64,000 nucleotides of DNA, taken from Myrmaecium sp. VS I D KN 1 (Eukaryota > Ascomycota > Dothideomycetes > Valsariales > Valsariaceae). Each line of letters opens with the position of its first letter. Positions within the stretch are counted from its first letter, which is position 1. Position numbers and translations under genes: made by a program. The stretch spans positions 618,448-682,447 of the forward strand of contig JADQAV010000003.1 of assembly GCA_019775845.1 (NCBI GenBank), written 5' to 3'. Under the pieces are notes generated by a model that did no database searches, was not told where the DNA came from, and was given only the letters and a program-made list of their open reading frames with translations. Positions 1 through 64,000 of this stretch are shown piece after piece.

Positions 1-2619
1 CTCCGCCTTGCCTCCTCTCTCTTCTTCAGATGAGCCTCTCGCTTCTCCCTCTGTCTAATTTCCGTCGGAGTTTGTCCGGGAGGGTAGCGACGCTTGGAAC
101 CTTTCGGACGGCCGATGTGTAGGTCTCTCAGAAGAAGAGGGGTGACTGGAAGCGGGGCGTTGCCAGGAGTATAGGGCGTCGCGGATTTTGAAGGCGTATT
201 AGGTGCGGAAGAATAGATGGGAGTGGACGCGCCTGATCCTGTATTTTCTGCTCGGCGCTTACGCGCTGCGAAGTAGTTTCCCGTCATGGCGTTTTCGAGC
301 AGCGTGTATATATCTAGCCCGTCGTCTGTGTGCATGCCGACAAGGCCATTTATAACATCCTCCGACATCCGACGGTAGGAGTTGAGCGTGCTTGTTTTCC
401 TATCCACGATCCTCCGGCATTCGCGAAGAGTCAGATTACCGTCGCCTTCGAAACGATCCGTATCCAATTTGGGCAGCCCGAACGGATCGAGTTCCAGGTT
501 ATCAGCAAGCTCCTGCTCTTTCTTCTTCTTAGATTTTTGTGGTTTCGGTACAGATTGAAAGGCCGGCGTGTGTTTGGGCTTGCTCTTCTGATTGGACTCG
601 TAATGCTTGATGGCCTCCCAGGATGTAACGCCCGAGTCCACGGCCTTCTGGAAGTGACGAAATGTGCGGTACACGTAGTGGACATATTTGATGTGGGGAC
701 TGATGGACGTATCGCGAATGATGGCAAGGTGACGAAGGTGTGGTGGTTGCGAGATTTCCCAGACATCAGTAAGTCGACCGAGTAGGTTGTCAAGCGGTCT
801 AGCCCAATGCTTACCCAGGCCGCAGTTACGAAGTGCCATGGATGACACGCCCTCTTCGCCATGCGAGTCAATGAACTGGAAGAGAAAGTTCTGTACGGCG
901 ATATCCGGTTGCCATTGCGGTGGCAGTCGTCTGACGTCCTCCACCTCATCGTCTGCATCTTCAAGCACAGCAGCTTCGAGATTCCCATCCTTCACATCCA
1001 GCTCCAGCCGCTGCTCCTCTTCGACTTCCTCCCCCTCCGCATCCATGTCGCTGCCGATATCGTCACCATCCTCCCCAGCATCTTCCTTTTCATACCCGGG
1101 AGTAACCTTGCCAACAGCCACAGCTGCGTGTACCATTGCATAGCGGTCACGCTCAGTGAGCGGACGGAGCGCCTTGATACAGCGAAGATAGTGCGGCCCA
1201 GGGCCTTTGAGTTTTCTCCGGACAGTTGCGATATGCTCTTTCTCTCGAGCTTTGACGCGGACCTTCTTGATGACTCCGATCGCACAGAGCCGGGTAATTG
1301 CGCGACCTATGGTCCTACGAGCCCATCGATTTGGGTTGCCGTCGTTCCAACCAACACCCAGGTCCTCTTTCAGCTCCTCCACGATGATGATAGGCTTCTT
1401 CGTCAACGCTTCGGCAAGGTAGTCAAATAAGTTGTCCTGTATGAGCCTGCCGTCGGCAAAGATAGGTTTGTTTTCCGCAGTAGAGCTCATGTTGCCCTTC
1501 ACCTGGATGTCGGCCACGTCATTCGTCTTGAATTTCCTGAGCGTACACAGACTCGTGCGCATCTTCGTAACGGAAACACTCTGCTTGATTATGTAGCCCT
1601 TCTCGTGTAAGCCATCCGTACGTTTCGGAACGGACCGTTTGTCCTGGCCACTCAGTCTGATGAGCTCCGGCTGCAGGATACCCTTCTCACCCTGCGCAGC
1701 GATGAGCGAAAGGAGCACCCATTCAAGAGGCTGGATGCGTCGAAGGTCGGGTCCATGACCAGCGATTGCATGCCACATGCGTTCTTCGGTCACAAAAAGC
1801 CTCATCGGTTTTGCAGCTGCCTTCTTCACTGCTTTCGCCTTCCCCTTCCCTTTCTCCGGTGCTTCTGCTGCCGCCACATCGTCATTCTGAGCCGCTGAAC
1901 CAGCAGCCTCGAGCTCCTGAAATTGCGCAAATGACAGATCCTTGATCTGGATATTATCGCCGATCAAGACATCGGGATGCACCCGAAACCACTTCCAAAC
2001 GTATTCCAAGAACGGCGCATCAACAACTTGCGGCGGTAGAGACGAGGACCCTCCAAATATGGCATCTTCAGGTCCATCTTCCCGCGTATAGTAGTTCTGC
2101 ACAAACTTTTTAAAGTCGGCGCTGGTGGCACCTATACTCCCAGATTAGTCGAGCCGACGGTTGATGGAAAGGTAGCCGGCTCATCGCAGTGAACGCAACA
2201 GAGATCGAAAGCAACGGACAGCAAATCACAAGGCCGTCTCGAAGCTCCGCACGCGCGACCTGAACAAAGGCCCAATCTCAACTCCGGAACCTCTTCCGTG
2301 ATGTTCATATGGCCGCGGATCCACACGCCAAGCGACGCACAACATCTCCACCTCAAACTTCCCTTTTCAGATAGAGAGAACCGACAGGAACCGCAAACAG
2401 GAGGGGAAAAAAATAGAGAGAAAAGTCCGACGTCATTGAAAGAACGAACCATTAGAAGACTCTCCCGATCGCGCTTGGTAGACCAGAAACCCTAAACGTA
2501 GAGAAAAGAAAACCAATATGCAAAAGATAAAAAGAAAAGAAAAACGTACCCGTGCTCCCACAAAGCGCAATCTCCTCCAACAGCGCATCCACCAAGCCGT
2601 CAAATCCCCTCGCCGCCAT
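1..2619 (-). CDS. TFC3: TFIIIC B-block-binding subunit (Tfc3 type), 5' part, runs off left edge
   Basis: Large subunit of RNA polymerase III factor TFIIIC, which binds the B box of tRNA genes in the nucleus. Exon 1 is 2619-2550 and exon 2 is 2131-1, with an intron at 2549-2132 (donor GTACGT, acceptor TATAG, phase 1, about 420 bp and long for this window). The protein starts MAARGFDGLVDALLEEIALC at the first ATG in frame and reads about 730 residues without a stop to the window edge. The stretch after MRLFVTEERMWHAIAGHG (around 1800-1500) has the B-block_TFIIIC winged-helix look: PLEWVLLSLIAAQGEKGI followed by LHEKGYIIKQSVSVTKMRTS. An acidic segment lies around 1080-960 and a Lys/Arg-rich segment around 540-500. 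Fungal homologues are about 2000 residues, so roughly two thirds is missing. Family identity is from recognition of the N-terminal domain; splice sites are inferred. Confidence 0.88.
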
Positions 2620-4227
2620 GACCTCCTGCAGGCGAGGGCACAATCACTCACTCTCCCCTCTCCAAACCCAAGCGATCAAAGCAATCCCTGTCGTGAGCAG
2701 CGAAGTGAGCGCATGTGTTTGCTGGTCGACGGTGATGACGACGGACGACCAAGAGAAAAGAAAAAGTGAGGTTGATCGGGATCGAACACGGCGGCGGGGC
2801 TTCTCGAACCAGGTGTGCGCGCGCGGTGGTGCGGTCGTCGTCGGTGGTGGGTGTGGGCGGTGTTACCGGTGTGGCGGGAGGGGTTCTTCCGCCAAGGAAG
2901 CCTGGTGGTAGTGGTCACGTGAGGAACGCAGACCTCGTTCTGCCTGAGGCCTCAATCATTCGCATCTGCGAGGCATCACCAGGCATCACTACATTCTAAT
3001 TCTGCCTAAGGCATAAACGTCACCACCATCCCATCCATCCTTCTTCAACGCCACTGAATCCAACTCACATCGCCATTCCCAAACCCCCGGAACTTCCCCC
3101 TCCATAATCACAAACAGAAATACCAGTGAAGTGAAGTCACAATTGCATCTTCCATTCCCTCCTCACCCCAGCCAGACACGGAATCCTTCGATCTCTGATT
3201 CCTTCGTTAGCTTCCGCGGGGGGATGGTTACATACAATAGTGAATCCGATCGAAATCCTCCATCCCCCATTCGCCGCGGCACACCTTGCATAAACAATAA
3301 CCTCTCCTTACCTATACATGCGTTTATTGTCCATATGTACATACGCAATGTCCATCCCCATCCCCATCCCCATCCCATACCTATGATGCACACCCCCTCC
3401 GACGTCCTCGGCCCCTCTCGGCCATCTCTCGGGCGCGCGCGTGCAAGGGCCGGGCGGACGGGTGGAACCGGGGACACAGCACTGACGGAGCGCTCGGGAG
3501 GATCCGGAGCGTCACACACCATACTTACCACACGACACCGGCCAGGAAGAACTTGAGCATGCGGCGTGTGTGTTTTTGGCTATTTCGCATGTGAAAATAT
3601 GAATGTAGACTGGCATTTCGTTTTGCTTGATTCACATGGATGATGGATGGATGGATGCATGATGAGTTAGGTGGGTTGGGGGACTGCCCGTGGACGGGAA
3701 GAGGCGGGCGCGAGCGAGCGAGCGAGCGAGGCGAGGCGAGGCACGCGAGGCTGAAACTCCCTTGCAATCCGACGATGCGATGCGATGCGATGCGATGCGA
3801 TGCGATGCGATGCGATGCGATGCGATGCGATAGGGAGCAGCAGCAGTCTCCTTTTCAACACAAGGAAGCAGGAAAGAACAGTGATCTCAACCCAAAAAGC
3901 TCCATCTGATTCATTAAGTAAATCTTCCCCTCACCCTCCCTATCGAGCACTTCGAAAGGGGAGCGTAGGAGCGTTGAGTGGAATTCGCCGGTCTGTGATC
4001 TAATATATCCCATCTCTCACACTCTCTTTTTCTCTCATTACCCCGTCTAAACCGAAAAGAAAGGATATCAACTCCAACGGAAGGAAAGGTATATGCCATA
4101 ACCTCCCGACCCATCGAAAAACGCCGTGAATATCCCTCTCAATCCCAAGAAAAGAGATCCAAGAAAACAATTGAGGGTAGAGAGCCCAGAAAGCAACACC
4201 AATGCTCCCCTCATTCTTCCTCTTCTT
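2620..4227. other. Intergenic, TFC3 promoter side; no gene seen
   Basis: About 1.6 kb between the divergent TFC3 start and the 3' end of the F-box-like gene. Open frames here are short and low in complexity. It contains a CATCCC run near 3353-3378, a GCGAG run near 3713-3737 and the GATGC pentamer array listed separately. Palindromic GCCTGAGGC/GCCTAAGGC motifs occur at about 2943 and 3003. Confidence 0.6.
3774..3831. repeat. GATGC pentamer microsatellite, 11 perfect units
   Basis: Eleven uninterrupted GATGC units followed by a partial GAT. The preceding 3713-3737 stretch is a separate short GCGAG/GGCGAG run. The array is intergenic and uninterrupted, so it probably varies in length. Confidence 0.95.
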
Positions 4228-5007
4228 CTACGACGAAGGCGCACTCATCAGCCCCTCCAACCTCCTGGCCTCGTGTTCCTCCACCCCCAAAACCCTCACC
4301 CTCCGCACCCCCCTCACGCCCTCAAACCTCTCCAGCACGCCCTTCCCCGTGCGCTCATCCCGCCACTCCTCGCAACCCGCCTTCCACGCGCGCATCTCCA
4401 AGCTCTCCGCCCCCGCAAACGCCCTCGCCACCTCCTCCAGCGCATACGGCGGCTCGGCATCGAGGCGGACGTCGACGCGCCAGCGACGGATCGCCTGGGC
4501 CGGCTGCGGCAGCAGCACGCGGCGGGACGGGTGGGCGAAGTGGGGGAAGGAGGTGAGCAGGGCGCCCGGGTGGGCGGTGAAGGTCTTGTCGGCGTAGAGG
4601 AGCGGGAGGGCTTCGTGGTGGGCCTTGCGGCAGACGCGCAGGATGGCCGGGTGCAGGTCCAGCGGCGGGGCGCGGGGCGACGGGTGGTGCTGCGGCGAGG
4701 CTGGGACGACGTGCGCGCTGGCGGGCGAGGAGAGGAGGTAGCTGTAGATTTGGCAGCGGATTTCGGCCGGCAGCCGGCCGAGCAGGGTGGATTGCGGTTG
4801 TTGGTGGATTTGGCTGGCCGGGTAGAGGTGTAGGTCTGGTTTCGGGGTGAAGTGCCGGGGCACGCCGCGGAGGGAGATGATGGGTTTGCCGGCGGCCGGG
4901 GCGGTGGGCTCGGAGAGTAGGGTGAAGGACCAGGTCGGTTGTTTGGTGACGGTCTTAGTGAGCGTACTCGACCGGCGAGCTCGTGTTGTTGTGGTTGTTG
5001 TCGACAT
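4228..5007 (-). CDS. Hypothetical protein with F-box/2EXR-like segment
   Basis: Single-exon gene of 259 residues with ATG at 5007 and TAG at 4228. After a Thr/Arg-rich start, residues about 75-95 contain GRLPAEIRCQIYSYLL, which resembles the leucine-rich LPxEIRxxIYxxLL core of fungal F-box and 2EXR domains. This is followed by HPAILRVCRKAHHEALPLLY, the usual second half of that fold (conserved 'LRVCRxxHxEALPLLY'). The rest is Ala/Arg/Glu-rich. Such proteins are numerous in Pezizomycotina; most have no assigned role, and some link substrates to SCF ubiquitin ligases. No partner or substrate can be read here. Translation across the whole frame looks protein-like and codon usage matches neighbours, so I believe it is a gene; the function is not known. 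Confidence 0.7.
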   Translation of the reverse strand: MSTTTTTTRARRSSTLTKTVTKQPTWSFTLLSEPTAPAAGKPIISLRGVPRHFTPKPDLHLYPASQIHQQPQSTLLGRLPAEIRCQIYSYLLSSPASAHVVPASPQHHPSPRAPPLDLHPAILRVCRKAHHEALPLLYADKTFTAHPGALLTSFPHFAHPSRRVLLPQPAQAIRRWRVDVRLDAEPPYALEEVARAFAGAESLEMRAWKAGCEEWRDERTGKGVLERFEGVRGVRRVRVLGVEEHEARRLEGLMSAPSS

Positions 5008-8000
5008 GGTGGTGGATGTATGTGTGGTTGTGTGATTGGACTTTTTTCAGACGATGCCCTTTTGGTCTATTCGAAGGTGACTTTTATGAGTAGTAGTTGG
5101 AGGTAGTGACGATAGACTTTTGTGGAGACGGAGAGCCTTGAGTGGAGTATAGCAAGGCTGGCGATGGAGGTAGATGGAGTCTGGAGTAGGTAGTATAGTA
5201 GTATGGGGAAAACAAAAAGAGAGAGCATGATGGTGAGATAAAATCATATATATATTTGCTCCTGACCCGACCAGACCTACCCATCGAGCGGGACGACGAA
5301 AACCGCAGAAAGGGAAAATTAAGGAGCCAAGTCACCACTGCATCATGTCTCGATGGCGAGATATGTCCGACCCGGGGGGGAGGTTCCCTCTGTCGACTCA
5401 TCCAGATACCTATCAGGCCGCCGCTTGTCGGGGGGTGGTGGGCTCGTTCAGGGACCACCCCAAGGGTGTTTTCGGGTCGGTTGGCGGTCGGAACAAAAAA
5501 GCCCCCCATCAGCCTCGCCGCACCCATCCGCGCCTCTCCCGTTCGGTGAGCTGAGAATAGCGCGGTCGCGTCGCACCCGACGGACGGGACCGGGACCTCA
5601 AACAGGGCCTGGAAAATGCTTGCTGCTGCAGAGCAACCGACGATCCCCGGGCAAGGTCCAAGCAAGAATTGCAGCAGAAGGAGGTGCAAGGGGAAAGAAA
5701 GAAAAGGGCGCAAAAGCTCGGAGTAGCTGCCGTGATGGTGAGGTGTGCCTTTCACCGGCTGCGCGGACGGGCCGCAGAAATCACACAGGCACCGCAACGT
5801 GGACCAAGGCTCCGGCCTTGTCTCGACGTTTGCTCTGTCAACGTTCGGGAAGGAATCGGTTGGAAAAGACCAGCCACATCATCCACACATACATTCATCC
5901 ATCCATCCATCCATCCACCCATCATCATCAATCTGCGATGAAGAGTCGATCGGTCGGTCGGTCGTGGTCCATCCAGCAACGCAACCCCAGCGCAGCAATT
6001 CCAGTCGCTGGCCCATCTTTCATTTTCCAACGGCAGTCATCAGGGAGTCATCACTTCCTGCCGTAATGTTCCGCTCATTCCCACGGGATGCTGCGTCTAT
6101 ACAGATAGATAGGAGTACCGTCGTGCTGCTGCGCCGCCCACGTCGCAAACGTCGATCAGACGCGAAGCGAGATAACTACAACGGGATCCAGAGAAGAAAG
6201 GGCCAGCATCCGGGCCAAAGAACGGAGGCAAGGAAGAGTCCAAAAAGATATCGCAATAGTGAACGTTTAAGCTCAGGGGGGCGCAACGGGAGGCAGGCTT
6301 TCATCGCACCGATCAATCAATCAATCGTACACGAAGATCCTATCGCCGCGCATCCCCCTTTCCAGGATGCGAGTAACATGTGTTTGAAGGGCGACCGGTG
6401 AGTTTGGCTAACCGTTATCTCTCACTGTATGTACATAGACCTGGGATGAGTAGTAAGCTACCTGTATCCGTAGGTTTTCGGAAGATGTAGGAGAAAGAGA
6501 AGAGCGAGAGAGTCGAGACACATGTCAAAAGCGCGTCATCGAAGAATGTGGCGTGAAAAAGGCCTGAGACTCTCTGTTGTGCGACCGTCAAAACAACAGA
6601 CGCACCACCAGAGACTCCCGACTCACGACCCCTGCCGAGACCCGGCCAGAGGTGGAAAGCTGCAAGCCAGGCAAATCCCCCTTCCTTCCTTCCTTCCTTC
6701 CTGCATTCCTTCGCCTCTCCTCGGTAGACTTTCCGAAAGCGTCACCGGTACCTTAACGCCAAAGATACCTGCCAATAGGACGAGGGAGCCAAACCCTAAC
6801 CTTTCCCTCAACAATCGCGACCTGAGGCTCTCAGGCTCTCGAGGTTCTAGGCTCTCTCCAAGCCCAGGATAAGGTATCTTTCATGCCTGAGGCGAGAAAG
6901 CTCACAACCTTTCTCGCAACCTTCGCCCCTTGCAGAAAGAAAAGCAAAGGGATGATTTTTGCGCCGCGGATCAACTCAGATGCGATGAGAGATAACGTTC
7001 GCAAACTCTGGACGTTATTCTCCCTCTTCCATGGTCTCGCCCCTCTCCTCCTGCGCCGCGTCAAAGCCTGAGGCTCGCCTGCCTTATCTACGGATAGGTC
7101 ATCCTGAGACACCGCGCCGCATCGCATCCGCATTCGCACATGCCGGCCGCCTTTTCGTCGACGAGACGACGCCGTGGAACAGTCGTCCAAGATTGTTCTC
7201 TATCTCTCAAGTTCTCTCTTCTGTTGCAACCCCCCTTCCCTTTCCCCTATCCATCCGTTCGTCCGACCGGTGAAAGTAGTTCAACAACTTGAACAGGCAG
7301 GAGAAAGTGATGCAGCCCTTGGTCTTTGATCTCTCAATCTCCCATCTTTCATCTGCCGTCTCCATTCGGATTCTCAACTGGCGAGGGGGTGTGAACACAT
7401 GAAACGACCCCCGGCCTCGGCCCTTCCCTTCAGTTACCTTCCCATCCCGCGCGCGCAAGAGAGAGAGAGAGAGATAAAAAGAACCAGCTTTTTAGACACA
7501 TACTACATAATCAAGAAGAGAGAAAAAAAGGCAGCGGTTCACTGGATATGTAAATATAGATATAACATAGGTAAGGATGTACATATAAACTGATGTACCT
7601 ATAGTAGGCTGGGATCGGATTATCCGAATACATGATAATTTATATCTATCTTTGACCTATATAACTCCAAATTCTCCTACCTACCGCAACGTAACGCAAC
7701 GCAACGCAAACAAGAAATCCCAGCGAGAAAGGATAAATAGATCTCTCTGCGTCTTTCTCTATACATCATATTGCATCCCATACCATACCGTGCCGCACCG
7801 TACCTATTCAACAGAGAACCCTCACCCCCACCCCACACCCCGCGTACCCCCGGCTACATAGGTATGTACATACTGTACAGTATGTAATCCGCCACCCCAC
7901 CTCCGATAAAGCAGCAGCAGCAGGGAGGAAAAAAAGAAACAAGAAGAAAAAACTGTATGCATACACCCCCTTTGCGCAGCCGGTGGTTAGCGCTCCTTCA

Positions 8001-9229
8001 TACACGTCTTTTTATAAGGAATAAATGAACTCGGGACAGCTTTTAATTCGTGTAAATCAGGATCTTAAGCCACATGTATGGTGTAAGCTAACCACCGGCG
8101 ATGGCAATATGTACACTGTATGCATAGTATATGCAGGCATGCGGCGTGGGCGTGGGCGTAGGCGTGGGCTTCCCTCTCCATATCTCCATATCTCAGAAGA
8201 AGATATAGTGTAAGCACAGTACGTACATACATATATAGAATTAAGATAATATGTCAAGACCAAGATTCTCACCTCAAGGGCGTGGGGATATAAAGCCCAT
8301 ATATTATTTATATCCCCCATCCCAGGCCCAACAACCCACACGGATTCTGTTTCATTTCGTTCCATCCACCACAGTATTCTTACGGCATGCTACGCTACGG
8401 TTAAGTACACCCTCAACCCACCCTACGGCGGACCCGAGGACAAGATACGGGATGCGAAAGCGAAAGGGATAAGGAGAACAAGAGAGGAGAGCCGTACCTC
8501 TCTCTCCCTCCCATAAGTATCCTTTCTCTTCTTGCTTTCCTCCTCCCATTTCACGTGAAAGAAACAAAGCACACACACGTTCTTGGTGGAATCATTCATG
8601 CATCGCAACATCGCTTTTATTTTTCCTTTTCCTAGGGAGAACGCTCCTCAACCCGTGGTTGGTCTAAGATACTCGGTACTCGGTACTCGGTTTCCCATTC
8701 CGCCAGGAAGAAAAAAGGAAAGAAAAACAAAAGAAGAACTCCCGATAACGCCGTTGGAGAGGAAAAACAGATTCCTCTCCCTCTCTTGATTCTTTTTCCC
8801 GATAACATGACGCAAAGAAAAGGGAAGAGGAAAAAGATAAGAGGAAGATATAAACAGGAAGCCCGCCAACCCCCTCCACCTATCCCCCATTCCCACGCCA
8901 CAGCCATGCTGCGCCGAAGGGAGGGAAGAGAAAGGGGGCCTTTCTTAAAGGCAGGGCAAAACCGGGGTATATACGAACGAAACAAAGCAAAAAGACCGAG
9001 AAGCAAGCAAGGACGCAAGCGAAACAAGTCTATGGAGGCGGTGGGATGTGGAATCCGAAACCGGCAAAAAAAGGAGATTCGTGACGACGGTGGTTGGATG
9101 GATGGTTGGTCGTGTCGATGATGGTATAGCGCTGATGTCTGGTTGAAGAGAAGAAAGAAAAAGAGGTCGGAACGAGGTCGTAAGCCGCGCGTATGAAGGA
9201 ATATGTGATGGTGGGAGTGCTGGAATGAT
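5008..9229. other. 4.2-kb intergenic region; no gene seen
   Basis: No frame gives a recognisable protein. The region has simple repeats (ATCC at about 5896-5920, CTTC at 6678-6702, GA at 7460-7476, GTGGGC near 8148-8168, and three ACTCGGT units near 8672-8692) and several GCCTGAGG motifs at 6830-7075. A perfect 20-bp palindrome lies at 7867-7886. The part at 7540-7680 is A+T-richer. The 3' region of the arrestin gene lies at the right end. Confidence 0.6.
7867..7886. repeat. 20-bp perfect palindrome
   Basis: TACATACTGTACAGTATGTA reads the same on both strands. Its right half GTACAGTATGTA recurs at about 48969-48980 within another GTAC/TACTGTAC-rich patch. It lies in a gene-free region and no function is apparent. 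Confidence 0.85.
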
Positions 9230-10669
9230 TCAAAGAGCAGGGGCGGGCGGAGCGGGAGGAGCAGGCGACCCGTGACGGTCCTCGGACATGCTGAGGCGAA
9301 GGTGCTCGACGTCGTCGTTCAGGTCGGCGAGGTCGAACGAGTTGACCTGGGCGTACGAGGGCGGGGAGGCGGGCACGTCCTCGTACACGGGCGGCTGCTC
9401 CTCGTCCCAGGCGATGCCGAGGCCGGCGCGCTCGGTCAGGTTGAGGTTGAACTGGGTGCGCAACACGCGCGCCGCGCCCGTCGGCGTCGCCTGGTCCGGC
9501 TTCTTCTTCGGCGCCCACTCCTCCGCCACGACCATCTCGACGACCAGGTTGTGGCTGACGGAGAGGCCGTTGGGCGACTCGACGTCGCAGACCGGGTTCA
9601 GGGCCGGGTTGCACGCCGCCTGGAACTCGACCTCGAGGTTCCCGTCCGTCCCGTCGCCGTAGTCCGTCTTCCAGCCCGTCTTCACCTCGTCGCTGCCGAT
9701 CACCCGGGTATCCTCATGCAGGACGCCCTTGCTGGAGCTGCCCAGCTTGGCCGCGTGCTTGGGACACGCGGGCGACACCATCTTCTGGTGCTCCTCGATC
9801 CGCCAGTTCATCTTGCGGAGGCGCCACCGGACCTGCGCGTCCTTCTGGATCTGCGTGATGCCGGACATGCGCGTCTCGACGGTGAATTCGCCGATGGGGT
9901 AGACGACCGAGGGGAGGGTGACGTGGGCGGTCAGGTTGGTCGGCGGGAAGATGCGGACGGAGTGCTTGTCGTTGGACGGCAGGAGGGCGCGCTTGACCTT
10001 GATCTCCTTCTCCCAGGTAATGGTCTCGCCGGTGGTCGTCTTGGCCTCGGCGTTGAGGGAGTAGCCAAGTGTGGCCAGGGAGCCGTGGGTGGTGGCGGGC
10101 AGGTGGCCGGGGAGGAGGTAGCTGATGGGGAAGGTGTGCTTGCCCCGAGCCAGCTGCATCGGCTGGTCCACGACGATTTCCCACTTCTTGAGCGAGGTAA
10201 TCTGGGTGGCGCAATCGTGGCACTTCTCGACGACGGGCTTCTTGCTAGTGACGGTGCAGCGGAACTCGACGTCGAAGGTGTCGAGGGTGATGAAGGGCTC
10301 GGCGACATTGAGGATCAGCTGGCAGGAGAAGAGGGCGCCTTGGGAGTCTTGCGGCTTGTTGTAGAGGACGAGCGGCGGCGATTCGACGACGCAATCGATG
10401 TCGGCGACCTTCTTGGGCTCGGCCTTGGGGCTCCGGGATCGGCTGTGGTGTCGCTTCTTGTCGACGTGCAGAATGGGGCCGAGGCTGTGGCGCTTGAGAT
10501 GCTCCATGCTGGAGGAGCGTTCGTCTCGGTCGTGGCGGGCGGCCTGGGGGTAGAGGGAGTAGGTGGGAGGTTCAGGCTTGGATACGGCGGTGACCTTGAT
10601 GTGATCGAGCTTGGTGACGGCAGACGCGGGGTGCGTCCAGGAAAAGCCGCGACTTAAGAGGCCCGGCAT
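9230..10669 (-). CDS. LDB19: Arrestin-related trafficking adaptor, LDB19/ART1 type
   Basis: Single-exon gene of 479 residues, ATG at 10669. Alpha-arrestin adaptors bind plasma-membrane nutrient transporters and recruit the HECT ligase Rsp5/HulA, causing ubiquitination and endocytosis. The N-terminal arrestin-like part covers about residues 90-240 (for example ALFSCQLILNVAEPFITLDT, then the LARGKHTFPISYLLPGHLP strand pair). A second sandwich containing TLPSVVYPIGEFTVETRMSG follows. Near the C-terminus are two PY motifs for WW-domain ligases, PPVY at 426-429 and PPSY at 436-439. The Arg/Ser-rich stretch at about 73-82 (KKRHHSRSRSPK) is a possible phosphorylation site. Residue positions are approximate. 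The overall pattern fits the LDB19 family seen across Pezizomycotina at this length. Which transporter it serves is unknown; the permease at 61.5 kb is not obviously linked. Confidence 0.88.
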   Translation of the reverse strand: MPGLLSRGFSWTHPASAVTKLDHIKVTAVSKPEPPTYSLYPQAARHDRDERSSSMEHLKRHSLGPILHVDKKRHHSRSRSPKAEPKKVADIDCVVESPPLVLYNKPQDSQGALFSCQLILNVAEPFITLDTFDVEFRCTVTSKKPVVEKCHDCATQITSLKKWEIVVDQPMQLARGKHTFPISYLLPGHLPATTHGSLATLGYSLNAEAKTTTGETITWEKEIKVKRALLPSNDKHSVRIFPPTNLTAHVTLPSVVYPIGEFTVETRMSGITQIQKDAQVRWRLRKMNWRIEEHQKMVSPACPKHAAKLGSSSKGVLHEDTRVIGSDEVKTGWKTDYGDGTDGNLEVEFQAACNPALNPVCDVESPNGLSVSHNLVVEMVVAEEWAPKKKPDQATPTGAARVLRTQFNLNLTERAGLGIAWDEEQPPVYEDVPASPPSYAQVNSFDLADLNDDVEHLRLSMSEDRHGSPAPPAPPAPAL

Positions 10670-13600
10670 GGTGTGTGCGTGTAAAATGGATGTGTGGGTG
10701 GGCGTGTGGCCGGGTGGCAGCTAAACCCGGATTGGCGGAAGGCGGCCGATGGGGGAAGAAAACTCTAGATGGCCGATGGCGAGGCGTTCGGGACTCGGCG
10801 CGCTCGTCGTAGTAATGCGGTTGAGTCAGAGGCGGCCGGCGGGTAAGGCTGCGACGGCGGCGGTGCCTGAAAGGGTTTCGTCCTGGTAGCCGGTCGAAGG
10901 CGGTCGCAGGCGGTGGTGCCTTAGGCAGTCGGCGGTAGGCGGTAAGCGGTGGGCGGTGGTCGGTGTCGGTACGGTAAGCGGGATCTTCGTGCTCGGGCCG
11001 CGGCGGCGCTGAGGAAACAGTCGGCGTTTACGAGTTCGTCTTGTGCTGGTTCAGTTGACGAAGCAGGAGCAGACAGTCGAGCATCTCAAGAAGGTGAGGG
11101 AGGAGGGAAGGGAGAGAGGAGAGAAGTAGAGAAAAAGTAGAGAAGAAAGGAGTTTCCACCAAGTCGTAAGGGGGCGCGGTCGGGGAAGGGAGCCAGCGGG
11201 TTATGTACGGGGTTTGCGCGCGGTGCAGAAAAACTTTCACGATCGTGAGGGCACCGGTCAACAAGGCATGAGTAACAGCAACGAAGGGTGAGAACATCGG
11301 ATGGCCTTCTGAGGTGATCGAGCCGCGCCGGCAAGCAGGACCGGGCGGCCACCAGCACCACCAGGGACCACCGCGAGCCACTCCAAGCAACCACACGCAG
11401 CACAACCATCCGCACCGCCAGATGGCAGCGAAACACCATCCCCCTTCCGGCAGGGCCACCCACACACTCACACACACATCCGCCCCACGCCCCACCGACG
11501 CCCACCGACGGCCATCGACCATCGACCATCGACCATGGAAGAAGAGCAAGGGGCAAGGGGGATGCGCCCGTCTCCCTCGTGATCGACCATTCTCAGCCGT
11601 GCATCGCTCTCGGTTGCAAAGTCTCCATGATCGCGCATCACTTTCTTCCATCCATCCAACCATCCATCGCCCACGACGACGACACGTTGGCCAGCAAGCC
11701 AGTCTATGACCAATCCCTCCACTTCCCAGCATTCTTTCTTTCTCCCTCATTCTCCTCCATCACATTGCATCTTCTTTTTCTTTATTGCCGGCTGCGCTGT
11801 CCCTGACGCCAGCGAGAAGACAAGAAAAGCCATTCATTCTTTGATCCCCGACTAAACCCAAAAAGGAAGTCCAGACACACACACCCTTACACACACCGCC
11901 GCATCGTCACCTTTAAATCCTCTACTTTCTTTCACTTTTTCTTCTTTGCCAGAGCCTAGACCCCTGTTGGCCCAGGCGACTCGGAGCTCCCTCCCCTTTC
12001 ACCCTTTCCACCCCGTCGTAAACCGAGCTTCAAAATCTTCAAGGGCTTTTTGCCTTTGACAGACAGGCAGACACACACACTCCTTCATGCACCAAGGTGG
12101 CCCAAGCGTCATCATCGAGATTTTTTTCTGCCGTTTTTCCAGAAGGGAGGGGCGGGGTGGGCGGGTAAGGCAAGGTAAAAGGTACCTAGGTGGTGGTGCC
12201 TTACGGCAAGGTAGGTACTTTTTTTACCTAAGAAACCCACACACGGCGGCTACCATCGCCTCGCATCGCCCTCGGAACAAACTCCACTATTTACTACCTA
12301 CTACTACATGTACAGACTCTGACTGTTCCCATCCCATCCTGCGTGGTGTTGTATATGGTGGGTCGACGGACGGGCCCGCTTTCCACCAACTACAACCTCA
12401 GAGAACAACAATGCAAGAGTCAATGAATGCAACCTCAGTACCCTGAACCCTCATCCACATTTTCCTGCTGGGAGAGTGCCCGCTTAGCAGGGCACGAGCA
12501 ACAGCGAGAGCGAGAGCGAGAGCGAGGCAACAACGACGAAACAAAAATCTCAGGAGACGCACGTTCGATGCTTCCTAAACGCTTCCCCCCCCCCCCAGGG
12601 GAGGGGAGGTGGGGGGTGTGGAGGGGGGTTGTTACATAAGAGCAATGCGCGAACAGGGCATGGAGGGCAGGTGGGGTGGGGCTCGTTCTGAACACACACA
12701 AACTCACCCTTCGTTCCTTCCCGTTCGCGGTTGTGGATGTGGATGTGGATGCTGTTGACAGGCAAAGGCAGGCAAGGCAAGTTTACCAGTGGCGTCCCGC
12801 TTTCAAGTTCCCCTCCGCCGCCCCGCCTCCCGCCGCTCCCTGGTGTCTCTTCCAAATTTGGAAACTCTAGGGCTTTTTCGTTAGGTAATATTAGAGGAGG
12901 AAGGCAAGGTACGGAGAACCTTGCCAGGTCAGTACGTATATTCCTTTTTTTCTTCTTTTCCACTACTCTCGCTGCAGCTCAGGCTCTCAAGATCTTTTTT
13001 TTTTTTCTTTCGTAAGGTAGAGAGGTTTTCCACCTAGCACTCGCTTCTCATGAACGACGACTATCCCGCCCATCCATCGTCCAAGCCTTGGTCCATCACT
13101 TGGCTCCCGTCTTGTCCCGCAAGGTACCAGGAACTAGTTTATTATAAAGTCTCAGCTTTGACATATCATAATCCATATAACCCACTATTATTCACCCCCA
13201 TATAACGTACCCAGATACAGCACAGCACTACCAACCGGAACGGCTACCGTCGGCCCCTCCCTCCCCAGCCCTCCCTCTCCACGTCCCGATGCTCCTCTGA
13301 TATGTCTCATCTTCCATCTCTGTTTCCCCTTTGTCCAGAGCTATGTAGGTACGGTGCATGATTCAGCATCCGCTCCCTTGCAATTGCGTTGCAATGTGAT
13401 GCGATGACCGTGCACTGGGCATGTGCGGCTTGCTACTTGCTACACACACCGCTCCCTCCTCCCTCCCCCCCTCCTGCTCCCCCTGTGCCCTCCTCCTCTT
13501 TCAGGCGGGGATAGCCCCGGTTGGAAGGCGTTCTAGAAGCTTGAGTGATGCGTGTGATGGGGGGTTCCCGTCTCCCCGCCCGCCGCTTGCCTACCTTACC

Positions 13601-15647
13601 TACCTTACCCGCCGTCGGAGAGGGAAGGCGGAGGGGTTGCGCGGAACTAGGTTGGTAGGTTAGGTGTAGGTTCTTATGGTGCCTGAGTTGCGTTGTGTAT
13701 CGACATTATCCGAATCAGGATTCCTACGGCAAAGCACGTGTAGAAGCTAGCGGATATCGGACTATTTATTCGAATTCCTAGTAACCAGAAGCATACAGCA
13801 AATCCGCATCGCTTTATGTAGCTGATGTATGTCCTCCGTGGGAGGTCATACATACCTCTCCCTCCCCTCTCTCCGCCATTCTACCAATTTATCGTATAAC
13901 CTCTGTCGCAATTTTGTACTCGTATGTCGCTCACAACGAGGCAGCGAGTAGGATCAGCATCGCGGTTACGCGATCCCCGCCCTCCATCGCGCATACTCAT
14001 GTTTCTGACTCACCTCGCTCACCGCGTACTACCTAAACGGCATCCTCCACCAACAACCCCCGGCTCACATAATCTACTCAAGGAATGATGCGAAGGGGGC
14101 GCGTGGACGCGTGTTTTTCTGTTTCCGCTCCCTCCATCCGCCGTGTTCCTCCCTGCGTCCCTGGTTGCGTGGTGTCATGCGGTTACTGCTTTGAGGAATA
14201 AATAGCGCGCGTGGGGAGAGCTATTTACCCCTGGGGGAATTGTAGGGAGGGATGTGAGGCTTTTTCTTTATGCGGAGGAGGGGCGGTGTTGCTGGAGCGA
14301 AAGGTACCTCATGAAGGTACCTTGTTGGCTCCTTCGCCTGCTCCGAGGAGGACGACGACATGAGGTGAGTGAGGTTCTTGTCTGCGCGGGCGTTTGCGGG
14401 ATGGGAAGTCGCTCCACCTCCATCCATCTTGCTATTGTATGCCCATGTATTAGCGTCCATCCGTCTGTACTTTCCTCTTAAACCTCACCTCACCTCACCT
14501 CAACTTGCCTCTTCCTCCATCCCTCATCCTTCTTCCTTCCTTCGTCCTTCGTCCTCTCTCCTCACTCATTCCAACGCCAACCAAATTCAACGGAGCACGC
14601 AAAGCAAAGCAAAACCAAACGAACATCAACCCCATCTTCCTCTCCCTCCCCTATATATATCCAGCCCAACCCAGCTCGTCCCACTCAAAACCACCTCCCC
14701 CCGCATACATGAATAATCCCTTGAAATTCCCCAAAATACCTCCCAAACGTCCGTTCCCTACTCCCCGCCGCGCGTAGCAAGTCAATCCAAATACAGTAAC
14801 GCAGGCAAACACGTTATCTGCTATCCCGGGCATACAACCCCCACGCTCATCTGGAGTTGCCTAGTACAAGGGGGGTGCACAAACGGGTTGGACACCTGGG
14901 GAGTATCTTAATCTTGTTCAAGTAATAGCTAAACCATTCCATGTCAAGAGATTTCTAGATACTGTTAGAATCCGAGAGGGGTGTCCAACCCGTTCATGCC
15001 ACCTCCTTGTATACGTCCTGTCTGTCTATACCTACCCGGGCGGAAATTGGGGGAAGGGAGGGGCGGGATTTCCCGCGACGTCCCGCGACTTCCCGCTCCC
15101 CGCTTCACTGCAAGGCTGGTGGGGTTGGTTGGGGTGGGGGCTGATTGAAATCCTCAGGCATCCACGCACGCGGGTATGGGAAAACAAAAAAAGGCAAGAG
15201 TCCAAGAACAACAATTTTCAGTACCTTGCCTTCTCGGCTCTTTTCCTCCCTCCCTACTGCCCGTTGTTTCCGTAGTATCAACCTGCACGATGCCGTATTT
15301 CGTGGGGCTAATATGAAATAGAGACAGCGTATGAAAGAGAGAAACTACAGGGATATGATGGACAGAAAAGCATACAGCAGCAGGAACATCGCTGATAGTT
15401 ACATACTTAACTACTACTGTGCCCACCCAATCTGCCGGTGCCTAAAGAGGGGAGGGGCTGATGTATACGCTGTACGCTGCGTGAATGTTGGCTCTGCTTC
15501 ACTGTGTGATCTTCAATATTTGACGGTTGACATGCGTGCTGCGAAAAGGGAAAAGGAGATAGAATCTCGGGTTCTGCAATTCTACAATGCTGCAAGGGTA
15601 TATCCGCCCACCATCACCGTCAACATCCGCCGCCAACCCGAAGCACA
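10670..15647. other. 5-kb intergenic region with a MITE; no gene seen
   Basis: Contains the arrestin promoter side on the left and the 3' flank of ureD on the right. No frame gives a believable protein. Frequent short motifs of the CCTTACC/GGTAAGG type occur at about 12170-12235, 12905-12925, 13010, 13585-13610, 14305-14325 and 15220. GAGAGC repeats lie at about 12508-12525 and GGATGT repeats at about 12733-12752. The MITE at 14867-15009 is listed separately. Confidence 0.6.
14867..15009. mobile_element. Tc1/mariner-like MITE, 143 bp
   Basis: Terminal inverted repeats of 30 bp at 14867-14896 and 14980-15009 match at 25 of 30 positions. The inner 15 bases (AACGGGTTGGACACC, and its complement) are identical, and the ends start CAAGG and finish CCTTG. 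TA dinucleotides flank it at 14865-14866 and 15010-15011, the target duplication expected for the Tc1/mariner superfamily. The 83-bp interior has no coding capacity and is A+T-rich relative to its surroundings. It is therefore a non-autonomous element. Superfamily assignment rests on the TA duplication only. Confidence 0.85.
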
Positions 15648-16823
15648 TCACCTCAAACACAAAAGCGCCCGCTCCCCAAACTCCCTCTCCACCGTGCCCT
15701 CCCGCTGCAACATATCGCTCAACCACGCCTTCCCACCCTCCACCTCCCTCGCCCCAAACTTCACCAACACCAACCCCCGCACCGCCGCCGCCGACCAAAC
15801 CACACCATCCGCCTTCTCCCTCCGCAGCCTCGCCGTCCTCCAGCGTTCCCGCTCACTGCCCCCTTCCTCCTTCTCCCACCCATCCCACCTCCTCTCCCCC
15901 ATCCGCGGTCCCATACCAAACTCCTGCACAAACCACCGGCCCACGCGCCCAAACACCGGCCCGCTCAGGATTAAGCTGCCGAACACGCCGAGTCCGTCCA
16001 TCCGCCCGCGCACCCCGCCCGTCACCGCGTCGGCCGCGTCCAGGTGCAGGTTGTCCCGCAGAATCAACCTGCTCCGCCGCTGGCCATCGCCTTCAGATCC
16101 TTCGGAGCCATCGGGGCTTCCGGCGCCTACCGCCCAGACTTCATTCCGACTCGCATATGTCTGCAGCGCCCAGCGCTCGCCGCGCGCGCGCCGGCCTTCG
16201 CAGACCCAGTCGAGGACGCAGAGGCTGGCTGGACCTGGCTCTTCTTCTTCCTCATTCTCAACCTTTTCCCCGCCCTTCTCCCCAACTTTGGGTTTCCCAC
16301 CCCCGCTCGGGGAAACCAGCTCGTACCGCTGCTCCTGCGCGAACCGGCTGCGGGCGAAGGGCTGGACGGGGTCGGGCAGCCAGAGAAGGGCGCTGCCGGG
16401 GTGGAGGTGGAAGTGGGTTGTTTGGCGGGTGGTGGTTGGGTTGGAGGGGAGGGCGGCGGCTTTGCCTTCGGCTTCGGCGCCGGCGAAGATTTTGGTGCTC
16501 CCTTGGCTCAGCAGGAGGAGCCGCGTGTGTGGGCGGAGGGTGAGCGTGAGGTCGAGGTTGTCCCCAGCGACGAGACCGCCGCCGTAGGAGAGCAGGTAGA
16601 GGGTGTGTATTGTGCGGGGGAGGAGGGGGGTGGAGTCGCCTTCGTTCGTGTCGTTGTGCGTGCGTGCGGGCGCGATGCAGGGCGTGTGGAGGGTTTGCGG
16701 CGCGGGCGCGATGAGCTTGAGAGGGTATTGGTAGGAGAGCGTGCGGATGGTTGGCGGTTGGTGGGTGATCTCGACGACCCCGCGGCCTGGGTGGGATGTG
16801 CTTGGGGCGAAGGGTGAGGGCAT
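15648..16823 (-). CDS. ureD: Urease accessory protein UreD
   Basis: 391-residue single-exon gene. UreD/UreH is the chaperone that docks on apo-urease and, with UreF and UreG, guides Ni2+ into the active site, so it is needed for urea use as nitrogen source. Family marks are GGGLVAGD at 81-88, SQGSTKIF at 106-113 and LPDPVQPF at 149-156, then the C-terminal half with WFVQEFGMGPRMGERRW. ATG at 16823 is the first ATG in an open frame that continues upstream only through a GTG. A Glu-rich insertion (KVENEEEEEPG) at about 188-198 is not typical of bacterial UreD and looks like a loop expansion. It is transcribed away from SCC3 with 617 bp between the two starts. No urease structural gene is in the window. 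Confidence 0.92.
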   Translation of the reverse strand: MPSPFAPSTSHPGRGVVEITHQPPTIRTLSYQYPLKLIAPAPQTLHTPCIAPARTHNDTNEGDSTPLLPRTIHTLYLLSYGGGLVAGDNLDLTLTLRPHTRLLLLSQGSTKIFAGAEAEGKAAALPSNPTTTRQTTHFHLHPGSALLWLPDPVQPFARSRFAQEQRYELVSPSGGGKPKVGEKGGEKVENEEEEEPGPASLCVLDWVCEGRRARGERWALQTYASRNEVWAVGAGSPDGSEGSEGDGQRRSRLILRDNLHLDAADAVTGGVRGRMDGLGVFGSLILSGPVFGRVGRWFVQEFGMGPRMGERRWDGWEKEEGGSERERWRTARLRREKADGVVWSAAAVRGLVLVKFGAREVEGGKAWLSDMLQREGTVEREFGERALLCLR

Positions 16824-17440
16824 TGTCGGCGGATCTCCCCTGTGGCGGCTGGAGGTGGGACGAATGAGTGAATACCTGGCGCGGTTATGGTGAGAGCGTC
16901 GACATTGTTGCAGAGATATGTTCGGCGAGTGTAAGGTTGTGCGGAGCTGGAAGTGAGTGGTAGAGGGGCTCGCGGAGCTGTAGAGATAAATCAGAAGTAG
17001 GGTGCGGCCGTTCACCACCGACGGCCGGGGCGCGCATCAGGCAACAAACATCACTACTTCTGCCTGTGATATCTGTCCTCCCATGACATCCGGCTTTATC
17101 CACATTCATAGCCACAGCCCTCTCTACATACTCCGTCTTTTGCCGTGCAACTGCGCCGTTCCATCCCGCTCTTCTATCAATCCCGCCAACCTGGCCCAAG
17201 CTTCTTCTGCCCAGGCAGACAGGCACCCAAGCGAGTTCCTCACGGTCCTTTGCCCGGCCGCCCGCCCATCATCAACCCGACCCGACCGTCCCACGTAAAC
17301 TCACCATCCACAACGCGTCTCTGCACCCATCCCGCACACCCGCCATCCATCCATCTCTCCACACGGCGCGGGCGCGCGCAACCACCTCCCCCCCATTGGT
17401 ATCCTCACTCCCGAATCCACCACTCACCTAACCCCCTTCG
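16824..17440. promoter_or_regulatory. Divergent intergenic region, ureD / SCC3
   Basis: 617 bp between two divergent ATGs, so it must hold both promoters. A C-rich segment with few G precedes the SCC3 ATG (17240-17440), as is common before fungal start sites. I do not see a clear TATA box. Confidence 0.6.
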
Positions 17441-20400
17441 ATGCCCGGCCGACTCGTCGAGCGTTCCGCCGACGGCATGGCCTCATCTGCAGAAGACGAC
17501 GCCGCGGTCACGGTCAGCACCGCGACGCGGCGCAAGTCCGGACGCGTCGTGCACAAGCCCGAGTTCTACGGCGCATCCAGCCCGGCGGCGTCGGTGGCTC
17601 CGACGAAGCGCAAGCGCGCCGCTGAGGACGACGAGGAGGAAGAGGAGCAGGGCCCCGCCGCCGCCGAGGATGAGGAGAACGACGTTGACATGGACGCGTC
17701 TGAGGACGACGTCGAGGAGAGCGAGGGCGAGGCTGACGAGGAGGAGCGCAAGGAACAGCGGAGGAAGGCTCGCAACAATCGGGCTAAGGCGAAACCGACG
17801 CAGAAGAAATCGGCGCCTCCGCCCAAGAAGAGCCGGACGAATGCGAATGGCGAGGGCGTCAGCTTGGCGATCCGTGCCGCGGCGACGCAGAAGAAGAAGA
17901 AGCGACCCGTCAAGGCGAAACCGATTGCGGATGCTGCCGAAGAGGGCGGTCTTTATGGTGAGTCTAGGGTTGCATGTTCCTGTTGCTGTTCACGAGCGCG
18001 TCGCGTTAGCTAATATGACTTTCGTCGCGCAGCCGAAATCTTCTCGGGCGAGAACAGCGTGGATAAGGTCGCGGAGCATTGGGTGGAGCAGTTCAAGGAG
18101 AACGAATCGCAAGCGGTCACGGACATTGTCAATTTCGTGCTGAAATGCGCGGGCTGCGATATCAAGGTCGACGTGCACGACATCGAAGACCCGGATAGCT
18201 GTACGAGCAAGCTGGGAGATATTCAGGATGAATACCAGGCAGTAAGTGGGATTCTGTTGCTTCAGTTGCTACAAATGCACCATTGACACGCCTTTAGCAA
18301 AACATCACCGATTACCCTCTCATTTCTAAAGGCAAAGGAGCTACATCTTTCAAGAAATCCATTGTCGACTTTTTCGACTCGTTAACCACCATCATTGCTC
18401 AAACGAACCTTCTCTATGAAAACATTGATCTCATGGAGAACATCGAAGTTTGGATCAGCACCATGTCATCCGCCGGCAACCGACCATTCAGACACACCGC
18501 CACCATCGTGTCTCTCGCCATCATCAGCGCGCTGTGCGACATCGGCCGGAGCTTGGTCGAAGAATCATCCAAGAACCTGCGTCTGGTCGAATCGGAGAAG
18601 AAGAAGGCGCGTCCGAACAAATCGCGGATCGCGGAGTTCGACGCAATGTCCAAAGATTACGAGAACAAGCGGGAGCAGCTCGACAACATCATCAAAGACT
18701 GGTTCGACACCGTCTTCGTGCACCGCTACCGGGATGTGGACCCGAAGATCCGCGTCGACTGCGTCCAAGCGCTCGCGGACTGGATCATGACCTACCCCGA
18801 CCTGTTCTTCGACGGCCGTCACCTCCGCTACCTGGGCTGGGTGCTCTCGGACAGCTCCGCCCCCACCAGACTCGAGGTCGTGAAGCAGATGCAACGGCTT
18901 TACAAGGACCAGAACAAGATCGGCGGGCTGAAGACCTTCACCGAGCGTTTCCGGCCCCGCATGGTCGAGATGGCCACCCGCGACGCCGAAGCGAACGTGC
19001 GGGCGGCCAGCGTCGAACTGCTCGACATCCTGCGCGAAGCCGGGCTGCTGGAGCCCGACGACATCGACTCGGTCGGACGACTGATTTTCGACTCCGAACC
19101 CCGTGTCCGCAAGGCCGTGGTCGGTTTCTTTGCCGAGAACATCAACGACATGTACGACAGCAAGGTGGAGGAGCTCGGCGGGAAGGAAACCATCGAGGAA
19201 GCGTTTCTGGCGGACGAAGAAGATGAAGACTACGATCACCCGCGCATCGAGTGGCTGAAGCTCAAGTGCTTGGTGGAGGCCCTCGAAGGCTACGACTCTC
19301 AGGACATGGACCTGCCCAGCCAGATCGAGCGCGGTCCCAACGGCAGCAGCTACACCCTCGTGGCCGCCGGGGTGGAGTCTCGCTTCTCGCTCGCGGCTCA
19401 AGTCCTGTACGACCACATCGATGAGATCAGGGAGTGGGAGATTCTGGGCGGCTATCTCTTGTACGACCATTCGAGCACCGCCACTGCGCAAAACGGCACC
19501 GCCAATACCGTTCAAGCCCAGTTCAAGGACGCCTGCACCCTGAGCGAGAAGGAAGAGATCATCCTGCTCGAAATTCTCAACGCTGCCGTAAAGATCCGAC
19601 TGGCGTACGCGGTCGAGCAAGGGACGAGCAAGTCGCACAAGAAGTCCAAGAAGGAGAAGGAGCAGCTGCTGGAGGAGCAGGAAGCCGCAGCACGCCACCT
19701 GGCCGGACTGATCCCGCGGCTGCTGAGCAAGTTCGGGGCGACACCGGAGGCGGCCGCGGCCGTCCTCCGGCTCGAGCACGTCCTTAACCTGGACGTCTTC
19801 CAGGAGCTGCGACAGGACAGCGCCGGCTTCGCCGCCTTGCTGGACGACATCAACCGGCAGTTCCTCACGCACGCGCACGCGGCCGTCCTGGTCGAGGCCA
19901 GCGCCGCCCTCCGCCACGCCCAGGCCCACGATGAGCTGGCCGAGGTGACGGCGCCGAAGGTGCAGGCGCTCTGGGACGAGACGACGGCCTCCCTGCACGC
20001 GCTAGCCCGCCAACGCGACCTCGCCACCCGCGGCTCCCTCTCGGCCCCCGTCCTGACTGCGCTCGCCAGCGCCGTCATGCGCGTCGCCGCCTTGGCCGGC
20101 ATCGCCGACCCGCGCGAGCCGCTCGAGTCCGTGCCGACCGCCCACCCGCCTCCGAGCGCGGCAAAGAAAGGCAAGGGTCGGGGCGGCGCCGGGGCGAACA
20201 GCACCACCGAGGCCCCGCCCACCGAGGCCGTCACCCACCTGCTCGACCTCGTCCGACGCGGGATCCCGACCCCGGACCTGGTCCCCGAGACGGAGGCACT
20301 GGAGGACGAGGTGGTGGTCCAGGCCGCGCGCGCGCTGCTCTTCTACTTCATGTGGACGGTGCGGGCCTGGCGAGACGATCTAGAAGCCGGCCGGCCGATC

Positions 20401-21378
20401 GGGCCGTCCGCCGCGGCGGCGGTGGCGGCCTGCGTTGAGCGCCGCGACGCCTTCGTACGCAACCTGGTCGCGGTCGTCGAGGCGCGGCGCGGGGCGGATG
20501 CCGTGCGTGTCGGCCTCGCGGGCGTGGTGGTGGACGTGCACGTGCTGTTCGCCGGGCTGCGGGGGGTGCGTGAAGGGGCCGCGGCGGAAGGGGCGCAACC
20601 CGAGAACGCGGATGAGGAGGAGGATGATGATTGGCGCGCGCTGATTCGGGATGTGGACCCGAGCGTTCAGAAATTGCTGGCGAGGTGCTTCGAGGCGGCG
20701 GAGCGGACGTACGCACGCAAGGCGCGAAAACACGTCGAGGTCGGCGATGAGGATGAGCCGGTGGACTCGGATGAGGAGCCGGAGGAGGACGAGGAGGATG
20801 AGGAGGGCGGGGCGAGCGAAGTGGAGGAGACGTCGGAGCGCAGCGAGGCGCACGCGGAACGCCAGACCCAGGTCCTCCTTGCGGAACAACGGCTGTGCGA
20901 GCTCGCGGGCAAACTGGTCCTGGGTGTTTTGGCGGGGGTGCTGGATAGCGACGGGGAGGGCCGGTTGCGCAGGCGGTTGGAGCGGAATAAAACGAGGCTT
21001 GGTGCGAATTTTAAGGAGGTGGTTGCGCATTTGGAGGGCGGGGGTGCTGATGCTGCGACTGCTGCGAAGCGGACGCGGGATCGGAGGGCAGCGGGCGAGA
21101 AGATGCAGAATCAGCAACGGGAACAGCGCCCGTCGAAGCAACAGCAGCAGAAGTCGCATAAGAGCGTGGAGCTGATCGAGAGCAGCGAGGATGAAGAGGA
21201 GGACGACGACGACGAAGGAAGCGGCACCGACGACGGCGAGGATGAAGAGGCGCTCAGGAGGAGAGGCTTGCTGGAGGAGCGTAGCGACGAGCAGCAGCAC
21301 GATGATGATGCGACGTCGAATGCGGAGCAGCGGAATGGAGATCCGGAGGAGGAGGAGGAGAGTGTGATTGGGGATTGA
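17441..21378 (+). CDS. SCC3: Cohesin subunit SCC3/STAG (Psc3/Irr1)
   Basis: HEAT-repeat subunit of cohesin that binds Scc1 and DNA and is needed for sister-chromatid cohesion. Exons are 17441-17957, 18033-18241 and 18298-21378, with introns at 17958-18032 (GTGAGT...CGCAG) and 18242-18297 (GTAAGT...TTTAG). The protein is 1268 residues. The N-terminus is acidic and Lys-rich (residues 60-165), as in other SA proteins. The STAG domain follows at about 173-360 (AEIFSGENSV at its start, then FKKSIVDFFDSL). The stromalin conservative domain, VHRYRDVDPKIRVDC through LSDSSAPTRLEVVKQMQRLY, lies at about 380-447. The C-terminus (about 1045-1268) is again long and acidic with Glu/Asp runs. Length and domain order match fungal family members. 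Splices restore the conserved sequence across each junction (GLY|AEIFSG and EYQA|QNITDYP), which supports them. Confidence 0.95.
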
Positions 21379-24136
21379 GTGGGGCTGAGGTGGGGTTGAG
21401 ATTGAGGTGCTTTCGCTGTGTGTTCGTCGCTCTGTTTCGTCGGTTCGGCCTCGTGGTGTTGTGCAAGTGCAAGTGCGATTGCGGCTGCTTTTTGCTTTTG
21501 CTCTGTGTTGCTTTGCGTTGCTTTCTTCCTTCTGCACAATTTTCTTTTCTCCTCTTTCACTCAGGCAGGTCAGCTCGGCATCCGCGTCCACATGCTACTA
21601 CTACCTTGAGAGGACTGGGATGGGTTCGGTGCAAGCGTGCGTGCGTGCGAAGCGTAGCGGACGTGAACAGCTGCATTTCTAGCTTCTTCTTCTATCTTTT
21701 TCTTCTGCCTCTGTGGTTTCTTCTTCGCTGGGATATCGAAAACGGGGGAAAGGTGGGGGGGGGGAGGGGAGGGTGGAAGTGGAATATCCTTTTCTTTCCT
21801 TTTCTTTGGCTTTTTTTTCCCCTTATGCCTGTTTTTCCGCGTTCCCCTGGCTGTGCCATTGAATCGGTTATATACATGAGTAGTTATATGCTGTATCGTT
21901 AGGTCATACCCCGCCACCTCCTCTCTTTTATCACCATCGTATTCTTCACCATCTTCGTGCCGTGCGTCAGTTGATAGATGGTGGCTTAGTTATTGCTCCA
22001 TTCCGTGTATCCAGCGTATCCCCCCGGGGTGGCGAGGAGGCGTCACGGATGCGAGAGCCCCTTTCGCTCTTTTTTTTTTCTCTTTTTTCATCGATGCACG
22101 AGTTCGATGGATGGGATGTGTCGTGTACCCTTTCTCCTTCCTTCTTTGCTGCGACGCTGGGTGAGGTTGTGAAGTGGAGGTGGAGACAGGAGTGGGGCGG
22201 TGGGGTGGACGAGGCTAGGCCTTGGCGGTACAGATTGATGTTGATATGTATGAGTATGTTCCACGATCTTCGAAGAGCCTCTGGCATGACTGGCTCATTC
22301 CGGAGCCTGGTGTGACCGGCAGTCATTCTTGATTGTATTCCCACTTTACATTATCGGTCCTCTTCGGCGGCGTTTTCCTGTCTCGAAATCCGGTCCGGAT
22401 TGTGGCCTCCATATGATATGCCACTGTTCATGTTCAGCTAATTCGAGGATATCAGCCTCTGTTAGCGAGATCTCGTCGATTTTGGAGCCGAGTGACACGG
22501 TACTGAGCTTGTCGTTGGCAACCAGGTATCAGATCAAATATAGTTGCAAGCGTACGTAAGCAAGATGGTCTTGATCAAGGACCCGGGAAGCCTGAACTTC
22601 GTGGCCCATTGCTGTGCAAGCTTCCCATTGGAAGTTCTTGGGTCCTGGTTTCAGTGGCTACCATCATTCCGAACAGAGATTGCCTTCCGAAGGCTGGATG
22701 TTTGGTGTGACTGGAGGACTACAGATTCCATGCCCAAAAGGTGTCTTGAGGCTTAGGCCTGGAGGTCCATGAGAATGCGCTTAGACGGAAGTGCTGACTT
22801 GCCAGTGTTTCTCACCGGCAACTCCGCTCTTGGCTCTATACCGCTTTTTCTGCAGACTTTTGCCGTTGGAAGATTTGCCTTTTCCAAGGACAATGGATAG
22901 TCTGTCTCTCTTCGCTATCTTGTACCCAATGGCTGAACACAGTCTTTTTTTCTTGTTCTTTATAAGGCCCACTGGTCGAAGTGCTCTTCAAGTTGAGCTG
23001 TCCTACGAAGCTGTCAGTTTATGCAAGTAGGTTAACAAGTTAGGACTTCCCTTTTTGAATTCCGAAAGACATCTTTTGGGGTATCTGAAGTTGCTGCAGA
23101 GCCCTTTGGTGCAATTCCCTACGTAATATCATCATTTTTAGCATATTCGGGATGCACAAGAGAAGATATTGTGATTAGAAATGCGTTGAACTTGGAAGGA
23201 ATCCGAGTACCTACGTCTTTAACGTCTTAATTCCGAGAATTCGGAACTTGCAGAGAAATGGCGAAATTCCTAGAAGCTCCATTGGAGGGAGGCTCCTAGT
23301 AACAACAATATTGACCCAGCATCAATGCATGGGATGCTGCATCGTAGTTCCTGCATCTGCATCTGAAGCGGAGGAGTGGTGATGGGCCTTCCAAAATCCG
23401 CAATCGATGAGCCGACGAAGACCGTGTTCAATCCACCGCACCGCAGAATCACACCGCAGTTATGGCCGTCAGAGCATCCCAAGAATGATGGTTCGTCCAA
23501 ATTCTGTAATTAAAATTAGCCTGGTGATTGGGATTGTTTCTTTTCTGATAGCTTCACGTTTATTTTTCTCCTATACGCGGCATGGTGCTAGGCAAGGTGA
23601 GTGAGAAGACACTAGTTGAAGCTGGACTCCAGGACATGGTGTGCCAGCAGATTATGTAGTCGCAAGTCGCTTCTGACTGATATCTGAGTAGTATAAGATG
23701 AGAGCAGATATCGGGCGAGGTTTAAAGGTGCCTTCAGAATCACGTAGAAGACTGCTGGTAGCTTTAAAAGGAATTGATTATGATATTGAAGGCTTCACGA
23801 ATGAAGCCAGGTAGTGACCGAGAGCGAGAACAGATCACGTCAGAGAGAAGGACCAAGACGCGTAAGTAAGTGAGAACAAGAGAAATATAGAACAGACTGC
23901 TCCAATTATTTTGTTGAAGGCTGAAATCAGAAGACTGCTACAGATGTGGAGAGGGTCAGTTTGTCATTCGCGCTTGCCATGAGCTCGCCGCGATGATGTT
24001 CTATTCGCCTAGCTCGGAAGCTAGCTCAGCTTCCTCCGCGCGCCTTAATGCCACGTTCCCCTACAAACACCTTCCCAACATCCACCATCTCTCTCTGTCT
24101 CCCTACTTCGCCGTCACCACCGTCCGATCCATCGCA
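21379..24136. other. 2.8-kb region without a gene, G+C-poorer at 22.3-24.0 kb
   Basis: After the SCC3 3' flank (T-rich to about 22100), the stretch 22300-23960 is visibly poorer in G+C than the genes on either side (roughly mid-40s percent by eye at 23040-23280). It has no frame over about 80 codons and nothing I recognise. TTCCGA-GAAT-TCGGAA at about 23231-23246 is a short hairpin. It may be decayed DNA, but no terminal repeats were found. Confidence 0.5.
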
Positions 24137-25134
24137 ATGGTTAACTGGAAGCTGTCCGCCTTCGCCCTCGTGGCTCTCCAGGCCCTCAATGCCTTCGCTC
24201 AGGTCGATGTAAGCGTCTTCCTCCCCTCAAGACCGTCCGCCACCACCTCCGCGCGCATGACATCAACCCATCAGGACTCCAGAGCACACAACGCTAACAT
24301 CCTCTCTTACTAGTTCGTCGATGTCGAAGAGGAGACTACCGAGCCTTCTAGCAGCCCCAACATCGCCGTCTTCGTGACTCCTTCCTTCCCCGGTAGCGAG
24401 GTCTTCGGCGTAAAGGTGGTCAACGGCAATCCCACCCAGGCCGTCCTCAGCGTTACAAACAACGAGCCCGAGCCCGTCACTTTTGCCATTGTCGGCGGCG
24501 CTCTTCATTCCGTCCAGGAGCCCCCTCATCAGCCTCCGATCAACTTGACGTCTGAGCGCTACAACGTCCAGATACCGGCTGGCAGTTCCGAGTCGCTTCC
24601 CTACAGTTTCAAGACGAACCTCCACCCCCAGGACCTTCGCCTGGTGTTGACCGCCATCGTTGTTGACTCTAAGGGCTCTTTCTACACCGTCCCCGCTGCC
24701 AACCAGACCGTCTCTATCGTCGAGGCTCCCACGAGCATTTTTGACCCTCAGATGTGAGTCAATCCCACAAAAAGCCCCTGAAAACGGAGAGCCCAGCTAA
24801 CCTATCATCCACAACCAGCATCTTCCTCTACCTCGTCCTCTCCGCTCTATTCGCCGGCACCGTTTACTTCATCTACACCACCTGGATCAGCACGCTTTTC
24901 CCGCAGGCTCGCCGCGGTGGCAAGGGCGGCGAGCGCGCCAAGCGTTCCTCCCTCGGCACCAAGAAGGCCGTCGACCCCACCGACCAGGTTGCCGTTACCG
25001 GTGGCGATGGCCCTGCTGTTACTTCCGGCGCCAAGTACGACGAGTCTTGGATCCCCGTTCAACACTTGCAGAGGCCTGAGGCTCGCCGGGTGGGCAGTGG
25101 AAGGAGCTCCACCCCCAGGACGAAGAAGGCGTAG
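24137..25134 (+). CDS. IRC22: Translocon-associated protein alpha subunit (IRC22-like)
   Basis: ER membrane protein related to TRAP-alpha/SSR1, associated with the Sec61 channel. Exons are 24137-24208, 24314-24753 and 24819-25134; introns are 24209-24313 (GTAAGC...CTAG) and 24754-24818 (GTGAGT...CCAG). The product is 275 residues. A signal peptide (MVNWKLSAFALVALQALNAFA) covers residues 1-22 and fills exon 1 almost exactly. The lumenal domain (about 25-168) has acidic residues first and NLTS and NQTV sequons. A transmembrane helix at about 171-193 (IIFLYLVLSALFAGTVYFIY) is followed by a basic cytosolic tail rich in Lys/Arg. The fold order, lengths and the PSFPGSEVFGVKVVNGNPTQ segment fit the TRAP-alpha family. 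The symbol IRC22 follows the yeast homologue and is by family resemblance. Confidence 0.87.
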
Positions 25135-25722
25135 GATCATATGGGACTGGAAGTCCTTGGATAGTTGAGGCTTGGGGATATTGGACTTCGTTCGGGGCGT
25201 TGAGATCTGGGATATGCAGTGGGGTGGGAGCACACTGCGTATGATCAGAAGGCTGGATTACTTGGTAGGGATCTGAGGAGGGGATTCTGCCCCCGTTGTA
25301 CTTTCCGGAACCGTTTGCGGAATCGTCACCGCCGGGCAATGTGCGTGCAAACTTCGGTTGTTGCATCGGGGACTGTTGCGAAACTGGAGACGAAAAAGTT
25401 CCGTGTACGATTTCTTTATTGCTAGCTAGGATGTCCGGTATGGCAAAATGAGAACAGGGGAAATGGATAACACACAAGGGGAGTTAACATGGGCGATATA
25501 TATTCGAGCATGTGTATCGTGATCATGACTTTCGTTATAACGAGAAGGCGAAAACAATGCAGAAAAGAAAACATGCTAGGCCCTCCACGAGCGAGGAGAA
25601 AGCAACTAGGCATAACAGCGTGATTTCGTCGGGGTTCTTTGGTCCCTGTGTCTATATCTATGTCTACGTCTAACGTTTAGGTGCATGTATACATGAGTTC
25701 GTATCGCATCCGGCCCGCCATC
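25135..25722. other. Convergent 3' flanks, TRAP-alpha and CorA-like gene
   Basis: 588 bp between two genes that converge. It contains both 3' untranslated regions. No open frame or repeat of note was seen. Confidence 0.6.
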
Positions 25723-27996
25723 TCATCCCGAAGCCCTCCCAACCGCCTTCTGCAAGATCCTCCGCTCGCGCTCCTCCTCCACCCTCCTCCTCCGCCTCCG
25801 CTCCCTCGCCGCCCCCCTATCCTCCACGCCCAGCACCCCTACATCCCCCACCGCGCCGGGGGACCCCGCACCCCGTCGACGGCGCGAACGCTCCACCTCC
25901 CTCCGCACCACCCAGCCCTTCCCCCACCGTACCATACCGCTCCAGCCCAACCAGCAAACGGTGGCGGCCATGAGGGGGATGGCGATGGCCCAGAAGAAGG
26001 CGTCGCTGTGGCGCTGGACGCCGTCGAAGCGGGCGAAGTTCTGGCCGAAGTAGCCGGTCAGGAAGGTGAGGGGCAGGAAGAAGATGGTGACGGCGGTGAG
26101 CACCTTCATCGACTCGTTCTGGTAGGAGGAGATCAGGTTGAAGATCAGGTCGATGAGCCCGTCGCTCTGCGCGGCCAGGGTGGACAGGCTGGAGAGCAGG
26201 AGCAGCACGTGGTCTTCGATGTCGGCGAGGTAGGTCAGCGCTAGGGGGCTGATGGGGACGCTGGGGGCGAGGCTGGGGGCTGTGGTGGTGGTGGTACTGC
26301 TGCTGGTGGGGTTGCTGGAGAGCTGCCGGCTGTCGCGACGGTGATCCCGGAGCGCGTTGACGAGGCCGACGACGGGGTGGAGGGTGTTGCGGAGCAGGGA
26401 GAGCTCGGAGGTGAGGATGTACAGGCTGCGGGAGTGGGAGAGGTCGGGGGAGGTGAGGACGGCAAGCTCGAGCTCGGACATGGCGTCCTCGTACGCGGCG
26501 ACGACGGGGATGGCCAGGTCGACGATGGCGTCGACGATGGCGTGGATCAGCATGGACGCGTCCCGCGACCGCCGCAGGATCGTGTCGGCCGTCCGCAGCC
26601 GCGTCAGGATCGGCGCCTCGATGTCGAAGGCCGAGTGCTCGAAGAAGGAGAGCACGGTCGCGTCCCGCGTGAGGAAGAGCGAGACCTGCTCCACCGACAC
26701 CGCCAGCGCCTTGGCCGCCAGCGCGCTGTGCCGCTCCATGTACACCGTCCGCTCCAGGTTAGGCCCGCCCCGGTACCGGTGCAGCGTCCGGATCTGCTGC
26801 TTCGGCGCTTTGGTCGGGGTCAGGCTGCGCGCGGGGATCGGGGAGGTCGGGTCGAGGAAGACCTCGTCCTTCTTGCGTCGGATGGTGTCCCGGGCTTGGT
26901 CGGCTTGCTTGCCTAGGTGAAGGCGGTCGAGGGTCCGGGCGAGGAGGGAGCGCCGGTTTGGGGATGTGGAGGAGCTGCTGTTGGTTCGGGTGCGCTTGGG
27001 ACTGGGGTTGCCGCGGTCACCGTCGTTGTCGGAGTTGTCGGAGTCATCCGAGTCGCTGTCGCTGTCGCTATCAGTTTCGACGCGGACGAGCTTTTGTAGG
27101 GTGAGAAGCACTGCATGTTGGTTAGCTTGACATGTTGGAGTGCCAATTGTTAGATGTGTGGACTTGAGCGGGCAAAAAGCTGCTGTTCTACAAGAGACCT
27201 GCAGGCCCTCCTTAAGCCCAAGCTACTGTGGATTTTCCAGACTTTTATAATCGTGAATGGAATTCTTCGTGTCATTTGATGGGGTTTGTTGTATGTACAA
27301 TAAGATATTACGGGTTGATACGGGACAGACAAAAGCGAAGACGAGAGCATCAAAAGAGATCAAAAGAATCACCAGGCATGGGGACTTACTGAATGCTTGA
27401 TCCGAGTACCAATCCACCTTTGTCCGTCCACGCGTGTTCATGAGATCCTCGATGGCCAACCTGTGCAATTTCTTGTGGTTTCCAAGCAGTCTGATGACAT
27501 CCCAGCTGAGGCCATTGACATTGATCCAGCGACATGCCACCCACTTCGGCTGAGGTATTTTCAAGAAGTCTTCCAACGTCTCGTTGTTCAGCGCATACTG
27601 CACCATCTGGTCGTCCGAGAAGTCGACCACGGTGATTTCCACGCGCTGCTGCAAGCTCCTGAAATGCGGCTTCGCCTCCTCCGACGTGTCCACACCAGGC
27701 TCGGCACCCGGTTCTTCCCAATTCGGCCGGGTGGGAGAGTGGTAGTTTCGGATCGTGTTGGTATGCGTGTTCCGCCGTCGCATGCCGTCGACGGAGAACC
27801 GCGCGGAACGCCCCGAGGCGCTGCTTCCCGACGACCGCGTGCGATGGCGATCCAATTCCTGCTGGAAGGTGGTCTGCCTCTGCAGACCCGCCTCAAGGTC
27901 GACATTGTCGGTTCCCGTCGGGGGCGCTGGAACGGTTGCGGGAGAGACTGCCTCGTCGCGGTCGGCCACGAAGTCGCGGACGGTGGGGTCCGACAT
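25723..27996 (-). CDS. CorA-like Mg2+ transporter with GQN in place of GMN
   Basis: Exon 1 is 27996-27390 and exon 2 is 27110-25723; the intron 27389-27111 (GTAAGT...TGCAG) is 279 bp. The protein has 664 residues. The junction restores [15 protein letters not shown], typical of CorA/Alr proteins. CorA proteins are pentameric divalent-cation channels with a large cytosolic N-domain and two C-terminal helices. Here helix 1 is at about 539-556 and helix 2 at about 573-592. The loop reads TGYFGQNF at about 554-561, so the signature GMN is GQN. A Ser/Asp run ([17 protein letters not shown]) sits at about 214-230, and the last 70 residues are Arg/Glu-rich and probably cytosolic. The plasma membrane is a likely site, but a vacuolar or organellar one is possible. 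Substrate is inferred from family only. Confidence 0.87.
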
Positions 27997-29752
27997 CGAG
28001 GGTGACGGTGGCCCCCAGGGAGAAGGCCAAACGGGGTTTTCAAACGTGGCGCAGGACGAGTGAGGGCATTGAAGAATAGGGATCGCAAGGGGTGCGTCGA
28101 AGGTTTCGTCTCGGACGTAAGTATGGTAGTGATATTAAGGTTGACGATCAAGGGAGCGGTCGCGACGAGTCTGCGGATGGATGAGGTCAGAGGGCGGCGC
28201 GGCACTTGGTAAATTGGCGGAGGGGTGAAGGAAGCTAAAGTTAGGGGAATCACTGATGGAGCCGGCGCTTTGCGGGTGCACCGGGGGCTCGCTGAGGACA
28301 GTGCTGCCCGCCTCGACATCTCCGTTGCTGCATCGCGTGGTCGGGTCGGGCCTGTCTATTTCGTACTCCGTATGTTGTATGTTGTTGCATGTCGGGTACT
28401 ACGGGTGGTTATTTACTATGGAAATGAGGGGGGTTGGCTACTAACTCCTGTACATACACATCGAATAGATCTGTAATTATATCCAATTATCTACCACCCA
28501 TTCATCATCCTTCCTATGGTCCACAAACCGCTGCTGACTCGGATAGTCCAATGTATACGGAGTACTTGAGGCACGTACATACGAAGAATTACATGCATAT
28601 GTGAATGTATGTATATATGTTTGTACATGCTCTTCCGTATCCGGACACGCTGATGCCCCCTCACACGTGCGTTCGAAGTTTAGTCGGGTCCATGCTAGCC
28701 AGACTATGCCTACGAACAACGCGGTTGTAGGGCAGGATGGCATGGTTTTGTTTTGGTATACATATATACTGGGTGGAGTGCTGAACCTACTGCCTCTCAT
28801 ACTGTACCGACCTTCATTTCTTCCTTTGATGATCCATCGGCGCCTGATGAGAGAGGGGGCAGTGAGGGAGAGAGAGGGAGAGGAAAGGGATTGGCTGAGG
28901 GGAGATGGAGATGAAGGGGAGCTATTAATATGTCGCATGCCCCCTCCGCCGAAATGGGCCTCACACTATCCGCCCTTCGGTGCTCTTGCTTGTCTCCGCT
29001 CGAACGCCCAGCCAAGGTCGGGCCAAGGCCAGCCAGTGCCAGCCAGCCAAAGCCCTGCGCCGCCCCGTCTCATTCAAACCCTCCACCACCGCCATCGCCA
29101 ACAAGCACAACACAATCCCATCCACCCTCCTATCCTTCTCCACCGAACAGCTTCTACACCCAGCATACTTCGATTTCTTCTTTCCTTGACCATCTCCCAC
29201 CCTGTCCACCCCGTTCGCCTGCTCGCCCTTCCCATCCCTCCTCCGACGCACGCTCGAGGCCAGCCTGGGTGCCGTTCACAATCTCGACCGGCGGTAACCC
29301 GCCACGCGCTTGCCCGTCTCCTTATTCGAGGGCGCACCCAAGCCAACCGCTCCGCATCACCATCCTCACCTGCTCCCGTCCTCCCCTTTCTTCGCTCCTC
29401 TCCATCACCTCTCTCTCGAGCTATCCTGACGCCTAGCTTTGCTAACGAGTTGATGTCGTTCCGTTGCCTCGGCCGATTCCTGTCCTGAGCATCCACACCT
29501 GCTCCGAGAAGAGCCTTCATCTTTTCCCATCCGTGGAAAACCCTCGTCTGACCTGGCGACGACCTCGACTCGGTTACACCACATCTTGCATCCCTCTATC
29601 GCATTTCGGGCGTCTTTGGAGTCGATTGCTTTTTCCTTGATCTTGCCACCCCTTGTCACACCACCGGGGCCAACCGACGCGCATCGTTCATCAAGTTCTT
29701 CCACCACACGCCACCGTTCGATACCCCAATCATTGCGTTATCCTTTCCAATC
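27997..29752. promoter_or_regulatory. Divergent intergenic region, CorA-like gene / samB
   Basis: 1.76 kb between divergent ATGs. The right half (29030-29720) is C/T-rich with CCACC and CTCC runs and no believable long protein. It looks like a long samB leader. An A+T-richer patch lies near 28360-28640. Confidence 0.6.
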
Positions 29753-31588
29753 ATGAGGGAAGTCAACTTCAGCATCCCAAACGCCAACAAGGCGTCCGTG
29801 GGCATTACCACCGCCCTTTACGACCGTCGAGCCCTCGATTGCACGTCCACCCTCCCCCTCATCAACTCACTCAACCATCTCGCCTATCTCACCACATCCT
29901 CTGCGCGTATCCGGGACATCTTAACAGTCGATGGCGGCGTGGAGCGATTGGTATGCATACTCAAGGATGGAAGGGGCAAAGACATGATGGAGATGTGGAA
30001 GTGGAACCTCGCTTTCCAGTGTGTCTTCAACATTGGCGTCCGAGGTTCCGAAGCCGTGCGCACTAGAGTTGTTGAAGCGGACATGGTTCCTGTCATCGCT
30101 ACTATCCTCGACAACTACATCAAGGTGGTCGAGAAGTGCAAGGAGAAGGCCGATGCCGAGTTCATCAAGACGAAGCTGCGCTACGGCTCCTCCGGACGAT
30201 CACACCCCCGCCCTGCCGAGCAATTGGGGTCCTCCGGCCATCGGTCCGAGAGATCGAGACGACAGGCACCTCCCCCCATCGATATCCCTCCGACGTTTGC
30301 TCAAGCGGCGCTCGAGTCCCAAGGCACTGCGTCGATCCCTACCCAGGCTTTCTCCCTCAGCTCCCCTCCAGAGCGCACCACCTTCAACCGCACCGTCCAC
30401 AGTCACCACCATCATCACCATCACCGCAACCATGACGCTCGCCAGTTGTTTGGTCAGCCTGCCGGAGCCTCTCGACTACAGCCTCCTCAAGCCTTCGTGC
30501 CGACGGTGCCAATGACGGATGCCCAGGATACATTTGGAATCAGGCCCGTGAGGGATGCGGACCGCCTGCCTTCGATGCTGCCGGGCGTGCAAGGCGAAGT
30601 CACATCACAGCCGCAGTCTCCTACCACACCAAACGGGGCTCCCACCCAGAACACTTCCCACAGTCCCAGAGCATCCCGGACTCGGAGGCGACCATCGATC
30701 CGTCAACAACTGTCCATGTCCGGCGATTCGGATGATGCTCAGAACGAGGATATGATCACCGAAAGTTCCGCCAACGCCGAGTCGAGCAACGAGCCCCTTG
30801 TTGGATTGCAGAACGAGATCAACATGCAAGATATCGTAAACGGCGAGGAGATGCTGGAGAATGGTGGATCCTCCGTCGATCTGGCAGCACCGGCATCCGA
30901 GGATACGGCCAACGAAACCTTCAACATCACCCATCGGACTGCCATCGACGGCAGTCTATTGCAGCTAGGCAACACTCAGACAGCTGGCGGCATGGGATTC
31001 TCTCCTGTACAGCCGAACATCAACACCAATCCCACTCAACCGCAGATCAACCTCTACACTCGCTACGCACAGGAACCGGGTGTCAATGGAACCGTGCTTG
31101 CTGCCATGCCCCGGGACGAGGATGTACTGATGTCCCTCCAGCTTCTCGCATACGTTTCCAAGTACTGCAACTTGAGGTCCTACTTCCAGAAGTCGCACCT
31201 TGTTCCTAAGCTCAAGATTGGCCCGGAACTCGCCCGTCTCGACGGCGTGGAACCCACGACCCCGATGGTCACGGAGCAAGAGGTTGACGAGGAATATCTC
31301 CTTCCCGATGATTTCAACATCTTTCCGCTCGTAGAGAAATTTACCGTCCGTCATCATTCACAAGACATGCAGTATTGGGCTGGAGTGGTCATGCGGAATC
31401 TCTGCCGTAAGGATGATTCGCGAGGTGGCATCCGGCAGTGCGCGTACTACCAGTGCGGACGGTGGGAGGAATTCCCCCGCCAATTCGCCAAGTGCCGCCG
31501 TTGCCGGCGTACGAAGTACTGCAGCAAGGAGTGTCAGAAGAGCGCGTGGGTGTACCATCGGCACTGGTGCGTGGCGGCCCAGCAATGA
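29753..31588 (+). CDS. samB: MYND zinc-finger protein SamB/Mub1
   Basis: 611-residue single-exon gene, ATG at 29753. SamB (Aspergillus) and Mub1 (yeast) are MYND proteins; loss of samB in A. nidulans suppresses anucleate sporulation defects, and yeast Mub1 works with the Ubr2 ubiquitin ligase on Rpn4. The N-terminal about 150 residues (starting MREVNFSIPNANKASVG, with LINSLNHLAYLTTSSARIRD) are the most conserved family part. The middle is disordered: a His run (seven H) near residue 221, then Ser/Pro/Asn-rich to about 410. A conserved block lies at about 440-545. The C-terminal MYND finger begins at Cys563; CxxxxC at 563-568, then CRRC, CSKEC and the final HxxxHRHWC provide the zinc ligands. 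Function is inferred from the Aspergillus and yeast homologues. Confidence 0.93.
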   Translation: MREVNFSIPNANKASVGITTALYDRRALDCTSTLPLINSLNHLAYLTTSSARIRDILTVDGGVERLVCILKDGRGKDMMEMWKWNLAFQCVFNIGVRGSEAVRTRVVEADMVPVIATILDNYIKVVEKCKEKADAEFIKTKLRYGSSGRSHPRPAEQLGSSGHRSERSRRQAPPPIDIPPTFAQAALESQGTASIPTQAFSLSSPPERTTFNRTVHSHHHHHHHRNHDARQLFGQPAGASRLQPPQAFVPTVPMTDAQDTFGIRPVRDADRLPSMLPGVQGEVTSQPQSPTTPNGAPTQNTSHSPRASRTRRRPSIRQQLSMSGDSDDAQNEDMITESSANAESSNEPLVGLQNEINMQDIVNGEEMLENGGSSVDLAAPASEDTANETFNITHRTAIDGSLLQLGNTQTAGGMGFSPVQPNINTNPTQPQINLYTRYAQEPGVNGTVLAAMPRDEDVLMSLQLLAYVSKYCNLRSYFQKSHLVPKLKIGPELARLDGVEPTTPMVTEQEVDEEYLLPDDFNIFPLVEKFTVRHHSQDMQYWAGVVMRNLCRKDDSRGGIRQCAYYQCGRWEEFPRQFAKCRRCRRTKYCSKECQKSAWVYHRHWCVAAQQ

Positions 31589-32076
31589 GAGCAGAGCGCG
31601 CCTGCCGGCGCGTCGCTGAGGACGGCGACGATGGGGAGCAGTTCTATTTTGCACACATTCAATGGCAGCGGGAATTAGCTTTTTTCGTTTGTTCGACAAA
31701 ATCTTCTTCGCACATCATATACCCCCTCTTTTTTCTTCTTTTTGTTAACGATCTTGGAACGGGCACGTCTCTTTTTTTCTGGAAGTTCCTTTCTTCTCTT
31801 TCCTCTCCACCCATCCCCTAGTCTGGTAGTGGTGGTGGTGAGTAGAAAAGAAAAAGCGGGGATCCTGGCACCGTCATTGCTTCTTCTCAGGAGCACCTCC
31901 CTCCTCCTCATAGGGACGTCTTTTTTTTCCCCACACGTAACGGCCTACAGCATTGCTACTATAGTGTTATTACTTTTTTTTCCCAGTCGTGGCGTTATCA
32001 TACAAACTACTTCTCCTCCTATTACCTCTCCTTCATCCACTGCGGTTCTTCCGTCTTCTTTCCTCCTGCTCGTTGA

Positions 32077-32107
<31 letters not shown>

Positions 32108-33922
32108 CTCCCCTTGGAATTTGTGAATAGGCAGCTTTGAGTAGCATCATCCCTTCTCCTTCCTCTACGACCTGCTTCTTTTCGGCGCACTACCTTATTG
32201 TGCTTGAGACTGCCTTCCTCTTCTGCATTTCGTTCGCCCACCCCACGGGCTTCTTTTTTGTTTTCCCTTCCCATCGCCATATCTTTCGGCCCTTTCCGGT
32301 TCCTTTTTCATTGCTACAGCGGTGTCGTCGTGGGATTGGCGTAGGGTGGGGGAAATAGGAAGGAAGGATTCGGGATGGGGAAAGCGGAAGGAGTAAACGA
32401 AAAAATACTTTACCTTACCTCACCTTACCTACCTTACTCTGGCTTATTGATAGCGGACCTCATATTCCCTTTTTTCCCTTGGTGTTTCTTACTGTGTTTC
32501 CTGTGAACGGTCGAATGGCGTGGGATTGGACCTCGGTGGGCAGGAAGTAAGCTGTAGTACTGTTTAATCGGACAACATCGCGCTGCGATGATATCTCTCC
32601 TGTCCTTTTCTTCTCTGTGTTTCTTGTTTTCTTAGGTCGACGGGCATGTGCTGGTGAGGATCATCGTGGTAGTATAGTAGTAGGAGGAGTCGTTGAAACT
32701 ACCAATTTTTTTATTATTATTTTTTTTTCGTTATATTCTTTTTTTTTTTTTTCCTTTTGTTTTAATGGTGATTGATCCCCTTCCCCTTCCCCCGTCGTCG
32801 TTGTCGTGGTCTACGGATATTTCCTCCGCCTACTGCTGCTGAATGCTTTCCTTATCCGCCACTAATATTCTCTCCCTCTTCCGTTCCTCTTCCCTCCTTC
32901 CTCTTCCCCCTTCCCCTCTTCCCTCTTCCCCTAGCCCTTTACTTCACTCCACCACCACCACCACCATTATTCCCCATACTATCACCTCACCTCACCGTAG
33001 TTCGTGGACATCACTCGTAGCAGCTCATCCAGTAAACCTTGCCATTCCAAGAAATAGACTACCTACCTCTCGTGGCGAGATAAAACACATCCTAAGGAAT
33101 GAGAGGGATTACTAAACGATAAAGAGGGAAACGTTCCGTCATCACAACCTGAAAAGTCAAAACATGAAAGAATAATAAGATCTATGATAAATATAAAGAT
33201 AAAGGTTAAGATTGAGAGAAAACCCAGCTCGGTAAGTGATATTTGCCTCAAGCGTCCGGGACCACGGATGAGGAGGATAGGAAGCGTTAAGCACACAACG
33301 GAGGAAGAGAAAGATGGGAAGAAGCAGGTGAAGAAATTGAAGAATAGGAGCCCTCCGGAGAGGGCGCGTCTTATTGATCCGATTGCGATCGACCCTTCCA
33401 TCGCTTTCGTAGGATAATAGAATAATTCCTGCACCCGCACAACCACACAGGCCCTCGTCCTCCTCCACAACTTCCCGTCCGGCAGACGCCTCTCGTCCCG
33501 CTCGAGTAAGAGAAAAAAGAAAAAAGCCTCCCACTCCTCCGTTCATCCAATCGCCCATCCGAAATCCTCCCTAAAGTAAAAACTATATATAATGTGAAAT
33601 GGTAATAAGAAATGAGCCTTCGTGAGGCAGAGGAAAAAAAAAGGAATAGTAGAAAAGGGGAAAACGTCATGAAGGGAAACATGAAAGAACCAAACAGAAA
33701 AATCCAAACCCCGAAGAACTCCCAGGAGAAACAAATGCGTGAACCCGATGTCATGGAAAGGGAAAAAAGGACAGAACCATAGAAAAGCAATGCGTGCAAA
33801 TGCGCAGTCCACCCACCACTCGACAGGCGAGACCGAAGGAATACAAAGCAATGCGGGTTTTTGGAGCAGTACGTCTTCCTCTCGCTCCTGCTCTTCACTC
33901 TCTTCCGTCCCTCAAATCATCA
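31589..33922. other. Convergent 3' flanks with poly-T tract; no gene seen
   Basis: 2.3 kb between the convergent samB and CHS7 genes. The left part is T-rich: an uninterrupted run of 27 T at 32081-32107 and further T runs at 32707-32752. ACCTTACC motifs lie at 32408-32445. Frames on either strand are low in complexity. Confidence 0.6.
32081..32107. repeat. Poly-T homopolymer, 27 bp
   Basis: Uninterrupted run of T about 500 bp downstream of the samB stop codon. Length may be inaccurate in assembly. Confidence 0.9.
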
Positions 33923-35093
33923 TCAGTACCCCACGGCACTGTAATGACTCTGTCGATACGGCATCGGAACTTGGTTGTACACGCTCGCCGCATACTCGCT
34001 GTCTTGATCCCGGTAGATGGTGCCGCGGCGCTCCTCCTCGCCGGGCAAGAGCTCCTTCACTTCCCAGTTGTTCGGCTTCATGCCCACGCTGAACTCGAGA
34101 TCCTCGCGGGTGATGGAGTCCCAGTACTGCAAGAAAAAGATAGGTTAGCGACGGCGTTTCTCTATGCCAAAGATTGCTGAAGACAAGACATACCTTGTAC
34201 ACCATCATCACGCCCAACAGGTTTCCAATGGTCCCGAAGAACAGGCCGTCCAGGTAGTGCGAGGCGCCGTTGCAGATAGTTTCGTTGACGGCGTACGTGA
34301 GCACCTGTCCAACCACGAAGAAGAAGATGCCAAGGGCCAGCACGCCGAGGGGCCAACGGTCCTGGAGCGTGTTGATGACGAGGATGATCTGCATGACAAT
34401 GTAGACAAAGATGAAGATGGCGTTGAAGATATAGAGCACGACGAAGAGGCCGACGGCGTGTTGCGGGTCCAGGCCGCCCCAGGATTTGAACGTGAGCAAG
34501 CTGACCGCGAAGCAGATAATGAACATGGCGAGGGAGCTGAGGCGGAGCAGCCAAACGCTCAAGGGTGTGCCATCTTCGTACAGCTGGAAGCCGACAAAGC
34601 CGTTGATCAGGAGGCAGGTACATGTTGCGGAAGCAAGACCATTTTGTATCGCGACAAAGTATGGAAAGGGTCCGGAGCCTGGCGGCACGACGCCGGAGTC
34701 GAGGATGAGGGAGATGATTGTGAGGACGAGGTAGAGGTAGAAAAATGTTATGATCTCTTTGCGGCCTGCGATGGGAGAGAAGACAAATTAGCTGGGCAAT
34801 GTCCTCATTCGCGGAAGCAAGATCTTGAGGCTGGGAAAACGAGATCTTGACTTACCGACGGCAGTGAACTTGGAGCGCACGTGGAAGATCATGACCAGAG
34901 TCATGACCAGCGCGAGGATGTGCATGCAGTCGTTGGCGCCCTCGAAGATGATCGTGTTGGCGACCTCGACCGACCGCGAGTAACAGGTGGCCTGGATACC
35001 CGGCTTGCCTGTGATCGCGCTCGCGGGCCCGACCAGCAGGCACAGCGGAACCGACGCCTGCTCACATATCGTCTGGAAGTCGCCAAAGCCCAT
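33923..35093 (-). CDS. CHS7: Chitin synthase export chaperone CHS7
   Basis: ER multi-pass membrane protein that lets Chs3-type chitin synthases leave the ER. Exons are 35093-34856, 34765-34194 and 34126-33923; introns are 34855-34766 (GTAAGT...TCGCAG) and 34193-34127 (GTATGT...TTGCAG). The protein is 337 residues. It begins MGFGDFQTICEQASVPLCL, as CHS7 proteins do, with the conserved VRSKFTAVG at the exon 1 end continuing RKEIITFFYLYL. Then come VVPPGSGPFPYF, LINGFVGFQLYEDGTPLSVW and FKSWGGLDPQH. About seven hydrophobic segments are visible. The last exon gives the cytosolic tail YWDSITREDLEFSVG...NNWEVKELLPGEEE. Length and every block match the family. Confidence 0.95.
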
Positions 35094-36416
35094 GGTCGCG
35101 GCGGTGGGTGGTGGTGTTGTCGGCGTGTATTAATGAGTACAGGTAACTGATACAACGAAACGGATGTCGTGAGGATGTGGAACAGGCGCGCGACAACGGC
35201 TGTTCCTTTTCGAAGGGACGCGCAACGGCCGGTGAAGTCCCTTGGGTGTGAACGATCGACAGCGGGAGGAATGGACAAGGGGGATTAACGATTATGGATG
35301 ACAGGAGTAGCGAATGTATCTGCCGATATGGATAGACGAAGGGCCGTGGAGGGCTAAGAGGATATTGTCGCCTGAGGGGCCGGGCCGGAAATGATACTGG
35401 GGGCAGGATAAACGAATGGCTCGAGGTGAGGTTGGGATAACGGGGGGCCTGTGGCAGGGGAAAGGGAGGTTCTGGGCGGGCTGGGGAACGAGCTGAGGTG
35501 GAAGTGGAAAACAGCACGGCGGGGAAACACTTTCTCCGCCCCTGCCAGCCCCATCCCCGTTGCCAATTATAGCTAGAGCCGCGTCCCCTCGTATTGTGAT
35601 TCAGGCACGTTTTGCTAAGGGAGAAAACTACATATTGATGCCTGGTCATGGGATGTACTAACGCGGATTTTTAGATATTTCCTTCGTTCTCTTCTCGCCT
35701 CAGGATCTCGCAGATGAGATGGACTCGGCTGGATATTTCCACCGGCAGTGTGGACCGAGCGATCATCAAACGCTCGCCGATCCGAGTTGTGGCGCCGGCG
35801 ACCCTGCCCCTGCCACTCACTCCGGCACCAGCCATCGTGATCCTGAGCCCTGCCGATCGACCCTGTCTCTTCCCTTGTGGCTGGTGTGCCATATCTAACC
35901 TTACAGTAACGTCTCATTTCCCATCGAGATCATTCGTCAACACTGGCATTGTTAACATGAAGTGTAGCTGTCAGTTCGCATAGAAGTACGGATCTTGTTA
36001 TAGGATGGTTATGGTAAGTGGGTTTGGATCAATGGCTATGGACAGGTGGACAACACACGGTGATCGGTGCGTTAGAGAAAACAGAACACACGCACGTCAT
36101 TTACCTATGTTGTACATGGATGATCCGATAACCCTCGGTCGGACACGTGCACTTCGCAAGCATGAAGTAGTACATGCATAAACACATGCATACTCCTCCT
36201 ACTATCCGTACATGGGCACGCGAAAACCTTAAAAAGCACCGATACAAGTTAGGCTGCACCCGGAGATTACGGAGAAACCAGAAGGCTGGATTGTAATATA
36301 AGTATGTACAGAAGAATCGAATAGCTACTAATAACCAGAAAAATAGACAGAGGATTGAGTAAGAAGTCGCTCCGGTGCTTCCACCGCCCTTTTCATTATC
36401 CAGTCCGCTGCGCTCT
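35094..36416. other. Intergenic, CHS7 promoter / pectin lyase 3' flank
   Basis: 1.3 kb between two genes on the same strand. No believable gene seen. The stretch 35880-36360 is A+T-richer than its neighbours. Confidence 0.6.
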
Positions 36417-37611
36417 TTAAGCGATGATGCCAACACCGGCCTTGCTGGCGATGCTGGAGCTGGCGGTGCTGGCCGAGGCGACGGTCTTGCCGGCGAAGTT
36501 GGTGAGGAAGGCGGTGTCGGTGCCGCCGAGGGAGCCGGAGCTGCCGAAGGCGTTCAGCTGGCAGGTGTGGCCGAGCGGGCTGGCGCAGACGGCGTTGGCG
36601 CTGGTGCTGGGCGAGCCGAAGAAGCTGCCCAGGTTCTCGAGCAAGGGGGTCTCGACGTTCTGGAAGACGTTGCCCTCGGCGACGACCATGCCGCCCGCGC
36701 CGTTGTCGAAGGCGTGGCCGGTGTTGGCGTAGAAGTAGTTGTTCACGGCGTGGAGGAGGGTGTTGCCGCCGACCTTGGGCGACCGGCCCGAGGTGTGGTG
36801 GATGTAGTTGCCCTTGAGCGTGACGAGGTCGGAGGAGCCGGTCAGGTAGAGGGCCCAGTAGTGGTGACCGTCACAGGTCGCGCTCCAGGAGGTCTCGCCG
36901 TCGAACTCGTTGTAGGTTACCGACACGCGGTTGGAGGCGCTGGTGCCGAGGACTAGCATCTGGCGTCCGACGAGGGAGACCTTGCAGTGGTCGATCCAGA
37001 TGAGGTCGCCGCCGTCAACGGTGAGGGCGTCACCACCCCAGATGTACTGCGGGTTCAGCTCGGTGATGTGGATGTTCCTGGAGACGATTAGAAGTGTCCA
37101 GCGCTTGTAAAGATCGATTGCCGTGAACTCACTGGATGATGACGTTCTTCGCGCCATTGGCAATCCTCAGACCCTTGCCACGGAGAACACCCTTGGAGCC
37201 AACGCCGATGATGCTCTTGTTGGATCCGACAGTCAGACCCTCCACAGCAGCGTTGTCGTAAGTGACGCTGATGCTCGTGACACCGTCGCCAGCATTGCCG
37301 TTGGTGCACCAGTCAGCATGGTTAATGGCATCTTGCCCGCCATTGCCGGGGCAAGTGTTGGAGGCGGGACGGCAGCCCGTCTCGGTCGTGGTGCCTTCAC
37401 TACCGATGTAGTTGAACTCCTTGTCCAGGACGATGCAGCGGGCGGTGTCATCGGCGAGCCAACTCTTCAGTTCGGCGATATCCGAGGGAACCTCACAGGC
37501 AGCACTACCACCACCCGTAGTGCTGGCGGCAAATCCTTCCGGCGTGCCAACGACTGCATAAGCAGATACGCTTGAGGCAGCGGCGAGGATGGAAAGAAAG
37601 GCGGACTTCAT
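36417..37611 (-). CDS. Secreted pectin lyase, polysaccharide lyase family 1
   Basis: Exon 1 is 37611-37133 and exon 2 is 37077-36417 (intron 37132-37078, GTGAGT...CTCCAG; branch-like TCTAATC). The protein is 379 residues. Pectin lyase cleaves methyl-esterified homogalacturonan by beta-elimination. A signal peptide (MKSAFLSILAAASSVSAYA, about 1-19) marks secretion. The parallel beta-helix body has the family marks: DLIWIDHCKVSLVGRQMLV, then ATCDGHHYWALYL and NYIHHTSGRSPKVGG with the catalytic-type Arg in HTSGRSPK. HHYWALYL is the aromatic cleft signature that separates pectin lyases from pectate lyases. Cysteine pairs (CRPASNTC, and CASPLGHTC near the end) are also present. The length matches fungal PelA-type enzymes. 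Confidence 0.95.
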
Positions 37612-37735
37612 TGTGAAAGTGGAGGGGTAGAAGCGACAAATACAACTGCACTCTGCGGCAGCTGTGAATAGAAGATGCAAGAGGAAGGTAGTGAAGGTAG
37701 TGAGGAACAACAAGACAGAGGCGTTGACAACATCA

Positions 37736-37744
37736 TTATATATA
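37736..37744 (-). promoter_or_regulatory. TATA box of the pectin lyase gene
   Basis: TATATATAA on the minus strand, about 125 bp upstream of the ATG at 37611. Position and sequence fit an inducible secreted-enzyme gene; not otherwise tested. Confidence 0.55.
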
Positions 37745-40011
37745 CTCTTCCAAACTCGGATGTTAATCGGCGAAGATGGTGTAGGAAGCGGTATGTTTCG
37801 AAGAGTCGCAAGGCTCACCGGCAGCGTCCTGGACAGGCCCAAGCGAGATTGACAGCCGGTAGACTAGGACGGACTCCACCACTGTTGACGAGCCTCATTC
37901 ATCGCAGCACAGTTCCCAAGGAGAAACGCCCTCGCGGGACCTCCCGCCGAGTGATGTGATCGTTTGGAGATTCTCCATATTATCTCGGTTCTTGGTTGCT
38001 TCTCGATCGAATCCGTTGCGGTGGCGTATCTGGAGCTCCCCTCTCCGTTTAACGTTGAAACAAGCCTCCAAGCTCAGTCGGCCCGACTTCCTGTACCCAC
38101 GCACCCGAGGCTCTGGTTGGAGGAACAGAAAGGAAACTCCTCCGTGGCTAGTAGGGCTCGATATGAAAAATATATGAGGTGCGGAAGCGGTCAGTAACCA
38201 GTGGGCTGAGGTGTGCACGCTGTCGGTCCAGTGCTTCTGTCCTTTGCTTCGGCCAATACTTTTGAAATGGCCGGTAATTGATGGGAATCTTTGAGTCCGT
38301 AGCCCGAGAATATACGGGAAGGAGATGTTTCAGGGGACCAGCCGAGGTAGAATCGCTCGCAAAAGGCCGAAGGCCACAAAGTCTTGGCGGAGGCCGTAGG
38401 ACATGTCCATGCCACGGCGGATCAGAGGGAGTGATTGTGAGTGCAATCCTTCGCACGTGGGGATGTACTGTGAATCCTCGTGGTCCTGGAATCAAAGTGT
38501 CGCCCGCCAAAGGGATGTTTGGAGTTCAATGATTCTGCCGCCAGACACCGCCCTTTAGCCGCTGCCCCTCCAGGAGGCACTCGAGCCCTTACGCTCAACA
38601 AGTCCACGTTCTCGAGCAGGGTGCCTTTGCCTCCTCTCTTCTTACAATGCAGGATCGAGCTTGTAGCTTCGACACTCACTGGGTGGCCGTCCACCGTATT
38701 CGATAAGCGCTGGCTACGCCATCGCGCCTAAGCTACGCCGTCCGCATCTACCAGGCTATCTCTGTGCAGCCTATCCGTCCCGGACCAGTCGCTGACGAGT
38801 GCCACTGAGCGAAAGACAAACTTCAATTGGAGAATGTGCTCGATTCTCATTGTTGTCAGCAGGCGTTATTCTTGACTGTTCGACCGCTGGAATTCCCGAG
38901 ACGCCGTATCGACGAACCATTTGCCGTGGAAGCTCATATTCAGAGAAGCCATAGGTTGACTCAATTCCTTGTCCCGTTTGCCGGCATGACTTTCTGAGCC
39001 TGCAGATTGGCTACGTTCCCTCGAAGACGTAATCACAAGCAGTTTCCTCGGTCGGATACACTTGGTTTTGGGGACCGTCTCTCGACGCGCAGTGGAACGA
39101 TGTGCCTCTCGACCACAATTAGAAGATAACAGGCAGGTAGGGCTTAGCGAGGACTTGCAGCTTCAATGCCATCGAGGCATGTTTGATTCTGGGGTAGGCG
39201 ATTCCGATGCGCCGTGGCGGCATGTGCGCTAATCCTCGCAGAGATATCGTCTCAGAGAGCTCAGGAATCGCCGAGTCTCAGCATGCACAGCCTTTCAAGC
39301 GCCATGATTGTTTTGCCCTTTTGAACAGAGACGTACATACTCAACAGGCGCTGACGTGACCAACCAGGTCGTTGTCGGAGCAGTTCAAGGCACAAACCAC
39401 GTCCACGTAGATGCTGTAGAACGTATATGCCCCCTTGTGCGGCGTCTCCTCTGCGCATCGCTGCGAAAATATTGGCTTGATCAAATGGACTGCTCTCCTA
39501 TGGTATTTTCCCTTTCAGGAAACTATTGGCCTTCTCGCTATCATCCTGCATCGTAAGCAAGGAAAGTATTCGAAGGCTGGAGCTACCAAGTTGATGAGAG
39601 CGACAAGAGTGAGTGAGAAAGCCCACGCTTCGGTAGTATTGGGAGTGGGCAGATCCGTGTTTGTTGCACGGAGATGAAACCGGCGGGTACATGTGTCGCA
39701 GGAGCGCCTTTGTCTTACGCGTAGTTGTCCGCGCGCCAGAGACTCCAACGTACCGTTCGTATAAGATCGAGAGAAGCGCTCATGGTACGAAGCAAGCCGT
39801 CGAGGTGTAGCGCTGTGGCAAGTCCTGCGATGTTCTGACAGAATGTCTTCCCAGTAGCGAGTTTTGGCATTACAGAAGCAGAAAGCAGAAAGAAGAGAGC
39901 AAGAACCACAATCAGAAAACCAAATCCAGAAAACGACAATGAAGTTTCTGTACGTGAGAACGTTCCGAAAACTACAAACCTAAATCTCGGCCGCCGTGCC
40001 TCTTCTGTCAG

Positions 40012-40019
40012 TATATAAA
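40012..40019 (+). promoter_or_regulatory. TATA box of the CCCH zinc-finger gene
   Basis: TATATAAA about 150 bp upstream of the ATG at 40165. Confidence 0.55.
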
Positions 40020-40164
40020 ACATCTGCGCAGCCGCCGGCCTACAGTGCTTGTTTGTCTTCAGTCAACTTTCCGTCCGCCTGCCTCCCGATTCCTGGTCTC
40101 AACCTCATTGCAAGCTCCGCAGAACAGCCCAACACTTGCCGCTGACACTTCTTCTGTTTCAATC

Positions 40165-41848
40165 ATGCCTGGATTCAACCAATACGATACCTCCACCATG
40201 TGGGCGCGCTACGAGCGATTGAAGGCAACCGATGATCACAAGAATATATTGATTGAGGTACCTGCCCGCTTCCCAATCACGAAGCTTCACCGTCTGGTTC
40301 TAACTAATCCTGAAGGAGCTTTTGACTCGCTATGACTACCTTCTCGAAGCCCACAAGAAAGAGTGCGAAGATATTGAAAGAGAACGCGAGCACAACCACA
40401 TGTTGGAGCAGTCTTACCAGAAGATGGAACGTGATCTCGGGCAGATGCAGCGATTCATGGTCAACAGCCTCCTCCATGACCCGTACACCCACACTGACTT
40501 CTCCAGGACCGGGATCCTTTCGTGGTAGTCCTCATTGACGGCGATGGCATGGTTGTATGTTCACCGTGCCGCTCCTTCAGCGTCTCCGCTCAAGCATTCG
40601 CTTACACTCTACAGTTTCAAGAAAACCTGCTCAGAGAAGGCGAACAAGGAGGAAGACGGGCCGCGGCCATGATAAATACGGCGTTGGAGGAATACCTACC
40701 TGTCTTGATCCCCGACCCGCTGTCGGAGGTCAAGATCGTTGCGCGCGTCTACGCGAATGTGAAGGGACTGGCGGATGTTTGCTATAAAGTGGGAATCGTG
40801 GACCACCCTGCTCAGGTGGAGGCTTTTGTTCGCGGCTTCACACGTGCCAGGACGTTGTTTGACTTCGTTGACGTGGGACCCGGGAAGGATCGGGCAGATG
40901 ATAAGATTTCCGGTACGTACTTATGCTTGTGCTGAGCAGCTGGAGGCTTCGGCTGATCGACGCCCAGGAACGTTTAAACTCTACCTCCGTGACTTTCACT
41001 GCCGTCAAATCCTCTTCGGCTGCTCGCATGACAACGGCTACGCTCGCCTTCTTGAAGAGATCACGACGGATGAGAATCTTGTCAACCGCATCACGCTCCT
41101 GGAGGGAGTGCCGTTCGAAAAAGAACTCGCCGACCTTCCTTTCAAGACCAGAAAGTTCAAGAACATTTTTCGCGAAACAAAGATCAATCTGTATAAGCCG
41201 TCGCCGGTACATGGACCGTCGTTCACACATGCAGTCACCACCACGCCCCAGCTCACGTCCGGCAATGGCGCCAGTCGCTCGTTGTCTCTTCCGAGATCAG
41301 AGTGCTCGGCAGAGACAGAAAGCCACCTCCCCGTCGCCACGACTTGGGCCAGTACCGCAGCTCGAGCAGCCAAACTGCCCGACCCCCCCGTTTCCGCTCC
41401 CAACTCCCCCCCATCCGCACCGAGAAGCCAAAGCAACAGCAGCAGAGTCCCCCGCAACCGCGCCGGCCAACGCATCGACCCTCCCATCCGCCACTACGAC
41501 AAGGAGGAGGTGCAGCGGGTGAAGAAGCTGAAGATGTGCAACATGCACTTCCTCCGGCAGGCCTGCCCCTTCGATCACGACTGCACCCACGTGCACCGCT
41601 ACCAGCCCACCCCCTCGGAGATCGAGACGCTCCGCCTGGTGGCCCGGATGGCGCCCTGCCTGCACGGCAGCGCCTGCGACGACCCTAAGTGCATCTATGG
41701 CCACCGCTGCCCGGCCCCGTTGGCCAAGGACCGCATGGAAAAGAGCACGAGGAAGACGTGCATCTTTGGCGAGGCGTGCAAGTTCCCGCCTGAGCTGCAC
41801 CATGTGGATCGGACGGAGGTGAATGTGGTGAGGATTGGGGGAATGTAG
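40165..41848 (+). CDS. Fungal CCCH zinc-finger protein
   Basis: Five exons: 40165-40257, 40316-40459, 40507-40554, 40615-40912 and 40968-41848, giving 487 residues. Introns are 40258-40315, 40460-40506 (donor GTCAAC, weak), 40555-40614 (GTATGT) and 40913-40967 (GTACGT). Exon 2 encodes a coiled-coil-like acidic/basic stretch (CEDIEREREHNHMLEQSYQK). Residues about 80-270 form the DUF7923-like domain: DPFVVVLIDGDGMVF, VYANVKGLADVC and FHCRQILFGCSHDNGYARLL. The C-terminal part has tandem zinc fingers: C-x8-C-x5-C-x3-H in CNMHFLRQACPFDHDC then THVH, C-x5-C-x4-C-x3-H in CLHGSACDDPKC then IYGH, and a third Cys pair in CIFGEAC. RNA or nucleic-acid binding is inferred from the finger type; the biological role in the family is not established. 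Confidence 0.82.
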
Positions 41849-42082
41849 GGATGTAGAGGGTTTGTAAAGGGTAGAGGGGTCACCTGCTATGCGCAGCCCC
41901 TTCCTTACGATTTGCACAGCCAGAACTTCGAGATATGAAACACGTACATGACAGGCCATGCCGGGCGCCGATGATGAATTTTCCAACGCTTTTCGAACTC
42001 GAGAGAGGGATGATGTGGCGTATGGATATGTACTCGAACAACATACTCAATGAACTTTTCCCCCCTTTTCTCTTCTGTCCTT

Positions 42083-45000
42083 CTACCGATCCAACCCATC
42101 CAACTCCACCAACCGTCTCACGAGCCCCACAATCTCTCCCCCACCAGTAATACCCCCATCACCACCCTCCTCCCCCCTTGCCCCCTCGGCAAACCCCTCC
42201 GGATCCGCGACCCGCTCCCGCACCCACCGATCCAGCACCCCGCGCAACCGACTCGCCAGCACGCCCACGCGCGCCCACCCGCGCAGCCGCAACCACCCAT
42301 CCACCACGAGCCCGCGGCCCAGGGTGTCCACCTCCACGCCGCCGCCGGCGAAGAGCAGCACGGCGAAGGGGTTCACCGGCACGACGTCGCGGAGGTAGAC
42401 CTTCGCCGTCGTTGCCATCGTTGCCATCCCCCTCCCTGCCATCCCCCCCGCTCCCCGGGCAGCGCCGGAACTCCCCATCTTCCCAAAAAACGCTAAAAAG
42501 GCCGGGTGCGGTCCGACGAAGGTCTGGGCGCCGAAGAGGGTGGAGGAGGGGTGGACGAAGACGCGGCCGGCGTCCCGATCGAAAAAACGGATGGCCCGGG
42601 CTTCCGGGTCCAGGGCCATGGCCCCCGTGCTGGTGGCGGCGAATTTGGTGGCGGGCAAGGCGATGCGGGCGAGTTGAGGGCTGAGGGCGGCGGCGAGGAG
42701 GGCGCGGAGGAGGGGGAGGGGCGTGGTGTTTTCCGGGGAGGTTTCGGGCGAGGAGGACAGCGGCGCGAACCCGGCTTCTTGCAGGGCGGACAGGTACTGC
42801 GCCCGGTTCGACTCGACGTCCAGGAGGGTGTGGTGGCTGAGGAAGCGGGCCTCGCACCAGCGGCGCAGGTCCGCGGCCGTCGCGCCCTTGCGGCGGAGCG
42901 CGGCCCACTCGTCGAAGGCGCGGAGGTCGGCGAGCGGGTCCCCCTGGCTCGGGGAGCCGGCGAAGGCCATGCGGGCCGCCTTGGCCTCGTCGCGCTTCTC
43001 CCGCGGCGCCAGGAAGGGCGAGCGCACGCTGAGCAGGCTGGCCAGCGTCAGGCAGCTCGGGAGGCAGCCGAAGACGGCGCCGTAGACGAGCAGCTTGGCG
43101 CACCGCAGGTCCGCCGGGATCCCCGCCATGCACGTCCCCAGCGCCGTCAGCGCGTCGCCGTCCAGCACGCCCATCCGGCGGAGCAGGTCGAGCGCGTTGG
43201 CCACCGCGGCCGTGGCCGGCGGCGTGATGGTCGAGGCGAGGAAGCCGGCGACGTCGGCGACGCCCATGGCCTTCACGCTCAGGCAGAGGCCCTCCAGCGG
43301 CGTGCGACGGATCTCCGGCTCCGGTCGCTCGGGCATCTTCGTCTGCTCCGCGTTGCGCGTGTACAGCTTGTAGCAGAGCCCCTCGCGCACCCGGCCGGCG
43401 CGACCGCGACGCTGTTTGGCGGCCGCCCGGCTGGCCCAGACCTCCTCCAGCTTGACCATGTTGGCGGCCGGGTCGTAGGTGGTCTCCTTGACGCGGCCGG
43501 AGTCGATGACGGCGACGATGTCCGGGATCGTGATGGAGGTCTCGGCCACGTTGGTCGAGGCGATGACCTTGCGTGTGCCCGGCGGCGGAGGGGGGAAGAC
43601 CTTGCGTTGGTCGGTGGGGAGGAGGGAGGCGTGAAGGGGAAGGGCGTGCACCTGTGGTAGGGCGGCGCGAAGGGTCTGCGTCGACGATATCAGTATCCAA
43701 AATCAACATGAACGCGAAGGAAAAAGAAGCACTCACCCTCACACACCGGTCGATCTCCATCGTCCCCGGCAAAAACACCAGCACCGCCCCGTCCTTCTCC
43801 CCCAGTTCCCGATCGACTAACCGGACCGTCTCGACGATCAAGTCGTAATTGATGCCCATCCCCACGCTCCGCAACGCCTTGCCCATCCCCTCACCCTCCT
43901 CCTCTCCCTCTCCCTCCACCTTCTCCTCCACCACCGCCCTCACGCCACCAAACCCCGTCGACCGCACCACCTCATCCAGATAGAAATCCCGAACGGGGAA
44001 CGTGCGCCCTTCAATCTCGCACCGGCCCACGCCGCCCAGTCCCGCGAAGTAGCTCTCAAACACATCCGCATCCAACGTCGCGCTCATCAGGACGACCTTA
44101 AGCCCGCCCGGTTTCCTCCGCAGCACCTCCCGCAGCAGCGCGAGCAGGAAATCCCCATCCAAGCTGCGCTCGTGCACCTCGTCCACCACGACATGGCTCA
44201 CGCCCTCCAACTCCCCACCGCCACCCTGCAGCTGCCGCAGCAGCACCCCCGTCGTCACAAACCCGATCCGGGTGTCGGCACTCCACTTCCTCTCCCCCTT
44301 GATCGCGTACCCGACCTCCTGCCCAACGGCACCCACCCGCTCCGCCGCGACCCGCTCCGCCAACCCCATCGCGCTGATGCGCCGGGGCTGCGTGACCACG
44401 ACGTGCGCCGCGGCCCCCAGCCCCCGCGCCAGCAGATCGTCCACCACGAACTGCACCGCCTGCGTCGACTTGCCCGAGCCCGTCTCCCCGGACACGATGG
44501 TGACGGCGTGGTCCCGCACCGCGGCCACGATCCGCGCCCGCTGCGACCATGCCGGCAGCCGCTGGCGCGCCGCGAGCATGCGTTGGCCCGCCGGGCTGCG
44601 CATGCGCGCCTCGTGCTCCGCGTGCAGGCGCGTGCTCTCCGGGGACCAGGGGGTGGGGTCGAGCGGCCGGGCCGGGGGCCGGGAGGGCTTGTGTTTCCGC
44701 GTGCGCTGCGATCGCGTGGCGGTCGCTTCGGTGTCGTCGGCGGCGGCGCTGACGGCGGCGGCGATGCTGCTGAGCCGGCCCGGGTGCGCGATGATGCCGG
44801 GCGCTTCTTGCTCCAGCCAGTCGGCGAGGGCGAAGAGCATGGGGGTGTGTAGCAGGTCGGTTCGAGCGTGGAGGAGGGCGCGTTTGAGGAGGGCGAGGCG
44901 GATGTAGGAGGGGAGGGCGGCGTGGATGGAGAGGATGGGGAGGATGGCTGGGTAGGGCCCGTGAGGCTTGCGGGCGTGGAGGGTGATGGGAGGGGTGTTG

Positions 45001-46483
45001 GGGATGGAGAGGGTGAGGGAACAGGTGGTGGGGGAGTCGGAGTGGTATTTTTCGGCGCCGTAGATGGATTCGAGGACCGCTTGCTCTTCGGCCCAGGTGT
45101 CAGCATCTGGATCAGCGAGGGAGGCATCTTCCATTGCGGAGGAAAGGTCGTCGTCGTATTCGCCTTGAAGGAGGTGAGCCTGAAGGACGGCGGCTGCTTT
45201 GCCTTCGTCGCCGTCGTTGGCATCGAGCGCTTGCTCGCATAGCTCGACGGCGTATCCGGTTGCAGCGAGGCGCTTGATGGCGGCTTCGCGCTTCAGATCG
45301 CTGCTCGCCATGCTGATGCCAGCCACGTAGCCCTCTGGCAGCGCCCACGGCGGGAGGTCGTCCTCCGGCACGTGGATCAACAGCCACTCCAGCATCTCCT
45401 CCTTGTCCTTGCAAATGTCGGCCGCCTCCTCGACGTGGCTCCTCCGAAAGCCCAAGGCGGCGATCTCGTCGACCAGTCTTTTCTTCAGGCCGTCGGGGAT
45501 GCGTATCCCGTGCGGATTCCACAGTGCCTCTTTCCTGATCAACCGCTCCACCTCCACCCTGGTCCTCTTGCCCATGTCCACCTTCGGCGCGTTCGCCCAA
45601 CCCTTGTCTCTGCTCGCACCCGCACTGCCTCCCGGCCCTAATATGCTCGCACCATTCTGCGATTGTTGCTCCTTCGCCTTGGCCGCCTCCTCCCTCTTGT
45701 TCGCCGCAGCCGCCTTGGCCTTCTCGTGCTCCTCGAACGCGGCAAAGGGATCGGCCTCGTACATCCACCCGGCACCCTCCGCCACGGCCTCCTTCTTCAT
45801 CTCGGCGAACGGGCCCTTCCACAGATCCTTGTACGTCGGCGGCATCATCATGTGGATGTTCTTCATGTTGGCGACGCGGTACAGGGCGTAGGTGGCGGCG
45901 AAGTGACGGGCCTCGAGGGCGCTGGGCTGGGCGGCCAGGTCGCGGTACTTGGTCGGTACTTTCATGGGCGGGAGGGTAATCTTCTCACGCGTCTTGGGGT
46001 TGGTGGTGCGCAGGATGACGGCGGAGAGGAAGCCGGCGGGCGTGCGGTCCTGGATGGATGAGAGAAGGGATCTGCGTCAGCGCGGTGGTCATGAAGGCGG
46101 TGACGGCGGTTGCTGGAGGAGCGTCATACCATGGTGTATTCCGGCTTGTCCCACTTCTGCTTCTGACAGTGCTCCGACAGCATGTTCACCGGCAGTTTGC
46201 CCGTCCAGGACGCTCCGCCGATGAGAGTGCGCGTATCCGGCTTCTTGGGCTCGTCGGCAGCGGGCGGCGCGTCGGACTCCTTACCCTTGCCCTTCTTACT
46301 CTTGGTCTCTGGTTGGGCCTTTGCGGCCTCCTCGGCGGCCTTCTTCGCGCCGCCTTTGCCTTTCTTCGGCTCGCCCTTGGCGTTGGAGAAGACGATGTAG
46401 CTGGTGTCCTCGCCGTTGTGGGTGGGCGGCGGCTTCTTCGACGACGACGCGCCTCCACGGGGGCCATGCGGGTTCTTCCCCAT
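42083..46483 (-). CDS. DExH-box RNA helicase, YLR419W/DHX29-DHX57 type
   Basis: Exons are 46483-46130, 46049-43737 and 43675-42083; introns are 46129-46050 (GTATGA...CCAG) and 43736-43676 (GTGAGT...CGCAG). The protein is 1419 residues. The N-terminus is Lys/Ala-rich. A UBA-like stretch lies near 370-415 (KRLAATGYAVELCEQAL) and an RWD domain near 430-535 (EEQAVLESIYG). The helicase core has motif I GETGSGKS at about 639-646, TQPRR, motif II DEVH at about 741-744, SAT at about 774-776, STNVAETSITIPDI, and motif VI QRRGRAGR at about 977-984. HA2/ratchet and OB-fold regions follow. Human DHX29 and DHX57 and yeast YLR419W share this layout; ribosome-linked RNA remodelling is the likely role. The splices restore motif order (DRCVR|TLRAALPQ). 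Confidence 0.94.
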
Positions 46484-46782
46484 CGTCGCGGTGGCGGCAG
46501 CAGGGTGAACACGCTGCGAGGGGTGGGAGGAAAGAAAGGTGTTGGTTGAGGTGGAGAGTGTGATGTTCTGGTGTTCTGGAGTTCTTGGTGTTCCTGACTT
46601 GCAGGGAGATTCCCGCCGAAATCTTCGCCGTAGGGCTGACGGGAAAGGAGCTCAGGGCAGACGTCACTCTGTTTTACCTTCCCCGGATTTCAGGCACCCG
46701 CAGCTCCGCATCACATTCACTCACTCATTCATTCATTCACTCATCACAGCGCAATACGCCCAGTACATCTACCGCCGCCGCC
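46484..46782. promoter_or_regulatory. Compact divergent promoter, DExH helicase / HNT3
   Basis: 299 bp between divergent ATGs, so the two genes must share their promoter region. A CATTCA run (about 46715-46745) lies just before the HNT3 start. Confidence 0.6.
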
Positions 46783-47811
46783 ATGTCCGCCGATACTCAA
46801 GAGACAGAGACGGACGCCATCACCGGCGAGGAAATCACCGGCACCACGATCCCCGCCGACGACACCTCCGCATCCACCTCCGCACCGCGCCCATCAGAAG
46901 ATCCTCAAGCAACTCCGATGAGCACAACAAGCACAGCAGCAGGAGAAACAACAACTAATCGCCCCAATGCCTGTGAGCATTCACCCTTTCACTCACCAAG
47001 TACCGTTCACAAAAAACAACCCGCTAACCCTCCCGCTCTCCCATCCCAAGTCGATGCCCTCATGTCCCCCAAAAAGCCCAAACCAACCAGCAACACCGCC
47101 GTCAGCAAGAAATCCACGACGATCCCCTCCACCCCACACACCACCTTCCCCGGCCGCGACGGGCTCGGCGCCTACATCCACTCGCCCTCCTCCTTCCCCG
47201 CCTCCCGCGTCCTCTCCCACTCCCCCTCCTGGGTCCTCATCCGCGACCGCTACCCCAAATCCAGCGTGCACCTGCTCCTGCTCCCGCGGGACGCCACCCT
47301 CAGCCGCACCCACCCCCTCACCGCCCTGCAAACTAACCCCCAATTCCTCGCCGCCGCCCGCGCCGAAGCCGCCGTCGCCGTCCGCATCGCCGCCAGCGAA
47401 CTCCGCCGCCTCCACACCCGCACCAGCGCCGGCGACGCCGCTCGCACCGCCGCCATGGACGCCGGCGCCCCGGCCCCCTTACCCCCCGGCCGCGATTGGA
47501 CAAAGGATATCCGCGTCGGCGTCCACGCGGGACCCAGCATGGCCCACCTCCACATCCACGTCATCAGCTGCGATATGCACGCCCCCGCCCTCAAGCATCG
47601 GAAGCATTACAATTCGTTTTGCACCCCGTTTTTTGTGCGGTTGGAGGAGTTCCCGCTTCCTGAGGATGATCGGCGCATGGAGAGCGAGACGCGACGGGAG
47701 TTGTTGGCCCGCGATCTGCGGTGCTGGCGTTGTGGGAGGGCGTTTGGGGGGAGGTTTGCGGCGTTGAAGGAGCATTTGGAGGAGGAGTGGGAGGAGTGGC
47801 GGCGGGAGTAG
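46783..47811 (+). CDS. HNT3: Aprataxin-like HIT/zinc-finger protein HNT3
   Basis: Exons are 46783-46972 and 47051-47811, 316 residues. Aprataxin removes AMP from 5' ends left by abortive DNA ligation. The intron (46973-47050, GTGAGC...CCAAG, 78 bp) is a multiple of three, so the unspliced frame is also open; splicing joins RPNA to FDALMSPKKPKP, the usual start of the fungal HIT domain, which favours it. The HIT domain has the active-site triad HLHIHVIS (HxHxH), preceded by HAGPSMA. The C-terminus has a zinc site: CWRC then H in LKEHLEEEWEEW, the C2HE form seen in fungal aprataxins. The N-terminal 60 residues are Thr/Ser-rich and disordered. Confidence 0.9.
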   Translation: MSADTQETETDAITGEEITGTTIPADDTSASTSAPRPSEDPQATPMSTTSTAAGETTTNRPNACEHSPFHSPSTVHKKQPANPPALPSQVDALMSPKKPKPTSNTAVSKKSTTIPSTPHTTFPGRDGLGAYIHSPSSFPASRVLSHSPSWVLIRDRYPKSSVHLLLLPRDATLSRTHPLTALQTNPQFLAAARAEAAVAVRIAASELRRLHTRTSAGDAARTAAMDAGAPAPLPPGRDWTKDIRVGVHAGPSMAHLHIHVISCDMHAPALKHRKHYNSFCTPFFVRLEEFPLPEDDRRMESETRRELLARDLRCWRCGRAFGGRFAALKEHLEEEWEEWRRE

Positions 47812-50614
47812 GGTTGTTGGGAGGGAGGGAGGGGGTATGAGGTTGGGTTGGTTGAAGGGCAGGGAGGATGGTGGTGGTGTTTGGTTCAGATACCTTTTTT
47901 TTTCTCTCCTTCTTTCGTTGTTTGCCTGATATCCCTCCGCGCATCATCATATCATATTCAGAACGTGGAAGGAAAGGAAGTATGGAGTTTCGGAGGCGTT
48001 CAAAATCGGACCAGCCATTGCATGCTGCTTTTCGCCCCCGGAATTGACCCCCCCCCCCCTATTTACTCCGTACTTACGTAGTAATTATCTACCTCCTCTC
48101 CCCCCTTCTCGAGGAAAAAAGGGCGAAATCGAAAAACCAACGAAGTAGTAGAAGATGAAAGAAAGGTGAGCGTGCGACAAGCGACCACGACATCATTACC
48201 TCCCTTCACGAACCATTGCGTTGCCCGTGCGGTACGGTATGTCATCATCATCGTCATCGCCATTATCATCCATCGTTTCACCGCCGCACGGGTACTTGGA
48301 ACCTCTCTCCTGTCGGCGCATGGAGAACGAGCCCACCCGTGCCGGGCAAAGCTCACCGGCCGACCGAGCACGGACGGGAGCACTGAGCTTCTCGGACTTC
48401 GGCCATCGGACACCGAGCGAGCGGTGGGCAAAAATGGGGTCGGAGCAGTGGACGGCAATGGGAATCGGAAACAGGAAGAGGGATGATGAGAAGAGAGGGG
48501 GGAGATGCGAGAAGACGTGAGTAGCTAAGGTAGTCAGTATGAAAGGAGCGTGGTGTAGCAGCAGCAGCAGCAGCAGCATCAAGCTCCTTATCCCGCAGGA
48601 CTCTTTATCTACGAAGAAAAACGGTCAACGACGTTGTCGCCGATAACTGTCAGGCACAGGCACAGCTGAGTCGTTTCCAGGTTAGTGCTGACATCCACTC
48701 CCTCCCCCGGGTCCGCTGCATGCCGCTCACAATCTCCGTTCCCTGTCTGTCTGCAGTGCCTGCCTGCCTGTCGGCTATCGCCTATCCTTGCAATGTCTTG
48801 CCTGCCTGCAGTGCCTGCCTCTCGCGATGTAGCCAGAGAGAGGAAGAGAGGGAGAGGGAGGGAGAGAGAGGGACATGTTGTTCGCCCCTTCCCCCCCTAC
48901 TGTACTGTACTCTTCCCTTCTTCCTATCCTTCATCGTTACATACTGGACAGTACTGTACCGTATTTATGTACAGTATGTACACAATCGATGATGATGACA
49001 GACAAAGACATCTGAGCGCGTTCATGCGCGCCCTGGCCCGTTGCTGGCCCCCGTTCCGTGAGCGTGCGGACATGCATGACTCGGGTACGGGCGGGTATCG
49101 GATACGACGTGGTGTTTATGCGAATACTATCTCGCCGCGCAATGCCTTTGGAGAAAAAGTGATCCTTCACTGTGTATGTATACGAGGCGTTACGAACGAA
49201 CGGACGAATGTACGAGTACGACCGCATGCCCTCTATACGAGTAGGAGTACATGTAAACGAGTACCTGATCTTTACAAAGAAACAGAAGGGGGATATCCCG
49301 GTAATCTATCGATCGGCCATCCATCCATCCATCCATCCACCATACCCGAAACGACCCCTTCCAGCCGGCGGCCGCACTGCCAACCAATCATACCCCTCAA
49401 TTCCCATCCCATCCCGTCCTTCCATTCTCCACCCCATCCCGTCCCCCGCCAGCCGGGGGGGCTAAATTTATCTCTAAAATCCGGTTCTGCAAGCAAAAGA
49501 TGTCCATGCTTTCTTTTCTTTTCCTATCGACTGAACGAGGCTATTCCTGCTTCGTTTTCGTTACCGGCTTCGGCACCACGGCAATGGCTGTGGCGGACGA
49601 AGAAAAGAGTGAAAAGAGGGAAAAAGAACGTGAAGAAGAGGAGAAAAATACTTACCGGGTGGCTGGTGAGCCGGTCGATTTTTTTTTTTGAAAGGTGAAA
49701 AGAAAAAAATACCATGGAGTTTGACAGTTGCCCGGTCCGCGTCTCAATGGATCGGCTGATGTGCGAATCCTCCTAATTTACTTACCTCTTTTCTGTGTGC
49801 CTTCCTGTGGTTCACTAACCGCCCGTCACTTTTGGGGTCTCTTCTTCTTCTCCCTCCCGCACTCGCATTCGCACTCGCTCTGCTTTTCCTACCGAAGATC
49901 GATTCCACCCTATCTCCTCTTCCCGATCCTCTCTCCTCTCTCCTCCCGTTCCTCCTTTTCCTCCACCTCCACCTCCTCCTCTTCCTCCTCCCGCATATTC
50001 TTCCGCCGTGCATACTTTGGCATAGAGAAGGCTCCGGTCCTTCCTCACCGCTCGCTTTTGAGAGATCGATCGTCTATCCACCCTCCACACTCGCTCGCTC
50101 GCTCGCCGTCCCGTCTTTTGCGGTTCGTGTCCGTCACATTCGTCATCCATCATTCTTATCGCGCGTCCTGTCCTGTCCTGTCCGCATCGCGCTCCTCCGG
50201 CCCATCCGCTTTTCCTGACGCAACTGCAACGAACGAGTTTTCGCTCGTCGCGGCCGTGATCCACCACACCCGCTTTTTTTTGTTGGTCGCTGCCGCTGCT
50301 CCATTCGCCCCCCGTCGCTCGCGGACACCGCCGCAACGTAGAATACCTACCTGCATTGCATACCGACCGACCGACCTACTGTACATCATCGAGTCTTTTA
50401 CTGTTGGAAAAGGAAGACGTGAAAGGGATCACCTGCGGTTGTCTCTTTTCCTCCATACCCTCTCTCTCGCACCGTACCGCATCGTCAACGCCGGTTTCGT
50501 TACTCGGCGGACTCACATTCTTCCTGCCTGATCCCGTCCACCACGAGAAGGCCCTCCACGCATACCGATAGGCATCTCTCCACACGAGCCGACAAACAGA
50601 AAACCTCACCAACC
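47812..50614. other. 2.8-kb intergenic region; no gene seen
   Basis: HNT3 3' flank on the left, long C/T-rich leader of the first small membrane-protein gene on the right (pyrimidine-rich at 49835-50000). CAG repeats lie at about 48557-48577, ATCC repeats at about 49320-49340, and GTACTGTAC/GTACAGTATGTA motifs near 48898-48980. A 337-codon plus-strand frame at 48685-49698 begins at CTG and is full of simple sequence. Confidence 0.6.
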
Positions 50615-51112
50615 ATGCCGTCACCACGCCTCATCTCCCGCGCCCTCGACCTCGACCTCTCCTCCTCCTTCTCCTCCAACCCCAGCTCCACCATCCACCA
50701 TCTCCACAAACGCGACGTCCTCTCCCACCAAGCCGTCATCGTCATCGTCATCCTGGCCATGGGCTTCGGCCTGCTCTGCGCCTACGCCTGCTTCCGCTTC
50801 TTCTTCCAAGGCGACAGCAGCAACAGCGAGTCGGCCAACTCCTCCGTGCGGCCCTTCGAGCGCCCCACCGACGACCAGGGCGCTTACATGCGCTCCGTCC
50901 GTCGCCAGACGTGGAAGGGCATGGGCATCGAGGCTGCTGTCGCGGGTCGCCAGGAGCGCATGATCCATGGTGCGCGCCCGAGTAATGGTGGTGGGCCGGA
51001 GATGCGCAATGTGGTTGCGTATCCCCCGCCGGTGGCGACGGCGCCGGATGGCGCGGCTCCGGTGAAGGGGGGTGTGAGTGTGGCGACGACGTCGGCGGGG
51101 AGTGAGTATTGA
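50615..51112 (+). CDS. Small single-pass membrane protein A (YMRxV family)
   Basis: 165 residues, one exon, ATG at 50615. A short polar N-terminus (Ser/Asp/Leu) ends in HKRDVLSHQ. One hydrophobic helix spans about 39-60 (VIVIVILAMGFGLLCAYACF), followed by RFFFQ, then an acidic linker and the signature GAYMRSVRRQTW at 89-100. The rest is Gly/Pro/Ala-rich and ends GSEY. The Arg residues after the helix suggest the C-terminal side is cytosolic. There is no enzyme motif. Two relatives lie at 52311-53054 and 56128-56595. Function unknown; small proteins with this helix plus YMRxVR arrangement exist in other Pezizomycotina as conserved hypotheticals, as far as I recall. Confidence 0.8.
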   Translation: MPSPRLISRALDLDLSSSFSSNPSSTIHHLHKRDVLSHQAVIVIVILAMGFGLLCAYACFRFFFQGDSSNSESANSSVRPFERPTDDQGAYMRSVRRQTWKGMGIEAAVAGRQERMIHGARPSNGGGPEMRNVVAYPPPVATAPDGAAPVKGGVSVATTSAGSEY

Positions 51113-52310
51113 GGGGGATGTTCGCAATTTTTTTTCCCCATCATTTGTCTTTTGCACGTTCGCATTTTGGGGTAGAAAGAAGAGGGTAGAGGGTAGAAGG
51201 TAGAAAGAAAAACGGTTGGGTAGTAGATGGAGAGACGTTGGGGCGAGATGCGGGGTTAAAATGAAGTGGAAGCGGGTTCTTCTTTTGGAAAGGACGGAAT
51301 GGAGGACGAATTTGGAAGGATCGTGGAAGAAAAGAGGAGGATGCATTTTTTGTTTACTTTCCTTGTTTGCTTTACGGAGGGGACTGATTGGATTGGATCC
51401 CCCTCACCACCATCACCACCATCACCATCGTCCTCCTCCTGATCATTGTTGGCATCACTGGCATCGTTGGCATCTGCATATCCTCACCTCCTTCCTTCCT
51501 TCCTTCCGTGTACAAAACTGTACAGTACACCTCCCCCTTCCTTCACTTTGCCGCTCATCATATATTTTTCTTTTTCGATTATTTCTTGTTTCTTCAGTTG
51601 CTTTGGGATCTGTACGGTACGGCAAGGTACCGTACGGTACGGTACGGGACGCACACGCTTGGACACATACACACTTTTTGACATACGCCACCGTGACGAG
51701 TTAGGACGGGATGGCATGGTATAGGATAGGATGGGACGGGGATATACATACATATCTATATATACATATACACATACAGATCTATCATAGAAGCTTTCAC
51801 ATGCGTGAGTATGGGGTGGGGTGTGGGGTGTGGGGGGTGAGGTACCTTATGGAATGCGGGGAAGGAAGGACGGTGACACGCTTGACCTGTTCCTGACCCG
51901 ACACCCTACCGTGGCGGGTACCTGCATTCTGTGTTCTGATGTACCTGTCCCGTACCGTGACGGGGACGGGGAAGGGGTGAACCTTGCCTCGGCAGGCGGC
52001 AGGCCGCAGGTGACAAGCGGGTATGTAAGGCGAGCGATTTCGTCGATTGGTACCTGATTGAAGAAGTATCCAAGTATGTGGATTCTCAGCTCGTGGTGAA
52101 GTGGTGTTGTTCTTGCTACTCTCCTTACATCCCGAAAAAAAAAAAAAAAGAGAAAACATATAAGCAGAAGGAAACCGTTAGATAATACAAAGGAAATTCG
52201 AAATCGTAGGGAACGTCAAAGCCATCGCACCGAATCCAAAAGCCTCAAGCCTCAAGCTTCAAGCCAAAAAGAAGAAATCTAAAAACCCCACCGAATGCCC
52301 TTTCCACCCC
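51113..52310. other. Convergent 3' flanks of membrane-protein genes A and B
   Basis: 1.2 kb, no gene. CACCAT runs lie at 51405-51435. GTACGGTAC (51612-51620) and GTACCGTAC (51627-51635) form a 9-bp stem with a 6-base loop within a GTACG-rich patch. A run of A lies at 52137-52149. Confidence 0.6.
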
Positions 52311-53054
52311 TCATCCCCTCACAAACGGATTCCGACTCCTCCGCTTCTCCTCTTCCTCCTCCCCCGGCACACCAGCACCACCAATCTCCCCCTCCTCCGC
52401 CACCACCGCCTTCTCAAACACCTCCCCCTCCTTCAGCCCACCCGCCATCCGCGGCGCCGGCGCCGGCATCGCCACCGGCGGCGGCGGCGACGGCATTTGC
52501 ATCGGTGGCGGCGGCGGAGGCGCATAGCCCGAATACGCACTCGGACTCCCCGGCACCGGCGGGGGCGCATATCCACCGCGTCCATACCCATACCCATACC
52601 CATACTCATTGTACGCCCCCGCCTCCTCCCCAACAGCTTCCTCCGCATACGGCCTACGCCACGCCCTCGGACTCGGACTCCCCCCCACCAGCCCCCGACT
52701 CCCCGTCCGCGTCCGCTCACTCCCCCTGCGACTCCACTCCGGCGTCACGGGCGTCACGGGCGCGCCAGCCACACTACTCCCCCCACCACCACCCGTCGTG
52801 GAGGCGTCCCAGGCCATCAACCCGCGGGCCTCCGCGCTCAACCGCTCGACGTTGCGCCGCTTGACCTCGCGCATGTAGGCGAACTGGGGGTGGGCGAATT
52901 TCCCCCCTTCGATCGGGATCAGGTCCGGTCGGTCGTTGACGCCCCGGTCGTTCCAGTGCGCGGACGAGGAGCGGTAGATCCCGTACGCGCACAGCAGCAG
53001 GAACCCGGCGGCCACGATGACGATCAGGATCACGGCGGGGCGGGAGATGGACAT
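52311..53054 (-). CDS. Small single-pass membrane protein B (YMRxV family)
   Basis: 247 residues, one exon, ATG at 53054, TGA at 52313-52311. The hydrophobic helix is close to the N-terminus (7-27, VILIVIVAAGFLLLCAYGIY) with no extra leader. The signature FAYMREVKRRNVERL is at 58-72. After it come Gly/Ser/Thr-rich sequence, an YGYGYGYGRGGY stretch at 151-162, a proline-rich part (PPPVPG, then runs of P at 179-193) and an acidic-basic end, EEEEEKRRSRNPF. It lacks the KRD segment and the SEY end of A and C and is the most divergent of the three. The proline-rich tail could bind SH3 or WW domains (inference). Function unknown. Confidence 0.77.
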   Translation of the reverse strand: MSISRPAVILIVIVAAGFLLLCAYGIYRSSSAHWNDRGVNDRPDLIPIEGGKFAHPQFAYMREVKRRNVERLSAEARGLMAWDASTTGGGGGSSVAGAPVTPVTPEWSRRGSERTRTGSRGLVGGSPSPRAWRRPYAEEAVGEEAGAYNEYGYGYGYGRGGYAPPPVPGSPSAYSGYAPPPPPPMQMPSPPPPVAMPAPAPRMAGGLKEGEVFEKAVVAEEGEIGGAGVPGEEEEEKRRSRNPFVRG

Positions 53055-54423
53055 TCTTCTTTTTTGTTTTGCGGTGTTGTTTGGGTTTGGTGGTTTTGTT
53101 GGTTTGTTGGTTCGTTGGTTTGTTCGTTTGTTCGGTGCGTTCCGCTCCAGTCCAGTCCAAGCCCTTCGTCCTAAACCAAAGTACACCACCTTCTCTCTCT
53201 CCTTCTCGTCAAACAAACACTTTCCTTTCCAACCCTTTCTAATAACCCCCCTCTTCTTCTTTTCTTCACCCCGTCACAAAATAACGTTCCCGGGGTATCT
53301 CCGATCGATCGATCGATCAATGCCCCGGAATGACGACCAGGGGGTGAGGAAGGCTTGCTGTGGTGTCGGATCGCGATGCGGAAGCGAAGCCGATGCGGAG
53401 GCGGAGGCGGAAGCAAGATCCGGATATGCGGTTGTTAAGCGACGCCGTGTGCTCGAAGGCGCCGTGTGGATGTAAATATCCTTCTCGTCTCGAGGATAGG
53501 GAATTTGTTTGGGTAGTGATGAGATGTGTATGTATGTATGTCCGCCGCGCGCGCGTTTGGTAGTTTTGGCTGTGGGAGGGCGTTTTATGTGTAGGCTGTA
53601 TTGCGTGGATAATGATGATGATGCGATCGGTGTGGGTGGTTGTATGTAATGCCGATGAGGCTGCGAGGCTGCAAGGCTGACCGCCGGTGGAATGCGCGAG
53701 AAAGAGCTCCCGCCCGGGTTGGGTCGGGTGGTCGGCAAGACCTAGGTAGGAGAGAAGCGGAAAAAAGCAAGGAAGGGAAGGGGTGCGCCGTGCGTGGTCG
53801 TGGTCGTTGGTGATTGGGTGGGTGGATGGGTGTGGAGTGATAGGGAGTGAGTGAATGAGGTGCGGGTGTGTCTATCGCGGTGGTATGGGTGTGGATAACG
53901 ATAGACTGATGATAGTGATAAGAATGTTTCTCTCAAAGGATGAGAATGAACGAGAGTCGCGGAAGAGAGAAGGAGGGATAAAGAGAGAAGAGAGTGAGAG
54001 AGAGGAAAGAAAAGAGGGAGGGGGGAGAAGAAGAAGATTTTCATCATCCGGATGGCCGGCTGCGCCCGGAGAGAGAGGCTTTTACCTCCTCCTGTCTTCG
54101 TATATCGAACTTGCTGGAGACTCTCTCTCTCTCTGAATGAAGCCAGGCTGGCCAGGCTGGCCTGGTGGGCTGGCTGCTACTGGGCTGCGGCTGGCCTTGC
54201 ACCTTGGTTAGTGCCCGCCCGGCTGCCCTGGGGAGGGGGTGGGTGGCATGCGGCATGCGTGGACACGGCGTGTGTGTGGTGCGTGTTCGTAAGGGCGTGA
54301 GTGGGTTGTGAGTGGGTTCGGCGTATCTGATTGGTCGGTTCACTGCGTTTGATCGGCTCTGTTTGGTCCGATTCGCTGCTCCCTCTTTCTTTTCTCCAAA
54401 AAGCTGACGATGCCCACCCCCNN

Positions 54424-54456
<33 letters not shown>

Positions 54457-56127
54457 CCAAGCCATCGTCCTTGTAGTTTACTACAGAGGAGAGCGGACTC
54501 GTTCGGCATCAGCAGGATTTTTTTGGGCGTCCCGGCTGTTTTTTTCTCTTTCTGCTGCGTGGCTGAGGGCGCTGACGACTTGTTTCACTTCACGGACTCG
54601 TCACGGCATTCGTCGCGGATGTTGGGATGGGATCCATGGCCCAGGTAGGTACCGTTGGTTAGTAGGCAGGAGATTCCGGTGCATCCGGAGGGAGGGTGAC
54701 ATGTGATGAGTCTTTTCTTTGTTTCGCTCTCTCTCTTTTTTAAAGTCTATCTTTCTCTCAAGAGACGGGAGGATGATGGATCGATGGTTCAAAAGAAATG
54801 AGAGGATATACATACAGTAGACAGAAGAGCGTGATAGTTGGGGATGGTTCTTTAGCGATCGCGAGTATCCGAAAGCACCAAGAGCCCCCGAGATCCCATC
54901 ACCATGGCAGTCCATTGAACTCAACAAAGCCGTACACCTACATTATATCTCGCATCGCAACCCATCAAAAGGCGGAGCAGACAGTGAACTCTCGAATCCC
55001 CCTCCCTCCGGCAAAGAACTGCCGTGAACTGCAGACGGGATGGACAAAAAGGGCTGAACGGAACGATCGAACGGAACGGAGCAGAGCACCAGATTCCGAG
55101 GACCCCTGCTGAGACAAAGGATGGAAGGGCGTGGAGTGGGGCCAAGGCCAGGACCCTTCCACGCTCTCCACGATCTCTCGAGGGGGAAACGCAGCAACAA
55201 CGCACGGGGATACGCGGCCTTGCCAGGCTGTGACTGTGACTTGTGACTGTGAACTGCTGCGCCTCCACGAACCATCCATCCATCCTTTCATCCTCACGTT
55301 TCAAGCTCCGCACGTCATCATCAACAACAATATCATCATCATCATCAACAACATCAATAATAACATCATCACCAGCAAGCTCATCAGAACAACAACCCGA
55401 CGCATCACATCGTCAACAGAATCCATGGAAAGAAACGAAACACCATTCCCTCGAATAAAAAGCAGAAAAGACACCTTCAGGCTACACCCCGCCAAAGTAC
55501 TGTCCTTCGAACCGGAAACCATCCGTTCGGCTTCCGCCCGCGCCCGCGCCCGCGTCCGACCGCGCACACGCACGCGCCACGCGTGCAACCACCGTACGTC
55601 CCCCGCCAGCGAAAAAGAGGCTTACGTCATCGTTGTTCGTATTCCACAGCCGCTCATGGTTTTCGCTTCGACCCGATGAAAGATGTGACGAAGACGAGGA
55701 TGGATGTATATATTCAGTTCACTGCTCTTCCGAAGCCCTAGGTATGTGTGCTACGATTGAACCCTTTGTGCGTGCGGATCGATAGATGGGGAAGAGAGTT
55801 GGAAGAGGGAACTTTACGTCTCCCTCTCTCCATGCTTGAAAAGGAGAAGGATAGGTGTATGTATCCCGGAAAAGGTCAAGAAAAGAGGAGAATCATATAA
55901 GAAGAAAGAAAAACATATGAAACCCCTCCTCTCCTGTTCTCTCTCCCCCCTCTGTGGGAAACAGCAGAGAAAACACGAAGAAACCCCGCCACCCCCGCTC
56001 GTTGTCTTACTCCAAGATGGAAGAAAAACCCCCAAAAACCACCACGTGCATCCATCCATCCATCCAAAAATATCACCAGCGTCAAAAAAAATACCAAACC
56101 TCCCCAACTCACCCACTCAAATCAAAA
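53055..56127. other. 3-kb intergenic region; no gene seen
   Basis: Upstream side of gene B and 3' flank of gene C. GATC repeats lie at about 53301-53318, a purine-rich stretch at 53930-54040, and a run of C with two N at 54417-54451. ATC/AAC trinucleotides lie near 55315-55380. No believable protein. Confidence 0.6.
54417..54451. repeat. Poly-C run containing two undetermined bases
   Basis: Run of C interrupted only by NN at 54422-54423. This is an unresolved homopolymer or a joined gap, so true length here is unknown. Confidence 0.95.
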
Positions 56128-56595
56128 TCAATAATACTCACTCTCCCCCTCCTCCGTCCACCCATCATCCACCACAGACGCCTGTCCCACCCCACCCTTC
56201 GCCCCCACCGCACCCGCACCCCCAACCCCCTTCCCCTTCCCCCCCGTAACCGCATACCCCAACGGCGTGCCCCCCTTCCCCATCACATCCGCATAACTGG
56301 CGCCGCCGGTGCCGCCGGGCCCCCTTCTCCCTCCGATCCCCATCGCCCCCCGCCGCATATCCATCACGTTCCGCGCCCGCACCGCGCGCATGTACGCCCC
56401 TTGCTCCTCCTGCGCGTCCCGCGAGATCTCCTGCGGGGCCCCGTTGCCTTTGCCCGCGGGCAAGAAGCGGAAGATGGCGTAGGCGCACAGCAGCCCGAAG
56501 CCGGCGCCCAGGATGCAGAGGAGGATGACGACGTTGGCGGAGAGGGCGTCGCGTTTGGTGAGGGGGTGGTGGAGGGTTGGTGTTGTGGGCGCCAT
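56128..56595 (-). CDS. Small single-pass membrane protein C (YMRxV family)
   Basis: 155 residues, one exon, ATG at 56595. The N-terminus TKRDALSANVV aligns with HKRDVLSHQAV of gene A. One helix spans about 21-43 (VVILLCILGAGFGLLCAYA), followed by IFRFLP. The signature QGAYMRAVRARNVMDM lies at 65-80. A Gly-rich tail follows and ends ESEYY, close to GSEY of A. A run of about 22 A lies directly before the ATG on the coding strand. Same-strand gene B is 3.1 kb downstream. No enzyme motif, function unknown. Confidence 0.8.
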   Translation of the reverse strand: MAPTTPTLHHPLTKRDALSANVVILLCILGAGFGLLCAYAIFRFLPAGKGNGAPQEISRDAQEEQGAYMRAVRARNVMDMRRGAMGIGGRRGPGGTGGASYADVMGKGGTPLGYAVTGGKGKGVGGAGAVGAKGGVGQASVVDDGWTEEGESEYY

Positions 56596-56597
56596 GG

Positions 56598-56619
56598 TTT
56601 TTTTTTTTTTTTTTTTTTT
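56598..56619. repeat. Poly-T run next to the start codon of membrane protein C
   Basis: About 22 T on plus, ending two bases before the CAT that is the start codon on minus. In the mRNA this would be an A-tract leader. Confidence 0.85.
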
Positions 56620-56696
56620 GTGGAGGGAGATTTTTTTGAGGGGTTTGTTGGGCGGTTGGTGGTTTGGGTGGGTTGGGTTGGATGGATCCTGTGGTT

Positions 56697-56723
56697 TGTG
56701 TGTGTGTGTGTGTGTGTGTGTGT
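56697..56723. repeat. GT dinucleotide microsatellite
   Basis: About 13 GT units in the presumed 5' leader of gene C. Confidence 0.9.
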
Positions 56724-59123
56724 AGGTAAGTACAGCGCAGCGGCGAAGGTTTTAGCCGGTGCGTTCGTCGTTGTCGTCGTAGTCTGCGTCGTCCCGGTGG
56801 TGGTAGTAGTGGTAGTAGCGAGGTCGAAAGAGCAACGTCGACGTGCGCGTGCTGTTGCGTCGTTCTCGTTCTGCGCGATGAAGATGAGAAGGATGGATAT
56901 CGAGCGATAACGATGTCGATATCGATGTCGGGACGGGTAGTTGAGATAATACGATGGGTATCATGCGAATAATGATGAGAATGGATCGTGGTGTATGCAA
57001 GACCCCGTGCCCCCCTCCAAGACGAGTATGCGATGAGCGTGGGATGATGAAGGGATGCGGATCGTGCGCGAGCGCCTAGGGCTTCCTGTTCGCGGTGTTG
57101 GATGGCGACGACGTTGATGATGATTATGCGCTTCGCGCGCAAAACGGCTTTTCGTTCGTAGCGGTTGTTCACTGGGTGGTTCTTGTGGTGTTTTGCGAAC
57201 GTGGACCGGTTGTCGACGGACGGAAAATCAGGCAGCGATGTATATGTGGTGTCAGTGGTATACCGATATCCGTATCGTTCCGGCGCCGCGCGATCCGTGA
57301 TGGTCCGTCCGATTCCGTGGCAAGAATATGCCGATATTAGGATGTCCGACCGACCGACTGACTGACTGACCGACGAGCGAAAGACTTTCTCGCTCGGTTC
57401 GGAGAGATACTGTAAGTAAGATGGGGTGGTGGGTGGTAGGTTCGGAGGGCAAAAGGTGTCCGACGGCGCGTGAAGAGTGCGGAGAAGAAGGACCGGGTTG
57501 CGCAACAGTTCCTCGGGGAATCCAAGCAAGGGAGGAAGGTAGGAGGGAGGAAGGCGGCTAGGCTGTTCGGTGGCGAATGGGGAGGGAGAAGTACCAGGGA
57601 GAGAGAGACGGAGGAAGTAAGACGCACGAGAGAGAAAAGAAAGAGGAGAGGAGAACGAGAGAAGAGGGAGCGAGAGAGATGCGGTGTGATTTTCCAGCAA
57701 GCCAACGTACCAACAGCAAACGAGAAAAACGCGTGGGACGAGGGGGGATGCCGGGGAAGGGCTTTTAACTTATAAAGAGAGGTAAGGTATGTATGCGTCC
57801 CAGCCGGGGCAGCCAAGTACGAGTGGTTAGTTCAGATTATCTAGTCGGTTTTAGCCATGACCTACCTTGCTACCTTACCCTCCCTGTACCTGACCTACTA
57901 CCTACCACCCTATACCATACCATACTCTGTCACGTTAGAGAGTTATCATCTCGGAAAAAGCTGGGAAGGATGGATGGGTAGGGTGGGTGGAAGGAGTATC
58001 TGTCCAACCAAACCTGCATCCTCACCCCCTCCTTCTCCTTCTCCTCCTTCTCTCTCTCAGCCCCCCAGCCCAAGGGTCAGCCCGTCCGCCAGCCTGCCAG
58101 CCCGCCAGCCAGTCAGCCAGTCAGCCCAGTCAGCCATCCAGCGCCAACATCAGCGCATCAAGCGTGGATGAAGGAAGGAGGGACGGGTGAAGGGCATCAG
58201 TGGCCGGGGGCTGGCTGCGTCTGTTGCCCAGAACGGTTTAGCGAGGGGCAGGGCAAAAGAAACCTAGAAGGGTTTGTTCGTCTACGGCACGTGATTTTGA
58301 CGAGGAGAGAGAGGTGGAGGGGACTTCGGAGTTGCGCTTTGGCGGGGCGGATGGGAGCGGACTTGTCCACTGGTTCCAGTAGTTTGGTTTGGGCATTGTA
58401 CGATATTCACTCCGTACGATAAGGAACTGCCTTCTCTCTGCATGTACCGGCGGATGTATGTATATGAGTACAAACAAAGTGCAAACAGTGCGCGGACGGT
58501 GAAACCAGATCACCAACTGCCCGTGGGCCCCACGACGAAAGTTCGGCCGATCGATCTCCCTCACGCTTTTCCTTAGTGCAACGTTATCCGACCGTGAACG
58601 AACCGCCCTGCTGGATGATGGAAAGTCCTTCTGTCGTTGGTACTGTACTTACGGATATTTACCCTTGGATATATACGCGCGATGCTGGCCTTGACAGTAC
58701 CTATATAAAATCACATATTCGAATGATCGCTTTTATATACGTAAGGATGTACTATGCGCTGCGGACGATATCTTCCATCCATCCCAACCTATCCCACCTC
58801 CCCCGCAATCAAAGGGAGCGGGACCCGCGCGTGTGGTCGCCAAGCACCATGCGCTCCTACAGCAAACATCCCATCCATTCATCCATTCATTCATCATCAT
58901 CATTATCACCAACGGAAAACCTTTCTCCATCTCATAACTCAAATACTTACCACCACGATCCTGCAATCTCCGCAAACGAGCGCCGAGAAGGAGAGAAGAA
59001 GAGAGGAAGAAAGAAGGGAAAAGATCTATAAAAAGTATAACTAACGATCCCGCGGATCCACATCAGCATCCGTCTCCAGCAGCCCCGCTCGAGAGAGACA
59101 AACGTGGCCCTGTGCGTGAGCGT

Positions 59124-59169
59124 CACGTGATATAAACGAGCGTAGATTGTCACGTGAGCTAGACGAGCG
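59124..59169. promoter_or_regulatory. Two direct copies of CACGTGA-N5-ACGAGCG
   Basis: Copies at 59124-59142 and 59151-59169, 27 bp apart. Each has an E-box-like CACGTG, 5 differing bases, then an identical ACGAGCG. The spacing and identity suggest a regulatory pair or a tandem duplication; no gene is close. Confidence 0.5.
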
Positions 59170-59191
59170 TCTCGGCGTCAGCGTGGATTAG

Positions 59192-59426
59192 CACGCGGTT
59201 GACAAAATAACGCGACCACCAAATCAGAATCCTCTCTATATTCACGAAGAGACCTTATTATAAAACGCAACGAAAGACCTTTAGAATCTAGAGAAAATAG
59301 GTTAAATTAATATAATAGCCTCTCCTATCTCTATTAATGATTTTTTCTGATTTTCATTCATTATATAGGGCCAGTATTTTTATATCGCCGGTTAATGTAC
59401 GGTCGCGTTATTTTGTCGACCGCGTG
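59192..59426. mobile_element. MITE, 235 bp, 26-bp TIRs and ATTAG duplication
   Basis: Terminal inverted repeats at 59192-59217 and 59401-59426 match at 25 of 26 bases; ends begin CACGCGGT and the inner end is ACAAAATAACGCGACC. ATTAG is present directly on both sides (59187-59191 and 59427-59431), a 5-bp target-site duplication. The 183-bp interior is strongly A+T-rich, unlike the surroundings, and has no coding capacity. It is a non-autonomous DNA element; a pogo/Fot-like origin would predict a TA duplication, which does not fit as well, so the superfamily is left open. Confidence 0.87.
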
Positions 59427-61546
59427 ATTAGTCATTGATGGGGGTTGGTGAAAATGAAAAGAGGTGCTTTAAGAAGATACTGTACTTATGGAATGCATAA
59501 TGATACCTGAATAAAGTACTGCTCAATCTTCTTCCTGAGTAATGCAAAGGATTTATGTGTTATGGTGACTCTTGTTTCTCCCCTCTTTTTTTCTCCTTTT
59601 CTCTCCTTCTTCCCTTCCTTCCTTCCGTCTTTCTTTCTTTCTAGAGATCGTCTTTCGGAACCATATCTCGTCTGTGTATAAATCAGAATGGTCACAACCG
59701 TCTCTCCCCCTACACGAAGGGTAAAACAGCATGTGCACGCTTTTCCTTCTTCGTTTCCTTCTTCTCCCCTCCTCCTTCGTTGCGATAGAGAGAATGATCC
59801 AGACGTAAACGATTTCTTCCAGGCATATGTATTCATACATAGTATCCACCAGTCTCTAACCCGTTCGCCGGGCCTCCTTTCCTTCCTCTTGTGCACCGAG
59901 ATCTCTGGCCCTGGAGACTTGACAGGGTCAACACTTTCACCCAGCAGATACGGCAGCCACGCGTATGGACCGAAACATAGATCCCCTCGCGCAGTCCGGA
60001 GCAGGTGTGCGAACATCATCAGGCACGTCTGTACCGAGGTCTGACGCTGGTAGCCCTCGTGGCGATTCGATTGCAGTCGCGATCGTTTTGCATTCTCCAA
60101 GACAGCGCAACCGCATGGACGTGATCCAGAGACGATGTACGTGGGATGATGTACTGCCGTATGTTGCGGCGAGAATCTCATCTCGTGTCCCGGAGTATAC
60201 ACATACGTTGGAATGGATGTACACGCTCTACTTGCCGAGAGCGTCCGTAAACCGTCGGAAAGCCGTAGGACGATCAGAAGAGGTTTACTTTCAATACTTC
60301 GGGTGCAGAGGACGTTGTTCGTTACGTTGCTTCGTCCTGACTGTCAAGGAGCTTGTGATTACAAGGGGATCTGGTTTTATCGTATCATCACGCCCCTTAG
60401 GTACTCTTCTTGAAGGGTGAAATAAGATGCGGCTCAACACGCCATAGGGTCGTTACTAGCTCGTCTTCGCTGTGGAGGACTAGTTTTCGAGGATTATGTT
60501 TATGCCTCATGGTGAGTAGATGCTGTTTTCTCGTTGAAGGGTCACTTTAGGAATGGTTTCTACCGTCTTCTACATATACAGGTCATAACCACGAACATCC
60601 CCATCCTTGCAGCCTCACTCCCCTCCCCAAGCGTCCTCCCCGGAGTGTCGGGAAAAGGCCGAGAGGGAGGCACGGAGGGTCTCCCTCCCCGCAGCCAAGC
60701 GCGGCGCTAAAGGATGCGTGGATGCTTGATTGTGATGCTTGGCATTACCTATTCACCCGATCCTGCGAGCCTGCGATGCAACGTTACGGCACGCCATAGA
60801 GAAGGAGGAAAGAGAAAAATTGTTGGAGAAGATCCTTCGGCTGGGCCCGATTCCGTGGCACTCACACACAGCCGCCGTGATGTGCATTCAGTATCTCTCT
60901 CTTCCCCCTGAAGAACCGTTCTCTGAGCGCAGCCAGATGGAAGATCCGCTGGCTACTGTAGATACCTACCACCTCGTTTGCCCGCCTGGACCAAGTGGAG
61001 ATGGGAAAACGCTCGCCGTAGAAGACGAGCAATCTCGGATGGCGGAACCAGCCGATAAATCAATCAGGAAAACTGAGACGTGCCCACGTCCGTCTTTCCC
61101 CGTTCCGTTCTGCGCGGGGCAAAGCACGCCATCGCCATCCGTGAGAAAGACGTGCGGCCAGGGTTGGAAGACATCATCGCGGTTTTTCCTTCTTTCTTTC
61201 ATACTCCATTAAGATTTCACTCCTCTCAGTACCGGTACTGTACCTATTCCTCACGTCTTCTTCCGTGCTTCTGGAAAACTTGGAAGAGTCCTAAGAACTT
61301 CTATTCTCTTCCCTCTTCCCTCTCCCCTGCCTCTCTCTTCTTCTCTCTCCTGTTCGTCTCTCTTGAGTGTATCTTCCTTGCTTGATGCTGATGTAATCGA
61401 AGTGATTTGCATTGGAAGAAGAGTCGAATCCAAGCGACGGAATATTGACCATCATCCACGGAACCACCCCTCGACTCGCCATCGCCTTGTGTCTCGGGTA
61501 TACGCACTCAACCACCTTCGCAAAGCATTCGGGACTCGAATGATAC

Positions 61547-63308
61547 ATGGCCCGCCACCAAGATGATATCGAGATTCAAGCCACCAAGGGCTCCACCAAC
61601 TCCGCCGACGCCCCCGAAATCCACGCCGATGAGATCGCCCACGTGCAGGGCGACCGCCTCGCCCGCAAGCTCTCCGCCCGCCAGGTACAGATGATTGCCA
61701 TCGGTGGCACCATCGGCACCGGCCTCTTCCTCGGCACCGGCAAGTCCCTCGCCACGGGCGGGCCGGCGTCAATGCTGATCGCCTACGCCGTCGTCGGCGC
61801 CATCGTCTTCGTGACCATGCTCTGCCTGGGCGAGATGGCCGCCTTCATGCCCATCGCCGGCTCCTTCTGCACCTACGCCGGCCGCTTCGTCGACGACGCC
61901 TTGGGCTTCGCCCTCACCTGGAACTACTGGTTCAACGACGCCGTCTCCACCGCGGCCGACATCATCGCCCTCCAGCTCCTGCTCCAGTTCTGGACCGACC
62001 ACTTCCCCGGCTGGGCCATCAGCCTGATCTTCCTCCTCGTCGTTATTGGCCTCAATCTCTTCTCCGTCCGCGTCTACGGCGAGGTAAGCGCTCCTTTCGC
62101 TCCTGAAGCACTCCTCGCTCTCCCTCCTCCTTCTCACTCATCTCCTTCAGGTCGAATACTGGCTCTCTCTCCTCAAAGTCATCACCATCGTCATCTTCAT
62201 CATCCTCGGTATCGCCGTCAACTGCGGCGGCAACACCACCCACACCTACATCGGCGGCCACAACTGGCACATCGGCGACGCCCCCTTCGTCGGCGGCATC
62301 GGAGGCTTCGCCAGCGTCTTCGTGACCGCCTCCTTCGCCTACGGCGGGACCGAGTCGATCGCCGTGACCGCCGGCGAGACTAAGAACCCGACCAAGAACC
62401 TCCCCCGCGTCGTCCGCAACGTCTTCTGGCGCATCCTGCTCTTCTACATCCTCTCCATCCTCATCCTCGGCCTCAACGTGCCCTACACCTACCCCAACCT
62501 CTCCGCCAAGTCGACCGCGACCTCCCCCTTCACCATCGTCTTCGCCCAGGCCGGCTCCCACGTCGCCGGCTCTTTCATCAACGCCGTGATCATGACCAGC
62601 GTCATCAGCGCCGCCAACCACGCCCTCTTCGCCGGCTCCCGCCTGCTCTACACCCTCGCCGTCGACGGGCACGCCCCGGCCGTCTTCGGCTTGCTGAACC
62701 GCTTCCGCATCCCCTGGGTGGCGGTGCTCGCCACCAGCCTCGTCTCCGGCCTCTGCTTCGGCGCCTCCTACATCGGCGCCGGCCAGCTCTGGACCTGGCT
62801 CCAGAACCTCGTCGGCGTCAGCAACCAGCTCAGCTGGATCTGCATCAGCCTGGCCAGCCTGCGCTTCCGCGCCGCCGTCCGCGCCCAGGGCCTCGAGCAC
62901 CGCCTCCCCTTCCGCAACTGGACCTACCCCCTCGGCCCCGTCCTCGCCGTCGGTCTCAACGTCGTCCTCGTCCTCGTGCAGGGATGGAGCTGCTTCAGCC
63001 CGTCCTTTCAGGCCGTCGATTTCGTCAGCTATTACCTGGAGATCCCCGTCATGCTCGTCATGTTCCTCGGCTGGAAGATCGTTCGTCGGACTCGGTTCGT
63101 CCGGCTGGTGGATATGGACCTCCTCACCGACCGCTATGATCAGGGAGGCCAAGGGTGGGAGCGGTCGGATAAGGTCGAGGGAGAGGAGGATGGCGGTCAG
63201 CAGGTGCCGCTGAGGGTTGCTGGCGACCCTGCACTTGTCATGAAGCAGGTCGAACGGAATCCATGGGTGAAGCGGCTTAGGCGGGTGGGGGAGTGGCTGT
63301 TTCTCTAA
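61547..63308 (+). CDS. Amino-acid permease, basic amino-acid (Lyp1/Can1-like) type
   Basis: Exons are 61547-62083 and 62151-63308 (intron 62084-62150, GTAAGC...CTTCAG); 564 residues. It belongs to the fungal APC/YAT family of plasma-membrane proton symporters. After a 40-residue hydrophilic N-terminus comes KLSARQVQMIAIGGTIGTGL, the family's helix 1 signature. About 12 hydrophobic segments follow, with SFAYGGTESIAVTAGETKNP in helix 6 and its loop. Closest by eye are Lyp1/Can1/Alp1-type carriers (VPYTYPNLSAKSTATSPFTI), suggesting lysine/arginine uptake. This is from family resemblance only. The C-terminus is charged and ends WLFL. Alpha-arrestins such as the one at 9.2-10.7 kb control endocytosis of this family in yeast, but a link here is not shown. 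Confidence 0.93.
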
Positions 63309-64000
63309 GGGAATTGGTGGGCTCTGGGTTTAATTCTAGATCTTCCAAGGATACCTACCGTGTGCAACGGAATTTATTTCTCCGTTTCAGTCAGACTCCT
63401 TTCAATTCTCCCCATCTCGTCACTAGATGCGTGTTCGGCGACGTGCTCGATTGAAAGATAAGAGGATAAATAGCACGGGAAACGAGCGAGATTTTATCTC
63501 TCATAGGTCCCGTCAACTCGGACCTAGCACCCCTCTAACATCCCAGCGAGCCGTACGTATCTTTCTGTTCAGCCGGCATGCGGCCTCGCAATAAACCGAT
63601 CTCAGAAGCCTTTAAATACCCTCGAGGCTCCTGAACTTTCTCTCTCCCCAGCCCGCCCTCATATCCCTCTTCCTATACTCGATCCATGTCGCCTTAACAT
63701 GATATTAACGAAATCTCATCCTCTCGTCCTCGTTTGAACCACCTCGCTTGAACGTTGGCTTCTGCACGTCCACCTCGCGCTTCGTTTCTCCGCCTTGGTA
63801 AGCACCCGCGATGATCTTTGATATACTGTCTGTATAGCCAGCATGTTGTTCATCTAAGGCAGCGCGGACGAAGGGGGGTAGGTGTGGGTTCGAGGTACGA
63901 TGTCCTCCCTCTGATAAGCCGGTTTCAGTTCGTATAGCATCCGAGGGGCAAACGAGTCTTGCGATCCCACCCACCCAGCCTATACAACGCGTCCCCCCCC
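63309..64000. other. Permease 3' flank; right window edge
   Basis: C/T-rich stretch at 63540-63690 with a TTTAAATA motif near 63611. Apart from the possible exon listed next, no gene seen. Confidence 0.5.
63705..64000 (-). CDS. Possible terminal exon of a gene entering from the right
   Basis: The minus frame ending with a stop at 63707-63705 stays open to the window edge but has no ATG, only a GTG, so if coding it must be a last exon. The last half looks protein-like: ISKIIAGAYQGGETKREV, then DVQKPTFKRGGSNEDER. I do not recognise the family. The first half (around CPSDAIRTETG) is less convincing and might be intron. Confidence 0.3.
   Translation of the reverse strand, partial: GGTRCIGWVGGIARLVCPSDAIRTETGLSEGGHRTSNPHLPPFVRAALDEQHAGYTDSISKIIAGAYQGGETKREVDVQKPTFKRGGSNEDERMRFR

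Follow-up and report, generated by a model that had tools for sequence, protein, structure and literature searches.

Three homologous genes for single-helix membrane proteins, possibly adaptors, clustered in the fungus Myrmaecium sp.

Background

Yeast Pmp1 and Pmp2, about 40 aa long, are small single-pass regulators of the plasma-membrane H+-ATPase, and Pfam includes models for Pmp1/2 as well as for Wsc/Mid2 and Opy2, fungal sensors and adaptors that cross the membrane once and have a disordered tail. The three proteins described here, which we call A, B and C, resemble Pmp1/Pmp2 as small, paralogous fungal membrane proteins in which one membrane helix is followed by a basic stretch, but they are far longer (165 aa in A, 247 in B and 155 in C) and have a linker, a separate signature motif and a low-complexity tail. 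With Wsc/Mid2 and Opy2 they share the single pass and the disordered tail; however, the helix begins at residue 37 in A, 19 in C and 4 in B, and with only 3–36 residues ahead of it, they have no long ectodomain of the kind that precedes the helix in those proteins.

Genes of unicellular fungi have been described as carrying GC skew of opposite sign at their two ends, 5' and 3', with an effect on amino acids (McLean and Tirosh 2011, PMC3315797). Skew of this kind accounts for the C-rich heads and G-rich tails of genes A, B and C and for some of the composition of their tails; it is, however, a matter of composition and not of a protein family, and it leaves the helix-plus-signature homology and the high proline of the A and B tails unexplained.

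Results

The window analysed, 64,000 nucleotides whose last base is the end of the contig (C21), has gene content of fungal type—ten scanned ORFs include a Chs7 chitin synthase export chaperone and an LDB19-type arrestin, and the window also encodes UreD, cohesin STAG, CorA, a DHX29-like helicase, a HIT protein and an amino-acid permease. By coding signal, the 13.7 kb between the end of the HIT-domain gene (47,811) and the start of the permease gene (61,544) hold only gene A (50,615–51,112, plus strand), gene B (52,311–53,054, minus strand) and gene C (56,128–56,595, minus strand), each defined by its ORF and codon signal and taken as a single exon. All three have an A at position −3 before the start codon; the start given for B is the first ATG, and its frame stays open further 5'. 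In a scan of log-odds codon usage trained on nine stretches from other genes, a method that may overlook tiny exons, A, B and C were the sole stretches scoring above the cut-off of 20 in 47,811–61,544, save one antisense stretch that overlaps the tail of B (52,384–52,515, plus strand, score 25.3). The three ORFs proposed by an earlier, sequence-only reading of this DNA all carry coding signal, and its claim that no genes lie between them holds at this cut-off, bar the antisense stretch. Codon signal, pairwise BLASTP and shuffle tests together rule out chance ORFs. Intervals of about 3.1 kb and 5 kb flank C, and a poly-C run at 54,417–54,451 contains two unresolved bases (N at 54,422–54,423), possibly marking an assembly gap or a sequencing difficulty. 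Visual inspection of the final 300 bases of the window (63,701–64,000) revealed no telomere repeat, no Rfam family reached its gathering score in 46,000–64,000, and a tRNA search of the window under a bacterial setting found none.

Pairwise BLASTP, with E values for single comparisons, aligned A with C at 64.7 bits (E 1e-18, 35/72 identical), C with B at 44.3 bits (E 1e-10, 30/78 identical) and A with B at 42.0 bits (E 9e-10, 29/78 identical). One outcome that the sequence-only reading had named beforehand as counting against it was a lack of alignment above chance outside the hydrophobic helix; over the 60 residues past the helix, the alignment is above chance, the observed score being reached in 1 of 2000 shuffles for A-C, 7 of 2000 for A-B and 3 of 2000 for C-B. 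When the entire post-helix sequence is used, these counts become 15, 235 and 15 of 2000, respectively, so that the tails add noise and A-B is no longer significant; past the conserved heads, the three proteins can be aligned only with many gaps.

We also searched the organism's own 25.66 Mb genome with tblastn, which returned at least three matches for A, at least three for the head of B (85 aa) and at least four for C, self-matches included. These were A, B and C themselves and one weak match to C on another contig (C64, E 0.035), which was dropped as a fourth member, the matched stretch having neither a hydrophobic helix nor the signature. Searched as a DNA pattern, GFxLLCAY matched the genome three times, always within A, B or C, against one match for the reversed-pattern control. 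The signature AYMRxV[RK] (first Arg as CGN) likewise matched three times; since its reversed control also gave three, the count by itself is not above chance, but the fall of all three matches within A, B and C is. A stricter form of the signature pattern matched B and C only, with one control match. Homology across A, B and C in both helix and signature, as read from sequence, makes them one gene family, of which these searches of the 25.66 Mb genome detected no further member.

Three homologues within 6 kb, genome searches that detected no others, and orientations of +, − and − make tandem duplication with inversion the natural reading, as had been proposed. The age of the duplication was approached through codon differences. 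On the aligned heads, NG86 gave dN/dS of 0.44/0.52 for A-C, 0.70/0.61 for A-B and 0.62/0.49 for C-B, which at face value means no purifying selection, although the estimates are unreliable here because codon bias is extreme. At identical residues, A-C show 9 codon differences (of 36), where saturation predicts 10.9 or 12.9 under biased usage taken from strongly biased window genes or from the A/B/C heads themselves; A-B show 11 (9.7 or 10.8 expected) and C-B show 10 (8.4 or 9.0 expected). Under average codon usage, A-C would look younger (17.9 differences expected against 9 seen, P 0.0012), but with the more biased usage sets P becomes 0.28 and 0.08, and a recent A-C duplication was rejected. 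With equally biased codon usage assumed, the duplication is probably old. Upstream regions of the three genes share only short blastn matches (best E 0.009), and the regions downstream of A and C share one match of 31 bases (84%, E 0.003).

The three proteins have a common unit—one hydrophobic helix with GFxLLCAY followed by R, then a linker, and lastly QxAYMRxV[RK] in a helix predicted at low confidence—of which the helix, its end and the signature are present in every member. Placed from the CAY motif, the hydrophobic helix spans residues 37–60 in A (MGFGLLCAY; 50,723–50,794, plus strand), 4–27 in B (AGFLLLCAY; 52,974–53,045, minus strand) and 19–42 in C (AGFGLLCAY; 56,470–56,541, minus strand). 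The single predicted transmembrane helix per protein, as first read, agrees with hydrophobicity in all three and with AlphaFold in A (helix 38–65) and B (helix 5–36). Its motif had been written as [AG]GFxLLCAY, of which GFxLLCAY stands throughout but the first position does not, A having M before GF. The signature shared by A, B and C was read correctly: AYMRSVR at residues 90–96 of A (50,882–50,902, plus strand; AlphaFold helix 86–111), AYMREVK at 59–65 of B (52,860–52,880, minus strand; AlphaFold helix 56–82) and AYMRAVR at 67–73 of C (56,377–56,397, minus strand; by sequence pattern).

Eleven of 24 helix positions are invariant, against a maximum of 4 in 20,000 shuffles, a count favoured by the alignment of the segments on the CAY motif and drawn from three sequences, which are few for conservation calls; 4 of the 12 positions in the first half and 7 of the 12 in the second are invariant. 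The AlphaFold models of A and B, built from three-row alignments, have low overall scores (pTM 0.22 and 0.20, mean pLDDT 54.9 and 55.5, respectively), with a confident membrane-helix core in A (mean pLDDT 91 and 89 across residues 41–60) and block values of 86–96 for residues 1–30 of B. The signature helix is of low confidence (block pLDDT 52–60 in A and 59–73 in B, residues 51–80), and most of the remainder falls below 50–60, except for a proline-rich stretch of B (residues 181–200; block pLDDT 86 and 79), which is modelled with no helix or strand.

The spacing from CAY to AYMR is 32 residues in A, 27 in C and 34 in B, so it is not fixed and the signature is not juxtamembrane, contrary to what had been claimed. 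Nor do the flank charges fix on which side of the membrane the signature lies or establish the cytosolic face proposed for it: charges on the N- and C-flanks are +1/−1 in A, +1/+1 in C and 0/0 in B. A lipid-binding, amphipathic signature was considered and found unsupported, the hydrophobic moment of the 18-residue signature window being reached by 55% (A), 88% (C) and 31% (B) of 5000 shuffles. By raw moment, the highest 18-mers of the whole protein overlap the start of the signature in A and C.

Beyond the heads, whose ends we picked at residue 110 in A, 85 in B and 90 in C, the proteins continue into tails recognised by composition and codon usage: a low-complexity tail in A (residues 111–165; 50,945–51,109, plus strand) with codons mostly not ending in C, a proline-rich tail in B (residues 86–247; 52,314–52,799, minus strand) and a glycine-rich tail in C (residues 91–155; 56,131–56,325, minus strand). 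The C-terminus of B reads RNPFVRG (52,314–52,334) and contains, within the proline-rich tail, the triplet NPF (residues 242–244), which we take to be a possible EH-domain ligand. Among codons for F, Y, H, N, D, C and I, 71 of 73 end in C in the heads and 2 of 28 in the tails; the extreme bias of the heads suggests high expression. The shift in the tails, which in B spans about 160 codons, looked like that of non-coding sequence, an interpretation set aside on finding the same tendency in unrelated genes.

Ten ORFs of the window served as controls (for example, 15,648–17,036 and 42,083–43,702, minus strand, and 46,795–47,811, plus strand), with 3' ends predicted from sequence. In nine of the ten, the arrestin being the exception, coding-strand GC skew was positive over the last 30 codons. 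C-ending codons in these 30 numbered 2/10 in STAG, 0/3 in UreD, 0/5 in DHX, 1/5 in HIT, 1/3 in the permease, 5/10 in CCCH, 1/1 in CorA, 1/1 in an F-box-like gene, 6/8 in MYND and 6/6 in the arrestin (23/52 pooled), which places A, B and C within the gene-end trend, although the shift in their tails is stronger than in the controls. The combined fraction of G, R, E and V is 0.40, 0.46 and 0.52 in the tails of A, B and C; in the controls it is 0.46 over the last 60 codons and 0.256 in the remainder. Proline, on the other hand, makes up 16.7% of the tail of B and 12.7% of that of A against 4.3% in controls. On the preferred reading, most of the tail sequence is of low complexity, changes fast and has a composition that tracks gene-end GC skew; given that skew in unrelated genes, tail composition, and perhaps the SEY ending discussed below, needs no functional reading.

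A Pfam-A hmmscan of A, B and C at E values up to 10 gave nothing above cut-off and listed two sub-threshold families (TraL_transposon for A, 12.6 bits; Oleosin for B, 13.9 bits; none for C), a listing that is incomplete because HMMER filters discard most matches above E of about 0.1; it included no Pmp1/Pmp2-type model and no Wsc/Mid2 or Opy2 model for any of the three. NCBIfam listed one family, none above cut-off, and a sequence-profile search of the PDB gave no match at E up to 1. Pattern matches numbered 46 in a viral contig set and 94 in a set of prokaryotic genome contigs, none confirmed as a relative; a plasmid set, searched with C as query, gave no match, and peptide strings from these proteins did not occur in the paper text searched. 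Although they match no catalogued family searched, the proteins look more like an ordinary, uncharacterised fungal family than a novel type of system. Proteins like them may well be among the unnamed entries of fungal proteomes.

Discussion

What the shared unit does can be read in several ways. The proteins are small, they carry a basic signature, and their most conserved run sits within the membrane helix, all of which would suit small regulatory subunits of a membrane transporter or ATPase that act mainly through that helix, as Pmp1/Pmp2 do; lengths of 155–247 aa, far above those of Pmp1/2, Pfam results comprising two sub-threshold families, and a signature kept 27–34 residues from the helix motif, which such a role leaves unexplained, make this unlikely. 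Similarly improbable is an arrangement in which the C-terminal part is extracellular or lumenal, the helix serving as a signal-anchor (in B perhaps a cleaved signal) that delivers the tails to the lumen of the secretory pathway or to the cell wall. The hydrophobic stretch of B does start at about residue 4, KR precedes the helix in A and C, and a single N-glycosylation sequon occurs in A (NSS at 75); on the other hand, the stretch is long for a cleaved signal, C and B are without a sequon, every cysteine lies in the helix and none in the tails, and the basic signature favours the cytosol under the positive-inside rule, by which basic segments favour that side.

Two further explanations turn on the tails. 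The conserved head might be a mere targeting signal—a membrane anchor and a basic segment—with the tails giving the three proteins different jobs, as the need for many gaps beyond the head could suggest; we consider this doubtful, more so than either role above, as an anchor would not usually hold 11 of 24 helix residues identical, and much of the tail composition fits gene-end skew and need not be functional. The other concerns the gene ends. A and C had been credited with a shared SEY C-terminus, and both have SEY, although C terminates in SEYY. That this ending is a read-through 5' splice site (AGTGAGTAT), the true genes running on into a further exon, strikes us as highly improbable, even with GTGAG no more than four codons from the stop in all three ORFs, GTGAGTAT present three times in the window and two of these at the genes in question, GTRAG at the ORF end in no more than 4 of the 155 ORFs in the window that begin with ATG and reach 80 aa, and a possible acceptor 190 bases 3' of the site in C. 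The nearest branch-like site 3' of A is 282 bases off, the best translated match between the regions 3' of A and C scores 40 against a shuffle mean of 40.2 (20 shuffles), and the codons AGT GAG TAT are less unusual near gene ends (P 0.031 vs 0.0047 elsewhere; 27 S and 8 Y codons). By these three tests, a splice donor at SEY is unsupported.

We tentatively prefer to see A, B and C as a tandem family of old origin whose members cross the membrane once and serve as adaptors, with the helix end and the signature docking a partner, a reading that is quite possible. The working unit of the family would be the hydrophobic helix, a linker that spaces AYMR 27–34 residues from CAY, and the short helix that carries QxAYMRxV[RK]. 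In the membrane, the hydrophobic helix would pack its second half against a partner membrane protein—the conserved helix Cys could alternatively be lipid-modified—and the signature, on a flexible cytosolic tether, would dock a partner protein, so that the family would consist of membrane-bound adaptors. A binding site had earlier been argued from a fixed distance between helix and signature, a premise that fails; the conservation of the helix (11/24 overall, 7/12 in its second half) together with the predicted signature helix makes the better argument for binding. Across the three sequences, the GFxLLCAY-R half of the helix is conserved more strongly than simple anchoring would demand. The signature-window moment, no higher than in shuffles, leans towards protein docking over membrane binding, although the start of the signature may have a membrane-facing role in A and C, where the highest-moment 18-mers lie. 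The proline-rich tail of B, with its NPF, is the likeliest functional tail and may, as a lead only, link B to endocytic or actin-patch proteins.

Conclusions

A bolder and less likely proposal is that these genes represent an undescribed fungal adaptor family kept as a three-gene cluster, in which the helix end and a QxAYMRxV[RK] docking helix would recruit a common partner, and the tails, above all the proline-rich NPF tail of B, would route that partner to different places. In genomes of this kind, gene-end GC skew should be considered before function is assigned to low-complexity tails or to shared C-terminal residues. If the signature is a docking site, it would open an unannotated fungal membrane family to experiment through a bait peptide of about 20 residues and one gene cluster removable by a single deletion.
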